Below are positions 1 through 64,000 of a stretch of DNA of 64,000 nt, piece after piece. Origin of the DNA: SAR202 cluster bacterium (lineage in GTDB: Bacteria; Chloroflexota; Dehalococcoidia; UBA6926; VFHL01). Position 1 is the stretch's first letter, and the number at the start of each line of letters is the position of its first letter. The stretch covers positions 23,966 through 87,965 of the forward strand of contig VFHL01000001.1 in assembly GCA_009392005.1 (NCBI GenBank), read 5' to 3'. The position numbers and the translations under genes were made by a program. The notes beneath the pieces are model-generated. The model searched no databases. It had not been told where the DNA came from and saw nothing but the letters and a program-made list of their open reading frames with translations.

Positions 1-342
1 CATCATGTTTCCATCGTTACTCAGAGAACGCGAGAAAGTTTTCCGTTTGTTTGTTTGTGGCTGGATTTACATAGAATTCCATATGATGATTTAATATTCA
101 CTTCGGGAACAATTGATAAGCTAATGTTCCCAATCGACATTCTCGTAGACGATTCTCCGCGAATTATTACGAGAGCCGGCCATATCAAAGACAAAATTTT
201 GTTGTTGCGTGACCAACCATGGAACAGGAATGTCGATTCATTGCCGCCTAACGTTGAACGTGTGGAGACATTGGCAGGAGCGGTTGAACGGATTTTGTCC
301 ATGCCGCTAAAAGGCGGAGTAAGCAAACATCCCGTTCAGTAG
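1..342 (+). CDS. 5' nucleotidase / HAD-like phosphatase, C-terminal part (truncated at window start)
   Basis: Frame 1 is open from base 1 (HHVSIVTQRTRESFPFVCLWLDL...DILVDDSPRII...KILLLRDQPWNRN); the DDSP and WN motifs resemble NT5C-type HAD proteins. Confidence 0.55.
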   Translation, partial: HHVSIVTQRTRESFPFVCLWLDLHRIPYDDLIFTSGTIDKLMFPIDILVDDSPRIITRAGHIKDKILLLRDQPWNRNVDSLPPNVERVETLAGAVERILSMPLKGGVSKHPVQ

Positions 343-373
343 ATTAAGTGTCTTGCGTACCGAGGAAAGGCAT

Positions 374-1885
374 TTATAGAAATGCTTGCTGAAGATATTC
401 CAAATCTATTTCCTCATACAAGACGTGCTTTGCAAGAAGATGGTTTACTCGTGACTGGGCGTCATCTAAAGCGTTGGGCTCAAGAAGATATCGCGCTTGA
501 CTCAAGTTCCCTGCTTGGCGACCTGATTTAATTTCTGCAGCCTTAGTGTTTGCAAGGACAGATTTCATTATTGAAGCTATTTCACGCATTTCTGCTGAAC
601 CCATGCCAAGGGTCGTGAGGGCGGGAGTGCCAATTCGTAACCCACTCGTGTACCAAGGCCCATTAGAGTCAAATGGCAGGGCATTCCGGTTGAGAGTGAT
701 ATGCGCTTCGCGCAGAGCAGATTCTGCTTGCCGACCATTAATTCCATTTGAGGTTACATCGATAAGAAGTAGATGATTATCGGTGCCTTCAGTGAGAACA
801 GACAATCCTTCTTCTAAACAATTCTTGGCAAGAGCGGATGAATTCTCAACAATTTTTGCCGCATATTCTTGAAATTCTGGCTTACTGTCTTCTTCAAACG
901 CAACGGCTTTTGCAGCCATGACGTGAGGGAGCGGTCCACCTAAAACAAGGGGGCATCCTTTATTCACTTGTTCGGCAAATTCCTCGGTGCATAGAACCAT
1001 CCCTCCTCTAGGCCCGCGTAATGTTTTATGTGTGGTAGTTGTGACCACGTGGGCATGTTCAACTGGATTGTATTCACCTGTGAAAACTTTACCAGCAACA
1101 AGGCCTGCGAAATGAGCCATGTCGACCATTAGAACAGAGCCCACATCATCGGCGATCTCTCTGAAAATCTTGAAATTCAATTTGCGTGGATAAGCACTAT
1201 AGCCCGCCAACAATATGAGTGGTTTAAATCGTTTGGCATGCTCGTGTATTTTGTCATAATCGATAAGGTTTGTTTCGGGATCTACATCATAGGATTCTGC
1301 TTCAAACATGCGTGACGAAACATTTTCTCTATAACCATGCGTGAGATGTCCTCCTGAGTAGTAATTCATACCTAAAAGTCGTTGGTTACCAAATTCTTTC
1401 CTCAAATTTGCCCACTCTTCGTCAGATAATGCAGATAGAGTGGAAGCATCCATATTTTCCATGTATGGATTCTGTATGCGTGTCGCAAGTATTGCCCAGA
1501 AAGCTACCAGATTGGCATCTGCCCCAGAATGAGGCTGAACATATGCGTGTTCCGCATCAAATAAATTCTTAGCAAGGTCTACAGCACGCCCTTCAATCAA
1601 ATCAACATTTTCGCAACCCGCGTAAAAGCGATGTTCAGGGTATCCCTCTGCATATTTATCAGTAAAAAGGTTTGCTTGCGCAAGTTGTACAGCTAGGGAT
1701 GAATAGTTTTCGCTCGCTATCATTTTCAAATGGCTTCGCTGATCCTTGATTTCCGCAATAATTGCGTTTACTACTTCCGGAGACACTTTGTTTATCTGAT
1801 CTAAGTTTGCAAGATAGGCGATGAATCCTGGATCTGGAACAACTGCTGTGTTTTGTAAATAATGGGCAAGCGCTGATTCGGACAT
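374..1885 (-). CDS. glyA: Serine hydroxymethyltransferase (long form, 503 aa)
   Basis: MIASENYSS, YAEGYPEHRFYAGCENVD, PLP-lysine motif TTTTHKTLRGPRGG. Confidence 0.95.
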   Translation of the reverse strand: MSESALAHYLQNTAVVPDPGFIAYLANLDQINKVSPEVVNAIIAEIKDQRSHLKMIASENYSSLAVQLAQANLFTDKYAEGYPEHRFYAGCENVDLIEGRAVDLAKNLFDAEHAYVQPHSGADANLVAFWAILATRIQNPYMENMDASTLSALSDEEWANLRKEFGNQRLLGMNYYSGGHLTHGYRENVSSRMFEAESYDVDPETNLIDYDKIHEHAKRFKPLILLAGYSAYPRKLNFKIFREIADDVGSVLMVDMAHFAGLVAGKVFTGEYNPVEHAHVVTTTTHKTLRGPRGGMVLCTEEFAEQVNKGCPLVLGGPLPHVMAAKAVAFEEDSKPEFQEYAAKIVENSSALAKNCLEEGLSVLTEGTDNHLLLIDVTSNGINGRQAESALREAHITLNRNALPFDSNGPWYTSGLRIGTPALTTLGMGSAEMREIASIMKSVLANTKAAEIKSGRQAGNLSQARYLLEPNALDDAQSRVNHLLAKHVLYEEIDLEYLQQAFL

Positions 1886-2020
1886 TACGACTCCTTTTCA
1901 ATTCCGGAAATGTAACTCTGATAGGGTTTCAGTATAGACGAGAACCTATATGTATGGAACACAAATACATGGAAATACGATTGAGTGTGGCATCCGATAT
2001 CGGTGACGCCTGATTTGGAA

Positions 2021-3145
2021 TTAAATGGAAAGTCGTCGTGTTGCTTTCTCGGCAGCTTTCTGAACATGTTTTTCAGCCATTTTGAGAGGTCGACCCTCAC
2101 CACCGAGACGCACTTGTTGGATTTCGGCAATAATACTGAGAGCAATTTCATCAGGTGTTCGGGCGCCAATATCTAACCCGATTGGAGCGCGAATTGAAGC
2201 GACGCGGTCGTACGATACACCTTCGGCAAGCAGTTCCTCAAAAATCAGGATTGATTTTCGGATACTGCCAACGAGTCCGATGTAATCCGCTGCTGTTCGT
2301 GATGCTGATAAAGTTGCTGCATCGTCTAGGTTATGACCCCGTGTCGCGATAACAACAAAAGTGTTGGGAGTGATCGTTAGCTGATCGAATCCATCCTCAA
2401 AATCACCGACTACAATATTGTCTACAGATGGGAAGCGTTCATGATTTGCAAATTCTAAACGGTCATCGATGACACTAACGATATATCCCAATTTTTTCGC
2501 TAGCGGTGCGATTGCATGAGATATATGCCCTCCGCCACACAGAACAAGATGAGGGGGCGAAACAAAACCTTGTATAAATATACTTGAATCACCGTGCTGA
2601 AGTGTGCGGGTTCCGCCGTGCGTGAGCAACTCACTCGCTAGTTTTACCACTTCGTCATTAAGTTTTTCCCCTCCGAGGTCACCTTCGTATGATCCGTTCT
2701 CATGAACTACGACCTTTGTTCCAAGTTTGGGGTGGTCTTCAGGTCCAGCTATTGTGCCTATCGCGATGCTTTTTCCGCCTGAGTATGAGTTCAAGACGTA
2801 ATCAATCCATGAAGAGTTGTTATCTGATGCACGGAGTGGATCCACCATGATGGACATGGTCCCTCCACAGACCATACCCGATTCGGCGGCGATTTCATCA
2901 TTTAATTCAAAGTCACCTACAGTCGCTCCTGATACGCTGCTGAGAAGGGACTTTGCTTCGGCCCAAACATCGGCCTCTACACATCCACCGCCTAAGGTTC
3001 CCACTCCGGTCCCGTCACTTTTGACGAGGAGCATTGCTCCTGGCTTTTGCGGGGTTGATCCTTTTGTACCGACAACGGTGCATAGTGCAAACGTTTCATT
3101 CGCTTCCGTTAGCTGGGCTGCGCTTTTAAAGACGTCCTGCATCAT
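2021..3145 (-). CDS. XdhC/CoxI family protein
   Basis: TVVGTKGSTPQKPGAMLLV, GTLGGGCVEADVW, Rossmann LVLCGGGHISHAIAPLAKKLGY, IGLVGSIRK. Confidence 0.9.
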   Translation of the reverse strand: MMQDVFKSAAQLTEANETFALCTVVGTKGSTPQKPGAMLLVKSDGTGVGTLGGGCVEADVWAEAKSLLSSVSGATVGDFELNDEIAAESGMVCGGTMSIMVDPLRASDNNSSWIDYVLNSYSGGKSIAIGTIAGPEDHPKLGTKVVVHENGSYEGDLGGEKLNDEVVKLASELLTHGGTRTLQHGDSSIFIQGFVSPPHLVLCGGGHISHAIAPLAKKLGYIVSVIDDRLEFANHERFPSVDNIVVGDFEDGFDQLTITPNTFVVIATRGHNLDDAATLSASRTAADYIGLVGSIRKSILIFEELLAEGVSYDRVASIRAPIGLDIGARTPDEIALSIIAEIQQVRLGGEGRPLKMAEKHVQKAAEKATRRLSI

Positions 3146-3231
3146 GTAACTCCGAATACTATTATCTCAACGTTGGCGACATTGTAACTCATCTTGGTGG
3201 CTAATATTTGTTCAATGTCACACGAGGAATC

Positions 3232-4107
3232 TCAACGGATATCTCCTCGCAGCCGCAAGTATTCATGTACGGCATCATGCCAATGTGGTAAATCATCTGC
3301 ATTTAATTTCTGCAGTCCTTCGTGTCCAAGAACAGAGTATAACGGCCTTTTAGCTTTGGCACCGTATTCATTGGTTGAAATTGGAAGCACCTTTTTTTGG
3401 GTACCAGTGAGTTCAAAAACAAACGATGCAAGTTCGTGCCAAGTGCACTCTCCTTGCGATGTGATGTTAGAGATTCCATATTGCCGAGTGGTTATCAGCC
3501 ACAAGATCTTTTTCGCGAGGTCAGAAGTTGATGTTGGAGAGAAAAGTTGGTCTGCTACGACCCGTATCTCTTGGCCTTCGCTAGCTAAACGAAGCATTGT
3601 TGTAATGAAATTTCCGCCCTTCCCTGACGCACCAGCTATACCAAATAACCCTGAACATCTAACAATGTAGTGCTTCTCACAACCTATACGAGTTAGTGCC
3701 TCACCGGATAATTTAGACGCTCCGTAAGTACTTAAAGGTTGGGGTTCATCGTCTTCGCGATAAGGTGTGGTTTTAGTCCCATCAAATACATAATCGGTAC
3801 TGATGTAGACGCATTCAATATCAAGAGTACCGCATGCGTCAGCTATGTTTTTTGCACCGATTGCGTTGACGAGGAATGCATCTTCAGGATTATCTTCCGC
3901 ATCATCAACTCGTACATAAGCTGCACAATTTATTACCGCGTCGAGATTTGGCCAAAGGTTTTGGAATACTGTCTGGACCGCATCAAGATTGGTGCAATCT
4001 AAATCTTGATGTGTAAAAGGGTAAACTTTGTCAGTATTGGATTGGTTGATTAGCTTGACGAGGTCAGAACCAAGCTGCCCTCCGCTACCGATTACCGCGA
4101 TGTTCAT
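3232..4107 (-). CDS. rfbD: dTDP-4-dehydrorhamnose reductase
   Basis: IAVIGSGGQLGSDL, YISTDYVFDGTKTTPYREDDEPQPLSTYGASKLSGE; in rfbDBCA cluster. Confidence 0.93.
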   Translation of the reverse strand: MNIAVIGSGGQLGSDLVKLINQSNTDKVYPFTHQDLDCTNLDAVQTVFQNLWPNLDAVINCAAYVRVDDAEDNPEDAFLVNAIGAKNIADACGTLDIECVYISTDYVFDGTKTTPYREDDEPQPLSTYGASKLSGEALTRIGCEKHYIVRCSGLFGIAGASGKGGNFITTMLRLASEGQEIRVVADQLFSPTSTSDLAKKILWLITTRQYGISNITSQGECTWHELASFVFELTGTQKKVLPISTNEYGAKAKRPLYSVLGHEGLQKLNADDLPHWHDAVHEYLRLRGDIR

Positions 4108-4108
4108 T

Positions 4109-5155
4109 TTAGGAGTCCTGTTTTAGTCCCGCGTATACGTCTTCATAATAGGTTGTGTACTTGCCTGATGTTACGCTTTCAATCCAAGATTGGTTGTTCA
4201 AGTACCATCGAATTGTATCTTTTAAGCCAACGTCAAAAGAAACTTGAGCAGACCAGCCAAGCTCAGTTTTAATGCGTTCTGTGTCGAGTGCATATCGCCT
4301 ATCATGACCAGGACGATCTGCAGTGAACTCGATCAAGGAACGAAACTTCTCTGTATCTTCTCCTTGCTCTTCGGCGAGAAGGTCACATATTGTGTTTATC
4401 ACGTCCAGATTGGTTCTGTCGATGCCTGTTCCTATATTGTAGATAGAGCCAATGTGTCCAGATTGTAAGGCGCTCAAGATGGCAGACACGTTATCTTTGA
4501 CGTAAAGCCAATCTCTTTGCTGCAACCCGTCCCCATAAACTGGTAAAGAGGAATTGGTGAGGGCTTTTCGAATCATAAGTGGGATTAATTTTTCAGGAAA
4601 CTGGAACGGTCCGTAATTATTTGCGCTTCGTACAATAATGATGGGCATTCCATAGGTTCTGTGGTACGACAAACATAAGAGATCTGCGGATGCTTTGCTA
4701 CTGGCATATGGGCTGCTTGGTTTAAGCAAATCATCTTCGCGTCGGGGGGCCTTTCCTTCAGCATCCCCATACACTTCGTCGGTCGAGACCTGAAGGAATC
4801 GCGATGTTTGTTTTTGACGTGCTACTTCAAGAAGGACATGCGTTCCCAAAATATTTGTTTTTAGGAATGGTGATGAATCTATGATACTGCGATCAACGTG
4901 AGACTCGGCTGCAAAGTTTACGACTGATGACGGCTTTTCTGTTTCAAATATTGTGCTTACGTATTTTGAATCCGTTATATCTCCTCTGTAAAAAACATGG
5001 TTGGGGTTAGATAGAACATCTTCGAGGTTTTCCATGTTACCGGCATACGTAATTGCGTCGAGGTTGATTACTCGCCAATTTGTTTGACTAAGTATTAGGC
5101 GAATGAAATGGCTCGCAATAAATCCACATCCACCTGTGACTAATATAGTCGTCAT
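4109..5155 (-). CDS. rfbB: dTDP-glucose 4,6-dehydratase
   Basis: ILVTGGCGFIASHFIR, VSTDEVYGD, SPYASSKASADLL, RPGHDRRYALD. Confidence 0.95.
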   Translation of the reverse strand: MTTILVTGGCGFIASHFIRLILSQTNWRVINLDAITYAGNMENLEDVLSNPNHVFYRGDITDSKYVSTIFETEKPSSVVNFAAESHVDRSIIDSSPFLKTNILGTHVLLEVARQKQTSRFLQVSTDEVYGDAEGKAPRREDDLLKPSSPYASSKASADLLCLSYHRTYGMPIIIVRSANNYGPFQFPEKLIPLMIRKALTNSSLPVYGDGLQQRDWLYVKDNVSAILSALQSGHIGSIYNIGTGIDRTNLDVINTICDLLAEEQGEDTEKFRSLIEFTADRPGHDRRYALDTERIKTELGWSAQVSFDVGLKDTIRWYLNNQSWIESVTSGKYTTYYEDVYAGLKQDS

Positions 5156-5724
5156 TGTTGAATCGATTCAAAAGAAAAATTATTGTGGCTGTTGGTGAGA
5201 GAGGGTAATTGTAGGTCCTTTTCTGACAAAACAGGGGTTTCTACTGGCCATTGAATGTTAATTTCTGGATCGTTCCATATGATGCCACTTTCATATTCAG
5301 GAGCATATTCGGATCCAGATATTTTATATACAAGATCGGCGGTTTCGCTCACAACACAAAAACCATGTGCGAAACCGATTGGAATCCATAACATATTGTG
5401 ATTCTTTTCTGATAATAATTCGCCGATCCATTTACCGTATCTTGGTGAGCCTTTCCGAATATCTACCGCGACATCGTATACCTCTCCATGAATGACACTT
5501 ACAAGTTTTCCTTGAGCCATTGGTTGGTTTTGATAATGCAATCCTCGAATTGTTCCCTTTATCGAATGCGAGTGGTTTTCTTGAACAAAAACGTCACGAA
5601 TCCCGTTTATATTAAATTCGGATGCCTTATACATTTCAGCAAAAAATCCCCTGCTGTCTGGAAAGGCCTTAGAGGAAACGAGTTTGACCTCGGGTAACTC
5701 GGTTTCTTGGAATGAAAAGGGCAT
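5152..5724 (-). CDS. rfbC: dTDP-4-dehydrorhamnose 3,5-epimerase
   Basis: DSRGFFAEMYK, QENHSHSIKGTIRGLHYQ, GEVYDVAVDIRKGSPRYGKWIGELLSEKNHNMLWIPIGFAHGF. Confidence 0.95.
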   Translation of the reverse strand: MPFSFQETELPEVKLVSSKAFPDSRGFFAEMYKASEFNINGIRDVFVQENHSHSIKGTIRGLHYQNQPMAQGKLVSVIHGEVYDVAVDIRKGSPRYGKWIGELLSEKNHNMLWIPIGFAHGFCVVSETADLVYKISGSEYAPEYESGIIWNDPEINIQWPVETPVLSEKDLQLPSLTNSHNNFSFESIQQ

Positions 5725-6788
5725 TACAAATCGACCTCAGTGTTATCCCCAACCATGAATTCTATTGATTCATGGGTACTGGTTTTTTGGCGGATAGTAG
5801 CATTGTTTCCTATGATGCTGTCTTGCATTGGAGAAATATTGTGTATCAGCACGTCGTTTAACACAACACTATTCAATATCTCGGAATGCTTGATTGAACA
5901 AGAATTCCCGACACTTGTGTAGGGTCCAATATTCGTGTCTTCAACTACGGTTTTGCTCCCAATTATTGCTGGCCCCTGAATGTCTGTACGGTGAATTGTG
6001 GCTCCCGCTTCAATATAAACATTTCCTTTGATCGTACTTTTTGTGTCGATCGTTCCCTCAATCTTACTTGTAGATAATTCATCTAAAATTACGCGATTCG
6101 CTTCTAGCAAGTCACTTTTCTTTCCTGTATCCAACCACCAACCATTTAGTTGGAAACTTCTTACGGAGTATCCCATGGTCATCATCTTTTGTATTGCATC
6201 CGTTATTTCGAGCTCTCCTCGCTGTGATGGTTGTATTTTCGCAATCGCCTGATGAATCATTGGGGAGAATACGTAAACACCGACTACTGCAAGATTGCTG
6301 GGTGGATCAGGTGGCTTTTCAACCAGTTGTTTGATATTTCCAGTTTCGTCTATGTCCGCCACTCCAAACATACGGGCGTCTTCAACCTCTTTCAACATTA
6401 TTACTGCATCTGATTTAGAGGTGTTAAACAACTCAATACACTCTTTGATTCCATGTTTTATTAGATTGTCTCCAAGGAACATCAAAAACGGATCATCTCC
6501 AAGAAATTCGTGAGACACTTGGACTGCGTGAGCTAAGCCCAATGGCTTCTCTTGAAGGATGTAAGTTATATCTAAGTCTGCGCATGTATTATCAAGGGCT
6601 TCCTTTATATAATGTCCAGTGCCAGGTGAAACGACGATACCAATACTGGTGATGTGGGCCTGGCGCATGTGATCCATTACATAATCAAGTATCGGTTTGT
6701 TTGCTACCGGGATCAGCTGTTTCGGCATTGTATGAGTGAGAGGACGCAATCGTGTGCCCTTTCCTCCAGCTAAAACCAATCCTTTCAT
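5724..6788 (-). CDS. rfbA: Glucose-1-phosphate thymidylyltransferase, long form with C-terminal beta-helix
   Basis: MKGLVLAGGKGTRLRPLTHTMPKQLIPVANKP; 354 aa with hexapeptide-like C-terminus; overlaps rfbC start. Confidence 0.9.
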   Translation of the reverse strand: MKGLVLAGGKGTRLRPLTHTMPKQLIPVANKPILDYVMDHMRQAHITSIGIVVSPGTGHYIKEALDNTCADLDITYILQEKPLGLAHAVQVSHEFLGDDPFLMFLGDNLIKHGIKECIELFNTSKSDAVIMLKEVEDARMFGVADIDETGNIKQLVEKPPDPPSNLAVVGVYVFSPMIHQAIAKIQPSQRGELEITDAIQKMMTMGYSVRSFQLNGWWLDTGKKSDLLEANRVILDELSTSKIEGTIDTKSTIKGNVYIEAGATIHRTDIQGPAIIGSKTVVEDTNIGPYTSVGNSCSIKHSEILNSVVLNDVLIHNISPMQDSIIGNNATIRQKTSTHESIEFMVGDNTEVDL

Positions 6789-7081
6789 TAGTTGCTCCTC
6801 ACTTGAAAATATTCCGAAGCTAAGTCAATGCAATTTCTATTAGGCGCATAGTAGCAGACCAGATCTGTTGGGGGGAATAGGTTGCGTCTAGTGCATCACG
6901 TTTAACACATCGAGTAATTAGGCAACTACTGACGGTGTCTATAGCTGAATTTTTTTATGTTAGAGTGTCCATGATTGCTGGTTTTTGACCGAGACTATCG
7001 AGTGGTTTTTTCTCCCAAAGATTCTGGGATTAGTCGAGGAAAAGCTTGTCTGGTTAGCCGGCTGTAATGAGAGAAACCTGA

Positions 7082-7138
7082 GTGGCTTCATATTGGCTTA
7101 TGCAAGCCACAATTAGGGTAATCTAATGAGGTTAGATT
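7082..7138 (+). promoter_or_regulatory. Leader inverted repeats: GTGGCTT/AAGCCAC with alternative TGGCTT/AAGCCA, then AATCTAA-TGAGG-TTAGATT
   Basis: Direct read; second hairpin spans the ORF-track ATG at 7126 and ends 2 nt before the alternative ATG at 7141. Confidence 0.4.
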
Positions 7139-9180
7139 CGATGCCCACCTATACAGCGAAATCTCTAAGGATCCTTGCGCCAGTAATGGTATTCTCGCTA
7201 CTTAGCTTGTTCATTTTGCGCGATGTCTTGTCTCCGGGATTGCTGATTACGTTGGATTCAACTTACGCCTATTATCGCGATCCAATGACCTATTATGGTG
7301 TTGATGAAAGGTGGATTACAGCTGGTACGCCCCTTTATGTTTCTGTAGCAATCTTGAAAGGGATTGTTCCTCTTTGGTTGATTGAGCGATTTTTTCTTTG
7401 CGCTACTTTTGCTGTTGGAGGTTTGGGTGCATATCGGATCGTTCCGACGTCTTTAGCTGGAAAATATTTAGCTGGAATTATTTACGTTGCTAATCCTTAT
7501 ACGTATGAAAGATTCATAGCTGGCCATTGGAGTCTTTTGTCCGCATATGCCCTTACACCATTTGCGATGGGGGCGTTTCTTAATCTTCTATATAAAAGAG
7601 ACATGCGCAGTGCGCTTTTTGTCGCTTTAACTACAACTTTGGTGGCAATGTTTTCGATGCATCAACTTGTGATTCTTTTTGCAATGTATTCGGTTTCTTT
7701 CATCATTTGGATCATAAAAAAAGATACGTTTTTTTCTCATCTCCGCTCTTTGATAGTGCCTATTTCGTTGGCGGCTTGTTTTTTCTTACTCATCAATTTG
7801 TACTGGATTTTCCCAACTATCACTGCACCCACAAACATACTCGATGAAATTGACCAGGATCAATTAGCAGTGTTTGCGACACGCGGATTTTCTTCTTGGG
7901 GCGATTTATTTGATGCGGTGACGTTGTATGGGTTTTGGCGTGTTAGCCCGACTGTTGAGAGGCCTGATAGCGTAATTCATCTCGTCTCTTTTTTGCCAAT
8001 CTTATTTCTTGCCGTGCACGCTGTTTTTAATGCTTTTAATGTAGATGTTTCTGGTCGTGTGATTAGGCGGCGTACCATTGTTGCGATTCTACTCATTGGT
8101 GTTATCGGGTTTGTTGCTGCGATTGAATCGCAGATATTGAATAACCTTTGGCACCAGATTCCAGTGGTTAGAGGCTTTCGTGAGCCTCAAAAATTTCTCG
8201 GGGCATTGGCTTTTTCATATGCATTTCTAGCTGGGTTAGGTCTAGGTACTTTGCACCAACAATTATCTAATTGGAATGCCAATGCTAACCAACGATTATC
8301 CCGTTTTGTAATCCGCACCTTCCCAATTCTGGTGTTTCTTCTTCCTTTGGGATTTTCGTTCCATTTTTTCACAACAGTTGGGCGTCAAATAGAGGTAACT
8401 GATTATCCGGCAGAGTGGATTGAGACAAGAACAATTGTTCATGAAGGAGCAGGGTCATTACAGACACTCGTTTTGCCATGGCAACATTATATGTGGTATC
8501 CGTGGTTGCCTAATGCAGAGAAAAAAATGGCGAATCCAGCGCGACGATTTTTTGAAACTCCCGTTATTATGGGTGATAGTCTTGGTATTGGCGTTCAAGA
8601 TGTGTTGAATCCAATGTCTCGTTATGTGGACACCGTGCTTAAGAGTGCACCACAAGAGAAGGATCTTGGTGCTTCTGTTATCCCACTGGGTGTGAAGTAT
8701 ATCGTGTTGTTTCGCACGAACATATCGGAATATGATCGCATCTTCTTGGCAGAGCAAACTGATCTTATTGAGAGGTATAGTGGCGAGTCTATTATCTTAT
8801 ATGAGAATACCCATAGCGTTTCACGATTTTACTCTGTAGCTGATTCGCAAGAGAGTTTGAGAAGCCGTGAAGCATTGGTAGCACTGGATTATATTTCGAT
8901 TTCACCAATTGATTTTAAAACAGAACTTATATCTGATACGCAGATTGGCTTCGTCCCCCCCCAAAATTCTACGATTGACGGGTGGGCTCTTGGCGATTTG
9001 CCGAGGAGCGATACTTTATGGGAGTTCATGCCTGTTTTCGAACCGGCAGATGAGAGTCCACATCTAACTTATCCACGTTACGCCAAGGTATATATTCCGG
9101 TCGCTTCCATTTCAGGGTTTTCTTTTGCCCTGATTATTGGCTTTTTATTCATTGCTCGAAAGCGTCAGTATGTGGATTAG
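7126..9180 (+). CDS. Polytopic membrane protein, GT-C/YfhO-like putative glycosyltransferase
   Basis: 684 aa, many TM segments, large C-terminal extracytoplasmic region; start could be 7126 or 7141. Confidence 0.6.
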   Translation: MRLDSMPTYTAKSLRILAPVMVFSLLSLFILRDVLSPGLLITLDSTYAYYRDPMTYYGVDERWITAGTPLYVSVAILKGIVPLWLIERFFLCATFAVGGLGAYRIVPTSLAGKYLAGIIYVANPYTYERFIAGHWSLLSAYALTPFAMGAFLNLLYKRDMRSALFVALTTTLVAMFSMHQLVILFAMYSVSFIIWIIKKDTFFSHLRSLIVPISLAACFFLLINLYWIFPTITAPTNILDEIDQDQLAVFATRGFSSWGDLFDAVTLYGFWRVSPTVERPDSVIHLVSFLPILFLAVHAVFNAFNVDVSGRVIRRRTIVAILLIGVIGFVAAIESQILNNLWHQIPVVRGFREPQKFLGALAFSYAFLAGLGLGTLHQQLSNWNANANQRLSRFVIRTFPILVFLLPLGFSFHFFTTVGRQIEVTDYPAEWIETRTIVHEGAGSLQTLVLPWQHYMWYPWLPNAEKKMANPARRFFETPVIMGDSLGIGVQDVLNPMSRYVDTVLKSAPQEKDLGASVIPLGVKYIVLFRTNISEYDRIFLAEQTDLIERYSGESIILYENTHSVSRFYSVADSQESLRSREALVALDYISISPIDFKTELISDTQIGFVPPQNSTIDGWALGDLPRSDTLWEFMPVFEPADESPHLTYPRYAKVYIPVASISGFSFALIIGFLFIARKRQYVD

Positions 9181-9245
9181 TGTTGTACTTGTTCTTGGGA
9201 ATAATGTCTCCTTGGATAGGGGAGTGTGTGAAAGCTAAATGGCTT

Positions 9246-11429
9246 TTATCTAATTGGTTCAACGGCTACTACATTTACTTTGATTTGAGCAATGAAACCG
9301 ATGTTTTCGGCATTTTGAGCCTCTATCTTTAAATATTTGATGCGCCCAGGTTCTTGGAGTTTTTGGAATTGCGGCCAAAAATCAAATTCAGATAGACGGA
9401 GGGAGAAGCGATGCCAAGTTCCTGTTGGCCTGACGGGAAGGTAACCTTCTGAGGTATATTCTGGAACGTGCCATCTGTCACCATCGTCTTCTTCAAGAAT
9501 AAAATTGAACTGGACAGATTCTGATCCAGTCAATTGATCAAGTTTTATATGGACGTCAAAAACCAGATCTTGAATTTGGGGAGTCTGTTGTAAATCGTAT
9601 CTTATTCCTGCCCAGTTAAGAGGTCCGGCTTTTGATCTCATTGTTACTGTGTTGCCATTGGTTTTGATAGTTCGTGTATTTCCGTATAACTCTGGCTGAT
9701 GCGTAAATGGTGTCAACTTGACACTGTCGGCATTCCACTTAAAAAGACTTATTGTTGTATCTGATGCAGCAGCGATTGGGATTAATCGTGTATGAATGAT
9801 GTCATAGATGGGTTGCGTCATTACATTGGGGGAATTATGCATATACGGGATCACAATCCATCCGCTCGCCTTTTCTTCTAATAAGGTAAGAAAAGCACTT
9901 AAATTTGTTATCGCTGTATATCCTGTAAATCGATTTGTTAAGCGGTCTTTTTCACTATCACCAAGTTCGGAAAGCTCGACTGGTACCGACATCAACCAAA
10001 AACCTTCCAGATTTGGTAATTCAAATGGGAAAGGCCATCCGCGTGTTGCAAGAATCGCATCGTTGGGAGACATATTGGTGCGTATGTAATCCGTTACTTT
10101 GTTGTACGCGGGTGTCACTGGCTCTCCCGGTCCTCTGAACCATTTGTCCATCGAAGAGGTGGGTGGTTCAATGTTGGCTCTTAAGAGCAGACTGCTACTT
10201 AATGTTGCGAGTACCATTGCGCATATCAAAGCAGGTATCCAATTTTCTTTTAGCGGGATAAATCTTAGTCGTTCGGGTGAGACTGCGCGAATTTGTATAA
10301 GAATTACTTCGCTTAAACGTACGATTGTAAACGCTAGAGCAAGTAGCAAAGCGGGATTGTACGGGAAAACATAGCGTGGGAAAAGTGTTGTGATAGTTAG
10401 CGATGAAAATAATGTTGAAAATAATGCCGTAGGGATAATGAAATAGAACAATATCGTCAGACCTCGTCGGCCTGTTTCTGCCACCATGATTATTGTACCG
10501 ACTCCGATAAGAAGTAATAGCAAAGGACCATATAAATCATAGAAAGCTTGCGCAAACATTGGTTTAAATGTAATGGTCGTGTCATTTGGCAGAACGGTGA
10601 AAAATTCGCCAGTGATACTGCCAATAAGAGATACAGCGAGAGGTCCTCGTTCGGAAATAATCCAAACAGTGCCAGCGGTCGCCAAAAGTGTGTAAAGAAT
10701 GATTTCGACAATGGTCAAATCAATTCGGATATTGAACATTAGCCCCCAGGTTTTTGTTGTACCGCTTCTTAGGGGCCGTGAGTCGATGCGTGTACTGATG
10801 ATGTCTGAAATTCTTGATATAACAGGTAACAAAAGAACGCTAGGCAAGGCCACGATTAACGCATAGTGTCCAATGAACATTAAGCTAAGTGTGATAGCAA
10901 TGACAATGAAAAAGCCTTTCCAGGAACGATTTGTGTCAATCCAACGAATTCCGATATAGCACATTGCAAGAAATGCTAATTCAGCAAGTGCATATGACCG
11001 AAAGAATGTGCTCGACGCGACGCTCCACTGGTTGGTAGCAATGAAGAATGCAAAAACTAGTCCTATTGACGTGTTACGCAATTGCTTCCCTATCAAATAT
11101 GCTAGAAGGATAGAACCTGTTCCCACCACGACACTGAGAAGACGTGCAGTAATGATGTCGACGCCTGTTAATTGCCAGAGGACCGATACAATATAAGGGA
11201 GCACGAGAGGCTCACTCCATTGGATGAATCCCGATGGCAACATTGGTTTTCCAGTCTTCATAAATCCAAGAGCTTGAAAGGCCGATGTGTATTCATCCTC
11301 TAGAATAGGCGCGCCTCCGACCGATGTCATACGTAGATATACGCCCATCGCTACTACGAGAAAAAATGCGCAATAGAAGATGATTGTTTGCGCAGATGGT
11401 TTCCGTATTTGTTTTTTGACTGTAATCAT
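9246..11429 (-). CDS. GT39/ArnT-like membrane glycosyltransferase
   Basis: 727 aa polytopic protein; N-terminal loop GGAPILEDEYTSAFQALGFMKTGKP typical of PMT/ArnT-like GT-C enzymes. Confidence 0.65.
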   Translation of the reverse strand: MITVKKQIRKPSAQTIIFYCAFFLVVAMGVYLRMTSVGGAPILEDEYTSAFQALGFMKTGKPMLPSGFIQWSEPLVLPYIVSVLWQLTGVDIITARLLSVVVGTGSILLAYLIGKQLRNTSIGLVFAFFIATNQWSVASSTFFRSYALAELAFLAMCYIGIRWIDTNRSWKGFFIVIAITLSLMFIGHYALIVALPSVLLLPVISRISDIISTRIDSRPLRSGTTKTWGLMFNIRIDLTIVEIILYTLLATAGTVWIISERGPLAVSLIGSITGEFFTVLPNDTTITFKPMFAQAFYDLYGPLLLLLIGVGTIIMVAETGRRGLTILFYFIIPTALFSTLFSSLTITTLFPRYVFPYNPALLLALAFTIVRLSEVILIQIRAVSPERLRFIPLKENWIPALICAMVLATLSSSLLLRANIEPPTSSMDKWFRGPGEPVTPAYNKVTDYIRTNMSPNDAILATRGWPFPFELPNLEGFWLMSVPVELSELGDSEKDRLTNRFTGYTAITNLSAFLTLLEEKASGWIVIPYMHNSPNVMTQPIYDIIHTRLIPIAAASDTTISLFKWNADSVKLTPFTHQPELYGNTRTIKTNGNTVTMRSKAGPLNWAGIRYDLQQTPQIQDLVFDVHIKLDQLTGSESVQFNFILEEDDGDRWHVPEYTSEGYLPVRPTGTWHRFSLRLSEFDFWPQFQKLQEPGRIKYLKIEAQNAENIGFIAQIKVNVVAVEPIR

Positions 11430-11480
11430 TTTATTTGTCTTGTCACTGCCATTTTAATGACTGTGAAGTACGGTAATATT

Positions 11481-12521
11481 TTATGTAGGAGTGTTCTTTT
11501 TCAAGATTTTTACTCGTTTTAAGAGATGATGGATTGGTTCAAATCCACCTGGCCCCATGGATTCTAGGATTGCTGCATCTCTTATTGTCCTATTTTTCTG
11601 GACCTTTTGACGCTCTCGTAACGTGCTTTTTAGATGCTTGATGTTCCACAGTATGCTATGGAATGGAATCAAGCCGAATCGCAAATTTTTTTTGACCCAC
11701 ATCGTTCCGAATAACCTAACAACAAATTCAAATACGAGATAGAACAACAAGCCACGCGCAAGAGTGGAGGCTTCATAATTTTTCAGCATGAGTCGTAACC
11801 AGTTTCGGGATGACAGATGGATTTTTCGGTATGAAAGCGAACCGAATGATCCTCCACCTGCATGCAAAATCTTTGCACCCGGGACCAAAACGATCTTATA
11901 TCCTTGCAGCCTCAATCTCCACGAGAGATCAAAATCCTCACGGTAAGCAAACAATTCTTCGTCAAATCCGTTCAATTGATGTATTAGTGGAAGACGGACC
12001 ATTGCTGCGGCTCCAGAGAATGAAAATGGATCAGTTTTTTCATCATCATACTGGCCGTGGTCAAGTTCACCATCGCCAACATCAAAACTTCCTGTCCACC
12101 AGTAGCCTCGTCCACCTATCGAATTTATTCGTTCAGGGTCACTGAGGTAAACGAGCTTACAGGTTGCTGCGGCGATTGATGGATCCTCCTCCATTTTTGC
12201 GACGAGAAGGTTAATCCAATTTGGTTCAGGGACGACCGTGTCATTGTTGAGCAAAACAAAATAATCGGCGTCAGAATATGCAAACATCCGATTGTATCCA
12301 CCTGTAAACCCAAGATTCTCATCAAATGCCATAAGCTTCATCGATGGATATCGCGATTTGATGAACTCTTGTGATCCGTCAGTGCTGCTGTTGTCAGCAA
12401 TGAGGACTTCGAAGTTTGGATAGGCCGTTTTGGCCAAACTATCTAAACAACCTTGAAGCCATTGCAGCCCGTTGTAATTAAGAACGGCGACACATACTTT
12501 TGGCAGGATATCCCGTTTCAT
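11481..12521 (-). CDS. Glycosyltransferase family 2 (rhamnosyltransferase-like)
   Basis: VCVAVLNYNGLQWLQGCLDSL, LIADNSSTDGSQEFI, LLNNDTVVPEPNWI, FAYREDFDLSWRLRLQGY. Confidence 0.9.
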   Translation of the reverse strand: MKRDILPKVCVAVLNYNGLQWLQGCLDSLAKTAYPNFEVLIADNSSTDGSQEFIKSRYPSMKLMAFDENLGFTGGYNRMFAYSDADYFVLLNNDTVVPEPNWINLLVAKMEEDPSIAAATCKLVYLSDPERINSIGGRGYWWTGSFDVGDGELDHGQYDDEKTDPFSFSGAAAMVRLPLIHQLNGFDEELFAYREDFDLSWRLRLQGYKIVLVPGAKILHAGGGSFGSLSYRKIHLSSRNWLRLMLKNYEASTLARGLLFYLVFEFVVRLFGTMWVKKNLRFGLIPFHSILWNIKHLKSTLRERQKVQKNRTIRDAAILESMGPGGFEPIHHLLKRVKILKKNTPT

Positions 12522-12536
12522 CCTCTTCTCTCGTTT

Positions 12537-13610
12537 TTAGATTGGTTTAGTATAAATACGTAGCTTCATTAAAAGGAACCGCGTTGAACCCCAAGTGAGT
12601 GCAATACCGTATGGGACGAAGCTTGCGAAACCCAAAATAATCACCAAGCCAGCTAATGGAGATATAAGCCGAATACCAGAATAGTGACATTTCCAGAGAT
12701 AATACATGAACATCGCTATCCAGAGGCCCAATAACGGTCCGAGGCCTGCGGCCAAGCCAGTAATCATAGTATAGGTTAATGACATGACGGTGATCGCAAA
12801 GGCACCTGCTTTCACCGTCGGATGGAATCCTTTCCGGGCAGCAAATGATAGTTTTGTTAGGTCATTCAGGATAGTTTGCCAGTGTTTGAGGTTTATGACC
12901 GCTTGAGTTTTTCCGTATAGGAATTCTTTTTTCAGGTTTGCTCTGAGTAACTTTAGGGGGGCACCTTCCAAGTACTGCTGTTGAACCACTAATGACGTAT
13001 CTTTCAGGATAATCCAACCTTGTGATCGAAGCGTATACGACAAAAGTTGATCTTCTCCAGATGTTCGCAGTAATGTTGGAATTCCTCCTATACTTTCCAA
13101 TGCATCGCGCCGAATTAGGTCGCATTTCCCTTCACTAAAAGCGACCGGATGAATTGGTTCTGGGAATGATTCGGTTGGGAGAAACTCCCCTCGCAGAAGA
13201 GCAAATGCCTGATCCACAAGATGCGTTTTCTCTGGACTTAGGGTTTCATAATGTCCAGTGACCCATCCTACCTTTTCATCGTCGAGATGTGTTACAGCTT
13301 GTCGTATCCACGACGACGATAGAAGTTCGCAGTCTTGATGTAAAAACATCACAATTGGGCCCTGTGTTTTGGCGATTCCCTCCCGCAGCGTGGCTCCGAG
13401 TCCTTGATTTTCTTTGCGATCAATGACATTTACGCCCTGTGATTGGAACTCAGTGGTAATTTCCACCGTATGGTCGCGACTTCCATCAGAAACGACAATT
13501 GCTTCAATATTTGGGTAGTCCTGCCGGATAAGTGATTCAAGCGTTAAACGGAGTGTTGATGCTCCATTGTAGGCTGGAATGATAACCGAGACTAAGGGTA
13601 GAGATGTCAT
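12537..13610 (-). CDS. Glycosyltransferase family 2
   Basis: MTSLPLVSVIIPAYNGASTLRLTLESLIRQDYPNIEAIVVSDGSRD; ATGA overlap with the upstream flippase supports start at 13610. Confidence 0.88.
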   Translation of the reverse strand: MTSLPLVSVIIPAYNGASTLRLTLESLIRQDYPNIEAIVVSDGSRDHTVEITTEFQSQGVNVIDRKENQGLGATLREGIAKTQGPIVMFLHQDCELLSSSWIRQAVTHLDDEKVGWVTGHYETLSPEKTHLVDQAFALLRGEFLPTESFPEPIHPVAFSEGKCDLIRRDALESIGGIPTLLRTSGEDQLLSYTLRSQGWIILKDTSLVVQQQYLEGAPLKLLRANLKKEFLYGKTQAVINLKHWQTILNDLTKLSFAARKGFHPTVKAGAFAITVMSLTYTMITGLAAGLGPLLGLWIAMFMYYLWKCHYSGIRLISPLAGLVIILGFASFVPYGIALTWGSTRFLLMKLRIYTKPI

Positions 13611-14893
13611 AACCTTGCCTCTTGACTGGTTTGATGAGACCCAAGAATCCATGTAAATAAATAACTACAAATCAATAATGAGACGTGTGTGGCTAAAAGA
13701 ATCATAAGAACCTGACTTAGTGTTTGATGAAATGCGTATACCAATATTATTTGAAGAGCTAGGTGCGGGAGCAAGATAAAGTAGAAATACGTCGTTTGTC
13801 CAGCAGCAAAATTATAGTGCAAGAATACGACAGAGAGTGAAAACAAAAACATCGTGATGGCATATAGGGGTACGAGACTATCAGCACTGGCGTACTCAGG
13901 GCCTAACAGGATCGAAAGCGCAAGCCTTGGCAATAGCACAAAACCAACACAAGTTGCCCCCGATATTACGGCAGTAAGAAGAACTCCTCGGTAAAGCAAG
14001 CGTAGGCTGGTGTTTTCGAGTGTTCGATCATGTGTAAATCGTGGCAGAAGTACAGTGGATACAGCCATTGGGAGAATGAGAACCACTTTACCTAGGATGG
14101 ATGCTCCAGCATACAATCCTGCCTGTTCGGCCGAAAAAAAATGCCGGACAAGAAATAAATCAGCACTTCCAGGTAAACCAATTGCGATTGTCCCAATGAC
14201 GGCGGCAGGGAGGACCTTCAAAAAACTTTCACGATCTGGGTAGGTGATTTTTCGTATTGTGATTGGGGGTTTTACCAAGGCTAGGCCTGTGATCGCAGTG
14301 ACCAAACTGGCTATTCCAGCTCCAACAAGCACACCTAGTGTACCGAGATTCGTTGCTAATGCGGCAATTGCGAAGAGGAGCCGAGTGCTTGCGAAAGTGA
14401 GAAGAACTCCGGCATAAGCGCGGAATCTCTCTGCTCCTTGTAATGCTCCCATTGTGACTGGAACCCAGAGAAACAATATGATTACGAGCCCAGTAATGAG
14501 CACAGGTATAACACTGTCACTGTGTAGGTATGATGCGATTGATGATGCGGCAAGAGCAAATGCACCAAACAGGAATGCGCCAATGACGATGACTTGCATA
14601 AGAATGGAGGTGACGATCGTTCCCGCTTGGGTGGAATCATTGCGTGCGAGTGCGCCTGAAACCAGTTTTGCAACTGATACCTGAACGCTATTGGCCAAGT
14701 TGCTCCCTAGATAGACGATGCCAAAAAGCGCACTAAAAAGGCTATAATCTTCTGGCCCAAGACTGCGTCCAACGACAAGTTGAAAAAGGTATAGAAGCAC
14801 GTTAGCCACAGTCGTTGCAGCCCCCACCTGTCCTAAGTCAAATAGAAGCCTGCGACTTCGGATGGTGCCAATCAGGTTCTGGAGTCTCTCCAA
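13607..14893 (-). CDS. Oligosaccharide flippase / polysaccharide biosynthesis membrane protein (Wzx-like)
   Basis: 428 aa, about 12 TM; VVGRSLGPEDYSLFSALFGIVYL. Confidence 0.82.
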   Translation of the reverse strand: MERLQNLIGTIRSRRLLFDLGQVGAATTVANVLLYLFQLVVGRSLGPEDYSLFSALFGIVYLGSNLANSVQVSVAKLVSGALARNDSTQAGTIVTSILMQVIVIGAFLFGAFALAASSIASYLHSDSVIPVLITGLVIILFLWVPVTMGALQGAERFRAYAGVLLTFASTRLLFAIAALATNLGTLGVLVGAGIASLVTAITGLALVKPPITIRKITYPDRESFLKVLPAAVIGTIAIGLPGSADLFLVRHFFSAEQAGLYAGASILGKVVLILPMAVSTVLLPRFTHDRTLENTSLRLLYRGVLLTAVISGATCVGFVLLPRLALSILLGPEYASADSLVPLYAITMFLFSLSVVFLHYNFAAGQTTYFYFILLPHLALQIILVYAFHQTLSQVLMILLATHVSLLICSYLFTWILGSHQTSQEARL

Positions 14894-15051
14894 GTTATTA
14901 CCGGTATCTTTCTCTAATGGGATCTAATATCAAATCAATTTATGGTCGTTATTATGCCTTCGTCTATCCAAATACAAAATAGGGGTATAGAAAATAAGAG
15001 TTGTGGCTTGGAGTGGGTGCGATGATCTAGATTCGGTGAATGATTCTATCG

Positions 15052-16236
15052 CTAATCATTATCAATCATCTTTACTGGGTCAGGTAATGTCTCTTCTGAC
15101 CTAGATTCCCTCAACTGCTGTACCTTGCTCAGCGATTTTTCTAGCTGGTTGGCCCGGGTAGTTTTAAGATTTTCGAAAGATCCAGTAAATGTCTTGAGCT
15201 GCTTTTCTGTTCTATCCATGGAATTCGTAAAATTGGCCCATTGCTTCTCAACCCCCCCCAATACCTCGAGTATCTCACCTGAGCTTTTTGAGAGCCGAAA
15301 ATTATCTATTGATTGCCTTATCACAGACAGGATCGCAAACATTGTAAGCGGTGAACACACGATGATTTTTTTCCCAAGAGCAGTATCTATCATGCTGGCA
15401 TTAGTTTTATAGATGAATTCATAAACTCCTTCATTTGGGATAAACATCAAAACATAATCGACTGTACCCCCTGCAGGATCTATATATTCCTTGTTAGCTA
15501 TCGTTCCGATGTGTTGATTAACATCACGCATAAATGCTTTCTGGAATTGGTCTTTTTCGGAATCCGCATCTGCAGAGATATATTTAGCATAGTTATCCAA
15601 AGGAAACTTGACGTCCATGTTTAATTTCAATCCATCTGGTAATGTGAACGTAAAGTCAGGTCTTATCCTTTGATCACCAATCTGAGTATCTGAACTCTCT
15701 TGTTTCTTGTAGTTAATTCCTTCTATGAACCCGGCAAGCTGCAAGACGTCTTCCGCCATTTTCTCACCCCATTGACCTCGCGCCTGGCTACTGTTTAAGA
15801 CGTTGTTCAAGTCAGTTGTACTCTCCGCAAGCTCTTTCGTCTGGTGGCTAACATTAGTTATATCCGCGCTTAATTTAGTGAGCCGAGAGTTGGAATCCGT
15901 ATCATATTGTTTCAGGGTTTTTTGGACGTCATCCAACGTTTTTGCTACATCGGCCATCCGTATGTCTATAAGTTTCTTCTTGTTTTCAAGATCCGCATTG
16001 GTTTCTTCTCTTACTGCTCCAAATTTGTCATTATTCAGATCGGTTAGAGTCTTAATTGATTGACCAAAGGCGTTGTTTACTGTTTCTTTTATTTCGTTGG
16101 ATATGCCCTCTTGAAGGGAGGAAGCATTACTGGTTGTAAGACCATTAATCTTAGAAAATAAGAAAAATATCGCGCCGGTACACACACAGATACCAATTGC
16201 CAGCGTTGCTAAAGCCAAAGTTATAAAGTCCAACAT
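15052..16236 (-). CDS. rmuC: RmuC family DNA recombination protein
   Basis: N-terminal TM, coiled coil, SSQARGQWGEKMAEDVLQLAGFIEGINY, RPDFTFTLPDG, DVKFPLDNYAKY. Confidence 0.92.
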   Translation of the reverse strand: MLDFITLALATLAIGICVCTGAIFFLFSKINGLTTSNASSLQEGISNEIKETVNNAFGQSIKTLTDLNNDKFGAVREETNADLENKKKLIDIRMADVAKTLDDVQKTLKQYDTDSNSRLTKLSADITNVSHQTKELAESTTDLNNVLNSSQARGQWGEKMAEDVLQLAGFIEGINYKKQESSDTQIGDQRIRPDFTFTLPDGLKLNMDVKFPLDNYAKYISADADSEKDQFQKAFMRDVNQHIGTIANKEYIDPAGGTVDYVLMFIPNEGVYEFIYKTNASMIDTALGKKIIVCSPLTMFAILSVIRQSIDNFRLSKSSGEILEVLGGVEKQWANFTNSMDRTEKQLKTFTGSFENLKTTRANQLEKSLSKVQQLRESRSEETLPDPVKMIDND

Positions 16237-16373
16237 TCTCTCCAGACTTCTGGAACCGGAAAATATCTGACAAAAAACACAACGGTCATCTTACTCTTGT
16301 TGTGAATAGTGCGATATTTTGGCCACTAAAAACGGTGTTGTTTCCGAGAACACTGGAAAAGATGAAAAATTCG

Positions 16374-17504
16374 TTACCATTGTACGAACATTGGCATGAC
16401 AACGTGTGTATATGTATCTGAGCCAAGCGGTCGAATAACTCCCGGGCTCGATGGATTCGTTGTTTCTAGGACAACTTGCCCCGTTCCAATCACATTGAGA
16501 ACATCTGTCAGATAACGGCTATTAAATGCGATTTGTGCGCTGGATCCTTCAATCTTGGCATCGATCTCACCTGTATTTTCGCCTACTTCTTCGGATCTTG
16601 CGGTAAGGCTTACTTTGCCCGGGCTTTGATCTTCTCCCGGTTCTATTGATAGCCGTACAATTCCGTTCCCATCACGTGCGAATATTGACGCTGTTCGCAT
16701 TGCCTGAAGGAAATTATTTGTATCAATCGTGGCTTTTGAATCAGTGGTTTCAGGAATCAATTGATTGAAATTTGGAAACTGCCCTTGGATGAGCTGGGAG
16801 ACCATTTCAACGCTCTCGAGCTTAAAAAGCACTTGGCTTCTTTCCGGATTGAAGGTGATTTGGACTGCTTCTTTCTGATCACCAAGTAGTCGGACAAGTT
16901 CATTGTATGATCGAGCGGGTACAATTGCCTCTATATTGTCACTAATGGGATCTGAGAGGTTAAGTTTGTTTACCCCGAGCCGAAAGCCATCAGCCGCTGC
17001 CAGTGTGAGCGTATCGTCTTGAACGGACGTATGTACACCGGTGAGAACTGGTCGTGCTTCGTCGGTGGCGGCCGCGAAAACGACACGTTGAATGGCGGAG
17101 CGCAATTCATCGGGGTCAATTTCTATAGTGGTTCCATCGCCAATGCTGGGTATTGGCGGAAAATCATCAGATTCATTTCCACTAATTCTTCCCTGTTGCC
17201 GTGCACAAGTAAGTTCGAGTTGTCTGTTCTCAAGAATAGTAAGGTCAGTCTTTTCTGGGGGCAACGAGCCAACAAATTCTGTGAGTAGGCGAGCCGGAAC
17301 TGTGATTGAGCCCTCTTCTTCAACATCTGCTCCAACCCATGTCGTGATTGCTATTTCCAAATTTGTTGCGGATAATTTGAGCTGTCCGTTTTCCGTTGTT
17401 AGCATGACGTTGTTAGTGATTGGGAGCGTGGTTCGTGTCGCTACCGCTCGTCCGACAATGGATAGACCGCGATTTAAGTTTTCTTGTAGGCATGAGATTT
17501 TCAT
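16374..17504 (-). CDS. dnaN: DNA polymerase III beta subunit (sliding clamp)
   Basis: MKISCLQENLNRGLSIVGRAVATRTTLPITNNVML...C-terminal TYTHVVMPMFVQW. Confidence 0.95.
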   Translation of the reverse strand: MKISCLQENLNRGLSIVGRAVATRTTLPITNNVMLTTENGQLKLSATNLEIAITTWVGADVEEEGSITVPARLLTEFVGSLPPEKTDLTILENRQLELTCARQQGRISGNESDDFPPIPSIGDGTTIEIDPDELRSAIQRVVFAAATDEARPVLTGVHTSVQDDTLTLAAADGFRLGVNKLNLSDPISDNIEAIVPARSYNELVRLLGDQKEAVQITFNPERSQVLFKLESVEMVSQLIQGQFPNFNQLIPETTDSKATIDTNNFLQAMRTASIFARDGNGIVRLSIEPGEDQSPGKVSLTARSEEVGENTGEIDAKIEGSSAQIAFNSRYLTDVLNVIGTGQVVLETTNPSSPGVIRPLGSDTYTHVVMPMFVQW

Positions 17505-17509
17505 TCTGA

Positions 17510-17752
17510 TTACCTCGGTTCCAATTCATGACATTCTTCATTTTGGTCAGTATATCTACAGATAGGCTTTGCTACAACTACAATATAAGACGATGAGCAA
17601 TCTCGCACCACAATATATGGACCTTTCACAGAATTATAATACAAACGGAACAAGCGTTCTGTGAGTTCTTTTTTTGTTGGGTTTCCATTTTGATGTGTAC
17701 AGGATTCGCAAACAAAGGGTTTGTGAGGGCTTTTAACGAGGGTGCTTCTCAT
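17510..17752 (-). CDS. Small cysteine-containing protein between iscU and dnaN (uncharacterised)
   Basis: ORF MRSTLVKSPHKPFVCESCTHQNGNPTKKELTERLFRLYYNSVKGPYIVVRDCSSSYIVVVAKPICRYTDQNEECHELEPR; stop codon overlaps a GAGGT Shine-Dalgarno-like element 8 nt before dnaN ATG; no strong own SD. Confidence 0.5.
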   Translation of the reverse strand: MRSTLVKSPHKPFVCESCTHQNGNPTKKELTERLFRLYYNSVKGPYIVVRDCSSSYIVVVAKPICRYTDQNEECHELEPR

Positions 17753-18107
17753 AATCAGAAATGGCACTGCGCAACGCATCTGCCGCAAGTACCGAACAAT
17801 GTATTTTTGCTCGAGGGAGTCCTCCTGCCCAATTCGCGACGTCGTTCGGGGAGAGACTTTTTGCTTCCTCTAAAGCCATTCCTTTTGCATGCACCGTACA
17901 GACGCTACTTGTTGCGATCGCGGCTGCGCATCCTTGGGTTTTAAATCGAATGTCAGTGATCAAATCATCATGGACACGTATCCAAATCTGGGTTTTATCT
18001 CCACAAATCGGATTTTCTTCGAGACCGATTCCATCAGCGTCCTCAAATTCACCCACATTCTGTGGGTTTTGGAAATGATCCATGATGATCGCATTATATT
18101 TAGGCAT
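17733..18107 (-). CDS. iscU: Fe-S cluster assembly scaffold IscU/NifU-like
   Basis: DHFQNPQNVGEFEDADGIG, NPICGDKTQIWIRV, TQGCAAAIATSSV, KIHCSVLAADALRSAI. Confidence 0.93.
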   Translation of the reverse strand: MPKYNAIIMDHFQNPQNVGEFEDADGIGLEENPICGDKTQIWIRVHDDLITDIRFKTQGCAAAIATSSVCTVHAKGMALEEAKSLSPNDVANWAGGLPRAKIHCSVLAADALRSAISDYEKHPR

Positions 18108-18149
18108 TTGTCCTTTTCACTTCCTTGAATGCCGTTGCCTCAGTTGTGC

Positions 18150-19355
18150 CTAGGGTAGTGGTTGAGGCGCCATTGAACGGAGTCTTTCTACCATCTTAGG
18201 AATTAGTGAAAGAACATAGTCGATCTCTTCATCTGTGTTTCCTCTCCCTAAAGTGAGACGGAGACTGCCTTGTGCCATCTGTGCTTGTAAGCCAATCCCC
18301 ACTAGTACATGGGATGGTTCGAGGGAAGCTGCTGTACATGCGCTGCCACTGGAAGCCGCGATACCAGAAAAATCAAGATTAAGGAGAATGGATTCTCCTT
18401 CAACCTGATCAAATGAGATGTTGACGTTGTTTGCTAATCGTTCGGTAGGATGACCGTTTAAATGGGTGCCAGGTATTTTAAGCATTGAATCAATTAGTTT
18501 ATTTCGCAATCGAAGACAGTGCTCAACTGAGGCTTCGCGTTCCCTAGACGCAATTTCTAGAGCGATTGAGGTCCCTACGGCGCCCGGAACATTTTCGGTG
18601 CCGCCACGACGATTGCGTTCTTGGCTTCCTCCCAATTGTTGTGGCAAGAAAGGCGTATGTCTTCTGACATACAGAACACCAACCCCCTTTGGGCCATAAA
18701 ACTTGTGGGCAGACAGGCTTAGCATATCCACCTGTAATTCACGAAGATTGATGTCTAACAAGCCTGGTGCCTGAACGGCATCTGTATGCATAACAATATT
18801 GCGACTGAGTTTGGAGGACTTCTCTTTAATCACATCCGCAATTTCCGAGATTGGTTGCACTGTTCCGATCTCATTATTCGCCATCATGATAGTCACTAGA
18901 ATAGTTTTCTCAGTAATTGCTTGCTCAACTTGATTTGGTGTGATTAGTCCCGTCTTGTCAGGGCTTAGGTAAGTGATATCGAAACCCGATTTCTCCAATT
19001 CTTCGCATGCATGCAGGATTGCATGGTGTTCAGTTGTCTGAGTGATAATGTGATTGCCAGTGTGTTTCAGTGCGGAAGCTGCACCACGAAGGGCTGTGTT
19101 GTCTGATTCTGTTCCACCACTCGTGAAGATTATCTCATTTCCTCGGCACCCCAAGACATCTGCGATTCGCTGACGAGCATCATCTAAGGCTTTAGCACCG
19201 TCTTGTGCAAGTGTGTAAAGACTGGAAGGATTCCCATACAGTTGTGAAAAGTATGGCAACATAGCCTCTAGTGCGTCGGGATGGACAGGGGTCGTTGCTG
19301 CATGATCCATATAAACGAATTTCGTTGGTTCCACGCTCCTCAATACTCCTCTCAA
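18150..19355 (-). CDS. iscS: Cysteine desulfurase
   Basis: [58 protein letters not shown]. Confidence 0.95.
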
Positions 19356-19589
19356 ATGTCAAGTTATTGGTTGATTATACGCTTTGTTAACCGTTTCAGT
19401 AGATCTTTCCATGATCAAGGCAATGCGCATTCTTTTGTATATACCCTAGGATAGTGTGAATAGGGGTCTTTATTAGCGGGTGAACCAGGGTTTTTTAAGC
19501 TTTGTTCATCGAATCTCAAACTTTCATACTGATTTTGTCTCGTTGCGATAGAATGGAGCAGTGGCAGAGTGTTTTTGAGGAGGCAGGCC

Positions 19590-20126
19590 ATGGTCGAGAT
19601 GACCATCGATAGTATTCGTGTCAGCATTACAAATTACCAGCGTGTCATCATCCTTCGAGAAAAAAACGCAGAGCGTCTTTTGCCAATATGGATTGGTCCA
19701 GCGGAGGCAGATTCCATCGCAGTAAAGTTGCAAGATGTATCTGTGCCTCGACCGTTGACGCATGACTTGTTGGAAAATGTGATTTCAAATCTTGGTGCGA
19801 AGATCGATCATATCAATGTTTCAAAATTAAGTGATGATACGTTTTACGCGAATATTATTTTGAATGTTGCAGGTCGCATGATTGATATTGATTCAAGGCC
19901 TAGTGACGCTATAGCACTTGCTGTCCGAGCAAAAGTCCCGATTTTTGTGGATGATTCTGTACTTGATAAAGCTGCAGTATTAATCGACAAAAAAACTGGG
20001 GGTGTCATTGTGCCCGAAAATCCAGGACTAGAGAAAAAAGAAGTTACAGATGAAGAGATGCGGAGACTCTCTGCTTTTCAAGATTTCATTAACGATTTAG
20101 ATTTGGAAGATTTTGATGAGACGTAG
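19590..20126 (+). CDS. Bifunctional nuclease family protein (DUF151)
   Basis: MVEMTIDSIRVSITNYQRVIILREKNAERLLPIWIGPAEADSIAVKLQ, RPSDAIALAVRAKVPIFV; AGGAGG SD upstream of ATG at 19590. Confidence 0.92.
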   Translation: MVEMTIDSIRVSITNYQRVIILREKNAERLLPIWIGPAEADSIAVKLQDVSVPRPLTHDLLENVISNLGAKIDHINVSKLSDDTFYANIILNVAGRMIDIDSRPSDAIALAVRAKVPIFVDDSVLDKAAVLIDKKTGGVIVPENPGLEKKEVTDEEMRRLSAFQDFINDLDLEDFDET

Positions 20127-20159
20127 CAACATAATTAAAAGTGATTGATTTGTGTGAAT

Positions 20160-20249
20160 TGGCGGAGGGAGTGGGATTCGAACCCACGGTACGCGTGAAC
20201 GCACAACGGTTTTCAAGACCGTCGCCTTAATCCGCTCGGCCATCCCTCC
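20160..20249 (-). tRNA. tRNA-Ser(UGA)
   Basis: Reverse complement GGAGGGATGGCCGAGCGGATTAAGGC...ACGGTCTTGAAAACCGT...long variable arm...GTGGGTTCGAATCCCACTCCCTCCG-CCA; acceptor GGAGGGA/TCCCTCC, anticodon TGA, encoded CCA. Confidence 0.96.
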
Positions 20250-20308
20250 TGAGTTTTCTTGGTGAGATCACTCGTATGGAACAGTTGCTATCTCAGGTTA
20301 TAACTGGT

Positions 20309-21517
20309 TTATTGATTTGAATCAGCTTGTTGCACCGCGACAACATTTGGTTCACCGACACCCCAATACAGGGTGACATGAGGAAAGGGTATCTCAATTC
20401 CTACTTCGTCGAAAGCTTTTTTGACGCGGAGACGAAATTGGCCCATGACATCCCATTGCCGAATTGGCACGGTTTCTCCAATAACCTTGATATCGATGCC
20501 GGAATCCCCAAAGTTGTCGACGCGTAGAACTTGTGGGGCGTCAAGGATGTCGTCCGACCAATCGGGGTCTTCTGCCAATTCATTTCCCACTCTATTCAAA
20601 ACAGTGATTACGTGGTCCAAATCTTCTTTATATGCGACGTTGATATTTATATGAACCCGCGACTTGGTTTTCGTATAGTTGCTTGCAGTTTTTATCTCGC
20701 CATTTGGAATGAAGTGTTGGATGTAGTCGATATCACGGAGGACTGTGCGTCGCAAGTTAATGTCTTCAACAAGGCCGACAGTGCCAGCCACGCTCACGAC
20801 ATCTCCAACGCGGTATTGGTTTTCTAAGATAATAAAAATACCTGAAAAAATATCGCGGACTAAACTTTGCGCACCAAACCCAACCGCGATACCAACAACT
20901 CCAGCAGCCGCTAACAAGGGAGCCAGATTGATGCCTAATTGTGCCATGACAAGTAAAAATGTGATCGTCAGTATAGCAACGCTTGTTCCTGTCATAAGAA
21001 CACTTGTTAGGGTTTCGACGTGTTTTTCTATTTCGGTTTCGAGATCTTCTTCGGAGGCTTTTCGTACTCTGTCATTGATAAATATTGGTATCAGGTGTTT
21101 GGCAAAGCGATATATCAAGTATGCGGGGAATATGACGATCACTGAATGAAGGCCGGGACCCGAAACCCAGTTAACTATAACTAATCCAAATTCTCGCGCG
21201 AGAGCCCAAATTGCTTCTTGATTATCGCCGATGCCAGCGGTAAAGGTTATTACCCCGATTACCAGAGCTCCCAAAGCAATCATGAAACGGAGTGTTTTTA
21301 TCACAGGCCGTTGAATTTCGTTTGATTGGATTGGTTGTATTAATGATGGATAGTCTCCAGGAACTGTACGTTCAATCCAGGAAAATGTTTTTTTTGTTAC
21401 CACCGGGATCATTGCCCATGTTGAAATTAACGTAACGAGAAGTATGACTGTCCACGTGATAAACCAAATGGGATGTGCCGCGATGCTTTCCTGGATGCTC
21501 ATCCAGTAATCCTGCAT
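20309..21517 (-). CDS. MscS-family mechanosensitive channel
   Basis: LLAAAGVVGIAVGFGAQSLVRDIFSGIFIILENQYRVGDVVSVAGTVGLVEDINLRRTVLRD. Confidence 0.93.
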   Translation of the reverse strand: MQDYWMSIQESIAAHPIWFITWTVILLVTLISTWAMIPVVTKKTFSWIERTVPGDYPSLIQPIQSNEIQRPVIKTLRFMIALGALVIGVITFTAGIGDNQEAIWALAREFGLVIVNWVSGPGLHSVIVIFPAYLIYRFAKHLIPIFINDRVRKASEEDLETEIEKHVETLTSVLMTGTSVAILTITFLLVMAQLGINLAPLLAAAGVVGIAVGFGAQSLVRDIFSGIFIILENQYRVGDVVSVAGTVGLVEDINLRRTVLRDIDYIQHFIPNGEIKTASNYTKTKSRVHININVAYKEDLDHVITVLNRVGNELAEDPDWSDDILDAPQVLRVDNFGDSGIDIKVIGETVPIRQWDVMGQFRLRVKKAFDEVGIEIPFPHVTLYWGVGEPNVVAVQQADSNQ

Positions 21518-21586
21518 TTTTCGAACCCCTTTATGCTTTGAGATGTTTCTTTAGAGTATAAAGTCTTGAGAGTCTTTTTTCTTGTA

Positions 21587-23293
21587 TTACCGTTCAAACG
21601 CCTTATTAATTTGTGTTGTTGTAATCGACATAGTTGTTGGTCGTCCGTGAGGACATAGTCGTGGAAAACCCGCTTCACTAAGTTGTCGTAAGAGTGCATC
21701 CATTTCTTGCATTGTTAATACTTGGCCAGCACGTATGGTACTGTGGCATGCTACTGAGGCAGCAATGATTTGTTCCCGTTCTGTGAGAAGCTTTTTGTCA
21801 CCAAAACCATCCAATATCTCTAGGAATGTCTTAGAAAATTCATCATCGCGTAGATTTGTTGGAACTGCGCGTAAGAGTATTGTTTGTGCACCAAAAATAT
21901 CCCATTGAAATCCGAATGATGTCATCTCATCTTTGATTTCGGATAATGCCAAAAATTGACTGGAGTTGAGATCTAAAGAAAGGGGATCGAGCAATCCTTG
22001 GATGGTAGTTTCATGGTTTTGGGATTTGTTTAGAATTTCATCAAATCTGATTCTCTCATGCGCTGCATGCTGATCAATCAAATATAATCCGTTTGGTCCT
22101 TCCGCAACGATGTAAGTTGTGTGAATTTGCCCAATAGTACGCATGATTGTTCCGGTTTCCAAGATTGTGTTTTCTTGTATCTTGTCTGCGCGCACCACGC
22201 CGCTTGTTGGGAACGCCTCTTGGATGATTTTATTGGAGAACTCAATTAATGGTTGGTCTTGGGGATTTATTGCGCGTATCAATGGTGATGGAAATGTCGT
22301 TACAGGTGTTTCTATTGCGCGCGTCAGAGCTCGCTTAAGTGCAGAAAAAATAATGCCGTCGTGTTGAAACCTCACTTCAGCTTTTGTCGGGTGTACATTC
22401 ACATCTATTTCATCTAGTGGTATCTCGATATTGAGAACAGCGATAGGGTACTTTCGCTTAGGTAAAATTTCTCTGTAGAACTCGTCTAATGCATATGAAA
22501 GTAGGCGGCTTTGTATCCATCTTCCGTTGATAAAAAAAGCTTGCTTATCACGTCGAGATCGATTGATTTCTGGTGGACTAATGAGCCCGGTGACGTTTAT
22601 CAGGTCTTTGGGATTAGGTGGGGTGATTTCAACTAATGATTGAGCGACGTTGATACCGAGGTACTCAATTAATACGTCATTAATGTCACCATTACCAGCT
22701 GAATGGAACAACGGCTGGTCATCATTTAATAGACGGAAGCTGACATTAGGGGCAGACAGGGCGAGATTGGTCACGGTTCTGTGAATTGCGGTCATTTCGG
22801 CTCTTGGCGTTTTAAGGAATTTTAGTCGCGCAGGGAAATCCGAAAAAAGATCGTGTACTGCGACTGAAGTACCAGAAGGAGCTCCTTGTTCGCCCTGACC
22901 TTGAATCTTGCTATTTTTGATTTCAATATATGAACCTGATTTGACATCGCGTGTTCTGCTGGTGCAAATGACTCGGGACACGGCGGCAATGCTCGGTAAT
23001 GCTTCACCCCGAAAACCAAACGTATTGATACTTGCGAGATCTGATTCATGAACAATCTTGCTAGTTCCATGTCTTTCGAAAGCGAGGTGTAATTCACGTT
23101 GAGATATACCTATGCCGTTATCTGTGACTCGAATGAGTTTCGTACCACCATTTTCGATATCGATCTCAATACGCGAGGCGTTTGCATCCAATGCATTCTC
23201 GATCAGCTCTTTTACTACGGATGCTGGTCGCTCAATTACTTCGCCTGCGGCAATCCGGGCAGCCACGTTATCAGGTAAGATCTCGATGCTCAT
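21587..23293 (-). CDS. mutL: DNA mismatch repair protein MutL (endonuclease-type)
   Basis: IAAGEVIERPASVVKELIENALDA, GFRGEALPSIAAVS, C-terminal DQHAAHERIRFDE metal-binding motif. Confidence 0.96.
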   Translation of the reverse strand: MSIEILPDNVAARIAAGEVIERPASVVKELIENALDANASRIEIDIENGGTKLIRVTDNGIGISQRELHLAFERHGTSKIVHESDLASINTFGFRGEALPSIAAVSRVICTSRTRDVKSGSYIEIKNSKIQGQGEQGAPSGTSVAVHDLFSDFPARLKFLKTPRAEMTAIHRTVTNLALSAPNVSFRLLNDDQPLFHSAGNGDINDVLIEYLGINVAQSLVEITPPNPKDLINVTGLISPPEINRSRRDKQAFFINGRWIQSRLLSYALDEFYREILPKRKYPIAVLNIEIPLDEIDVNVHPTKAEVRFQHDGIIFSALKRALTRAIETPVTTFPSPLIRAINPQDQPLIEFSNKIIQEAFPTSGVVRADKIQENTILETGTIMRTIGQIHTTYIVAEGPNGLYLIDQHAAHERIRFDEILNKSQNHETTIQGLLDPLSLDLNSSQFLALSEIKDEMTSFGFQWDIFGAQTILLRAVPTNLRDDEFSKTFLEILDGFGDKKLLTEREQIIAASVACHSTIRAGQVLTMQEMDALLRQLSEAGFPRLCPHGRPTTMSITTTQINKAFER

Positions 23294-23315
23294 CAAGCCC
23301 TCTTTTTGGTCGTCG

Positions 23316-26000
23316 TTAAAGAGACCCCTCTGGATTTTCTTTCTCTACTTGTTCTGTTGCCATCTCTCCACTTTGCTCTTTATTGGGGACTGAGTCACGC
23401 GTTTTTTCATACAACTCGTATAATTTCGCAAGAGCACTTAGGGGTGTCATGTTGTCTAGATCCAACTCCGCGATTTCTCTATCCATAATACTTGGAACGG
23501 AAAAATCTTCAGGAATTAGTCGCATTTGCGTAGATGTTTGAAAATTAGATTTGGTGTTGACTAAATCTTCGTGCAAGATGGAATTTTTGGGGCCTTGATT
23601 TTCTAACTGTTCGAGCATATCTTCGGCGCGGCGAGTTACGGGTATTGGGATCCCTGCCATTTTTGCTACATGAATCCCATAGCTTCGCTCGGCACCTCCG
23701 TCAACGACATGTCGAAGAAATGTCACACGGTTTCTTTTTTCCTCAACATCCATACGCCAATTTCGCGCGTGCGGTAGCTGTTCACCAAGGGTAATCAGTT
23801 CGTGATAGTGAGTGGCGAAAAGAGTTTTAGAGCCCAATTTTGGGGAATTGTGGATGTGTTCTGCTACAGACCAAGCTAAGGAAAGACCATCATATGTGCT
23901 AGTTCCGCGTCCGATTTCATCTAGGATGATTAGTGACTTCTTCGTCGCCTCATTGAGAATCATTGCCGTTTCTGTCATTTCAACCATGAAGGTGGATCGT
24001 CCAGTACTAAGGTCATCTTGCAAACCAATTCTGCTGAAAATGCGATCGGTCAAACCTATTTTTGCCTCGTCTGCTGGGATGAAACTACCAATCTGAGACA
24101 TCAGAGTCAGCAAGGCAACTTGTCTCAAGTAAGTGGATTTGCCAGACATATTGGGTCCTGTGAGGAATACAAGTTGGGCGTCGTCACAAGACATTAATGT
24201 ATCGTTCGGAACGAATGGCTCTTTGGACAGTTTTTCTGCTATCGGATGTCGTCCACCTTTAATTTCAATTATGTCGTTTTGACTAAGCTCTGGTCGCACA
24301 AACTGATTCCGTACGGCGACCTCAGCTAAGCTTGATAATACGTCTGTTTGCGCGATCGACTTTCCGGTTGAAAGGATTTTTTGAGACTCCTCACCCACTT
24401 GGCTACAAATTTGGCGATATGTCGCTTGTTCGAGTTGGCTTAGGCGTTCTTGGGCATTAAGGAGGTATGTTTCGGCATCTTTCAGTTCAGCAGTGAAATA
24501 ACGTTCTGCGTTGGCAAGCGTTTGTTTGCGAATATAATCTTCGGGAACCCGTGACAAGTTTGATTTTGTAACCTCAATGTAATAACCGAAAACTTTGTTG
24601 TAACCAAGTTTGAGATTTTTTACACCGGTACGTTCTCGCTCTTTCGTTTCTAAATTGGCAAGGTATTCACGTTTCTTAATAGACGCGTCTCTTAATTGGT
24701 CAAGTTCTTCTGAGAATCCTTTTCGGATTACTCCTCCGTCACCCGGTGTTGGTGAAGGGTCATCATTTAGGGATTTTGTGAGCAAGAGAATGGTTTCAGT
24801 ATGTGGATGTATAGCGGCTATAATTGTTCTTAGCTGAATGCCGACCTCATGATAATTTTGGAATTCTGCTTTGATGGCGACGGCTTTCTGCAAAGAACTT
24901 CGTAAATTCACAAGCTCACGAGGGGTTGCGTATCCACTTTTCACTCGATTTATGAGCCTTTCAAGGTCGCCCATGGAGTTTAATACTTCACGTGTCTTTG
25001 CGCGAGGAAGAGGATTTTCGTATATCCAATTGACTGCCTCCTGCCTCTCCTTCAGTTGTGTAAGGTCTGTGAGTGGCTGTCCAATCCAATGCTGAATAAG
25101 GCGTCCTCCCATTGAGGTTAAAGTCGAATCAAGAATTGAAAGTAAGGAGTCATCTTCACTTTTCATACTAGTACTTTCAAAGAGTTCTAAATTGCGGATA
25201 GTTTGCGGATCTAGGCTCATAAATGGGTCTAAAGTAGCTGTGTTAAGTGATTGGATTTGAGGCAATGCGCCAATTTGAGTTTCTTGAAGATAGCGTAATG
25301 TTGCACCAGCGGCTTGGATGGCAAGTGGCAACTTCGCACAGCCAAATTCTTCCGTAGATTCGGTTCTAAAGTGTTCGAGTAGTGATTCTTCTGCAACATT
25401 AGTGCGGAAAGTCTCCTTGCTTAGTGCAGTGATTGTTGTTGGCCAAGTTGTGTCTGGCACAGAAGCATCATTAGGAATGAGAATTTCAGCCGGACGCAAA
25501 AGGGCAAGTTTTGTTGCGAGTTGTGTTTTGCGGAGTTGCATTGTTACGAATTCTGATGTCGTGATATCTACATATGCCAGTCCAGCTTCATCATGGTTCG
25601 TGCTAATCGCGACCAGGTAATTATTGGAGGAGGTTTCAAGTAGATCCGGTTCAAGAACTGTCCCTGGTGTCACAACGCGGACGACTGCCCGGTCCACAAG
25701 CCCTTTTGATAGTGCAGGGTCGGATGTTTGTTCACAGATTGCCACTTTTTGTCCCTGGTCCATCAATTTCGCGAGGTGCGCTTCTAATGTATGGATTGGG
25801 ATTCCGGCCAGAGGTACACGCTGTCCTTTGCCCATTTCTCTAGACGTCAACGCTATATCCAAGAGTTGAGAAAGGATCTTTGCATCTTCACCAAAGGTTT
25901 CATAAAAATCACCCATTCGGAACAAAAGAAGAATATCCGGATATTGCTCCTTGATGCGATTATATTGAGCCCTTACGGGAGTTTCTTTTGATATCGCCAT
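23316..26000 (-). CDS. mutS: DNA mismatch repair protein MutS
   Basis: [36 protein letters not shown], Walker [33 protein letters not shown]; internal ATG at 26000 preferred over the longer ORF. Confidence 0.96.
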
Positions 26001-26089
26001 GACACTCTTATTGTACCGGGTACGGCGCTCAAGAAATAGGCGCTTACCGCTCAGTTTATTGTGTAGGTTTAACTCATCTGTACCATATC

Positions 26090-26110
26090 TTGACAGTAGC
26101 ACCGTGCTAC
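26090..26110 (+). promoter_or_regulatory. TTGACA-like -35 element followed by perfect 7-1-7 inverted repeat GTAGCAC-C-GTGCTAC
   Basis: Direct read of TTGACAGTAGCACCGTGCTAC upstream of the hydrolase ATG at 26139; no convincing -10 at optimal spacing identified. Confidence 0.45.
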
Positions 26111-26138
26111 AATTCCGATATGCGTGAAGGAGGATATT

Positions 26139-26747
26139 ATGCCATCGGTAAAAATTAATGATGCGGAACTTTATTACGAGATTCATGGTGATGGTTTCCC
26201 GCTTGTTTTATCTCATTCAGGGAGATCAGGATTGGTGAATTTTGCAAATAACGTTGCACCTTTAGCGGAAAAATACAAAGTTATTTTATATGATCGGCGT
26301 GGCGTGGATCGATCTAAAGCACCTGATGGGACAGATTCTGCTGATACATGGGTCAGCGATTTGCATGAATTATTGAAACATTTGGGTGTAGAGAAAGCAT
26401 ATATAGGAGGAGTCTCTTATGGCGCTATGCTGAGTGTGGATTACCTATTTGCGCATCCAGAAATGGTTGCGGGTGTAATCAGCGCTTGTGGAAGTCCTTT
26501 TGGGTATGAAGGGTCTACTCCAATGCCAGATCATAGAAATGATTTGCCTCATGTCACAACACCGGTTTTATGGATTTTTGGGGAAACTGACGAAGGATTC
26601 CCGCCTAGCATGGGGGAAGAAGCTCAACGGTTAACCCCTGGAAGTGACTTGGTTGTGGTTGATGGAGTTGGGCATTCACCTCAAACGGAGGCTCCTGAGG
26701 TCTTTAATGACGCAATACTGAATTTTCTTGGGAAAATAGATTCTTAA
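26139..26747 (+). CDS. Alpha/beta hydrolase
   Basis: [29 protein letters not shown], nucleophile elbow [31 protein letters not shown] before ATG at 26139. Confidence 0.9.
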
Positions 26748-26793
26748 AAGGACTTTGCCAGTTAAACAAAGTTTGAAAATAAGCTCCGCTTGA

Positions 26794-28329
26794 TTAGTGG
26801 CGAAAGTGCCTTACGCCCGTAAAGATCATAGCTATATTTGCATCATCAGCTGCTTTTATACATTCCTCATCACGGATTGATCCCCCTGGTTGGATGATCG
26901 CTGTAATACCTCCCTTGGCAGCACTTTCAATCCCATCTGCGAAAGGAAAAAAAGCATCTGACGCAAGTACAGATTCTCTGGAAGCATTTCCTGCACGGTC
27001 TAGCGCTATCCCGACACTTGTAACACGGTTGGGCTGACCCGCCCCAATACCAAGGATCGTTTTGTTTTTTGCTAGTAAAATGGCATTCGATTTGACGAAA
27101 CGCACTGCTTTCCATGCAAACTTGAGATCTGTCATTTCTTCTTCCGTAGGTTCACGTTTCGTCGCAGTTTTCCATTCTCCCTCAATATCGCTATCGACCG
27201 TTTGTACTAGAAACCCGCCACTGATTTCCCGATACTCTAATAGTTCTTGATCGGATTCTTCTTCATTAATGGATAAGATGCGAAGGTTCGTTTTTTTTCG
27301 CAGAATTTCGAGTGCGGCTGGCTCAAATTTTGGAGCAATAACGATTTCATAAAAAACATCTGACATCGCTTCGGCTGTCGCTTGGTCGATAGTTTTATTG
27401 GCTGCAACAATGCCTCCATAAGCTGAAACTGGGTCTCCGGAAAATGCTCCACGGTATGCAGTCGGGAGATCTTCATGGGTTGATAGGCCACATGGGTTCG
27501 TGTGCTTGATGATAGCGACAGCAGGGTCACTGAATCCATTTACTGCAGACCAAGCGGAATCAGCGTCAAGAATGTTATTGAACGAAAGATCTCGACCACC
27601 ATGTTGTTCGGCATTAGCTATCGATTTGGATGTGAATTGTGGTTTTACAGTTCGATATAATGCAGCCTTTTGATGTGGGTTTTCACCATAACGTAAGTCA
27701 CGACTTTTTTCTAACGCGATTGTTTTTTCGTTTGGGAACGATACATTTGCATCATCATGGTCCGTGAGAAGGTATTGAGATATAACCGAATCGTACGATG
27801 CGACATGTTGGAATGCTTTTTGGGCAAGTTGCCGGCGTTTTGTTAACGGGACATCTCCTTTTTTTAAAAGGTTTAGAACCTCGTCATAATCAGCTGGATC
27901 GGTGATTACAATCATGGATGGAAAATTTTTAGCTGCAGCTCGTAAAAGCGTTGGTCCACCAATGTCAATTTCTTCCAATGCGGTGTCAAGCGATACTGTA
28001 CGGTCTGAGACAGTATTTCTAAATGGATACAAGTTAACTGCTACGAGGTCAATCGTCTCAATCCCGTGCTGTTCCATTTGCTTGCGATCTTCTTCATTGT
28101 CGCGTCTTGCGAGAATACCACCGTGAATTAAGGGATGCAGGGTTTTCACTCGCCCATCCATAATTTCAGGGAAACCAGTGATATCTGATATTCCAGTTGC
28201 ATTAATTCCTGATTCAACTAGATTTCGTCTCGTGCCTCCGGTACTTATAATCTCCCAACCTAGATCCATTAATCCGAGTCCGAGTTTACTAATTCCCTGT
28301 TTGTCAGAAACACTTAATAACGCGCGCAT
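26794..28329 (-). CDS. purH: Bifunctional AICAR formyltransferase/IMP cyclohydrolase
   Basis: ALLSVSDKQGISKLG, GRVKTLHPLIHGGILARR, IKHTNPCGLS, IQPGGSIRDEECI, FTGVRHFRH. Confidence 0.97.
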   Translation of the reverse strand: MRALLSVSDKQGISKLGLGLMDLGWEIISTGGTRRNLVESGINATGISDITGFPEIMDGRVKTLHPLIHGGILARRDNEEDRKQMEQHGIETIDLVAVNLYPFRNTVSDRTVSLDTALEEIDIGGPTLLRAAAKNFPSMIVITDPADYDEVLNLLKKGDVPLTKRRQLAQKAFQHVASYDSVISQYLLTDHDDANVSFPNEKTIALEKSRDLRYGENPHQKAALYRTVKPQFTSKSIANAEQHGGRDLSFNNILDADSAWSAVNGFSDPAVAIIKHTNPCGLSTHEDLPTAYRGAFSGDPVSAYGGIVAANKTIDQATAEAMSDVFYEIVIAPKFEPAALEILRKKTNLRILSINEEESDQELLEYREISGGFLVQTVDSDIEGEWKTATKREPTEEEMTDLKFAWKAVRFVKSNAILLAKNKTILGIGAGQPNRVTSVGIALDRAGNASRESVLASDAFFPFADGIESAAKGGITAIIQPGGSIRDEECIKAADDANIAMIFTGVRHFRH

Positions 28330-28332
28330 AAG

Positions 28333-29367
28333 TTACACTATCTCCACTATGGGTTTATTCTCATCACGTGAAGATATTTCGCCAATGAGCCATGCGTCAT
28401 CAAGGGAATTTAAAATAGTCTGTGTATCTCGGGGGCGTGTCGCTATAATCATGCCTACCCCCATGTTGTATATGCGAAACATTTCGTCGTCGGTGACGTT
28501 CCCTGTTTTTTGAATGATTGAGAATAGTGGTGGTATTTCCCAACTATCGCGTTTTATAGTTGCTTGAGCATTTGATGGAAGAATCCGAGGTAAATTTCCG
28601 GGAATTCCCCCGCCGGTGATGTGTGCGAGGCCGCGTATTTGAGGTAGATGGCTTCGAAGTTCTTTGTAGTAATTACGATGTGGTTCCAATAGTGCTTCAC
28701 CTAAAGATCGGCCTAAGTCAGATTCATGGACCTCCAAACGACTTGGATTATTTGAAAGATCGAAGACGTGTCGAACAAATGTGTATCCATTTGTGTGCAA
28801 ACCAGATGAAGGTAAACCTATAAGGAGGTCTCCCTCGCGGATACTTTGACCATCTATTAGAGCCCATCTTTCAACAGCACCCACAATGAACCCAGCGATA
28901 TCGTAATCGTCTTCAGAATAGATGCCGGGCATTTCAGCAGTTTCACCGCCAATTAACACACAACCTGATTCTTCGCATGCCGTGGCCATTCCACGTACTA
29001 TCTCGGCTACTTTTTCAGGATGAACTTTGCCCGTCGCAAAGTAATCGAGAAAGAAAAGCGGAGAGGCCCCTAGTGTAAAAATATCGTTTACGCAGTGGTT
29101 TACCAAATCGATACCGACAGTTTCGTGTTGGTTCATCATTCCAGCAAGCAAAACTTTTGTTCCAACACTATCGGTGCTTGATGCAAGGACAGGTTCTTTG
29201 TATCCAGCCAAGTGATACAGACCCCCAAAAGGACCAATACCACTCAATACGTTTGGTGTGAAAGTTTTTTTTGCGTACGGCGCGATAAGGTCAACTGCTT
29301 TTTCTCCAGCTGCTATATCTACACCCGCATCTTTATAACTTTGAGGTCCACTCGAGTCAGGCGACAC
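28333..29367 (-). CDS. purM: Phosphoribosylformylglycinamidine cyclo-ligase
   Basis: SYKDAGVDIAAGEKAV, STDSVGTKVLLA, GGETAEMPGIY, HITGGGIPGNLPRILP. Confidence 0.96.
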   Translation of the reverse strand: MSPDSSGPQSYKDAGVDIAAGEKAVDLIAPYAKKTFTPNVLSGIGPFGGLYHLAGYKEPVLASSTDSVGTKVLLAGMMNQHETVGIDLVNHCVNDIFTLGASPLFFLDYFATGKVHPEKVAEIVRGMATACEESGCVLIGGETAEMPGIYSEDDYDIAGFIVGAVERWALIDGQSIREGDLLIGLPSSGLHTNGYTFVRHVFDLSNNPSRLEVHESDLGRSLGEALLEPHRNYYKELRSHLPQIRGLAHITGGGIPGNLPRILPSNAQATIKRDSWEIPPLFSIIQKTGNVTDDEMFRIYNMGVGMIIATRPRDTQTILNSLDDAWLIGEISSRDENKPIVEIV

Positions 29368-29378
29368 AAATGCTCCTT

Positions 29379-30773
29379 CTAATCTTTCTCTAAGTCCAGC
29401 TTGCTCATTTCTAACTGAATTGGTAGAGGATAATTCCCCGTGAAACAGGCATCACAATATCCATTCTCACCCCGCCCAATTGCGTTTTTCAAACCGTCGA
29501 TACTGAGATATCCAAGAGAATCTACTCCCATGATTTCTGCAATTTCATCAACGCTTTTTTCCGCTGCTATAAGCTCCCATCGGTTGGGCATATCAATGCC
29601 AAAATGACAAGGAGATTTGATCGGAGGTGAACATACGCGGAGATGAACTTCCTTCGCGCCTGCAGCTCGCAACAATTCGACAACGTGTTTATTCGTTGTC
29701 CCACGCACAATACTGTCATCTACGACTATTAGGCGTTTGCCACGGATTATCTCCGGAAGCGGATTGAATTTTAACCGCACACCCTCGTCTCTCATGTTTT
29801 GGTCTGGTTTGATGAAAGTGCGCCCAACGTACCGATTCTTCACGAGAGTTTCAGCGAAAGGAATTCCGGACTCAAGAGCATACCCATTGCCTGCGACCAT
29901 CGCTGAATCTGGAACATAGGTCACTAGATCTGCTTCCACAGGATGTTCTCGTGCTAATTGCGCGCCCATTTCTTGGCGAGTTGGATAGACCAAATGGTTT
30001 CCTAGGATACTGTCGGGCCTTGCAAAATAAATGTACTCAAAAATACATGAGGCTGATTCTACAGGGATATCCCATGGATGTCGTTCAATGCCTGATTCAT
30101 TTAGGACAATGATTTCTCCCGGAGCAAGTTCGCCTTCTAACGTCGCGCTTACATGGTCAAGAGCGCAACTTTCAGAAGCAACAGCCCAGCCATCCTCGAT
30201 TTTTCCATAACATAGCGGTCGGATCGCTAATGGATCTCGCACAGCATAAACTGAATCATGAGTCAGCAAGACTAAGGAATATGCGCCCTGTAATCGCCGC
30301 ATTGCTGCTTGGATTTTTTTGGGAAAACTCTCCCCCTGAGCAGTGGATATTAGTTGCCCAATAACTTCAGTATCGGTGGAGGAATGAAAAGTGATTCCTT
30401 GGCTTTCTAGGTCTTTGCGTAACGGTTTAGCATTTGTGACGTTGCCGTTATGTGCTATAAAGAAATTTGTGTCTTCCCCGTCAATATGAAGGGGTTGTGC
30501 GTTGGCAATATAGCTTGAGCCAGTTGTGGAATATCGGGTGTGACCAATTGCGAGTGGCCCCGGTAAAGAGCTTAGGCTACCTTCGTCAAAGACACGTGAA
30601 ACAAGCCCCATATCTTTGTGTAAGTACAGTTTTTCAAGGTCGGAAGTTGCAATACCTGCACTCTCTTGACCTCTATGTTGCAAAGAAAATATGCCAAAAA
30701 ACGTCGTTCGAGCGGCTTGATCATTGGGTAAATACACCCCAAATACGCCACACTCCTCGTTAAGCAAATCCAC
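29379..30773 (-). CDS. purF: Amidophosphoribosyltransferase
   Basis: MDLLNEECGVFGVYLP, SLQHRGQESAGIATS, VVDDSIVRGTTNKHVVELLRAAGAKEVHLRVCSPP. Confidence 0.96.
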   Translation of the reverse strand: MDLLNEECGVFGVYLPNDQAARTTFFGIFSLQHRGQESAGIATSDLEKLYLHKDMGLVSRVFDEGSLSSLPGPLAIGHTRYSTTGSSYIANAQPLHIDGEDTNFFIAHNGNVTNAKPLRKDLESQGITFHSSTDTEVIGQLISTAQGESFPKKIQAAMRRLQGAYSLVLLTHDSVYAVRDPLAIRPLCYGKIEDGWAVASESCALDHVSATLEGELAPGEIIVLNESGIERHPWDIPVESASCIFEYIYFARPDSILGNHLVYPTRQEMGAQLAREHPVEADLVTYVPDSAMVAGNGYALESGIPFAETLVKNRYVGRTFIKPDQNMRDEGVRLKFNPLPEIIRGKRLIVVDDSIVRGTTNKHVVELLRAAGAKEVHLRVCSPPIKSPCHFGIDMPNRWELIAAEKSVDEIAEIMGVDSLGYLSIDGLKNAIGRGENGYCDACFTGNYPLPIQLEMSKLDLEKD

Positions 30774-30934
30774 GTTCTGGAAGGCCCCTTGCCTACTGCG
30801 GGTGCAGGGATAGATGCTTCGCCATTATATTTGTTGTTTTGATGAAGGGTCAACCTTTAATTGTTATTTGACACACAATTATTGACATCAATAAATTACA
30901 TATCGTGCAAGCATGTCGAACTCCACATTAAGGA

Positions 30935-32497
30935 TTAGCTCTTTATTTCGAAATTATGTTTAAAAAACTCTGTTTGAAGATCGATAACGCTGTGAGAATA
31001 GTTGCGAAATCTAGATAAGACATATGCAAGGGCATTAATGTCATGATTTTGGTGACTGATCACAGCAATTGTTGGTTTCACTGTACTGAGTGCCAAGCTA
31101 ATTTTAAGGGCCTCGTTTACAGGATGGTCTAGAGCGTTTTTCTCAAGCGCGCTGAGTTCAATATCCAGAAGCTTTTTCAGGTTCCTGTTTCCACCAAAAT
31201 GAGGACTAGTTGCAAGTGTCTGTCTGGCCCGTTGTAAGTAGGATACGTTTGGAGAAGACAATAGTCGTTTGCCGATCATTTTAGTCGCTACTTTGTCGAT
31301 TAATTGCATTGATTGCTGAACCGCTTTTGTAGGGGGCAAATAATCTGAAGAAAAGACGACTTCAATTTCATTATAGAGAGCGAAAGATACTGGTATTTTT
31401 GCTTCAGCGGCACTAAGAGCGGACATTACCAATTGATAGGCAATCCAGTCGGCCTCATCAGGGCTTTCGGTCACAACATTTACTAGTAGAATAGTTGCTC
31501 CTGCTTGTGGATCGCGATGTTCTCTCACAATTGCTTCACGGGCTTTTGCGGTGTGCTTCCAATCTACATCACGAAGCCGATCACCTGGGTGATATGGTCG
31601 GAGACTAGAAAATTCGACACCTCGATTATTGGCAGTCATTGGCGCTATGTCGATATAACTTTCGATCCCTGCTTGATCCAAATAACGTTGTGCGAGCCAT
31701 GTTGCGTATTGGGCTCTTGGGATCACTTGGGCTGTCACGGGTTGGACCAGAACCCCATGCCATAAAAGTCCTAAGTGGTCTTGGCGCGTAATATAGATGT
31801 CGGGTGTGGCCAGTCCAGCCAATTTGGTTTGCATGTCAACACTAACCACATTAGCGCTTGTGCCCTCCACGAGTGGATTTGCAACAGACACATGGACATC
31901 GGGGTCTTTTGTGGAGAGTGAAATGTAATATTTTGCAGATGAATCGTTGAGTAGTTGTATTTCGCCATGCCATTTCTTCCCTGACATGATTTGGAATGAA
32001 TGATCTTCAATGTCAATTCTGATTCCCCTTAATTGGAAAAGAGAGAACAAAATAAGGCAAACCATAAACGAGGATAGCGTCAGTGCCGAGCTGATCAAGG
32101 AGATGTCTCCGAGCATAAATCCCATAAACGCAGCGATTGTGGTCATTGATACGATTGTGCTGAAAGTGGTACTGGTGCGCCATCCTTCTTGGTGTTTGGG
32201 GATTTCTGTTTTTGGGGCGAGATCACGTAGCTTACTTATTAGCAGGGGTAGGCTGGGTAGGACAAGTACACCGACAAAAAATTCGGTTAGCACTTGGTCC
32301 CATACGAGGGGCCCGATCAAAGTTGTTACTAGTATTAAAATTATATCTTGTTCTACGCTATACGCTCGGTACAAGCTGAAACCATGTAAGAGGAATAACA
32401 CAATAGGTATGAGTGGACCTGAACTTAAAATAACGCTTCCTGAGAGGATGATCATCAAATACACCCTTATGGAAGAAGACAGGAATTCTGTCCTCAT
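30935..32497 (-). CDS. DUF58 domain-containing protein
   Basis: GVEFSSLRPYHPGDRLRDVDWKHTAKAREAIVREH; ATGA overlap with the MoxR gene. Confidence 0.88.
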   Translation of the reverse strand: MRTEFLSSSIRVYLMIILSGSVILSSGPLIPIVLFLLHGFSLYRAYSVEQDIILILVTTLIGPLVWDQVLTEFFVGVLVLPSLPLLISKLRDLAPKTEIPKHQEGWRTSTTFSTIVSMTTIAAFMGFMLGDISLISSALTLSSFMVCLILFSLFQLRGIRIDIEDHSFQIMSGKKWHGEIQLLNDSSAKYYISLSTKDPDVHVSVANPLVEGTSANVVSVDMQTKLAGLATPDIYITRQDHLGLLWHGVLVQPVTAQVIPRAQYATWLAQRYLDQAGIESYIDIAPMTANNRGVEFSSLRPYHPGDRLRDVDWKHTAKAREAIVREHRDPQAGATILLVNVVTESPDEADWIAYQLVMSALSAAEAKIPVSFALYNEIEVVFSSDYLPPTKAVQQSMQLIDKVATKMIGKRLLSSPNVSYLQRARQTLATSPHFGGNRNLKKLLDIELSALEKNALDHPVNEALKISLALSTVKPTIAVISHQNHDINALAYVLSRFRNYSHSVIDLQTEFFKHNFEIKS

Positions 32498-33465
32498 TCA
32501 TCATCACCTTTAGGGATTGGTATAGTTTCAAGCGCATTTTGAATAAGGTCTTGCGCTGTGATCTGATCGAATTCCGCTTCGGTCGTTGGCCGCACTCGAT
32601 GTTCTAGTACATTCGGGGCTAGTTTTCGTACGTCATCGGGAATGACAAAGTCGCGGTTCTGCAGGAATGCTGATGCCCTGCTGCCTCGATAGAGAGCAAG
32701 ACTTGCTCGTGTGCTTGGTCCACCTTGAACGGATTCGTTCTCTCTGAGTGTTGTAACGATGTCAAGGATGTAACCTCGTATTGACTCTGCCATATGTACT
32801 TGCTTCACGAGTTCTCTCAAAGAGAGGATGTCGTTTGGGGTTGTTACGGCATCAACGTGGGGATCTTCCAACTGGTCTGCGTTTGCTAGGACCAGCAATT
32901 CAGCTGTACGTGTTGGGTAATCACTCCAAAGACGCAACATAAATCTGTCTGCCTGTACGTCCGTAATCGGGTACGTACCGTCTCCTCCCAAAGGGACTTG
33001 AGTTGCAATTACAAATAATGGTTCTGGTAATGGATATGTGGTGCCTTCTATTGTTGCTTGGCGTTCCTGCATTGCTTCTAGGAAAGCGGATTGCGTGCGA
33101 GGTGTTGTTCTGTTCAGTTCGTCAGCGAGCACTACGTTTGCGAACAGCGGTCCTTCAACAAATCTGGAATTGCCATCTGGGCGATAGAGTTCAAAACCCG
33201 TTACATCTGATGGCAACATGTCCGGTGTTAACTGAACGCGGCGAAAAGTTCCTCCTATCGATTCGGCGAAGCTACGTGCTACAAGGGTTTTAGCGGTTCC
33301 GGCATGACCTTCTAGGAGAACGTGGCCACCGGCGAGCAGGCCAATTGTCAGAAGTTCTATAATTTCCTCGCGTGCCTGCGCAATTTCAGAAACAGCCTCT
33401 TTAATCTGATTTGGGATATTAATTAAGGTGTTTTGGTCCACACTGGGGCTCCTTTTTTTCGCCAA
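32494..33465 (-). CDS. MoxR-family AAA ATPase
   Basis: GGHVLLEGHAGTAKTLVARSFAESIGG, RVQLTPDMLPSDVTG, FANVVLADELNRTTPRTQSAFLEAMQE; true start may be GTG at 33441. Confidence 0.93.
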   Translation of the reverse strand: MAKKRSPSVDQNTLINIPNQIKEAVSEIAQAREEIIELLTIGLLAGGHVLLEGHAGTAKTLVARSFAESIGGTFRRVQLTPDMLPSDVTGFELYRPDGNSRFVEGPLFANVVLADELNRTTPRTQSAFLEAMQERQATIEGTTYPLPEPLFVIATQVPLGGDGTYPITDVQADRFMLRLWSDYPTRTAELLVLANADQLEDPHVDAVTTPNDILSLRELVKQVHMAESIRGYILDIVTTLRENESVQGGPSTRASLALYRGSRASAFLQNRDFVIPDDVRKLAPNVLEHRVRPTTEAEFDQITAQDLIQNALETIPIPKGDDE

Positions 33466-34358
33466 GTTGGGTAGAGCAAGCTGATCGTTAGAATGGTTAT
33501 TAGCAAAGTGATTGGAAGTGGCTGAGATAGCATTGCGCGTAGATTAAAAAGCAATTGTTTCGATTTTTGTGTTGTTGAATTGGATAAGTGCATTTCATCT
33601 ATATAAATCAATGTTTCTTCACCAAGCATGCGCGTGAGGTTATCAAAGAAGACTATGTTATCTCCGGATTCGACCATTGCGTTAATTAACAGGCTAGGAT
33701 CAGCGAGCAGGATCAATTCTCCACCACCAACTCTGGTTTGTGCCAGAATTGTAAATGGGCCTCGTGGTTCATCATCATCGGCAAAGGTGTCATTGTCTAT
33801 GTCTAGAAAGCTGAATGATGAAGACCGTGCGATTTTTGTCAATCCATCTCCTTCAATAGTCGTCGCATGATTTAGAGAAAGAGATTTCACCCCTTTGGTA
33901 AGTGGTGATGCCAGCAAATCTGTTGCCAAGGGTAGTCGAGGATCACCGGCATTGATTAAGGGGTCTAGTAATGGTTTATTTGAGAATTGCGCTAAAACAT
34001 CCATATGTTGAAGAATAATGTTACCTGTTCCATAATCGTTTGCTAGCAAAAGCATGCCACCATTTTCGACATAGGCATTTAGTTGGTTAAGCTCTTCCGT
34101 GGTTGGTTCTATTTCTGGGATCATAATGAGAAGTGAATTGTTGGAATTCTCGAGCAATTCGTCAAATGAATGGATTGGGTTGATACCATATTGCAATTTT
34201 ATATCTTGCAACCCGTTCCAAAACTCGTTCTCGGTTCTGAAATCATCAAGTGTTGGGAAAAACCACGTTGCGAGTGATATTGCCGTCCCGGTTCCCAAAA
34301 CAACCAGGGTGATGAAGCGCCACAAAGGCACATGCCTTCTCCTTGCCCGAACTAGCAT
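33423..34358 (-). CDS. DUF4350-like membrane-associated protein
   Basis: N- and C-terminal TM, GGMLLLANDYGTGN, GGGELILLADPSLLINAMV, IYIDEMH; operon with MoxR/DUF58. Confidence 0.75.
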   Translation of the reverse strand: MLVRARRRHVPLWRFITLVVLGTGTAISLATWFFPTLDDFRTENEFWNGLQDIKLQYGINPIHSFDELLENSNNSLLIMIPEIEPTTEELNQLNAYVENGGMLLLANDYGTGNIILQHMDVLAQFSNKPLLDPLINAGDPRLPLATDLLASPLTKGVKSLSLNHATTIEGDGLTKIARSSSFSFLDIDNDTFADDDEPRGPFTILAQTRVGGGELILLADPSLLINAMVESGDNIVFFDNLTRMLGEETLIYIDEMHLSNSTTQKSKQLLFNLRAMLSQPLPITLLITILTISLLYPTWRKKGAPVWTKTP

Positions 34359-34471
34359 TTATTTTATTGGTTCTTAAATCGGCTTGGGGATAGTAGTGGG
34401 CTGGATTCAAATGAGGTTTCCCATCCCTATAATCAAAATACGGTGGTGTCTTCGTAGTTGTCAAATTCGAT

Positions 34472-34488
34472 TTATTTCGGTGAAATAA
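34472..34488. promoter_or_regulatory. Palindrome TTATTTC-GGT-GAAATAA in divergent intergenic region
   Basis: Perfect 7-bp arms, between divergently transcribed DUF4350 and DUF4012 genes. Confidence 0.35.
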
Positions 34489-34691
34489 CGGGTCCCATTT
34501 TGTATGTTTCTATTTTCTTAGCAACAAATGTATGAATCAGCATTTATCTTTCTAACATTGTCTGATAGGTTGATCTTTGTATATGAAAAGGACGAATTGC
34601 TAGTGCGAAAAAGTTCATTGGAACTCAAAGCTCAGTTTAAATATGATTACGTAAGTCACTATGCAACAGCAGTTGTTGCGGGCGTAGCTGC

Positions 34692-37600
34692 ATGTTGACC
34701 GCAAGAAATATGCTATATCTTTATATCCAACATCGCAGGATCCAGATTGTTTTAGTGTTGCTCTCCTTTTTGTTTTTTGTGAGTGGCTTTAGTTTCCTGG
34801 TTGTCCGCAATGTTTCTGCCATAGACGTCGGACTTCGGTCGGCGGAATCCATTTTGACGAGCTCAAAAACTTTAGATCTCCAGGCTGTTGACGAATTTCA
34901 GCTGCAAATTGCAGAAGGTGAAAAAGAGCTAACTTCGCTTAATTGGAAAGTCTCTCCCGTTCTTTGGTTCTCGCCTATTTTGCAATTTGTACCTGTGATT
35001 GGTGGGGATATCAAGCATGGACGAGCGATGCTTGATTACTCTATGCATCTTGTGCGGGCTGCCGATCTAGCTATACAAGCGTCACGCCCCACATTTGATT
35101 TGCGGTTGAGCGAGCAACCGGTTGAAAAAATCCTTCCGGAGGTTGTCATTGGTTTAGAGGAGGGTAAATCTCTTTTTCGTCGTGCCAATGATGAAATCAC
35201 TCTTGCACGACAATCTCGTGGAAGGGTGATTGCTGATCGGTTGTCAGGAAGTACAGCAAATCGTTTAAACAAAGCTGATGCGTTGTTATTTCAATTAGAT
35301 GGAGTCGTGGGCTTGGGTCTTGCTGGCCCAGAGATAATCGGTGCTGTGATCAGTGTGCAAGATGTAATGTCGCATGTAAAAGGTGTTTTTGATGGATCGG
35401 GGACAACCTCATTCAGTGAACTTAGTATTGATCTCAAAAATACTGAAAAGAAGCTGCGTGTGGTGCGTGAAATTTTCGCTGACGATGCGCAAGGAACTAA
35501 AAAGAATATTTCTTTTGATTTTTTGCCTTCTTCTATTTCATTGGGATCAGATTCTGAGTTCATAATTATGATGTTCGAATTGAGCCATGATTTGGTTCAA
35601 GCAGCTCTTCCGTTGGTGGTTTTGGGGGAGGACCTTCAGAATTTGTCCCTTGACGGAGACATTCAGATTAAGATCGACTTAATGGCGAGAAAATTAGAAT
35701 CGTATGAAGATGATCTTCAAATGGCGAGTACAGCTTTAACACGATTTGATGGATTCTATGAAGAGTTCGACAAGGATGATCTACCTGTGATGCTTGCTGA
35801 TTTGCTTGCTAGAGCCTCTAAATCTGTAGATACATTGAAAGATATCGTTCAAGCGTCGTTACGCATACCGGATCTTCTTGACACGGCCAATCAAGCTTTA
35901 ATATTGGTGCCGGATTTGAACCGGGATTACAAAGCACTTTTGCAAGGGACACAATCTCTTGAGGATGTGTTGGAAACAACTAGAGAGATTAGGTTGCACT
36001 TGGAAGCAGTGCATTCTGAGTATCATCAAATAATTCCATTGATCAATAATGCATCGGACATTGTTGACCCAACCCAATTAATGAGTAATTCTGGGAAGCT
36101 ACTTGATTATGGATATGTAGTGGCACAAGCTGCGGAATTAACGCTCTTGGGTTTACAGCAGATAGTTGATGCAACAGCAAGTTCTAATGACACCCCTTCG
36201 GGGCAGCTTCAGGCCTTTGCGGCACTGATTGAGGAGCAAAACACAACGTTTCTCCAGGCTCAATCGGCGCTTGACGCTGGAGTCGTATCTAGGTCTTCTC
36301 TTGACCATCTCTTGAAAGACGAAGTATTTGCACAATATCTTCAAATTCTTGATGAGCGTACCGCAACATTGGCTGCAGTTTTGACGTTCGCTGTTTCAGG
36401 TTCGAAATACATAGAAGAAATCCAACTTCTACGTGCCAAGATGCAGGATTTGGGAGCAGTATTATCCGAGTCGCTTTTGTCGCCTGAAAACATTCTTGAA
36501 CCTAACAAATCAATTATTCCGGTGGTGAGCGATGGGCTTACAGATGCTCGATCTCAACTTCAGTCCTTAAAAAATATGTGGGCAGAATTGGAAACCCTAG
36601 AATTACCCTTCAAAAGCTTAGGGCTATTTGATACAGAGAATGTGGCTGCTTCATTATCCTTAAGTGATACTGTGTTGGCATCAACCGACCGTATATTGTC
36701 TGATGTTCAAGAATTGTTTGGCCCTGGTTCTGATGGAGCATCATACGACTCATTGCAAATTCTTTTGGGCAAGATTGCGTCTGATTGGCCGACACAAGTT
36801 TCGACATCTCATGAAGCATTAGAATCGATGACAGATCTAGCGGAAACATCCCAAAATTTGATGGTCAACCCGAGTGCATTGGTGGCGAACGAACTCGATG
36901 AAGCACGCAAATTTTTCAGTTATGTTGGCCGGCTTTCAGGCCTTGTGGTCGATTTGTTTGGTTACGATGATCCCTCAAATATCATTATCTTGGGTCAAGA
37001 TGATCAAGAGATTCGTCCCACAGGTGGATTTATTGGTTCAGTTGCTGAGATGCAAATCACCAAGGGTGATTTGGCGGTTACGAAATTTAGGAGTAGTTAC
37101 GACATTGATCCAACGACCCATCTTGTTATGCCGATTGCGCCAGATGCATTCGGAAAATACATGGCAGGTGTGCCAGCGCTCATGGCTTTCCGCGATTCAA
37201 ACTGGTCTGCAGATTTCCCAACTTCAGCGCAGCAAGCGCTGGATTTATACAGATTGACGCAAACAACTTCTGCTAAATGGGTTGTAGCAATCGACACCTT
37301 TGCTTTGGCTTATATGATTGATGCCATTGGCGGAATCAGTCTGCAAGGGCATCCAAATCTTATCGATGGAGAAGCTTCGCGAGCGCTTGCCGCAGGTTTT
37401 GATGATAAAGATGGATTGGGATATCGCTGTGGTCCGAATAATAGCTCAAGTTTCTCAAACCGATGTTTTTCTGAAGATGCTATGGTGGCTATCTTGACTC
37501 ATTTCCAACATGGTGAAACAAACAAAGAATTGAACGAATTGATGCTCACACTACTGCGTGGCAAACATTTGCTGATTTATGCTGAGGATTCCACTTATCA

Positions 37601-38297
37601 GGCAATTTTAAACAAACTGAATATGAGCGGTTGGCTCCGGCAAGTACCTGGAGATTATCTCATGGTGGCGGATTGGTCGGCATATTCGAAAGTGAACGAT
37701 CATATAACTAGAACTCTTCTTTATGATGTGGATATGAGCGACGTCGGATCGACAGCGCACTTGCGGGTTCGTTATCAAAACGCGATCGAAAGTGATACAC
37801 CGTGCGCACAAATATTTGACACGACACGTGTTTGTTATTGGAACTATGCTCGCGTTTATACGCCTCTTGGTATCAAGCTATTAGAGGAACCCTATTTTCA
37901 GTTGCCTTCTGGCACCATATATGGATTGAGGAAAATACAGTCAGGGTATGATGTGAGCGATGAGAATACATTTGAATTTGCTGAGACCACATCACATACA
38001 GAAATGGCGGCATTCTTATCTGTTGGCAGCCGTGAAACCCGCGAACTGAGCTACCGTTACCTTCTGCCATCAGGCGTGGTAACACCAACTGATAATGGGA
38101 ATTTCCGGTATGACCTTACTGTTCAAAAGCATCCTGGAACTATTGATGACAATGTATTCATTAATATTCACCTTCCGAAAGGATCCGATGTGGTTTCTGT
38201 TCTTGGTGACGCTATAGTGGAAGATGCAAAAGTATCATTTTCGGTGCTCCTTGATACTGATCAGCAGATCGGTGTTGAATACCGGTTACCTGAGTAA
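34692..38297 (+). CDS. Large DUF4012-like protein (1201 aa) with N-terminal TM and long helical region
   Basis: Signature-like NIIILGQDDQEIRPTGGFIGSVAEMQITKGDLAVTKFRSSYDID, SNWSADFPTSAQQALDLY. Confidence 0.85.
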   Translation: MLTARNMLYLYIQHRRIQIVLVLLSFLFFVSGFSFLVVRNVSAIDVGLRSAESILTSSKTLDLQAVDEFQLQIAEGEKELTSLNWKVSPVLWFSPILQFVPVIGGDIKHGRAMLDYSMHLVRAADLAIQASRPTFDLRLSEQPVEKILPEVVIGLEEGKSLFRRANDEITLARQSRGRVIADRLSGSTANRLNKADALLFQLDGVVGLGLAGPEIIGAVISVQDVMSHVKGVFDGSGTTSFSELSIDLKNTEKKLRVVREIFADDAQGTKKNISFDFLPSSISLGSDSEFIIMMFELSHDLVQAALPLVVLGEDLQNLSLDGDIQIKIDLMARKLESYEDDLQMASTALTRFDGFYEEFDKDDLPVMLADLLARASKSVDTLKDIVQASLRIPDLLDTANQALILVPDLNRDYKALLQGTQSLEDVLETTREIRLHLEAVHSEYHQIIPLINNASDIVDPTQLMSNSGKLLDYGYVVAQAAELTLLGLQQIVDATASSNDTPSGQLQAFAALIEEQNTTFLQAQSALDAGVVSRSSLDHLLKDEVFAQYLQILDERTATLAAVLTFAVSGSKYIEEIQLLRAKMQDLGAVLSESLLSPENILEPNKSIIPVVSDGLTDARSQLQSLKNMWAELETLELPFKSLGLFDTENVAASLSLSDTVLASTDRILSDVQELFGPGSDGASYDSLQILLGKIASDWPTQVSTSHEALESMTDLAETSQNLMVNPSALVANELDEARKFFSYVGRLSGLVVDLFGYDDPSNIIILGQDDQEIRPTGGFIGSVAEMQITKGDLAVTKFRSSYDIDPTTHLVMPIAPDAFGKYMAGVPALMAFRDSNWSADFPTSAQQALDLYRLTQTTSAKWVVAIDTFALAYMIDAIGGISLQGHPNLIDGEASRALAAGFDDKDGLGYRCGPNNSSSFSNRCFSEDAMVAILTHFQHGETNKELNELMLTLLRGKHLLIYAEDSTYQAILNKLNMSGWLRQVPGDYLMVADWSAYSKVNDHITRTLLYDVDMSDVGSTAHLRVRYQNAIESDTPCAQIFDTTRVCYWNYARVYTPLGIKLLEEPYFQLPSGTIYGLRKIQSGYDVSDENTFEFAETTSHTEMAAFLSVGSRETRELSYRYLLPSGVVTPTDNGNFRYDLTVQKHPGTIDDNVFINIHLPKGSDVVSVLGDAIVEDAKVSFSVLLDTDQQIGVEYRLPE

Positions 38298-38372
38298 TCT
38301 CTGGTCCAATAGGGTTGCTCTCAGGAGCTATGATTATCCTTGTATTGTTGAGTCTAAGAGGGGCTTTGCGAT

Positions 38373-39605
38373 TTAAGGTTTTTTTGTGGTTAAGTTTTTG
38401 TACAAATCGATTGTTTGATTTGATACCGCTGTGTACGACATGCTATCAGCTAAATCGCGAGCTTTTGAGGCCATTGATTCTCGCAATTCTAAGCTTGTTG
38501 CGAGTCTGCTGAGAGAATCGGCAAGCCCATCAATGTCAAATGGATCCTTCAGTATTGCTATATCTTCGTTACTCCCAACGACGTCTGAGTTTGGCTCGAT
38601 ATTTGATGCGACAATAGGCAGTCCAAATGCGAGAGCTTCCATCATAACCGTGGGTTGAATTTCAGAGGTTGTCGGGAAGAGGAAAATGCTTGCTGAATGA
38701 TATTGGTTATACAGCTCTTCTTTTGAAACCTCACCCATGATTTCGACTTTATTTTCCAGCCCATTTTCTATGATGCATTCTTGAATTTCATCGTAATAAT
38801 CTCTGTGGTCGATTGGTCCTACTAATTTCAGACTAAGCTCAGGATGATCAGCTGTAATTCTTGCAAATGCTTTTACTGAGGTGAGTTGGTTTTTTCTTCT
38901 GATAATTCCCCCTGTAGACACGATTGGTATCGATTTTTCCATGCGTGATTTCGGATGGTCTTGCATAAATGCCTGTATGTCGTTGATTGCTGTCCCCACA
39001 TGAATCACGGTGATGTTTTTTGGATCGATCGTATATTCACCTGAAAGCCATTTTTTGAACCCATTGGTAAGTGTCACGACGTGATCAATCCGCTTAAAAG
39101 CGATGCGTTCAGGCCACAAAGCAACTTTTCGTAACCACTTTGGTAGAGTTGTCGGAATCTGCGGGGTGTATAAGACCTTTGCAGGGTTTCCTGCCATTTT
39201 ATTAACGATTGTTGCGACAATAGCAATTTCGCCTTGGTGGGTGTGGATGATGTCTATATCGCGCTCCGAGAGGAGCTTCTTCAATTGGATACCACCCAAT
39301 ATCGCGAACAACCAGGTTTGGAAAACATCGAATGGATAAAGAAGAAATTTTGAGAATCGCCGTAAGAACGGGAACCCTTTTCTGTAGGGATAGGGTAATA
39401 GTGGGCGTCGGAACGTGTGATATTGCACGTTGGCAGCTTGCCGTTTTCTCGTGATATCTTCACTGGCATGGATGTCGATTACGTGTGCATCATGTCCCAA
39501 CAAACTGAAGTGCCGCGTAAGTTGGTAGATGTATTCTTCTCGGCCTGCGGGGACGTCACCAGGTGGAACCGGAATAATACCGAGACCTAGATGTACAATG
39601 TTCAT
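38373..39605 (-). CDS. Glycosyltransferase family 4
   Basis: MNIVHLGLGIIPVPPGDVPAGREEYIYQLTRHFS; FPTTSEIQPTVMMEALAFGLPIVAS. Confidence 0.9.
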   Translation of the reverse strand: MNIVHLGLGIIPVPPGDVPAGREEYIYQLTRHFSLLGHDAHVIDIHASEDITRKRQAANVQYHTFRRPLLPYPYRKGFPFLRRFSKFLLYPFDVFQTWLFAILGGIQLKKLLSERDIDIIHTHQGEIAIVATIVNKMAGNPAKVLYTPQIPTTLPKWLRKVALWPERIAFKRIDHVVTLTNGFKKWLSGEYTIDPKNITVIHVGTAINDIQAFMQDHPKSRMEKSIPIVSTGGIIRRKNQLTSVKAFARITADHPELSLKLVGPIDHRDYYDEIQECIIENGLENKVEIMGEVSKEELYNQYHSASIFLFPTTSEIQPTVMMEALAFGLPIVASNIEPNSDVVGSNEDIAILKDPFDIDGLADSLSRLATSLELRESMASKARDLADSMSYTAVSNQTIDLYKNLTTKKP

Positions 39606-39639
39606 TTTTTATCGCCTACTCATCTGGTATAGTGCGAAC

Positions 39640-40851
39640 TTATTTCATGAGTTCGTTATATAACTGTTGTGTTCGCCCTGCTATATTTCCATAAGACATT
39701 TCTTGGATCAAGCGTGTCGACCTTTGCCCTAATTCCGTTCTCAAATTAGGATCATTCAAGATTCGGTTCAAGGCCTTGCTCATCCCGCTTACATCGTTGG
39801 ATTCGAAAAGCGTTTCATTAATCTGATCAGGTCCTAAAACATCTACAATTGGTTGGATACGTGATGCGACAACGGGAAGCCCAAATCCCATTGCCTCCTT
39901 CAAAGCGATTGGATCCATTTCTGCAGTTGTTGGAAACAAGAAAACGCTCTCAGGAATGCTGAGTAATTTATACAATTCATTTGGTGGCATTTCACCTTTG
40001 AATTCAATTTGATTGTTCATTTGATAGTTTTGGACGAGTGCTTGTAAAGAGCGGTAATATTCTTGCTCTGCAATGCGTCCTGCAAGAACCAGTCTACAGT
40101 CCGGGTTATCTTTTGAGATATTGGCAAACACCTCAATCGCGGTTTTTTGGTTTTTCCTTTTTGCGATTACTCCGACACATATGATGAGACTAGCGGTTGG
40201 TTGGATATCGGGAGATCTCGCGAGAAAACTTTTGATTTCCGTAAGATCAATTGCATTAGGGATACCTGTATAGGTTGTTGGGTCACGCCCAAACTGTTCA
40301 TGTACCCAGGTGCCAATGGAGGGATTCAACACGATAATGTGATCAATCCATTTTAACGTTGGTGGTTCAGCAAAATAAACAATGCGATTAAACAATGAAA
40401 AGCGGCCCATTCCATAAGCACTGTGTAAGGTATACACGGTTTTCACATTTTTCCGAGAAATCTTTTTCACCAAAATTGACATTAGAGCTGTAATCGCATT
40501 GTGACTATGAATGATGACAGCATCATTTTTTCTAATCAGTTGGATCAAAGGAAATATTGCTAGCGCAGCAAAGCTCAATAATTGGATCAGTATGATGGAG
40601 AAATACAATGCTCGTTGAAATGGTCCTTGATATGTATGAGGTAAAGGGATGTGGGGAACCGTATGGTACTGTGCTCCCGAATCGCGCCGCATTGTATCTT
40701 GTTGGGAGCCACCCTTGATGTCGATTACGTGTACGTCAGTGTTTTCTACGCTGAGCTCACGGGTCAGGCGGTAAATAATCTGCTCCGTACTGCCAGAGAT
40801 GTCGCCTGGTGGTGTGGGAATAACGCCCACTCCTAAATGTATGATGGCCAT
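39640..40851 (-). CDS. Glycosyltransferase family 4 (paralog of preceding gene)
   Basis: MAIIHLGVGVIPTPPGDISGSTEQIIYRLTRELS; FPTTAEMDPIALKEAMGFGLPVVAS. Confidence 0.9.
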   Translation of the reverse strand: MAIIHLGVGVIPTPPGDISGSTEQIIYRLTRELSVENTDVHVIDIKGGSQQDTMRRDSGAQYHTVPHIPLPHTYQGPFQRALYFSIILIQLLSFAALAIFPLIQLIRKNDAVIIHSHNAITALMSILVKKISRKNVKTVYTLHSAYGMGRFSLFNRIVYFAEPPTLKWIDHIIVLNPSIGTWVHEQFGRDPTTYTGIPNAIDLTEIKSFLARSPDIQPTASLIICVGVIAKRKNQKTAIEVFANISKDNPDCRLVLAGRIAEQEYYRSLQALVQNYQMNNQIEFKGEMPPNELYKLLSIPESVFLFPTTAEMDPIALKEAMGFGLPVVASRIQPIVDVLGPDQINETLFESNDVSGMSKALNRILNDPNLRTELGQRSTRLIQEMSYGNIAGRTQQLYNELMK

Positions 40852-41035
40852 TAGAAATAACCTGCGCTACTACAGTATTTACTGGTTAAGGGGGTCATCT
40901 AGGAAAAATCTGAGACGGTGCATTGTCAGATATACAAAACATAATTTTGCCTAGTCTCTACTCGCTTCGATAGTAGGTGAGCTATTTAATCGTGTCAAAT
41001 ACCTGTTTGGAACAAAAATTGATCTGGCCTTTGGA

Positions 41036-41884
41036 CTATTCCTCACGGACCGTGATGATGAGGTTCAGAGAGCGGTAAATTGTACTAACGGGACTTTTAT
41101 ATAGAGCGAAGGATAAATTTTGTTTCGGACCTTCTTTTAGTGGGACTACGGTGATGATACCTTCCCATGTCTCATTGTTTTCGAGGACAATGTTCTCGGG
41201 CAAGTCTGATGCAATTGTGATTGCTCCTAGCCCTTGATTGTCTAATGTGATTTCAATGGAATATTCTGTTATTCGATTCTCGCGGTTGACGATCGTTAGA
41301 GGGTAATCCTGGCCTATTCCCAAAGTAAGCTCAGTAGGATATTCAATCTCCCCGTCGATTTGATGCGAGGCATAGAACTCGGTGAGGGGCGCATTTGCCG
41401 GAGGTGATTGAATTTTTGAAATAAGCGTTGCTATGAATATAGTTGCAGCTATTAAGACCGAAATGGTAAGAATCCATGAGATGATTCCACTAGGTATTAG
41501 TGCTCGCGTGCGAACAGATCCAAAACTTAGCCCTGCTCTATCTTCAGTCCCTATGCGCGTACGCGTAACCAAAGCATATGTTGAAAAAGAGATTGTCCAA
41601 ACGATGAGTGTGGTAGTAAAGGGGATTTGTTTAATGCCAAATGGGGTGAAATTTAGAATCAACCCAAGGATGGCAACCGTTATCAGAGACAACCCGACGC
41701 TGAGGGCGATTCTTTCAATCGTTCCGAAACGATCAACGCGGGGAAATAGCGTGGAAACAAGGGCGTATCCAGGCGAAAAAAGGACAAGTATCACACCAAG
41801 AATCATTCGCATTGGTTCGATTTGAATGAAATAGGTGACCGGTATTAGGAGTAGTGTCAAAAAAATTACGACGAGTAAATCCAT
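41036..41884 (-). CDS. DUF1616-like membrane protein
   Basis: Four N-terminal TM segments (PGYALVSTLFPR, GTIERIALSVGLSL), C-terminal domain LTLGIGQDYPLTIVNRENRITEYSIEITLD. Confidence 0.8.
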   Translation of the reverse strand: MDLLVVIFLTLLLIPVTYFIQIEPMRMILGVILVLFSPGYALVSTLFPRVDRFGTIERIALSVGLSLITVAILGLILNFTPFGIKQIPFTTTLIVWTISFSTYALVTRTRIGTEDRAGLSFGSVRTRALIPSGIISWILTISVLIAATIFIATLISKIQSPPANAPLTEFYASHQIDGEIEYPTELTLGIGQDYPLTIVNRENRITEYSIEITLDNQGLGAITIASDLPENIVLENNETWEGIITVVPLKEGPKQNLSFALYKSPVSTIYRSLNLIITVREE

Positions 41885-42031
41885 CAGTCCGAGTAAAAAC
41901 CTTTCATCTTGAGTGAAGCGAGCGCAAAACTGTTATGGTTTGGGTTGAGTCAGGCTAACTATCCTGTTTCTTCCGTATGGTCGTTGGAACATGTTTAGGG
42001 TCTGCTTCCATGTTGTTCATTAATGATCATA

Positions 42032-43351
42032 CTATCTTGCTGGGCTGTTTGAAGTATTGTTATCGCGGTTGAGTTTTATGATGGTAACGCCGCCAATTAG
42101 GATAGCTACTATTGTGTGGCTCATTAGGATCGCAATTGCGGGTGCCAAGATCTCTAATCGTGGTATCAGAATATAGGTCGTCGCCAATGTGGATATAGCT
42201 ATCAAAGCAATAAACATTATGGGACCTGTCATTGTTTTTCGCACCCGCATGACCCCGATATATAGTTGATTAATGCTAATTGGAATTGCGGCCAAGCAAA
42301 GGATACGCAGGATATTGAAGCCCTGTTCTGAATATCCATCTCCGAATAAAAGTAACAGTTTGTCTCCAAAGAACCAGACAAGTATATTTGCTGCTAGAAC
42401 TGTCAGTGCAATCATTCGAACGCTGCGTTTAACGTGTTGCATTAGGATTGTTTGGTTAAATGCCCCTTCAACAGAAAGCGATTGGCCGATGGCCATTGGT
42501 ATACTCCAAATTCCATCCGCAAGAACGAGAGCGATGAAGAAGTAAGCACTAATTTCTGGGCTTATTTCGCGGACGAGGATTGCGGGCATTAACTGGAGTG
42601 GTAGGTTCCAAAAGCTCATTGCTGCGAAATTCGAGAACGAATATCGGAAAACGTTTATTATTGGCTGGATGTCCAGATTCGGTTTGAGTTTGTAATCTTG
42701 GTTGATTCGCGGCCATATCACTACGATGCTAATAATGATCGTGATCCAAGTCGCCAACATCCAAGAGAAAAGGATGGCGATCAGGCCTAATGCTGTAATG
42801 GAAGCGACGATGAGTCCTATCCGTAATACACCAAGGATTACGCTCTGAGTGAAAACAAATTTGGCGCTGCGAGAACCCGTAAAAACCGCGTTGACTAAGC
42901 CTAAATACCCAACGCTGATAACCAATAACATGTATCCCATCAGGGCTACTGGAGTATTCAAAACTTCTGATAGGCTTGGGACAGTCCATTGGATCGTTAT
43001 GCCAAACAAAAATGTGATGGAGATTGTACATATGCCAGTGATTGCAAAGACCTGTGTGATTAATGGACCTTTATTTGTTGAAGCCTCTGGTAGAAAGCGC
43101 ATTAGGCCGTAATCAAAGCCCAACACTGCAAATTGTGAGATGAGCGTAGCGATAGACAGTAATGCGGTGATCATTCCAACATCGTCGGCTGGGTGCAGGC
43201 GAGCGATCACAATCCAAAAGGCTAATCCGAGCAAGCTCGTCGTACCAAAACTCATTATCAGGAAGAGTGCATTTCCATACAACGGTATTCTTACAACATT
43301 GGCGAGGAAGCGGATGCTTGTCATTGATCGCTTCATTATGAGGCCTCGCAA
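42032..43351 (-). CDS. Oligosaccharide flippase family protein (second copy)
   Basis: 439 aa, about 12 TM; IARLHPADDVGMITALLSIATLISQFAVLGFDYGLMRFLPEA. Confidence 0.83.
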   Translation of the reverse strand: MRGLIMKRSMTSIRFLANVVRIPLYGNALFLIMSFGTTSLLGLAFWIVIARLHPADDVGMITALLSIATLISQFAVLGFDYGLMRFLPEASTNKGPLITQVFAITGICTISITFLFGITIQWTVPSLSEVLNTPVALMGYMLLVISVGYLGLVNAVFTGSRSAKFVFTQSVILGVLRIGLIVASITALGLIAILFSWMLATWITIIISIVVIWPRINQDYKLKPNLDIQPIINVFRYSFSNFAAMSFWNLPLQLMPAILVREISPEISAYFFIALVLADGIWSIPMAIGQSLSVEGAFNQTILMQHVKRSVRMIALTVLAANILVWFFGDKLLLLFGDGYSEQGFNILRILCLAAIPISINQLYIGVMRVRKTMTGPIMFIALIAISTLATTYILIPRLEILAPAIAILMSHTIVAILIGGVTIIKLNRDNNTSNSPAR

Positions 43352-43467
43352 AAATAATTCGACCTAGGTATTTTTGTTGACCCTGAGCGGTTTTCCCGTT
43401 GAAGGTGGTGGATGGAATACAAGCGCTTACTCAATTTGGACACCATGTGTTTTGTTGTTGTGTCTGT

Positions 43468-45252
43468 TCATGCATTGGGACTCAAGAAAATTTCCACGTA
43501 ACCGTTAGAGTAAATCTTGTGAGTATTTTTCAAGCCGTCTGATATGTTCCCCCAGTTTTCTCCCAAATTTGAAAGTGGTTGCTGCTCTTCTCCAGGCATT
43601 CGAGTAAATCGATCGTTTAATACGAAGAGTGATGTTCGAGATCGTGCTGCATGAAAATCAAAAACCAAAGTTTTAACGTGTTCTTCTAGCACTTCCATGC
43701 TTTCCACTTCAAATGGACCAGGGGCATTATGGAGGCGTGCGTTGAATAAGTGCGCAGAATACATACTCGTTGTTTCATGAGTAGAAAACAAATTGATTTC
43801 TTCGGCTCGATGACTGTCACGCAAGAATTTGAGAGGGGGTATTTCATGGGAAGCGATTGCGTCTGAAGCGAAGTTTGTGTGATGAGACAAGAAAGTTGGA
43901 AATGAAAGTGCGATCATTAAACAAATTAGGCCGCCATTTATGAATTTACCCAAACGATATTTTCTTCCCAAAGATGCAAATGTGGACACCAATAGAGGGA
44001 TTGTGAAGAGGGGTGCCAATTGAGTGACGCGAAACCATTGTGTCCTATCATTTTCTGTCCCGCTTTGTGTAACCATTGCTATAAATCCGAAAATGGCAAC
44101 TCCGATGAGTCCACCAACGAGCACCGTTTTTTCGGGGCCAAGTTTTCGAATTCGTATAAGGTTCCATATCCCGATAACGCCACCTAATCCATAGACGAAT
44201 CCTAACCAAAAAAACCTTGAGATTCTTGACCATATAGGAGCCGATCCTCCCAGATAACTTTGACCAGGATCTAAGAAGCCGGAAATGATCCAACCTGGAT
44301 TCAATAATTGATTCACAAGATCAAGGATCATTCCTGGATACGATGTGAACATGAGGCTCGCCCAGTATTGATGCCAAAGGCCAAAAGTTAATATAGCAAA
44401 TGCCACGAATATGAATGGTATCACTTGTTTGCCGGACACCTTTTGCAAGATATAAGTAGCGCTGAGTACGCAAATGAAAAAGGCAGGCGTTGGCAAATAG
44501 CTCATAACAAAACCGATCAGTACGAATAAGAATGTTGTGAGTGTTGGACGTAGTGCCCCCAATCGTAACTGGGGGGTATTAATCGATAGTATGAGCAACA
44601 TGACCAAGAAAACAAAAGCAATATTCACAGGAGCAAACACCTGTTTTGACGCGAGGGTTGTTCCTATGATCGTTCCAAGTGTTGCCAGAGTTGCGAGGCG
44701 CGCGTTTCCTAATTGCTTCTGAAAGAAAATATGGAGCCATATGGCGAGTAAAGCCATTGTGGTGAGAAGAAGTATGTTTCTTGCTTGCGTTAGCTCCACA
44801 CCAGCGATTTGGGCGAGCGCGGTATTGATCAGGTGGAATGGTGGGAACATATGGTATCCGAGGTTTGCATTGTCGCGTACTAATTCTCCTGTTTCCAGCA
44901 CGTATTGGATATGCCCAAATTGCATGTAGTTATCGACGTGCTCCCCATAGGGAGTGATGATGATCCAGAATCCGAAGAAGACAACCGAAGTGGCAAGGGC
45001 GATCATTACATGTTCCCAAACTTTGTTTTCACTGGTGGTGAAAACAAGAATGGTAAGTGCTGTGACCAAGACGTAGAAAACTGCGATTACTGATGATATA
45101 GATTTGCTAAAGGCGAATAATGATTGTATTGAGGCTGCTCTGACATCCTCTTGGATTGGAAATAAAAAAAGTGTACTCATCAAAGCGAGCACGATAACCC
45201 ACAAAATCGGATTTATGTTTTTGCCTGTTATGAGCGAGGTTCGTCTGATCAT
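43468..45252 (-). CDS. Polytopic membrane protein, putative GT-C-like glycosyltransferase
   Basis: 594 aa, many TM; context of glycan assembly genes. Confidence 0.5.
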   Translation of the reverse strand: MIRRTSLITGKNINPILWVIVLALMSTLFLFPIQEDVRAASIQSLFAFSKSISSVIAVFYVLVTALTILVFTTSENKVWEHVMIALATSVVFFGFWIIITPYGEHVDNYMQFGHIQYVLETGELVRDNANLGYHMFPPFHLINTALAQIAGVELTQARNILLLTTMALLAIWLHIFFQKQLGNARLATLATLGTIIGTTLASKQVFAPVNIAFVFLVMLLILSINTPQLRLGALRPTLTTFLFVLIGFVMSYLPTPAFFICVLSATYILQKVSGKQVIPFIFVAFAILTFGLWHQYWASLMFTSYPGMILDLVNQLLNPGWIISGFLDPGQSYLGGSAPIWSRISRFFWLGFVYGLGGVIGIWNLIRIRKLGPEKTVLVGGLIGVAIFGFIAMVTQSGTENDRTQWFRVTQLAPLFTIPLLVSTFASLGRKYRLGKFINGGLICLMIALSFPTFLSHHTNFASDAIASHEIPPLKFLRDSHRAEEINLFSTHETTSMYSAHLFNARLHNAPGPFEVESMEVLEEHVKTLVFDFHAARSRTSLFVLNDRFTRMPGEEQQPLSNLGENWGNISDGLKNTHKIYSNGYVEIFLSPNA

Positions 45253-45396
45253 ATATTTATCACAATATTCCTAAATCAATATTAAATTACAGTCTATGAT
45301 TCTCGTTGATAAGTGGCAAATTGAATTGTGATCTAAAGTGACCACAATGATTTTTTGAGGGATGCAAGATGTATTTGATTCACCTACAATTCCGTT

Positions 45397-45984
45397 ATGA
45401 ATAGAGCTGTGTTTTTGGATAGAGATGGCGTGATAAATCGATTAGTGCATCGCTCGCAAGATACAGGGGATGAATGGGATTCACCGTACCTGCTTTCTGA
45501 AATTGAGATTATTGAAGGTGTAGGTGAGGCGATTCAAAAGATCAATGGCTTGGGATTTCTTGCAATCATTGTGTCAAATCAGCCCGGGGTTGCGAAGGGT
45601 AAGTGCGATTTAGATTTTCTAGATAAAGCGACTGATTTCATACGATCTAAATTGTTACAACAGAATGCTTTTATCGATGACGTCTATTATTGCTTACATC
45701 ATCCGGATGCAGTAAACGAAGCATATCGGATCATTTGCGAATGCCGCAAGCCAAAACCTGGTCTTCTTTTCCAAGCGGCTCAGGATCATGAGATTGATTT
45801 ATCAAGGTCTTATATGATCGGGGACCGTATCACTGATATCTTTGCGGCTGAAGCAGCGGGGTGTGAGGCAATTCTTGTTGACGGTGTAGATACGGGAAGC
45901 TATGATAAATCTCGGTCTGATCGCATACGGTTTGAAGATGATTTGTTGTCTGCAGTCTTACACATTTTAGTACGGGAGACCTAG
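45397..45984 (+). CDS. gmhB: HAD-IIIA phosphatase, D,D-heptose 1,7-bisphosphate phosphatase-like
   Basis: NRAVFLDRDGVINRL, IVSNQPGVAKG, Zn-loop-like CLHHPDAVNEAYRIICECRKPKPG, YMIGDRITDIFAAEAAG. Confidence 0.8.
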   Translation: MNRAVFLDRDGVINRLVHRSQDTGDEWDSPYLLSEIEIIEGVGEAIQKINGLGFLAIIVSNQPGVAKGKCDLDFLDKATDFIRSKLLQQNAFIDDVYYCLHHPDAVNEAYRIICECRKPKPGLLFQAAQDHEIDLSRSYMIGDRITDIFAAEAAGCEAILVDGVDTGSYDKSRSDRIRFEDDLLSAVLHILVRET

Positions 45985-46006
45985 GCATAGTGAAAGAGGA
46001 ATAGAA

Positions 46007-46705
46007 ATGGAAATCTTCTTAGATACAGCCAAAGTTGAGCAAATAAAGCAATGGTTGGGCTATGGCGTACTAGATGGTGTCACGACGAATCCGAGCATTT
46101 TATTTAAGGATGGTGGGTACGATATTCAGGAACGAACTCGTGAGATTGCCGAACTGATTTATCCTCGTCCGCTCAGTGTTGAAGTTAGCACCAACGAGCC
46201 GAAAGAAATGCTTGAACAAGGGAGAGCCTTTGCTAAGTGGGGCGATAATATTGTGGTGAAGATTCCAGTGATAAATGAAGATGGAGTCCCTTGCCTTGAT
46301 GTCGTCAATACTTTAACGAATGAAAATATCAAAGTGAACATGACCGCGGTTATGTCGTTGGGACAGTTTATATTGGGTGCGAAAGCGGGAGCAACCTACG
46401 GTAGCATTTTCGCAGGTCGTGTCGCTGACGAAGGAAATGATTCGTCTGAACTTATTGAGCGATCCGCGCGGTGGCTAAAAACTTGGGGATATGAAACTAA
46501 GATTATTGTTGGCAGTATCCGGACAACCAAGAATATACAAGATGCAGCTGTAGCCGGCGCGCACGTATTAACTATCCCACCTGATCTCTTGGGTAAATGG
46601 GTTGATCATCAATATTCCCGTTCAACGGTAAAGCAGTTCAATATTGATGCTAAGAAGGCGTTTGAGCAGCTGCGAGAGAGTCAAGGTGTCACTGCGTCCC
46701 CGTGA
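46007..46705 (+). CDS. Transaldolase / fructose-6-phosphate aldolase-like (TalC/FSA subfamily)
   Basis: MEIFLDTAKVEQIKQWLGYGVLDGVTTNPSILFKDG, VVKIPVI, KVNMTAVMSLGQFILGAKAGATYGSIFAGRVADEG. Confidence 0.9.
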   Translation: MEIFLDTAKVEQIKQWLGYGVLDGVTTNPSILFKDGGYDIQERTREIAELIYPRPLSVEVSTNEPKEMLEQGRAFAKWGDNIVVKIPVINEDGVPCLDVVNTLTNENIKVNMTAVMSLGQFILGAKAGATYGSIFAGRVADEGNDSSELIERSARWLKTWGYETKIIVGSIRTTKNIQDAAVAGAHVLTIPPDLLGKWVDHQYSRSTVKQFNIDAKKAFEQLRESQGVTASP

Positions 46706-46865
46706 TGAGGTGTAGGTCAGATAGTCTATCTTTAACGCAACGATTTGCGTTGGCTAAAGGTTATACGGACATTTTAAAAGAGGATTTTTTGACATAGTTG
46801 GTTTTCAGGAAATTAATATTTGATTTATAAAAATTGTAGGAATCAATCATAAAATAGGTGAAAAA

Positions 46866-47876
46866 GTGGCTTTAATACATCAGTTAGAAGAAAAGCGGGT
46901 CTTAGTAGCAGGTGGCGCTGGTTTTGTCGGCAGCCAACTTGTGCGTGAACTGTTAGCGATCAATGCTGAAGTTTTGGTTTACGACAGTTTTCTGCATGGT
47001 ACACGTGAGAACTTGATGGATATCCGAAAAGATATCCAGTTGGTTGTTGGGGACCTTCTTGACGAATGGAAGCTTTCACGGACATTTGCTGATTTTCGTC
47101 CCGAGTATGTTTTTGATTTTGTTGGAGATACCTATGTTCCAACTGCTTATGATGTCCCCAAAAGGTTTTTCCGTATTAATGTTGAAGGTACGATCAATAT
47201 TTTGATGGCGTCTAAGATGCATGATGTTGAACGGGTGATCTATATCTCTTCAACGGAAGTCTATGGAGAAGCACAATCCATTCCGATGAAGGAAGACCAC
47301 ATATTGGATCCATTGAATACATATGCGGTTAGTAAGCTTGCGGCTGATCGCGTGTGTTTCACATTTCAAAAAGAACACGATATTCCTGTCATTATTGCAA
47401 GAATCTACAATTGTTATGGTCCAAGAGAATCAGAGCCATATGTGATTCCAGAGATTATTACTCAATTAGATAAAAGCGATGTGGTTAATCTTGGAAATAT
47501 TGAGGCAAGGCGTGATTTCACGTATGTTGCCGATACAGCGCGTGGATTGATTAATGTTCTCTGCTCAGATATTCCTGATGGTGAAGCGGTCAATGTTGGG
47601 TCGGGTAAGTCGTACAGCATTAAAGAGCTTGTATCTATCATTGCCGAACTAATGGGAAAAAATGATTATGAAATCAAAATTGATCCAAAGCGTTTACGAC
47701 GTCTGGATATTGAAGTGTTCCAAAGTGATAGCTCAAAACTACATGCTGCGACAGGTTGGCAACCAACGATAGACATACATCAAGGAATGCAACAGACGAT
47801 TGATTGGTTTAATGCTCATGGTCGGCGATGGAGTTGGGAAGATTGGGTAGATGGAACGGTCTTATACGATGCCTAA
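46866..47876 (+). CDS. NAD-dependent sugar epimerase/dehydratase (SDR)
   Basis: VLVAGGAGFVGSQLVREL, ISSTEVYGEA, NTYAVSKLAADRVC; GTG start. Confidence 0.88.
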   Translation: MALIHQLEEKRVLVAGGAGFVGSQLVRELLAINAEVLVYDSFLHGTRENLMDIRKDIQLVVGDLLDEWKLSRTFADFRPEYVFDFVGDTYVPTAYDVPKRFFRINVEGTINILMASKMHDVERVIYISSTEVYGEAQSIPMKEDHILDPLNTYAVSKLAADRVCFTFQKEHDIPVIIARIYNCYGPRESEPYVIPEIITQLDKSDVVNLGNIEARRDFTYVADTARGLINVLCSDIPDGEAVNVGSGKSYSIKELVSIIAELMGKNDYEIKIDPKRLRRLDIEVFQSDSSKLHAATGWQPTIDIHQGMQQTIDWFNAHGRRWSWEDWVDGTVLYDA

Positions 47877-48672
47877 TGAGGGAATTGAGCAAGACACCAG
47901 CTCCGTGTTTGGTAGTTTTGCCGCGTATTATGATCTCCTCTATAGTGAGAAGGATTACGGCGATGAGAGTGAATTTCTTCGCAAAGTTTTTCAACAATAC
48001 AGTCAAAATGATGTGCGCTCTATTTTGGATATCGGTTGTGGTACCGCTAGCCATGGTGTTCAGTTAAGTTTACGTGGATATGATGTCACCGGTTTTGACC
48101 TGTCACATGAGATGATTGCTTTAGCGCATAAAAAAGTACAAGACGCTGGAGCGTCAATGTCCCTGCATACAATGAATATGATTGATTTTGCGTTCGATCA
48201 ATCTTTTGATAGTGCGATCTGTATGTTTGCAGTTTTGGGGTATGTGACGGAGACAAATGATTTGATCTCGGCACTTCGAAATATACGGCAACACTTACCC
48301 GAAGGCGCACTTTTTGTTTTTGATGTTTGGAATGGTTTAGCAGTTTGTCATGAGATGCCAAGTGAACGTATGAAGACTGTCACATCCGGAGATATTCGAG
48401 TGAGACGGTTTATACGGCCTGAGCTTGATGTGGTAAATCACGTATGTCATAACTATTATAATCTTGTAGTGACTCGTGATGATCAGATCGTTCAGGAAAC
48501 CGAAGAGGTGCATACGATGCGATTCTTCTTTCCTCAAGAGTTGGATTACTATTTGCAACAAGCGGGATTTCGCATGTTGAAATTATCACCATTTCTCGAA
48601 ATGGATGGAGTGGTTGATGAGACGGTGTGGAATGTCAGTGTTGTAGCTCAAGCGGTGAGACAAGATTTATGA
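47869..48672 (+). CDS. Class I SAM-dependent methyltransferase
   Basis: SVFGSFAAYYDLLYSEKDYGDESEFL, SILDIGCGTASHGVQLSLRGYDVTGFDLSHEMI. Confidence 0.88.
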   Translation: MPNEGIEQDTSSVFGSFAAYYDLLYSEKDYGDESEFLRKVFQQYSQNDVRSILDIGCGTASHGVQLSLRGYDVTGFDLSHEMIALAHKKVQDAGASMSLHTMNMIDFAFDQSFDSAICMFAVLGYVTETNDLISALRNIRQHLPEGALFVFDVWNGLAVCHEMPSERMKTVTSGDIRVRRFIRPELDVVNHVCHNYYNLVVTRDDQIVQETEEVHTMRFFFPQELDYYLQQAGFRMLKLSPFLEMDGVVDETVWNVSVVAQAVRQDL

Positions 48673-49781
48673 TACCTGTCTGTGAACCAACTCTTACTGG
48701 TAAAGAGCTGGAATATGTTACGGAATGCCTTACGACCAATTGGATATCCTCTCGTGGACGTTTCCTAGAAGAATTCCAAGATCAATTCGCGGAATATTGT
48801 TCGTGCAAGTATGGCATTGCAACCACAAATGGGACTACTGCATTGCACCTAGCTCTTGCTGCGCTTGAGATTGGCGAGGGAGATGAGGTGATCGTTCCAG
48901 CATTTACGATGGCTGCTTGTATCGATGCAATTATGTACACAGGAGCGAAGCCTGTGCTCGTTGATGCAACTGTTGACACGTGGTCAATGGATGTCAGCAA
49001 GGTGGAAGAGAAGATTTCTTCTAAAACTAAAGCCATTATGGCGGTACATATATATGGGCACCCCTGTGATATGGATCATTTGGCGCAATTAGCGAAACGT
49101 TATAACATCGCAATTCTTGAAGACGCTGCTGAAGCGCATGGTGCTGAATACAAGGGGCAAAAAATTGGCAGCATCGGCGATATTTCTGCGTTTAGTTTTT
49201 ATGCGAACAAAATCATTACCACTGGCGAAGGGGGAATGGTTGTTACGAATAATGAAGAGCTTGCTGATCGTGCACGACGCTTAGCTGATTTGGCTCATTC
49301 ACCCGATCAACGTTTCGTTCATACAGAAGTTGGATTTAATTATCGTATGACGAATATGCAGGCTGCTTTGGGGGTCGCACAAATGACGGCGATTGATGAG
49401 TTCGTCGAGGCTCGACGAACTCATGCACATTCGTATAATCAGCAGTTGCAAGAGGTGCCGGGGCTGACTTTTCCCGTTGAGAAAAGCTGGGCAAAAAACG
49501 TTTATTGGATGTACGGTATTCTTGTTGATGAGGCTGTTTTTGGTATATCGCGTGATGAATTGATGGCGAGTTTACGGGAAAAGGGAATTGAAACACGTGC
49601 CTTTTTTTATCCCATGCATCAACAACCTGGTTTTCAAGACCAAGGGCTGTTTCACCAGGAAGAATATCCAGTCGCCGAAAAATTAGGGATGACCGGATTA
49701 TATCTTCCGTCTAGCAGCGGGTTAACTGAGTCACAGATTGCGGAGGTTTGCGCCGCGGTCGTAGACATTGCAGAGCAGTAA
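48669..49781 (+). CDS. DegT/DnrJ/EryC1/StrS sugar aminotransferase
   Basis: MIPVCEPTLTGKELEYVTECLTTNWISSRGRFLEEFQDQFAEY, TNGTTALHLAL, FSFYANKIITTGEGGMVVTN; ATGA overlap with upstream gene. Confidence 0.93.
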   Translation: MIPVCEPTLTGKELEYVTECLTTNWISSRGRFLEEFQDQFAEYCSCKYGIATTNGTTALHLALAALEIGEGDEVIVPAFTMAACIDAIMYTGAKPVLVDATVDTWSMDVSKVEEKISSKTKAIMAVHIYGHPCDMDHLAQLAKRYNIAILEDAAEAHGAEYKGQKIGSIGDISAFSFYANKIITTGEGGMVVTNNEELADRARRLADLAHSPDQRFVHTEVGFNYRMTNMQAALGVAQMTAIDEFVEARRTHAHSYNQQLQEVPGLTFPVEKSWAKNVYWMYGILVDEAVFGISRDELMASLREKGIETRAFFYPMHQQPGFQDQGLFHQEEYPVAEKLGMTGLYLPSSSGLTESQIAEVCAAVVDIAEQ

Positions 49782-49824
49782 GGGCTTCATTGTTGTTGAT
49801 TGAGGAGTTGTCGGGTGACAAGAT

Positions 49825-50619
49825 TTGTTTCGAATCCAAAAAATCTTAAAGGTATGGATAGGAAAGAATGGCGGCAAAATCTCCACATCGACTTTTGAGC
49901 TTCGTGGGCCGAACGTCACTAGGCAGAAAAGCGTTGTTTTGGGGGCTAAAAATATTTTTCATCGTATGGGGCTACAGGTACTAAGCGCAGGATACAATCT
50001 TGTGGTGAGCCCTGATCGGCCTGATCGCTTACTTTTTTACCAAAGAATTTTTAATGATATTGAGATGGTGAGTGGCGATATTGTTGAGTGTGGTGTTTGG
50101 CGTGGTGAGAGCATGTCAGCATTCGCAATTCTTACCCAGGCCGAAGAGATTGAGCGACATATATGGGGATTTGATTCGTTCGAAGGATTGCCGGAACCAA
50201 CTATCGAAGATCGGGCGTCATCCTCTTTTGAGGCAGAAAAAGGCTGGTATTCTGGCCCGAATCAGAAAGATGTGATGCTTCGGCTGCAAGCGGCTGGCAT
50301 TGATGATGTGACAAGAACGAAGGGTGTTACATTAGTGAAGGGATGGTTTGAAGATACACTGGCAGACTATCAAGGAGAGATCGGTTTATTGCATCTAGAT
50401 GCGGATCTCTATGATTCCACAAAATGTGCATTAGAGTTCCTATGGCCAAAGGTTTCTGTTGGTGGTGTTGTTGTCCTAGATGAATATCATGTTCCTGAAA
50501 ACTGGGCGGGTGAGAAGAAGGCGGTTGACGAGTATTTCGCATCCTCTTTTTCTGATGGAAGCGCAATACTACATGAGGATCCTATTTCTGGCCGTTTCTG
50601 GATTAAGAAGATTCGTTAA
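49825..50619 (+). CDS. TylF/MycF-type methyltransferase
   Basis: VSGDIVECGVWRGESMSAFAIL, IWGFDSFEGLPEP, GLLHLDADLYDSTKCALEFLWPKVSVGGVVVLDEYHVPENWAGEKKAVDEYF. Confidence 0.88.
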   Translation: MFRIQKILKVWIGKNGGKISTSTFELRGPNVTRQKSVVLGAKNIFHRMGLQVLSAGYNLVVSPDRPDRLLFYQRIFNDIEMVSGDIVECGVWRGESMSAFAILTQAEEIERHIWGFDSFEGLPEPTIEDRASSSFEAEKGWYSGPNQKDVMLRLQAAGIDDVTRTKGVTLVKGWFEDTLADYQGEIGLLHLDADLYDSTKCALEFLWPKVSVGGVVVLDEYHVPENWAGEKKAVDEYFASSFSDGSAILHEDPISGRFWIKKIR

Positions 50620-50697
50620 GATCATAAAGTAAATTTCTGTTTGGTTCTTAGTGATCTTTTCAGCCTCTTAACTTGATCATTTTCATATTACGAAAGA

Positions 50698-51549
50698 TCA
50701 TGGTTTCTCTTGAAAAAGGTGGATGTATTCTCGTTCTGTTAGATTGTTTCTTATAGTCGTTGTGATCGTAATTGCTGCCGCCGTTGGAAGAGCAGTTGCA
50801 TATAATCCGAGAGCTATGAACATGAAGCTATCGATTAGGATCGGACCAATTTGAATTGAAAATTGTAGGACGAGATCTAAAACACCTGCGGCTGTCAGGA
50901 ACAAATAAGGGCTTGAAAAGACTTGTCCCGCGATGTTGAGGAGCCACCAACGCTGCTCCAGCATGTCTGTATAGGTCGCTTGTGCGGGATCAAAGTCAGT
51001 TTCAATCGAATCCGGGACAAGTGTTTTTTCGCTATGACCCTTGAGGTGCCGCATTCGTGCTTCAATGACTGTTGCATGAGAATCATGGACAGCCAGTTTG
51101 ATGAGCAACCAGGATGCTGTTGCAGATAACCCTAGCGCGATCACGAGCAAGCTTGGATTTGATGCAAAGACTCCAATTGTTATGCCTCCGAACACACACG
51201 GGGTTACAATCGCGTCATTAATACGGTCCAGATACTCTCCGGTCAAGCTACTAATATTTTTGAAACGTGCGATTTTTCCGTCACAATAGTCCAAAACGAT
51301 ACTGAGCATGTAGATCCCAGATGCGATTGCCATTATCTCACGCGTACCAGTGGCAAAAAGTCCCGCGGCAATGATTCCGATTGCTAGGCCAAACAAAGTG
51401 ATTTGGTTCGGAGTTATCGGGGTTCGTATCAATATCCATACTAAATAAATCGAGATATGGCCAGGGATAATGTCAGAGAGATTCAGTCCCTGCTGGAATT
51501 CTCGCTGTTTGAACGCGGTATTTTTCAAATTACGTAAGGATTTTGACAT
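50698..51549 (-). CDS. CDP-alcohol phosphotransferase family protein in phosphonate operon
   Basis: Complete CAP motif DYCDGKIARFKNISSLTGEYLDRIND (D-x2-D-G-x2-A-R-x8-G-x3-D-x3-D) plus multiple TM. Confidence 0.9.
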   Translation of the reverse strand: MSKSLRNLKNTAFKQREFQQGLNLSDIIPGHISIYLVWILIRTPITPNQITLFGLAIGIIAAGLFATGTREIMAIASGIYMLSIVLDYCDGKIARFKNISSLTGEYLDRINDAIVTPCVFGGITIGVFASNPSLLVIALGLSATASWLLIKLAVHDSHATVIEARMRHLKGHSEKTLVPDSIETDFDPAQATYTDMLEQRWWLLNIAGQVFSSPYLFLTAAGVLDLVLQFSIQIGPILIDSFMFIALGLYATALPTAAAITITTTIRNNLTEREYIHLFQEKP

Positions 51550-51601
51550 TTCGTTTCTCCCGCTTCTATTACACTTGTAATAGTGGTGTTAGGAACATTT
51601 T

Positions 51602-52759
51602 CTAGCTCAGTGATGCGGTCATCTGGTCCCAAGATTCGCTAAGGATGTGCTCCACATCTTCTAATGAAGCGTTAGTAAAGTTATTATCTGCGCGGGCCGG
51701 TGTCAATGCTTCTGAAGCCAAAGCGATCACCGCCTCTTTGGAACCAATAAGATTATTGAGGTTTGAATAGGTGTTGCTGATCGCAAGAATGTTTTTAATG
51801 GTATCTCCGAGCGTCTCATGCGAGTTGAAACCTATTGGTTCAACAAGCCATTGCAATCTATCTGGATCTCTACTGGCGTTAAATTGGAGAACTGGGACGA
51901 TTGTAAAGGCGCACGCTAATCCGTGAGGAACACCGAAGCGCAGTGTGAGTGGATAAGAAATTGAGTGAGAGAGTGTCGTGCGTGTACTGCTAATTGCGAG
52001 TCCTGCGAACAGACTCGATTGAAGCATTCGAGATCTTAAATCTTGATTTTTTAGGTCGTTTAGTAGTTTGGGCAGCGTTGATAAAGCGAGCGGAACGCTT
52101 TGATTGGCAAATGCAGTTGCTACTGGGTTTCTTTGCCTGCTCCACAATGACTCTAAACCTTGGCAGAATGCATCTAAACCGGTTGTAAGGGTTACATCAC
52201 GTGATACGCTGAGACTCAGGGCCGGATCGAGTATTGCGACATTCGGGTTCAAAAGACTTGTAGCAAAAGAGTGTTTCTTACCTGAGGGTCGATCCCATAC
52301 AGTAGCGAATGGAGTAACTTCTGCTCCTGTTCCCGCTGTTGTTGGGATTGCTATCACTGGAATTGGCTGCAGTTCCGGAAGAGTCTCGTTTTTTGTCAGG
52401 TGGGATCGTAGATGGAAAGTGGTTTCGCTGAGAAGACAGGAAAGAATTTTTGCGGTATCGATTGTGCTTCCGCCGCCGAGGCCAATAACACAATCAAAGT
52501 GTTGTTTCTCGAATTGGTTGGCGGCTTGTTCTAGGTCAACGATCTGTGGCTCGGGATCAACGATATCGTAGACGGTTATATTTTTGTTTGGCAGCAGGCT
52601 TGTTAGCTGATTAGTGGTACCTCGTTTTGTTGTCCCGGACGTGGTTACGATAAGGATATTCTTCCAAGGAACAACGTTTGTTACCTCGTTTAAGGTTCCG
52701 ACTCCAAAGATGATTCGAGTCGAATTTTCATATTGGTATGGTGAAATATTGATGTTCAA
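51602..52759 (-). CDS. Iron-containing alcohol dehydrogenase, candidate phosphonoacetaldehyde reductase
   Basis: IIFGVGTLNEV, DCVIGLGGGSTIDTAK, IPTTAGTGAEVTPFATVWD; located between ppd and CAP genes. Confidence 0.85.
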   Translation of the reverse strand: MNINISPYQYENSTRIIFGVGTLNEVTNVVPWKNILIVTTSGTTKRGTTNQLTSLLPNKNITVYDIVDPEPQIVDLEQAANQFEKQHFDCVIGLGGGSTIDTAKILSCLLSETTFHLRSHLTKNETLPELQPIPVIAIPTTAGTGAEVTPFATVWDRPSGKKHSFATSLLNPNVAILDPALSLSVSRDVTLTTGLDAFCQGLESLWSRQRNPVATAFANQSVPLALSTLPKLLNDLKNQDLRSRMLQSSLFAGLAISSTRTTLSHSISYPLTLRFGVPHGLACAFTIVPVLQFNASRDPDRLQWLVEPIGFNSHETLGDTIKNILAISNTYSNLNNLIGSKEAVIALASEALTPARADNNFTNASLEDVEHILSESWDQMTASLS

Positions 52760-52767
52760 AATAAGAC

Positions 52768-53472
52768 CTAGCTGAAAAGAATCCTTGCTTCCGTTAAGTC
52801 TTCAAGAGTATCAATTTCAAACCAGGGTGATCCGTTTGTTGCGAGCAAGTCAAATTCAAAACCTTCGCGTGCCATTTTGTTGAATGCAGCTGTATCGTAT
52901 GATTGGAATTCATTATTTGCCAACATCTCATCAATCGTTTCATGCAATAGGCTTGCAGCTGGGGAAGAAAAGCGTGCGATACCTATCCATTCACCTGCGG
53001 CTTCGTTCAGTGGAATTGATTTGTCTGACTCAACAAACTTGTTGTCTTTTGTACGGACTTTCATCGCTTCTTCATCAATGGATGAGAAGTCGACAACAAG
53101 AGAAGCATTGTTAATTTCGTTTTCCATTAAAATGCCTGAAAGAATTTCTGGAGCATAGATAAGGTCGCCATGTAAATAAAGAAATTCTTCGTTTGGAATC
53201 GTGTTGAGAGCAAACCATAATGAACCCATGTTGTTTGTTTGGGCATAGAAGGGGTTGTGAACATAGCGAATGTCCGGTCCCACGTGCTCTTGAATCTGCT
53301 CGCGCATCGCTCCGACAACCATCGTTATCTGGCTAATTCCTTGGTTGCGTAAGGTTTCGATAGAGCGTGTGATAAGAGAACGATCACCCACTGGTAATAG
53401 CCCTTTTGGAGTATCGTTAGTGAGCGGTCGAAGCCTTGATGAAAGGCCTGCTGCAACAATAATCGCGTGCAT
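52768..53472 (-). CDS. Sugar-phosphate-type nucleotidyltransferase, candidate phosphonate cytidylyltransferase
   Basis: MHAIIVAAGLSSRLRPLTNDTPKGLLPVGDRSLITRSIETL; 234 aa; operon position. Confidence 0.85.
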   Translation of the reverse strand: MHAIIVAAGLSSRLRPLTNDTPKGLLPVGDRSLITRSIETLRNQGISQITMVVGAMREQIQEHVGPDIRYVHNPFYAQTNNMGSLWFALNTIPNEEFLYLHGDLIYAPEILSGILMENEINNASLVVDFSSIDEEAMKVRTKDNKFVESDKSIPLNEAAGEWIGIARFSSPAASLLHETIDEMLANNEFQSYDTAAFNKMAREGFEFDLLATNGSPWFEIDTLEDLTEARILFS

Positions 53473-53474
53473 TT

Positions 53475-54038
53475 TTATCCGAGATGCGCGCTAAACCGGT
53501 CTCTAATTTCAACAGCAGTTAGATCAACGCGGCCTATTCCAGGGACGGGGGCAATGCTACATTTTACTAATATCAGGTGTGGGCCCGGAGAAGTTTTGCA
53601 TGCCGCTATCTCTGTCTTGATTCCTTCATCGTCATCAACGCGGTGAACGCTTTGGTATCCAGCTGCACTTGCTATGTCGTCTAGCGCGATTTGTGAGCTA
53701 ATTGTGGGTTGTGCACCTGTTGACTCATATGATTCGTTATCAAGGATAACGTGGATAAGGTTTGCTGGAGTCTCGGACGCAATCAGGGCGAGCGTTCCCA
53801 TACTCATAAGGGCGCTTCCATCACCTTCTAAAATGACAGTCTCGCGCTCCGGATTTAGTAAAGAGACACCGAGAGCTACTGAAGAAGTCAAGCCCATTGA
53901 GCCGATCATGTAGAAATTCCCTGGGCGGTCTTTTGCAGCATATACTTCGCGGGTAATCATTCCCGTTGTACTAAGAACAGCTGTTTCATCATCAAGCTGT
54001 TCAAGAATAGATTCGATCGCTTTTGAGCGTGCAATCAT
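53475..54038 (-). CDS. Phosphonopyruvate decarboxylase, TPP-binding (C-terminal/beta) subunit
   Basis: MIARSKAIESILEQLDDETAVLSTTGMITREVYAAKDRPGNFYMIGSMGLTSSVALGVSLL, TPP motif GDGSALMSMGTLALIASETPANLIHVILDN; ATGA overlap with upstream subunit. Confidence 0.88.
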   Translation of the reverse strand: MIARSKAIESILEQLDDETAVLSTTGMITREVYAAKDRPGNFYMIGSMGLTSSVALGVSLLNPERETVILEGDGSALMSMGTLALIASETPANLIHVILDNESYESTGAQPTISSQIALDDIASAAGYQSVHRVDDDEGIKTEIAACKTSPGPHLILVKCSIAPVPGIGRVDLTAVEIRDRFSAHLG

Positions 54039-54535
54039 GATAACAGTCCTGCTCTTACTAGGAGGGCCCCGGGTACAGATTGTTCTTGTATTTCTGTGAG
54101 GAGGCGATCTAGTGTGGCTTCCCAATCCTCTACTTCCAGCTGCTCCACCGGCATGTCCAGTGTCGAAAGCATTTCTGGAGTCTTCACACCCATGATCCAA
54201 TGCTCTGGGGCATCGTTTGGTGGCCCCCCGAACCCACGCCATCCGATGATTAATAATGCGGGGACCTTATACAACAAGTTGAATGATGTTAACGGGTTAA
54301 TGATATTTCCGACGCCAGAGTTTTGCATAACAACGGCACCATTCTTTCCGCTTAATGCCGCGGCACTAACAACGCCCAAGGCCACATCTTCCCGAACAGC
54401 TGGCACGTATTTAATTTCTGTATCATTCAAAAGATCGTTATATGCGGGGCCGAAGGTCGAATCAGGAACGCCAGCAAAAAAGCCAAATCCTCGGGATTTT
54501 AAAGCAGCCCAAAATTCAGTGGATGGTATAGTCAT
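54035..54535 (-). CDS. Phosphonopyruvate decarboxylase, N-terminal/alpha subunit
   Basis: GFGFFAGVPDSTFGPAYNDLL, AVVMQNSGVGNIINPLTSF, ALLIIGWRGFGGPPNDAPEHWIMG. Confidence 0.88.
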   Translation of the reverse strand: MTIPSTEFWAALKSRGFGFFAGVPDSTFGPAYNDLLNDTEIKYVPAVREDVALGVVSAAALSGKNGAVVMQNSGVGNIINPLTSFNLLYKVPALLIIGWRGFGGPPNDAPEHWIMGVKTPEMLSTLDMPVEQLEVEDWEATLDRLLTEIQEQSVPGALLVRAGLLS

Positions 54536-54543
54536 GGATTCAC

Positions 54544-56280
54544 TTACCTCGTTGAAATTGTTGCGATTTCTTTTTCTGCGATTTTTACATCTTCCGGAGT
54601 ATGTATTTCCATCCAACCTTTCGGTGTCTCGAGTCCGTGAATTTCATACCCTTTGTCAATCATTTCTTGAAGCAGATCTGTCACGCCAGCTCGTTGGAGC
54701 GATTCGGCTTCGTGGAATTGCCCTGATGAGTTAGCGATACTTTCATCATAAATCTCTAAAAGGGCACGTGCTCCTCCGGGGGAGAAGTAGGCGAGTCCAA
54801 TAAACTCGTAGTCAGCTTTTTCTAACTCAATATTCTTGCCGACTTGAACGATCTTATTTACGGAAGCTGGTTTCAAGCTACGGTATTGAGGTTCATAACT
54901 TTTACTACTAACCACGAGATCAAGCCGTTTATCAATATCATGTTTGTGGTAGGTGTATGAATTGTCAACGCCGAGCACAATGTCTTCGGCCGAACCAATT
55001 AAGCGGTCAATGATACCTGCGTCAAAGAGAATATCTGAATATATGAGCAGGAATCCCTCGTGCATATTGTCTCGTGCGGTGATGAGAGAATGTAGGGAAT
55101 GGTGTTCCGCATATGAGGTGTTATCAATGAGGTCTAGATTTGGCGCAGATTTGTAGGTTTCATCAAATTGTGCGCCTGCGTTCCCGCGAACGACGACTAC
55201 CTGTTTCAGTCCCGACTTTCGTATTGCTTCGAGCTGATAATCAAGAAGGCTTTTCCCGCCTACAGGGATCAAGGATTTTGGCGCATCGGGAAAGTTTGCG
55301 TCTTGCCCTGCAGAGGGAATGATTGTCGGTATTTGCAGAGAGCGACTGCGCTCTCGATCGAGATCAAGGATTTTGTCAAACCCGACACTTGACGCAACTT
55401 CTTTTACGGGTGCGATTTGCGCATCGACTTGGAAGCTACTTCCAGTGTCCAGTATCGTTTTTGCTGCATCTTGCATTGCTTTGTACGATGCCCGTAATAA
55501 TTGGTTTGCATGGATTATGACATCGAACCCGAGCTCTGCGAGTTCGGTATCTGGGTGTTGGTTGTATGTAGTGGGAACACTGACAAGGATTGGGCGTCTT
55601 CCAGCTGCTTTACAAATATTTTCATATTCCTTCACAAATTGGAATAAGTCATCAGGGTCACGCTGGTTTGAGTGAATCATCACTCCATCAACGCCGGCTT
55701 CAATGTATTTGGTGGCTCTGTTCAACGCGTCTTCTAAGCCTGTACCAGCGATCAAGCTCTCGATTCGCGAAATCACCATGAACTCTTTTGTCAGGGTCAC
55801 TTGCTTCCCATATGCGATCTTTGCTGCAAAAGTATCGGGATCTTCAAGTGCTTGTGATGCGGAATTATCTAGGCTGTTTCGTTTTGGGAAAACTTTATCT
55901 TCGATGATGACAGCAGAAATTCCCATGCGTTCGAGATTTCTGACAAGGTATTGGAATTGTGCTGGCTCGCCACCCGTATCACCGTCTACAACTAAAGGAA
56001 TTGACGTGACGTTTAGTATTTCGTTGATTGTATGCAATCGCGATTCAATACCGATGATGGAGGCATCAGGAAATCCTTTTGTTGCGGAATCTGTCAGGCT
56101 ACTTTCCCATATCCCGTCAAATGTAATAGATTCGCCATCTATGTTGCCTACAGCGTTTTCTGCTGCGATTCCACTCAGTCCGCTGTGAGCTTCCATTAAT
56201 CGCACGAATCCCTTTTGTTCAATTGCAGTGGTAAGAGATCGAATTCGTTCCGATGGTGTTATTTGGTCTCTTGTAGTCAT
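54544..56280 (-). CDS. pepM: Phosphoenolpyruvate mutase fused to C-terminal nucleotidyltransferase-like domain
   Basis: PepM signature EDKVFPKRNS (EDK-x5-NS, residues 127-136), DGDTGGEPAQFQYLVRNLERMG; from about residue 317 an NTase-like fold IPTIIPSAGQDANFPDAPKSLIPVGGKSLLDYQLEAI. Confidence 0.93.
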   Translation of the reverse strand: MTTRDQITPSERIRSLTTAIEQKGFVRLMEAHSGLSGIAAENAVGNIDGESITFDGIWESSLTDSATKGFPDASIIGIESRLHTINEILNVTSIPLVVDGDTGGEPAQFQYLVRNLERMGISAVIIEDKVFPKRNSLDNSASQALEDPDTFAAKIAYGKQVTLTKEFMVISRIESLIAGTGLEDALNRATKYIEAGVDGVMIHSNQRDPDDLFQFVKEYENICKAAGRRPILVSVPTTYNQHPDTELAELGFDVIIHANQLLRASYKAMQDAAKTILDTGSSFQVDAQIAPVKEVASSVGFDKILDLDRERSRSLQIPTIIPSAGQDANFPDAPKSLIPVGGKSLLDYQLEAIRKSGLKQVVVVRGNAGAQFDETYKSAPNLDLIDNTSYAEHHSLHSLITARDNMHEGFLLIYSDILFDAGIIDRLIGSAEDIVLGVDNSYTYHKHDIDKRLDLVVSSKSYEPQYRSLKPASVNKIVQVGKNIELEKADYEFIGLAYFSPGGARALLEIYDESIANSSGQFHEAESLQRAGVTDLLQEMIDKGYEIHGLETPKGWMEIHTPEDVKIAEKEIATISTR

Positions 56281-56705
56281 CCATTTGTCCTCGAAGAATT
56301 ACTTTTCACGTTGATTACATTACTTGTGCACTATCGAATTAGCCGTAACAGGATACATTTTATGTACGTTATCTGTCCACTCTGCGGTGCCTCGGGCACC
56401 TTGCAATTTCGTTTCCACTGCATCTGAGATCATCACGTGGCGTTGTTAGGTTGGGTATTTTCTCACGTTTCTCTCCGCTGACTGGTACAACCTGTCCTTC
56501 CTTTGATGCACAACCACTGTTGTTTTACCCAAGGTTTTGTATGCTGAATCTTTATTAAGTTTTGTGAGGTGTTTCGTATTAATTGACAAGCTAACCGAAT
56601 GGATCATAGACTTGCCGTGTATGTGTTTGTTATCTATTTTCACGCGAATAATAAGCCTGTTTAAATGATGACGTTTGTTGATAACTTCAAGGAAAGATTC
56701 ACAGA

Positions 56706-57701
56706 TTGAAAACGATTGTTACTGGTGGTTCTGGATTGATCGGGAGCCATTTGACAAAGCGACTTATCGAACTTGGCAGAGATGTCATAGTTGTGGACGA
56801 CTTTTCCCGTGGGAATGAGTTGAACTTTAGTGATCTTGGAATCAAACCTGAAATCAAGAAAATTGATTTGCGTGATCTTGAAAAACTGAAGACAGAGTTT
56901 AAGGGTGTAGAATCTGTTTTTCATTTAGCTGCACGCGTGGGCAGTTTAGATTGGCTCCATGGGACGAAAATGCGTGATTTGGCGTGGTTTCAAGATAACT
57001 GTGCGATCGATGCGAATGTGTTTCGCGCATGTATTGAGAACAGCGTTGGAAGAATTGTTTACCCATCAAGTGCAGCAGTTTATCCGATTCATGAACAAGA
57101 GCATGCGGGCGCAGTTTTCTCTGAAGACGATCTAGATTTGGCACATGTCCGCACACAAACGATTGACCCTGACGGTGGGTATGGATGGGCAAAATTAGTA
57201 GGGGAAGTCCAATTGTCTTGGGCGGCTGACATTAAGATTAGTGTTGCCCGCTTATTCAATGTTTATGGAGAAAATTTTGCGCTTGATCAAACAGCACCCG
57301 TTATACCGTCCCTGATCCGGCGACTTCTTGAAAATCCCAAGGGCCCATTTGTTGTTTGGGGAGATGGAGAGCAGACACGAGATTTCCTCTATGTGTCTGA
57401 TTGCGTAGATGCCTTGATCAAGCTAGAAGACATCGCTACGAGCCCAATGAATATTGTCAATCTTGGGGCTGGTTCAAATGTGTCAATTGGCAATATTGCG
57501 AAATTGATTGTTGAGATATCTGGCTTTGATGCGGAAATTCAGTTTGATGTAGAAAAACCAGTAGGGCCGATAAGCCGACAACCGGATATTTCAAAAGCGA
57601 ATGCGCTTCTAGGATGGTATCCGGAGGTGGATTTTGAAACTGGGTTGCGTCGTGTTTACTCTTGGTTGCAGAAGCGTTTGAACGAGGCGTCCAGATCATA
57701 G
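56706..57701 (+). CDS. NAD-dependent sugar epimerase/dehydratase (SDR)
   Basis: TIVTGGSGLIGSHLTKRLIELGRDVIVVDDFSRGN, YPSSAAVYP, YGWAKLVGEVQLS. Confidence 0.88.
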   Translation: MKTIVTGGSGLIGSHLTKRLIELGRDVIVVDDFSRGNELNFSDLGIKPEIKKIDLRDLEKLKTEFKGVESVFHLAARVGSLDWLHGTKMRDLAWFQDNCAIDANVFRACIENSVGRIVYPSSAAVYPIHEQEHAGAVFSEDDLDLAHVRTQTIDPDGGYGWAKLVGEVQLSWAADIKISVARLFNVYGENFALDQTAPVIPSLIRRLLENPKGPFVVWGDGEQTRDFLYVSDCVDALIKLEDIATSPMNIVNLGAGSNVSIGNIAKLIVEISGFDAEIQFDVEKPVGPISRQPDISKANALLGWYPEVDFETGLRRVYSWLQKRLNEASRS

Positions 57702-57810
57702 GCGGTTGCTGCGGTACAACCATTGAACACATTAGTGCCATGGTCAACGAATTACCGGATACAATAGGTGCCCGTCGCTAGTTAATAATGGTGAATAGAA
57801 AGGAAGAGTT

Positions 57811-58080
57811 ATGAAAATTATAATCAGTGCGGAACTTACAAAAGGTTACGCGCTTTGGAAAAATCTTTTTTTGGGTACAGATTCTCAAAGAGAAAAATAT
57901 GGGGTTAAAGTTTTGGCATATGGTCATGCCCAAGATAATGAAAATAAAATTTACCAAGTTCTTGAAGTAGAGTCTATGGAGAAAATGCAAGAAGGTTTGC
58001 AAGACCCTGAGATAGCTAAACTGAGAACAGATGCAGGTGTTAATTTAGATTCCCAAGAAGTTGTATTGTTAGTTGAGTGA
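57811..58080 (+). CDS. Small conserved-looking protein of unknown function (89 aa, possibly DUF3764-like)
   Basis: MKIIISAELTKGYALWKNLFLGTDSQREKYGVKVLAYGHAQDNENKIYQVLEVESMEKMQEGLQDPEIAKLRTDAGV...; SD GGAAGAG; overlaps the following GT2 start. Confidence 0.65.
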   Translation: MKIIISAELTKGYALWKNLFLGTDSQREKYGVKVLAYGHAQDNENKIYQVLEVESMEKMQEGLQDPEIAKLRTDAGVNLDSQEVVLLVE

Positions 58081-58951
58081 CATTTCGGTTGTGATTCCAA
58101 CAAAAAATCGTGCTGATCATATTGGGTTGTGCTTGGAGTCTATTTTTGGCCAAACCATGCTGCCACGCGAGTTAGTAATCGTGGATTCTAGTGATACCCG
58201 TGAATTGGAGGTCATTTTAGAGCGTTTTGATGGCCGTGGTGTTTCTATCGAGTACATTTTTATGCAGGCCAATCCGATGGAAGCCAGGAATATTGGAGCA
58301 GAGTACACAAGTGGTGATATCTTGACGTTTATTGATGACGATACGGTTTTGGATCAAGATTGCTTGATGGAAATCAGCCGAGTGTTTGAACAGGATCAAC
58401 GAGGAATCGTTGGTGCGACGACAGCAGAGTACACTACGCCAGACAGTAATATGGTTCGCAATTTTGTATTTTTAAGAATCCTTTTGCCAATGTATCAAGT
58501 GTTTGCAAGGATATTTTTGTTATTACGCTATGGTGATGGAAAGCTATTAATTTCCGGGCATAGTACGATTATCCGTCCTGGCAGTATAAAGTCACCAGTT
58601 TCTGTTGAATACGTAACCGGTGCGAATATGTCGTTCAGAAGAGCCGTGTTTTTTGAATTTAAATTTGATAAAGCAATCTCGTTTGAAGATAACGATATTT
58701 CTTTCAGAGTTTCTAGAAAATACGATATTTTGTACGTCCCTTCGGCCCGCTATCAAAACAACCGAGCACTTTCGGGAGGTCAAGGAGGGGTTTGGTGGTA
58801 TATCAAAGATATTCGGGGGTATAGGAATTACTTTCGAAAGAACTTTCCCGATACTTTAAAATATCGTATAGCTTTTTATTGGTCTGCTCTTGGGATGTTT
58901 ATTCGAGGTTTGGTTGGTGTAGCCTTGAGACCAATTTTGAGACGAAGATGA
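58073..58951 (+). CDS. Glycosyltransferase family 2
   Basis: DISVVIPTKNRADHIGLCLESIFGQTMLPRELVIVDSSD, LTFIDDDTVLDQDCL, VTGANMSFRRAVFFE; TTG start. Confidence 0.88.
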   Translation: MSDISVVIPTKNRADHIGLCLESIFGQTMLPRELVIVDSSDTRELEVILERFDGRGVSIEYIFMQANPMEARNIGAEYTSGDILTFIDDDTVLDQDCLMEISRVFEQDQRGIVGATTAEYTTPDSNMVRNFVFLRILLPMYQVFARIFLLLRYGDGKLLISGHSTIIRPGSIKSPVSVEYVTGANMSFRRAVFFEFKFDKAISFEDNDISFRVSRKYDILYVPSARYQNNRALSGGQGGVWWYIKDIRGYRNYFRKNFPDTLKYRIAFYWSALGMFIRGLVGVALRPILRRR

Positions 58952-59050
58952 ATAGTTTGTCTTGAATGTGCAATCTAGATGTTTTATGGGCTGATTACAT
59001 GTGGAAAGTGAAATGAAAAGGTTTGATTGTGTGATTGGAAGGTTTAAATA

Positions 59051-59929
59051 ATGTGGTATTGGGTGCGGAAAATTGAGGGCCTGGCTTTGATCCCATTGAT
59101 TCCACTGATTCTGTGGTATTTTCGTCGCAAGAATATTACGCATACTGTTCGTTGCCGTCGTTGCGAGGCCTCGCTTCTTATGGACGCACGCCGATTCAGT
59201 GAAGGATGGTGTGAGCGTTGTTTTGATGAGATGCTCTATGATGATCCTGTTGGTTTTCATCAACTTCTCTATAGCGAGATCAATCAAAATGCTGTTCAAC
59301 CTGAATTGAAGCCTGCTTTCGACTGGTTTTTTGACTCATTGGTCAAGCGAGTCAAAACAGGGAATGTGTTGGATGTAGGTTGCGAGACGGGATACGTTTT
59401 GTCACGTTTGGAAATCCCTGAAGACAACAAATATGGATTAGATGTTGTTGCGGCTTCTTTGAAAGTTGCGAAAGCATCGATTAATGAGGGAAATTTTTCG
59501 CTGGGGGATGCCGCTAATATCCCTTATAAGTCGGATTCTTTTGATTATGTTATATGCACTGAAGTATTAGAACATTTGGAAAATCCGGCTGCGGCCATTG
59601 AGGAGTGTTTCCGAGTGTTGAAGCCTGACGGTACTGCCTTCTTTACCGTTCCAAATGGAGCAGGTGTCGCAGGTAGATATCTGTGTTCACATATCCAATT
59701 TTTTACTTATGGCGATATTCTCACCCTTGTGGAAGGCAGCGGATTCAAGGTTGTCGAGGGGGAAAAACATGGGCTATATGTTCCGTTTGTGACTTACACC
59801 TTGGCTTTTATATCAGGGATACTGAAAAGACAATTACCGTTCTCAAGAGCGTTGCTTGGCGTGAAGGTTCCGGAACCCTTATCGATGACCTTTGTTTTGG
59901 AGTGTCGCAAGTTTGACGGTAATGATTAG
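59051..59929 (+). CDS. Methyltransferase with N-terminal hydrophobic segment and zinc-ribbon-like CxxC pairs
   Basis: ALIPLIPLILWYF; CRRCEAS...CERCFDEM; GNVLDVGCETGYVLSRL, FDYVICTEVLEHLENPAAAIEECFRVLKPDG. Confidence 0.85.
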   Translation: MWYWVRKIEGLALIPLIPLILWYFRRKNITHTVRCRRCEASLLMDARRFSEGWCERCFDEMLYDDPVGFHQLLYSEINQNAVQPELKPAFDWFFDSLVKRVKTGNVLDVGCETGYVLSRLEIPEDNKYGLDVVAASLKVAKASINEGNFSLGDAANIPYKSDSFDYVICTEVLEHLENPAAAIEECFRVLKPDGTAFFTVPNGAGVAGRYLCSHIQFFTYGDILTLVEGSGFKVVEGEKHGLYVPFVTYTLAFISGILKRQLPFSRALLGVKVPEPLSMTFVLECRKFDGND

Positions 59930-61251
59930 TCCTGTGTTGCTTGATCACCAGTTCCAATTCCGATGTATCGGAAGCCGGCACGTTTAATTTTTACGCTATC
60001 AAGCATGTTATGGGCATCTAGAATTATGGCTTGCCTCATGGGTGTTTTTAGTTTTTTGAAATCTAATTTGTGGAATTCTGGCCATGGTGTGGCCAGTATG
60101 GCTGCATCGCATCCCGCCACGGCTGAATAGACATCGTCAATGAACGTAAACCCTGTATATTTTGAAAGTTCATCCCTATCTACCATGGGGTCATAGGTGC
60201 GGATCTTCGCGCCTTTAGCAAGTAACATCTCTATGATCTCAAGCGCTACGGAACGCCGGAGTGTACTTGTATCTGGTTTGTACGTTAACCCCAAAATCGC
60301 AATCGTCGCTCCTTCAAATGATTGGAGGGTGTTGGTAATTTTTTCAATCACTACCGTTGTTTGTCGAGAATTCACTTCGATAACGCTATCTAAGAGGCTA
60401 GAGATCTGTTTCTTGTCTTTTGCTATCTCCCTTAGTACTTGAACATCACGTGCGAGAGTCCCACCTGAAAAGCCTAGTCCCGGTGTTAGAGGCGCGTTTG
60501 CACTTATCCGACTATCTAATTTAAGCGCTTCGATGACTTTCAACGTGTCGGCACCCACGCGATCTGAAATATTTGCGAATTCATTAATAAAACTTATTCC
60601 AGTCGCAAGGTAGGCATTTAGAGCATGTTTTGTCATTTCAGCAGTACGCAAATTTGTCCAGACTACAGTCGCGTCGATTTCTGAGTAGAGTTGTTTCACG
60701 TGTTTTGTTACGGTTGCATTTTCAGTGCCCACTACAATGAAATCAGGATGCATAAATCGCTGAATTGCTTGTCCGAGGCGAAGATTCTCTGGGGAATATG
60801 CGACTCCATTAATTGATGACTGAGCGAAAGATTTTATTGTCTCTGATAATTTTTCGCTTGTACCAACGGGGACTTGGCTATTAATGATTACTGAAGCGTT
60901 TTCTTGCAAACATGGTGCAATTAATTTCGCAGTGTCGAAAAGGTTAGAAATATTTACGTGGTCATCTTGATCAATTGGAGTGTCGTACGCAAGAATCACG
61001 AATTCAGCAGACGATATCAGATCACAATCTTGGGTAGCAAATTGGAGTCTTCCAGAAGCGATATTCTTAGAAATTAAATGTTCTAGTTCAGGCTCATAAA
61101 TTGGAAGGAATCCATTATTAAGAGCGTCACATTCTGTTTGGTTGTCAGCTATCGCGATTACATCAAATCCCAATTCGGCTAAACATCCCGAGGTAACCAG
61201 ACCAAGATGCCAGAGGCCAAAAACACAAACTTTTGTGGAGTTTGATTCCAT
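59926..61251 (-). CDS. UDP-glucose/GDP-mannose dehydrogenase family protein lacking the canonical catalytic Cys
   Basis: VCVFGLWHLGLVTSGCLAELGFDVIAIA, YSPENLRLGQAI, AEMTKHALNAYLATGISFINEFANIS, PGLGFSGGTLARD in place of GFGGSCFPKD, AILGLTYKPDTSTLRRS. Confidence 0.88.
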   Translation of the reverse strand: MESNSTKVCVFGLWHLGLVTSGCLAELGFDVIAIADNQTECDALNNGFLPIYEPELEHLISKNIASGRLQFATQDCDLISSAEFVILAYDTPIDQDDHVNISNLFDTAKLIAPCLQENASVIINSQVPVGTSEKLSETIKSFAQSSINGVAYSPENLRLGQAIQRFMHPDFIVVGTENATVTKHVKQLYSEIDATVVWTNLRTAEMTKHALNAYLATGISFINEFANISDRVGADTLKVIEALKLDSRISANAPLTPGLGFSGGTLARDVQVLREIAKDKKQISSLLDSVIEVNSRQTTVVIEKITNTLQSFEGATIAILGLTYKPDTSTLRRSVALEIIEMLLAKGAKIRTYDPMVDRDELSKYTGFTFIDDVYSAVAGCDAAILATPWPEFHKLDFKKLKTPMRQAIILDAHNMLDSVKIKRAGFRYIGIGTGDQATQD

Positions 61252-61264
61252 TAGATAGTCGTCT

Positions 61265-62212
61265 TTATAAGTGCTTTAAAAGCCGCTGTATTGCTATACG
61301 TATTGCTTCAGAGGATGAGTGCTTAGGTTGCCATCCAAGAGTTTTCATTTTGGTTATATCGTACTCAAGCTTCGGAACATCTCCAGGCCACCCACGCGCG
61401 CCTCCAGTGGTCGTTACTTCCACATTCTGTAAGTTCATCTCTTCCATTACAATTTCACTAATTTCCATCACATTCGTTGATGTGTCGGTTCCTAAGTTGA
61501 ACACATCATATTGGGCGTCGGAGTGAGTGAAAGCATAGATCATTCCATCAATGCATTCCTCTACGAGGAAAAATGGTTTGACCTGTTTGCCGTCCCCGAG
61601 CACTTCTAACTTTTTGGGGTTGTTCCGTAGTTTCACAATGAAATCATGTAAGACCCCATGTCCCATTCGAGCTCCAATGACGTTTCCGAAACGAAACATT
61701 TTTGCACGCAAGTCGTATAGGTGGCAGTAAGCAGTGATCAATCCTTCACATGCCATTTTGGCAGCACCATAGAGGGATACGGGTAGAGTCGGCCCAGCAC
61801 TTTCCCTTGCTGGCAAGCTGATGCTCTCTCCGTAGACAGTGGCGCTTGAGGCGAAAAGTATATCCTTAACACCCGTTGAACGCATTGCCTCCAACACATT
61901 GAAAGTGGCGATGGTGCAGTGCTCTAAATCTAACCTAGGGTTTTCTGTACCGCCTGGGATATCGGTGTTCGCACCGAGGTGCCACACCACATCTTTTCCT
62001 GCAACGACCTCTTTCAATTTTTCAGGATCAAGGAGGTCACCTTGAATAAGTGTGAATCGAGGATGTTTTTTCAGTTCCTCAATCCATTCCATTTTTCCGG
62101 ATGAAAAATTATCGTAACCGGTTACTGTATGACCATCCTCCAAAAGACGTTCACATAAATGGCTACCAATAAACCCGGCGCAGCCGGTAACCAAGTGATT
62201 TCCAACATCCAT
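61265..62212 (-). CDS. NAD-dependent sugar epimerase/dehydratase (SDR)
   Basis: LVTGCAGFIGSHLCERLLEDGHTVTGYDNFSSG, FASSATVYGES, SLYGAAKMACE. Confidence 0.9.
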   Translation of the reverse strand: MDVGNHLVTGCAGFIGSHLCERLLEDGHTVTGYDNFSSGKMEWIEELKKHPRFTLIQGDLLDPEKLKEVVAGKDVVWHLGANTDIPGGTENPRLDLEHCTIATFNVLEAMRSTGVKDILFASSATVYGESISLPARESAGPTLPVSLYGAAKMACEGLITAYCHLYDLRAKMFRFGNVIGARMGHGVLHDFIVKLRNNPKKLEVLGDGKQVKPFFLVEECIDGMIYAFTHSDAQYDVFNLGTDTSTNVMEISEIVMEEMNLQNVEVTTTGGARGWPGDVPKLEYDITKMKTLGWQPKHSSSEAIRIAIQRLLKHL

Positions 62213-62578
62213 TAAGGATCCTCCTTATACAACTTCAATTAGAGGACAGAAAGCAAATCCTCATTGTTTATAGTTCACGTGCAAATCGAGCGGGCCATCT
62301 AATTCGCTAAGATGAGAAACGTGATTGATGTAGTTGACCGAGCAAATTTGCTATGTTCGTCCTATACAGTCAGCGTCAGTCATTCCTACAATTCCTAGTG
62401 CGCATCAAAGATATCATTAATCTACGGGCCATGTTAAACCTGTGTTATATGGTTTTCAAGACCTTTGAAATACGACTTTTCCAAGAATGAACACGAGTTT
62501 TGGTGAACAAACTTTGTATTGGTTTTTTTTGCTACCCTATAGTTAGCTTATTGATTATGCCAGAGGAAAATTATCTGT

Positions 62579-63277
62579 ATGCAGATCGTTATTATTGCGG
62601 GAGGTATGGGGACAAGACTTCGGTCTGCTGTCGATGGTTTACCTAAATCCCTTGCTCCGATAAATGGGAAACCTTTTGTTGAGTACCAAATTAATCTCGT
62701 ACGAAAAGCGGGTATCAGCGATATAGTTCTTTGTGTTGGCTACGGGGCTGATCAGATCATGTCATATCTCGGTACGGGGCATGATCTGGGTGTGAATATT
62801 AAATACAGTGTTGAAGATACGCCGTTAGGTACAGCTGGAGCTCTTGAAAACGCGAATACATTGTTGGGAAAAGAATTTTTTGTCACGTATGGAGATAGTT
62901 ATTTAGTTCTAGATTACTCTGATATTGCGAAACGATTTGTTGAAAGCGAGACACTTGGTTTGATGGTTGTGCATCGTAATGAGGATAAATACGATCGAAG
63001 CAATGTCGTTGTACATGGTGGCAAGGTGGTTTTCTATAGTAAGACTGAACGTCGACCTGACATGGTATTTCTTGATCACGGGCTTACAATGCTCTCAAAA
63101 GAAGCGATCAATTTAATATCTGATGATCGCCCATGTGATTTAAGCCAATTGTTTGGCAGGTTAATTCAAAACAAGCAATTAGCTGCCTACGAAACACAAC
63201 ATCGACCTTATGAAATCGGATCTCCTAAATCATTGGAAGAGTTCCGGGAATTTATTGAACAAAAAGAGGACTTATGA
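62579..63277 (+). CDS. hddC: Nucleotidyltransferase, D-glycero-alpha-D-manno-heptose 1-phosphate guanylyltransferase-like
   Basis: MQIVIIAGGMGTRLRSAVDGLPKSLAPINGKPFVEYQI, VEDTPLGTAGALENA, VTYGDSYL; overlaps an hddA-like kinase. Confidence 0.78.
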   Translation: MQIVIIAGGMGTRLRSAVDGLPKSLAPINGKPFVEYQINLVRKAGISDIVLCVGYGADQIMSYLGTGHDLGVNIKYSVEDTPLGTAGALENANTLLGKEFFVTYGDSYLVLDYSDIAKRFVESETLGLMVVHRNEDKYDRSNVVVHGGKVVFYSKTERRPDMVFLDHGLTMLSKEAINLISDDRPCDLSQLFGRLIQNKQLAAYETQHRPYEIGSPKSLEEFREFIEQKEDL

Positions 63278-64000
63278 TCGTCACACGAACACCGCTGCGG
63301 ATCCCTTTAGGGGGAGGAGGTACGGATTTACCTTCCTTCTACGAAACATATGGAGGAGATTTAGTGACCGCTGCGATTGATAAATACGTTTGGATTACGG
63401 TGAACCGCCGGTTTGAAAGTGACATTCGTGTTAGCTATTCGAAGACTGAAATAGTTGATGATATTGATGATATTGAGCACCCCATTGTACGAGAATCACT
63501 ACGGCTTTTAGGTCTTGGACCAGGCCTTGAGATTGTTTCAGTCGCTGATATACCTGCGAACACTGGATTAGGGAGCTCTAGCAGCTTTACTGTTGGGTTG
63601 TTACATGCATTACATACTTACAAGCGAGAAGCGGTTGGCTCACAACAATTAGCGGAGGAAGCTTTTAAAGTAGAGCATGATATTTTGGGCGAACCGATTG
63701 GCAAACAAGATCAATATGCGGCGTCTTATGGTGGAATTATACGTATGGAAATTGATGCTGAAGGCGGTGTTGCTGTCGATCGATTGAATATTCAGGAGCA
63801 TGTAATTCAAGAACTAGAGAACACGGTGTGTTTGTTCTATACAGGTATTCAACGTTCGGCCTCCACTGTTTTAGCGCATCAGGAAAAAGCGATTGAAGTA
63901 GGAGAAGAAATTGTCACCCAATGTATGCAGAATATCAAATCGATTGGCAGGCAAATTGCGATGTCCATAGCAGACGGTGATTTGTATCGATTTGGAGAGC
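63274..64000 (+). CDS. hddA: GHMP kinase, D-glycero-alpha-D-manno-heptose 7-phosphate kinase-like (truncated at window end)
   Basis: My translation from ATG 63274: MIVTRTPLRIPLGGGGTDLPSFYETYGGDLVTAAIDKYVWITVNRRF...PANTGLGSSSSFTVGLLHAL...GKQDQYAASYGG; ATGA overlap with hddC. Confidence 0.82.
   Translation, partial: MIVTRTPLRIPLGGGGTDLPSFYETYGGDLVTAAIDKYVWITVNRRFESDIRVSYSKTEIVDDIDDIEHPIVRESLRLLGLGPGLEIVSVADIPANTGLGSSSSFTVGLLHALHTYKREAVGSQQLAEEAFKVEHDILGEPIGKQDQYAASYGGIIRMEIDAEGGVAVDRLNIQEHVIQELENTVCLFYTGIQRSASTVLAHQEKAIEVGEEIVTQCMQNIKSIGRQIAMSIADGDLYRFGE

What the first reader, a model, noticed from the sequence alone, without database searches (positions are those of the whole stretch)
50698..56280. 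Six-gene phosphonate biosynthesis and transfer operon
Seen in sequence: PepM with an intact EDK-x5-NS signature, a split phosphonopyruvate decarboxylase, a stand-alone nucleotidyltransferase, an Fe-type alcohol dehydrogenase and a CDP-alcohol phosphotransferase. All are on the minus strand with ATGA overlaps or short gaps. Established: PepM plus Ppd give phosphonoacetaldehyde, Fe-ADH-family enzymes can reduce it to 2-hydroxyethylphosphonate (HEP), and nucleotidyl activation is common in phosphonate pathways. Inference: HEP is activated as CMP-HEP and transferred by the CAP enzyme to a lipid or glycan acceptor. No AEP transaminase lies in the operon. The surrounding genes are almost all surface-glycan genes, so a phosphonate-modified envelope polymer is likely.
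Basis: partly seen in the sequence, partly recalled or inferred. Interest (0 to 1): 0.85.

Follow-up and report, generated by a model that had tools for sequence, protein, structure and literature searches.

The report
Phosphonate-lipid operon with degenerate fused domain
A marine Dehalococcoidia-class bacterium (Chloroflexota) carries a compact six-gene set that very probably makes the carbon-phosphorus compound 2-hydroxyethylphosphonate, loads it onto CMP and attaches it to a membrane molecule; the pathway type is known, but the activating-enzyme domain fused to its first enzyme lacks a key catalytic residue here and in nearly all relatives examined.

Summary
The six genes are real, intact and operon-like (gaps 8, -4, 2, 8, 52 bases). 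PepM (EDKVFPKRNS) passes TIGR02320; the split decarboxylase, when joined, passes the phosphonopyruvate (not sulfopyruvate) decarboxylase cut-off; the Fe-ADH fits best the phosphonate Fe-ADH model, though below its cut-off. That fused domain folds like PntC/LicC (pLDDT 92.8; best PDB match PntC) but lacks the pyrophosphate-site Arg in 74 of 77 fused relatives, and an Asp is mostly His. All 28 stand-alone partners keep the Arg. The stand-alone enzyme (52768-53472) is therefore the likely CMP-HEP maker. The gene set recurs in other Dehalococcoidia/SAR202 genomes and a Patescibacteria genome. One class member has a Fom1-type PepM fusion beside Ppd, Fe-ADH and a CAP, an independent hint that CMP-HEP feeds the CAP. 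LicD is absent from the genome, and no AEP transaminase passes its cut-off. Best reading: a HEP version of the CAP-type phosphonate operons seen (with AEP transaminase) in Proteobacteria, most likely making a HEP-lipid. It is a new variant of a known kind; the altered fused domain is the interesting part.

The parts
54544..56280 (-). PepM (PEP mutase, aa ~18-305) fused to a C-terminal LicC/PntC-fold domain (aa ~313-578) that lacks the GXG(T/S)R Arg and has His in place of the Asp of the EID motif
   Evidence: TIGR02320 322.8 bits (cut-off 319.55); PF13714 and PF12804; motif columns; AF2 and Foldseek of the fused domain
54035..54535 (-). PpdA, TPP-binding alpha part of a split phosphonopyruvate decarboxylase
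   Evidence: TIGR03297 122.8 vs sulfopyruvate decarboxylase alpha 87.3 bits; joined PpdA+PpdB 323.3 over cut-off 312.5
53475..54038 (-). PpdB, beta part of the split phosphonopyruvate decarboxylase (GDGS...N motif); ATGA overlap with PpdA
   Evidence: TIGR03297 203.0 vs sulfopyruvate decarboxylase beta 167.0 bits
52768..53472 (-). Stand-alone LicC/PntC-like nucleotidyltransferase with the Arg, Lys, Asp and EID residues intact; likely CTP:HEP cytidylyltransferase
   Evidence: Best PDB match LicC 1jyk, 1.4e-16, then PntC 6pd1; residues
51602..52759 (-). Fe-type alcohol dehydrogenase, likely phosphonoacetaldehyde reductase; D-x3-Q in place of D-x3-H at the metal site
   Evidence: TIGR03405 best at 308.6 bits but below its cut-off 423.7; D-x3-Q shared by the operon ADHs and by the Segatella 'phosphonoacetaldehyde reductase'
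50698..51549 (-). CDP-alcohol phosphotransferase (CAP), membrane enzyme with the complete eight-residue motif; likely transfers HEP from CMP-HEP to a lipid-type acceptor
   Evidence: PF01066 48.0 over cut-off 22; best PDB match AF2299 by sequence and fold; motif

Best explanation
The operon makes 2-hydroxyethylphosphonate (HEP) and attaches it to a membrane acceptor. PepM turns PEP into phosphonopyruvate; PpdAB decarboxylates it to phosphonoacetaldehyde; the Fe-ADH reduces this to HEP; the stand-alone nucleotidyltransferase (52768-53472), not the PepM-fused one, makes CMP-HEP from CTP; and the CAP transfers the HEP group from CMP-HEP to a hydroxyl on a lipid (diacylglycerol-like) or lipid-linked glycan, releasing CMP. 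The fused PntC-like domain has lost the pyrophosphate-binding Arg but keeps the fold, the CTP alpha-phosphate Lys and the Asp107 and Glu216 equivalents; it most likely binds a nucleotide-phosphonate or phosphonate (channelling or regulation) rather than running the CTP reaction. Shown by sequence: gene content, family membership, motif gain and loss, recurrence. Inferred: all reactions, HEP as product, the acceptor and the role of the fused domain.
For: PepM signature and TIGR02320 over cut-off. Joined PpdAB over the TIGR03297 cut-off while both sulfopyruvate models fall below theirs. The ADH's best model is the phosphonate Fe-ADH, with the D-x3-Q site shared across phosphonate operons and the Segatella enzyme. 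The best own-genome AEP-transaminase hit is under cut-off and fits an aspartate-glyoxylate aminotransferase model better. Genome lacks LicD. PepM fusion, Ppd, Fe-ADH, stand-alone NTase and CAP recur together in L117, L023/L024/L116, L115 and L047. L121 couples a Fom1-type PF01467-PepM fusion with Ppd, Fe-ADH and CAP and no second NTase; Fom1's CyTase is known to make CMP-HEP (PMC6697681). AEP transaminase replaces the ADH beside NTase, CAP, PepM fusion and Ppd in L097, L133 and L135. The Arg is lost in 74/77 fused and kept in 28/28 stand-alone domains; R15A left under 10% activity in Tde-PntC (PMC6697681).
Against: The Fe-ADH is under its equivalog cut-off. The stand-alone NTase could activate a sugar- or inositol-phosphate instead (it also scores against sugar-1-phosphate enzymes). 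CAPs in these operons are only about 20-24% identical, and several relatives lack the final motif Asp, so acceptors may differ or some may be unrelated recruits. The CAP model is only moderate (pLDDT 72.5). Loss of one Arg does not prove the fused domain inactive.
Confidence: 0.62

Rival explanations
1. Same HEP pathway, but the PepM-fused domain is an active cytidylyltransferase for HEP (as the unrelated Fom1 domain is), and the stand-alone NTase activates another molecule, for example a sugar- or inositol-phosphate used by the CAP.
For: Rice et al. read fused NTase domains as nucleotidyltransferases (PMC6697681). The fused domain keeps the fold, Lys25 and Asp107 equivalents. CAP plus MobA-like NTase pairs are known for inositol (IPCT-DIPPS 4mnd matches).
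Against: The Arg needed by Tde-PntC is missing in 74/77 fused domains and the EID Asp is mostly His. The stand-alone NTase is closest in the PDB to LicC and PntC, and AEP-type clusters pair an intact stand-alone NTase with the same kind of fused protein.
Confidence: 0.15
2. The pathway ends in a HEP-decorated surface polysaccharide: the CAP acts on a lipid-linked glycan and the HEP ends up on an exported polymer.
For: Neighbouring genes are nucleotide-sugar and glycosyltransferase genes. In Segatella, PepM, Ppd and the ADH sit in an O-antigen-type locus.
Against: Segatella uses a CDP-glycerol-glycerophosphotransferase-type protein, not a CAP. CAP relatives with structures mostly act on CDP-DAG, DAG or inositol phosphates. 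Neighbouring genes on the other strand are not part of the operon.
Confidence: 0.17
3. A sulfonate pathway: decarboxylase and Fe-ADH act on sulfopyruvate and sulfoacetaldehyde to give isethionate.
For: Split decarboxylases resemble sulfopyruvate decarboxylase. The Fe-ADH's best PDB match, 6jko, is deposited as methanol dehydrogenase; from memory it is a sulfoacetaldehyde reductase.
Against: PepM signature plus TIGR02320. Joined PpdAB passes the phosphonopyruvate model, not the sulfopyruvate models. Phosphonate Fe-ADH 308.6 vs SarD 141.1 bits.
Confidence: 0.02
4. HEP is an intermediate to a different phosphonate (for example methylphosphonate via an MpnS-type oxygenase elsewhere in the genome).
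For: HEP is the MpnS substrate in marine producers (PMC8931226).
Against: No oxygenase in the operon or among the neighbouring genes scanned; the genome outside the window was not searched for MpnS.
Confidence: 0.04

Closest known systems
CAP-type AEP clusters of Proteobacteria (e.g. Mycetohabitans plasmid NZ_CP132742.1, Roseomonas marmotae plasmid NZ_CP061094.1)
   Same: CAP, stand-alone phosphocholine-cytidylyltransferase-family NTase, PepM fused to a LicC-like domain lacking the Arg, Ppd
   Different: They have a 2-aminoethylphosphonate transaminase where the window has the Fe-ADH, a single-chain Ppd, and extra genes
PntC / LicC pathway (Treponema denticola PntC-AEPT, S. pneumoniae LicC; PMC6697681)
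   Same: CTP activation of a phosphonate by a MobA-like cytidylyltransferase; the stand-alone NTase has the same key residues
   Different: AEP or phosphocholine rather than HEP; the Lic pathway uses LicD-type transfer to glycans, whereas the window has a CAP and no LicD
Fom1 of fosfomycin biosynthesis and Fom1-like PepM fusions (L120, L121)
   Same: PepM fused to a nucleotidyltransferase domain, Ppd and ADH giving HEP; L121 also has a CAP
   Different: Fom1-type domain is PF01467 at the N-terminus; the window has PF12804 at the C-terminus and a separate NTase
HEP-type glycan locus of Segatella copri (NZ_CP085933.1)
   Same: PepM, Ppd, Fe-ADH annotated phosphonoacetaldehyde reductase with D-x3-Q
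   Different: CDP-glycerol glycerophosphotransferase family protein and O-antigen genes instead of a CAP; Fe-ADHs only 28% identical

Membership tests
PEP mutase (TIGR02320) | Model cut-off and EDK-x5-NS motif | tested here: met
   322.8 vs 319.55 bits; EDKVFPKRNS
Phosphonopyruvate decarboxylase (TIGR03297) | Model cut-off over the whole enzyme, above sulfopyruvate decarboxylase | tested here: met
   Joined PpdA+PpdB 323.3 vs cut-off 312.5; sulfopyruvate alpha 85.5 of 147.95, beta 164.5 of 221.5. Neither half alone reaches the cut-off, as expected for a split enzyme.
Phosphonate Fe-ADH / phosphonoacetaldehyde reductase (TIGR03405) | Equivalog cut-off 423.7 bits | tested here: not met
   308.6 bits, the best of all NCBIfam models. 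The NCBI-labelled Segatella reductase scores only 133.5, so the model does not cover the whole group. Not filed as a TIGR03405 member, only as working like one.
PntC/LicC-type cytidylyltransferase (stand-alone NTase) | GXG(T/S)R..PK signature plus metal and EID residues | tested here: met
   AGLSSRLRPLTNDTPK (Arg and Lys aligned with LicC/PntC; Ser in place of the second Gly), Asp107, Glu216 and Asp218 equivalents present
PntC/LicC-type cytidylyltransferase (stand-alone NTase) | Activity on a phosphonate with CTP | not testable with these tools
   Needs enzymology
PntC/LicC-type cytidylyltransferase (PepM-fused domain) | LicC/PntC fold | tested here: met
   AF2 pLDDT 92.8; top Foldseek hits 6pd1/6pd2 PntC, E 5.3e-16, TM 0.75, then LicC
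PntC/LicC-type cytidylyltransferase (PepM-fused domain) | Pyrophosphate-site Arg and EID Asp | tested here: not met
   AGQDANFPDAPK and EIH; Arg column not Arg in 74/77 fused domains; His in 36 of 44 dereplicated rows
CDP-alcohol phosphotransferase (PF01066) | Pfam cut-off and DxxDGxxARx8GxxxDxxxD motif | tested here: met
   48.0 vs 22 bits; DYCDGKIARFKNISSLTGEYLDRIND
Phosphonolipid synthase | Transfer of a CMP-phosphonate to a lipid | not testable with these tools
   Inferred from CAP chemistry and operon context only
AEP pathway | AEP transaminase in operon or genome | tested here: not met
   None in the operon; best genome hit 205 bits vs cut-off 360.8, and it scores higher (323.6) with the BhcA aspartate-glyoxylate aminotransferase model, also below that model's cut-off

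The most novel reading that the evidence does not exclude
The most common nucleotidyltransferase-like domain fused to PEP mutases is not a cytidylyltransferase at all. Across bacteria and archaea it is a conserved, repurposed PntC-like domain (pyrophosphate Arg lost, EID mostly turned into EIH) that binds a nucleotide-phosphonate or phosphonate to pull or gate the unfavourable PepM reaction, while a separate intact enzyme does the activation.
Probability: 0.35. Interest if true: 0.7.

Novelty: new variant of a known kind. Interest (0 to 1): 0.45.

Why it matters
Phosphonates make up 20-25% of high-molecular-weight marine dissolved organic phosphorus (PMC8931226), yet their makers and final forms are poorly known. 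In a term search, the two main marine phosphonate surveys held here (PMC8931226, PMC9381506) do not mention SAR202 or Chloroflexota, and Nitrospina appears only in a reference title. This operon gives a complete, testable HEP-to-membrane pathway in that class. It also questions the assumption that PepM-fused MobA-like domains (about a third of PepM enzymes in PMC6697681) perform the nucleotidyl activation.

Tried and rejected
A sulfonate pathway was rejected by family scores. AEP as product was rejected for lack of a transaminase over cut-off. LicD-type transfer to glycan was rejected because the genome has no LicD (the assembly is about 95% complete). A viral source found no support: no relative in viral contigs and only partial PepM matches in two unannotated phage records. 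Inheritance within the order is unsupported: only 8 other genomes of 393 in the class carry a strong match and none of the order-mates sampled does, so the operon is patchy and probably transferred horizontally, though loss cannot be excluded. No riboswitch or other Rfam RNA near the operon. Promoter and terminator scans were uninformative, with fewer sites than in shuffles. A paper on the early branch points of phosphonate biosynthesis was not in the library. The CAP fold search confirmed the superfamily but not the acceptor.
Full report
Observation. Gaps are 8, -4 (ATGA), 2, 8 and 52 bases, so one transcript is likely. The GC content of the block (45.4%) is slightly above its flanks (about 42.5%).

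The PepM gene encodes 578 aa. Residues 18-296 match PEP mutase (TIGR02320, 322.8 bits against a cut-off of 319.55) and residues 313-578 are a second domain of the MobA/LicC type (PF12804). The operon therefore carries two nucleotidyltransferase-like domains, one fused and one stand-alone. Fused NTase domains are known: a third of PepM enzymes carry a PF12804 domain, and clusters with both a fused and a separate NTase were noted by Rice et al. 2019 (PMC6697681).

Product. PpdA and PpdB each score better with phosphonopyruvate than with sulfopyruvate decarboxylase. Joined end to end they pass the phosphonopyruvate decarboxylase cut-off (323.3 vs 312.5) while both sulfopyruvate models fail. The Fe-ADH's best model is the phosphonate-associated TIGR03405 (308.6 bits), but below the equivalog cut-off of 423.7. 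It has D-x3-Q where most Fe-ADHs have D-x3-H. The same change is found in the ADHs of related phosphonate operons, in a Segatella enzyme annotated as phosphonoacetaldehyde reductase and in PDB 6jko. No gene in the genome passes the AEP transaminase cut-off; the best hit fits an aspartate-glyoxylate aminotransferase model better. HEP is thus the most likely product (inference from established pathway chemistry).

Which domain activates HEP. In Tde-PntC the signature GXG(T/S)RX4-8PK forms the pyrophosphate and alpha-phosphate site; R15A, K25A and K153A leave under 10% activity (PMC6697681). The window's stand-alone NTase has this Arg and Lys and an EID motif. The fused domain has AGQDANFPDAPK (no Arg) and EIH. 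Across relatives, the Arg is kept in 28 of 28 stand-alone NTases from these clusters and is absent in 74 of 77 fused domains. The three exceptions have an Arg by alignment position, and only one resembles the signature. The EID Asp is His in 63 of 74 aligned fused rows. In a set dereplicated to 44 rows, His stands in 36 and one row has a GXGXR-like signature, so this is not an effect of many near-identical Nitrospina sequences. The sample was gathered by similarity to the window's own fusion, so it is not an unbiased survey of all PepM fusions. In a maximum-likelihood tree, fused and stand-alone domains do not mix: the fused ones form two well-supported groups (24 and 4 rows, each 100/99), and the window's domain sits within Chloroflexota. 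AlphaFold gives the fused domain a confident fold (pLDDT 92.8) whose best PDB match is PntC itself, then LicC. So this is a PntC-fold domain with an altered active site. I infer that the stand-alone enzyme makes CMP-HEP and the fused domain has another role. This is not proof of inactivity.

Transfer. The CAP has the complete CAP motif; its closest solved relative is AF2299, by sequence and by fold. The genome has two other CAPs, presumably for ordinary lipids, and no LicD. CAP enzymes mostly work on membrane lipids, so a HEP-lipid, or HEP on a lipid-linked glycan, is the likeliest end product. Nothing here identifies the acceptor.

Comparative evidence. Close relatives of the PepM fusion were found in Dehalococcoidia/SAR202, Thermoplasmata, Lokiarchaeota, Patescibacteria, Marinimicrobia, Nitrospinota and others. 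PepM fusion, Ppd, Fe-ADH, stand-alone NTase and CAP occur together in L117, L023/L024/L116, L115 and L047 in different orders. In L121, a single-contig genome of the same class, a Fom1-type protein (PF01467 plus PepM) lies beside Ppd, Fe-ADH and a CAP, with no second NTase. Since Fom1's domain is known to make CMP-HEP (PMC6697681), this is an independent hint that CMP-HEP is the CAP's donor. In L097 and in plasmids of Roseomonas and Mycetohabitans, the same kind of fused PepM, stand-alone NTase and CAP occur with an AEP transaminase instead of the ADH. The window operon is therefore the HEP counterpart of a known-looking AEP cluster. Only 8 other genomes of 393 sampled in the class have a strong match, and none of the order-mates sampled does.

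Verdict. As a pathway it is a new variant of a known kind. The altered fused domain, shared across at least several phyla in this similarity-gathered sample, is the part a specialist would not expect.

Noticed in passing
L048, L060 and about 40 other Nitrospinota loci: The same PepM fusion stands without Ppd, ADH or NTase nearby; in L048 it lies between genes for a site-2 protease (M50) and a prolyl-tRNA-synthetase-like enzyme. In five genomes checked Ppd is elsewhere (split subunits in at least four) and none has a TIGR03405-type Fe-ADH, so these nitrite oxidisers may be unrecognised phosphonate producers.
   Followed up: partly
L102:6256-11415: Three stand-alone LicC/PntC-like NTases surround a phosphonate-binding protein and an ABC ATPase, with no PepM nearby; two of the three have Val in place of the catalytic Lys. 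Possibly salvage of external phosphonates.
   Followed up: no
L115, L116, L117, L047, L121 CAP genes: CAPs in several related phosphonate operons lack the last Asp of the CAP motif (Ala or Gly instead), while the window's CAP keeps it.
   Followed up: partly
L118:9230-10456: A radical SAM/SPASM protein lies directly beside the PepM fusion in one Dehalococcoidia cluster; another tailoring step is possible.
   Followed up: no
window 45397-50619 and 56706-63277: Neighbouring genes suggest nucleotide-sugar synthesis: GmhB-like phosphatase, transaldolase-like, LegB/LegC-like dehydratase and aminotransferase, TylF methyltransferase, UDP-glucose dehydrogenase, HddC/MurU-like NTase.
   Followed up: partly
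window 42032-45252: Two large minus-strand ORFs (439 and 594 aa) have no Pfam match.
   Followed up: no
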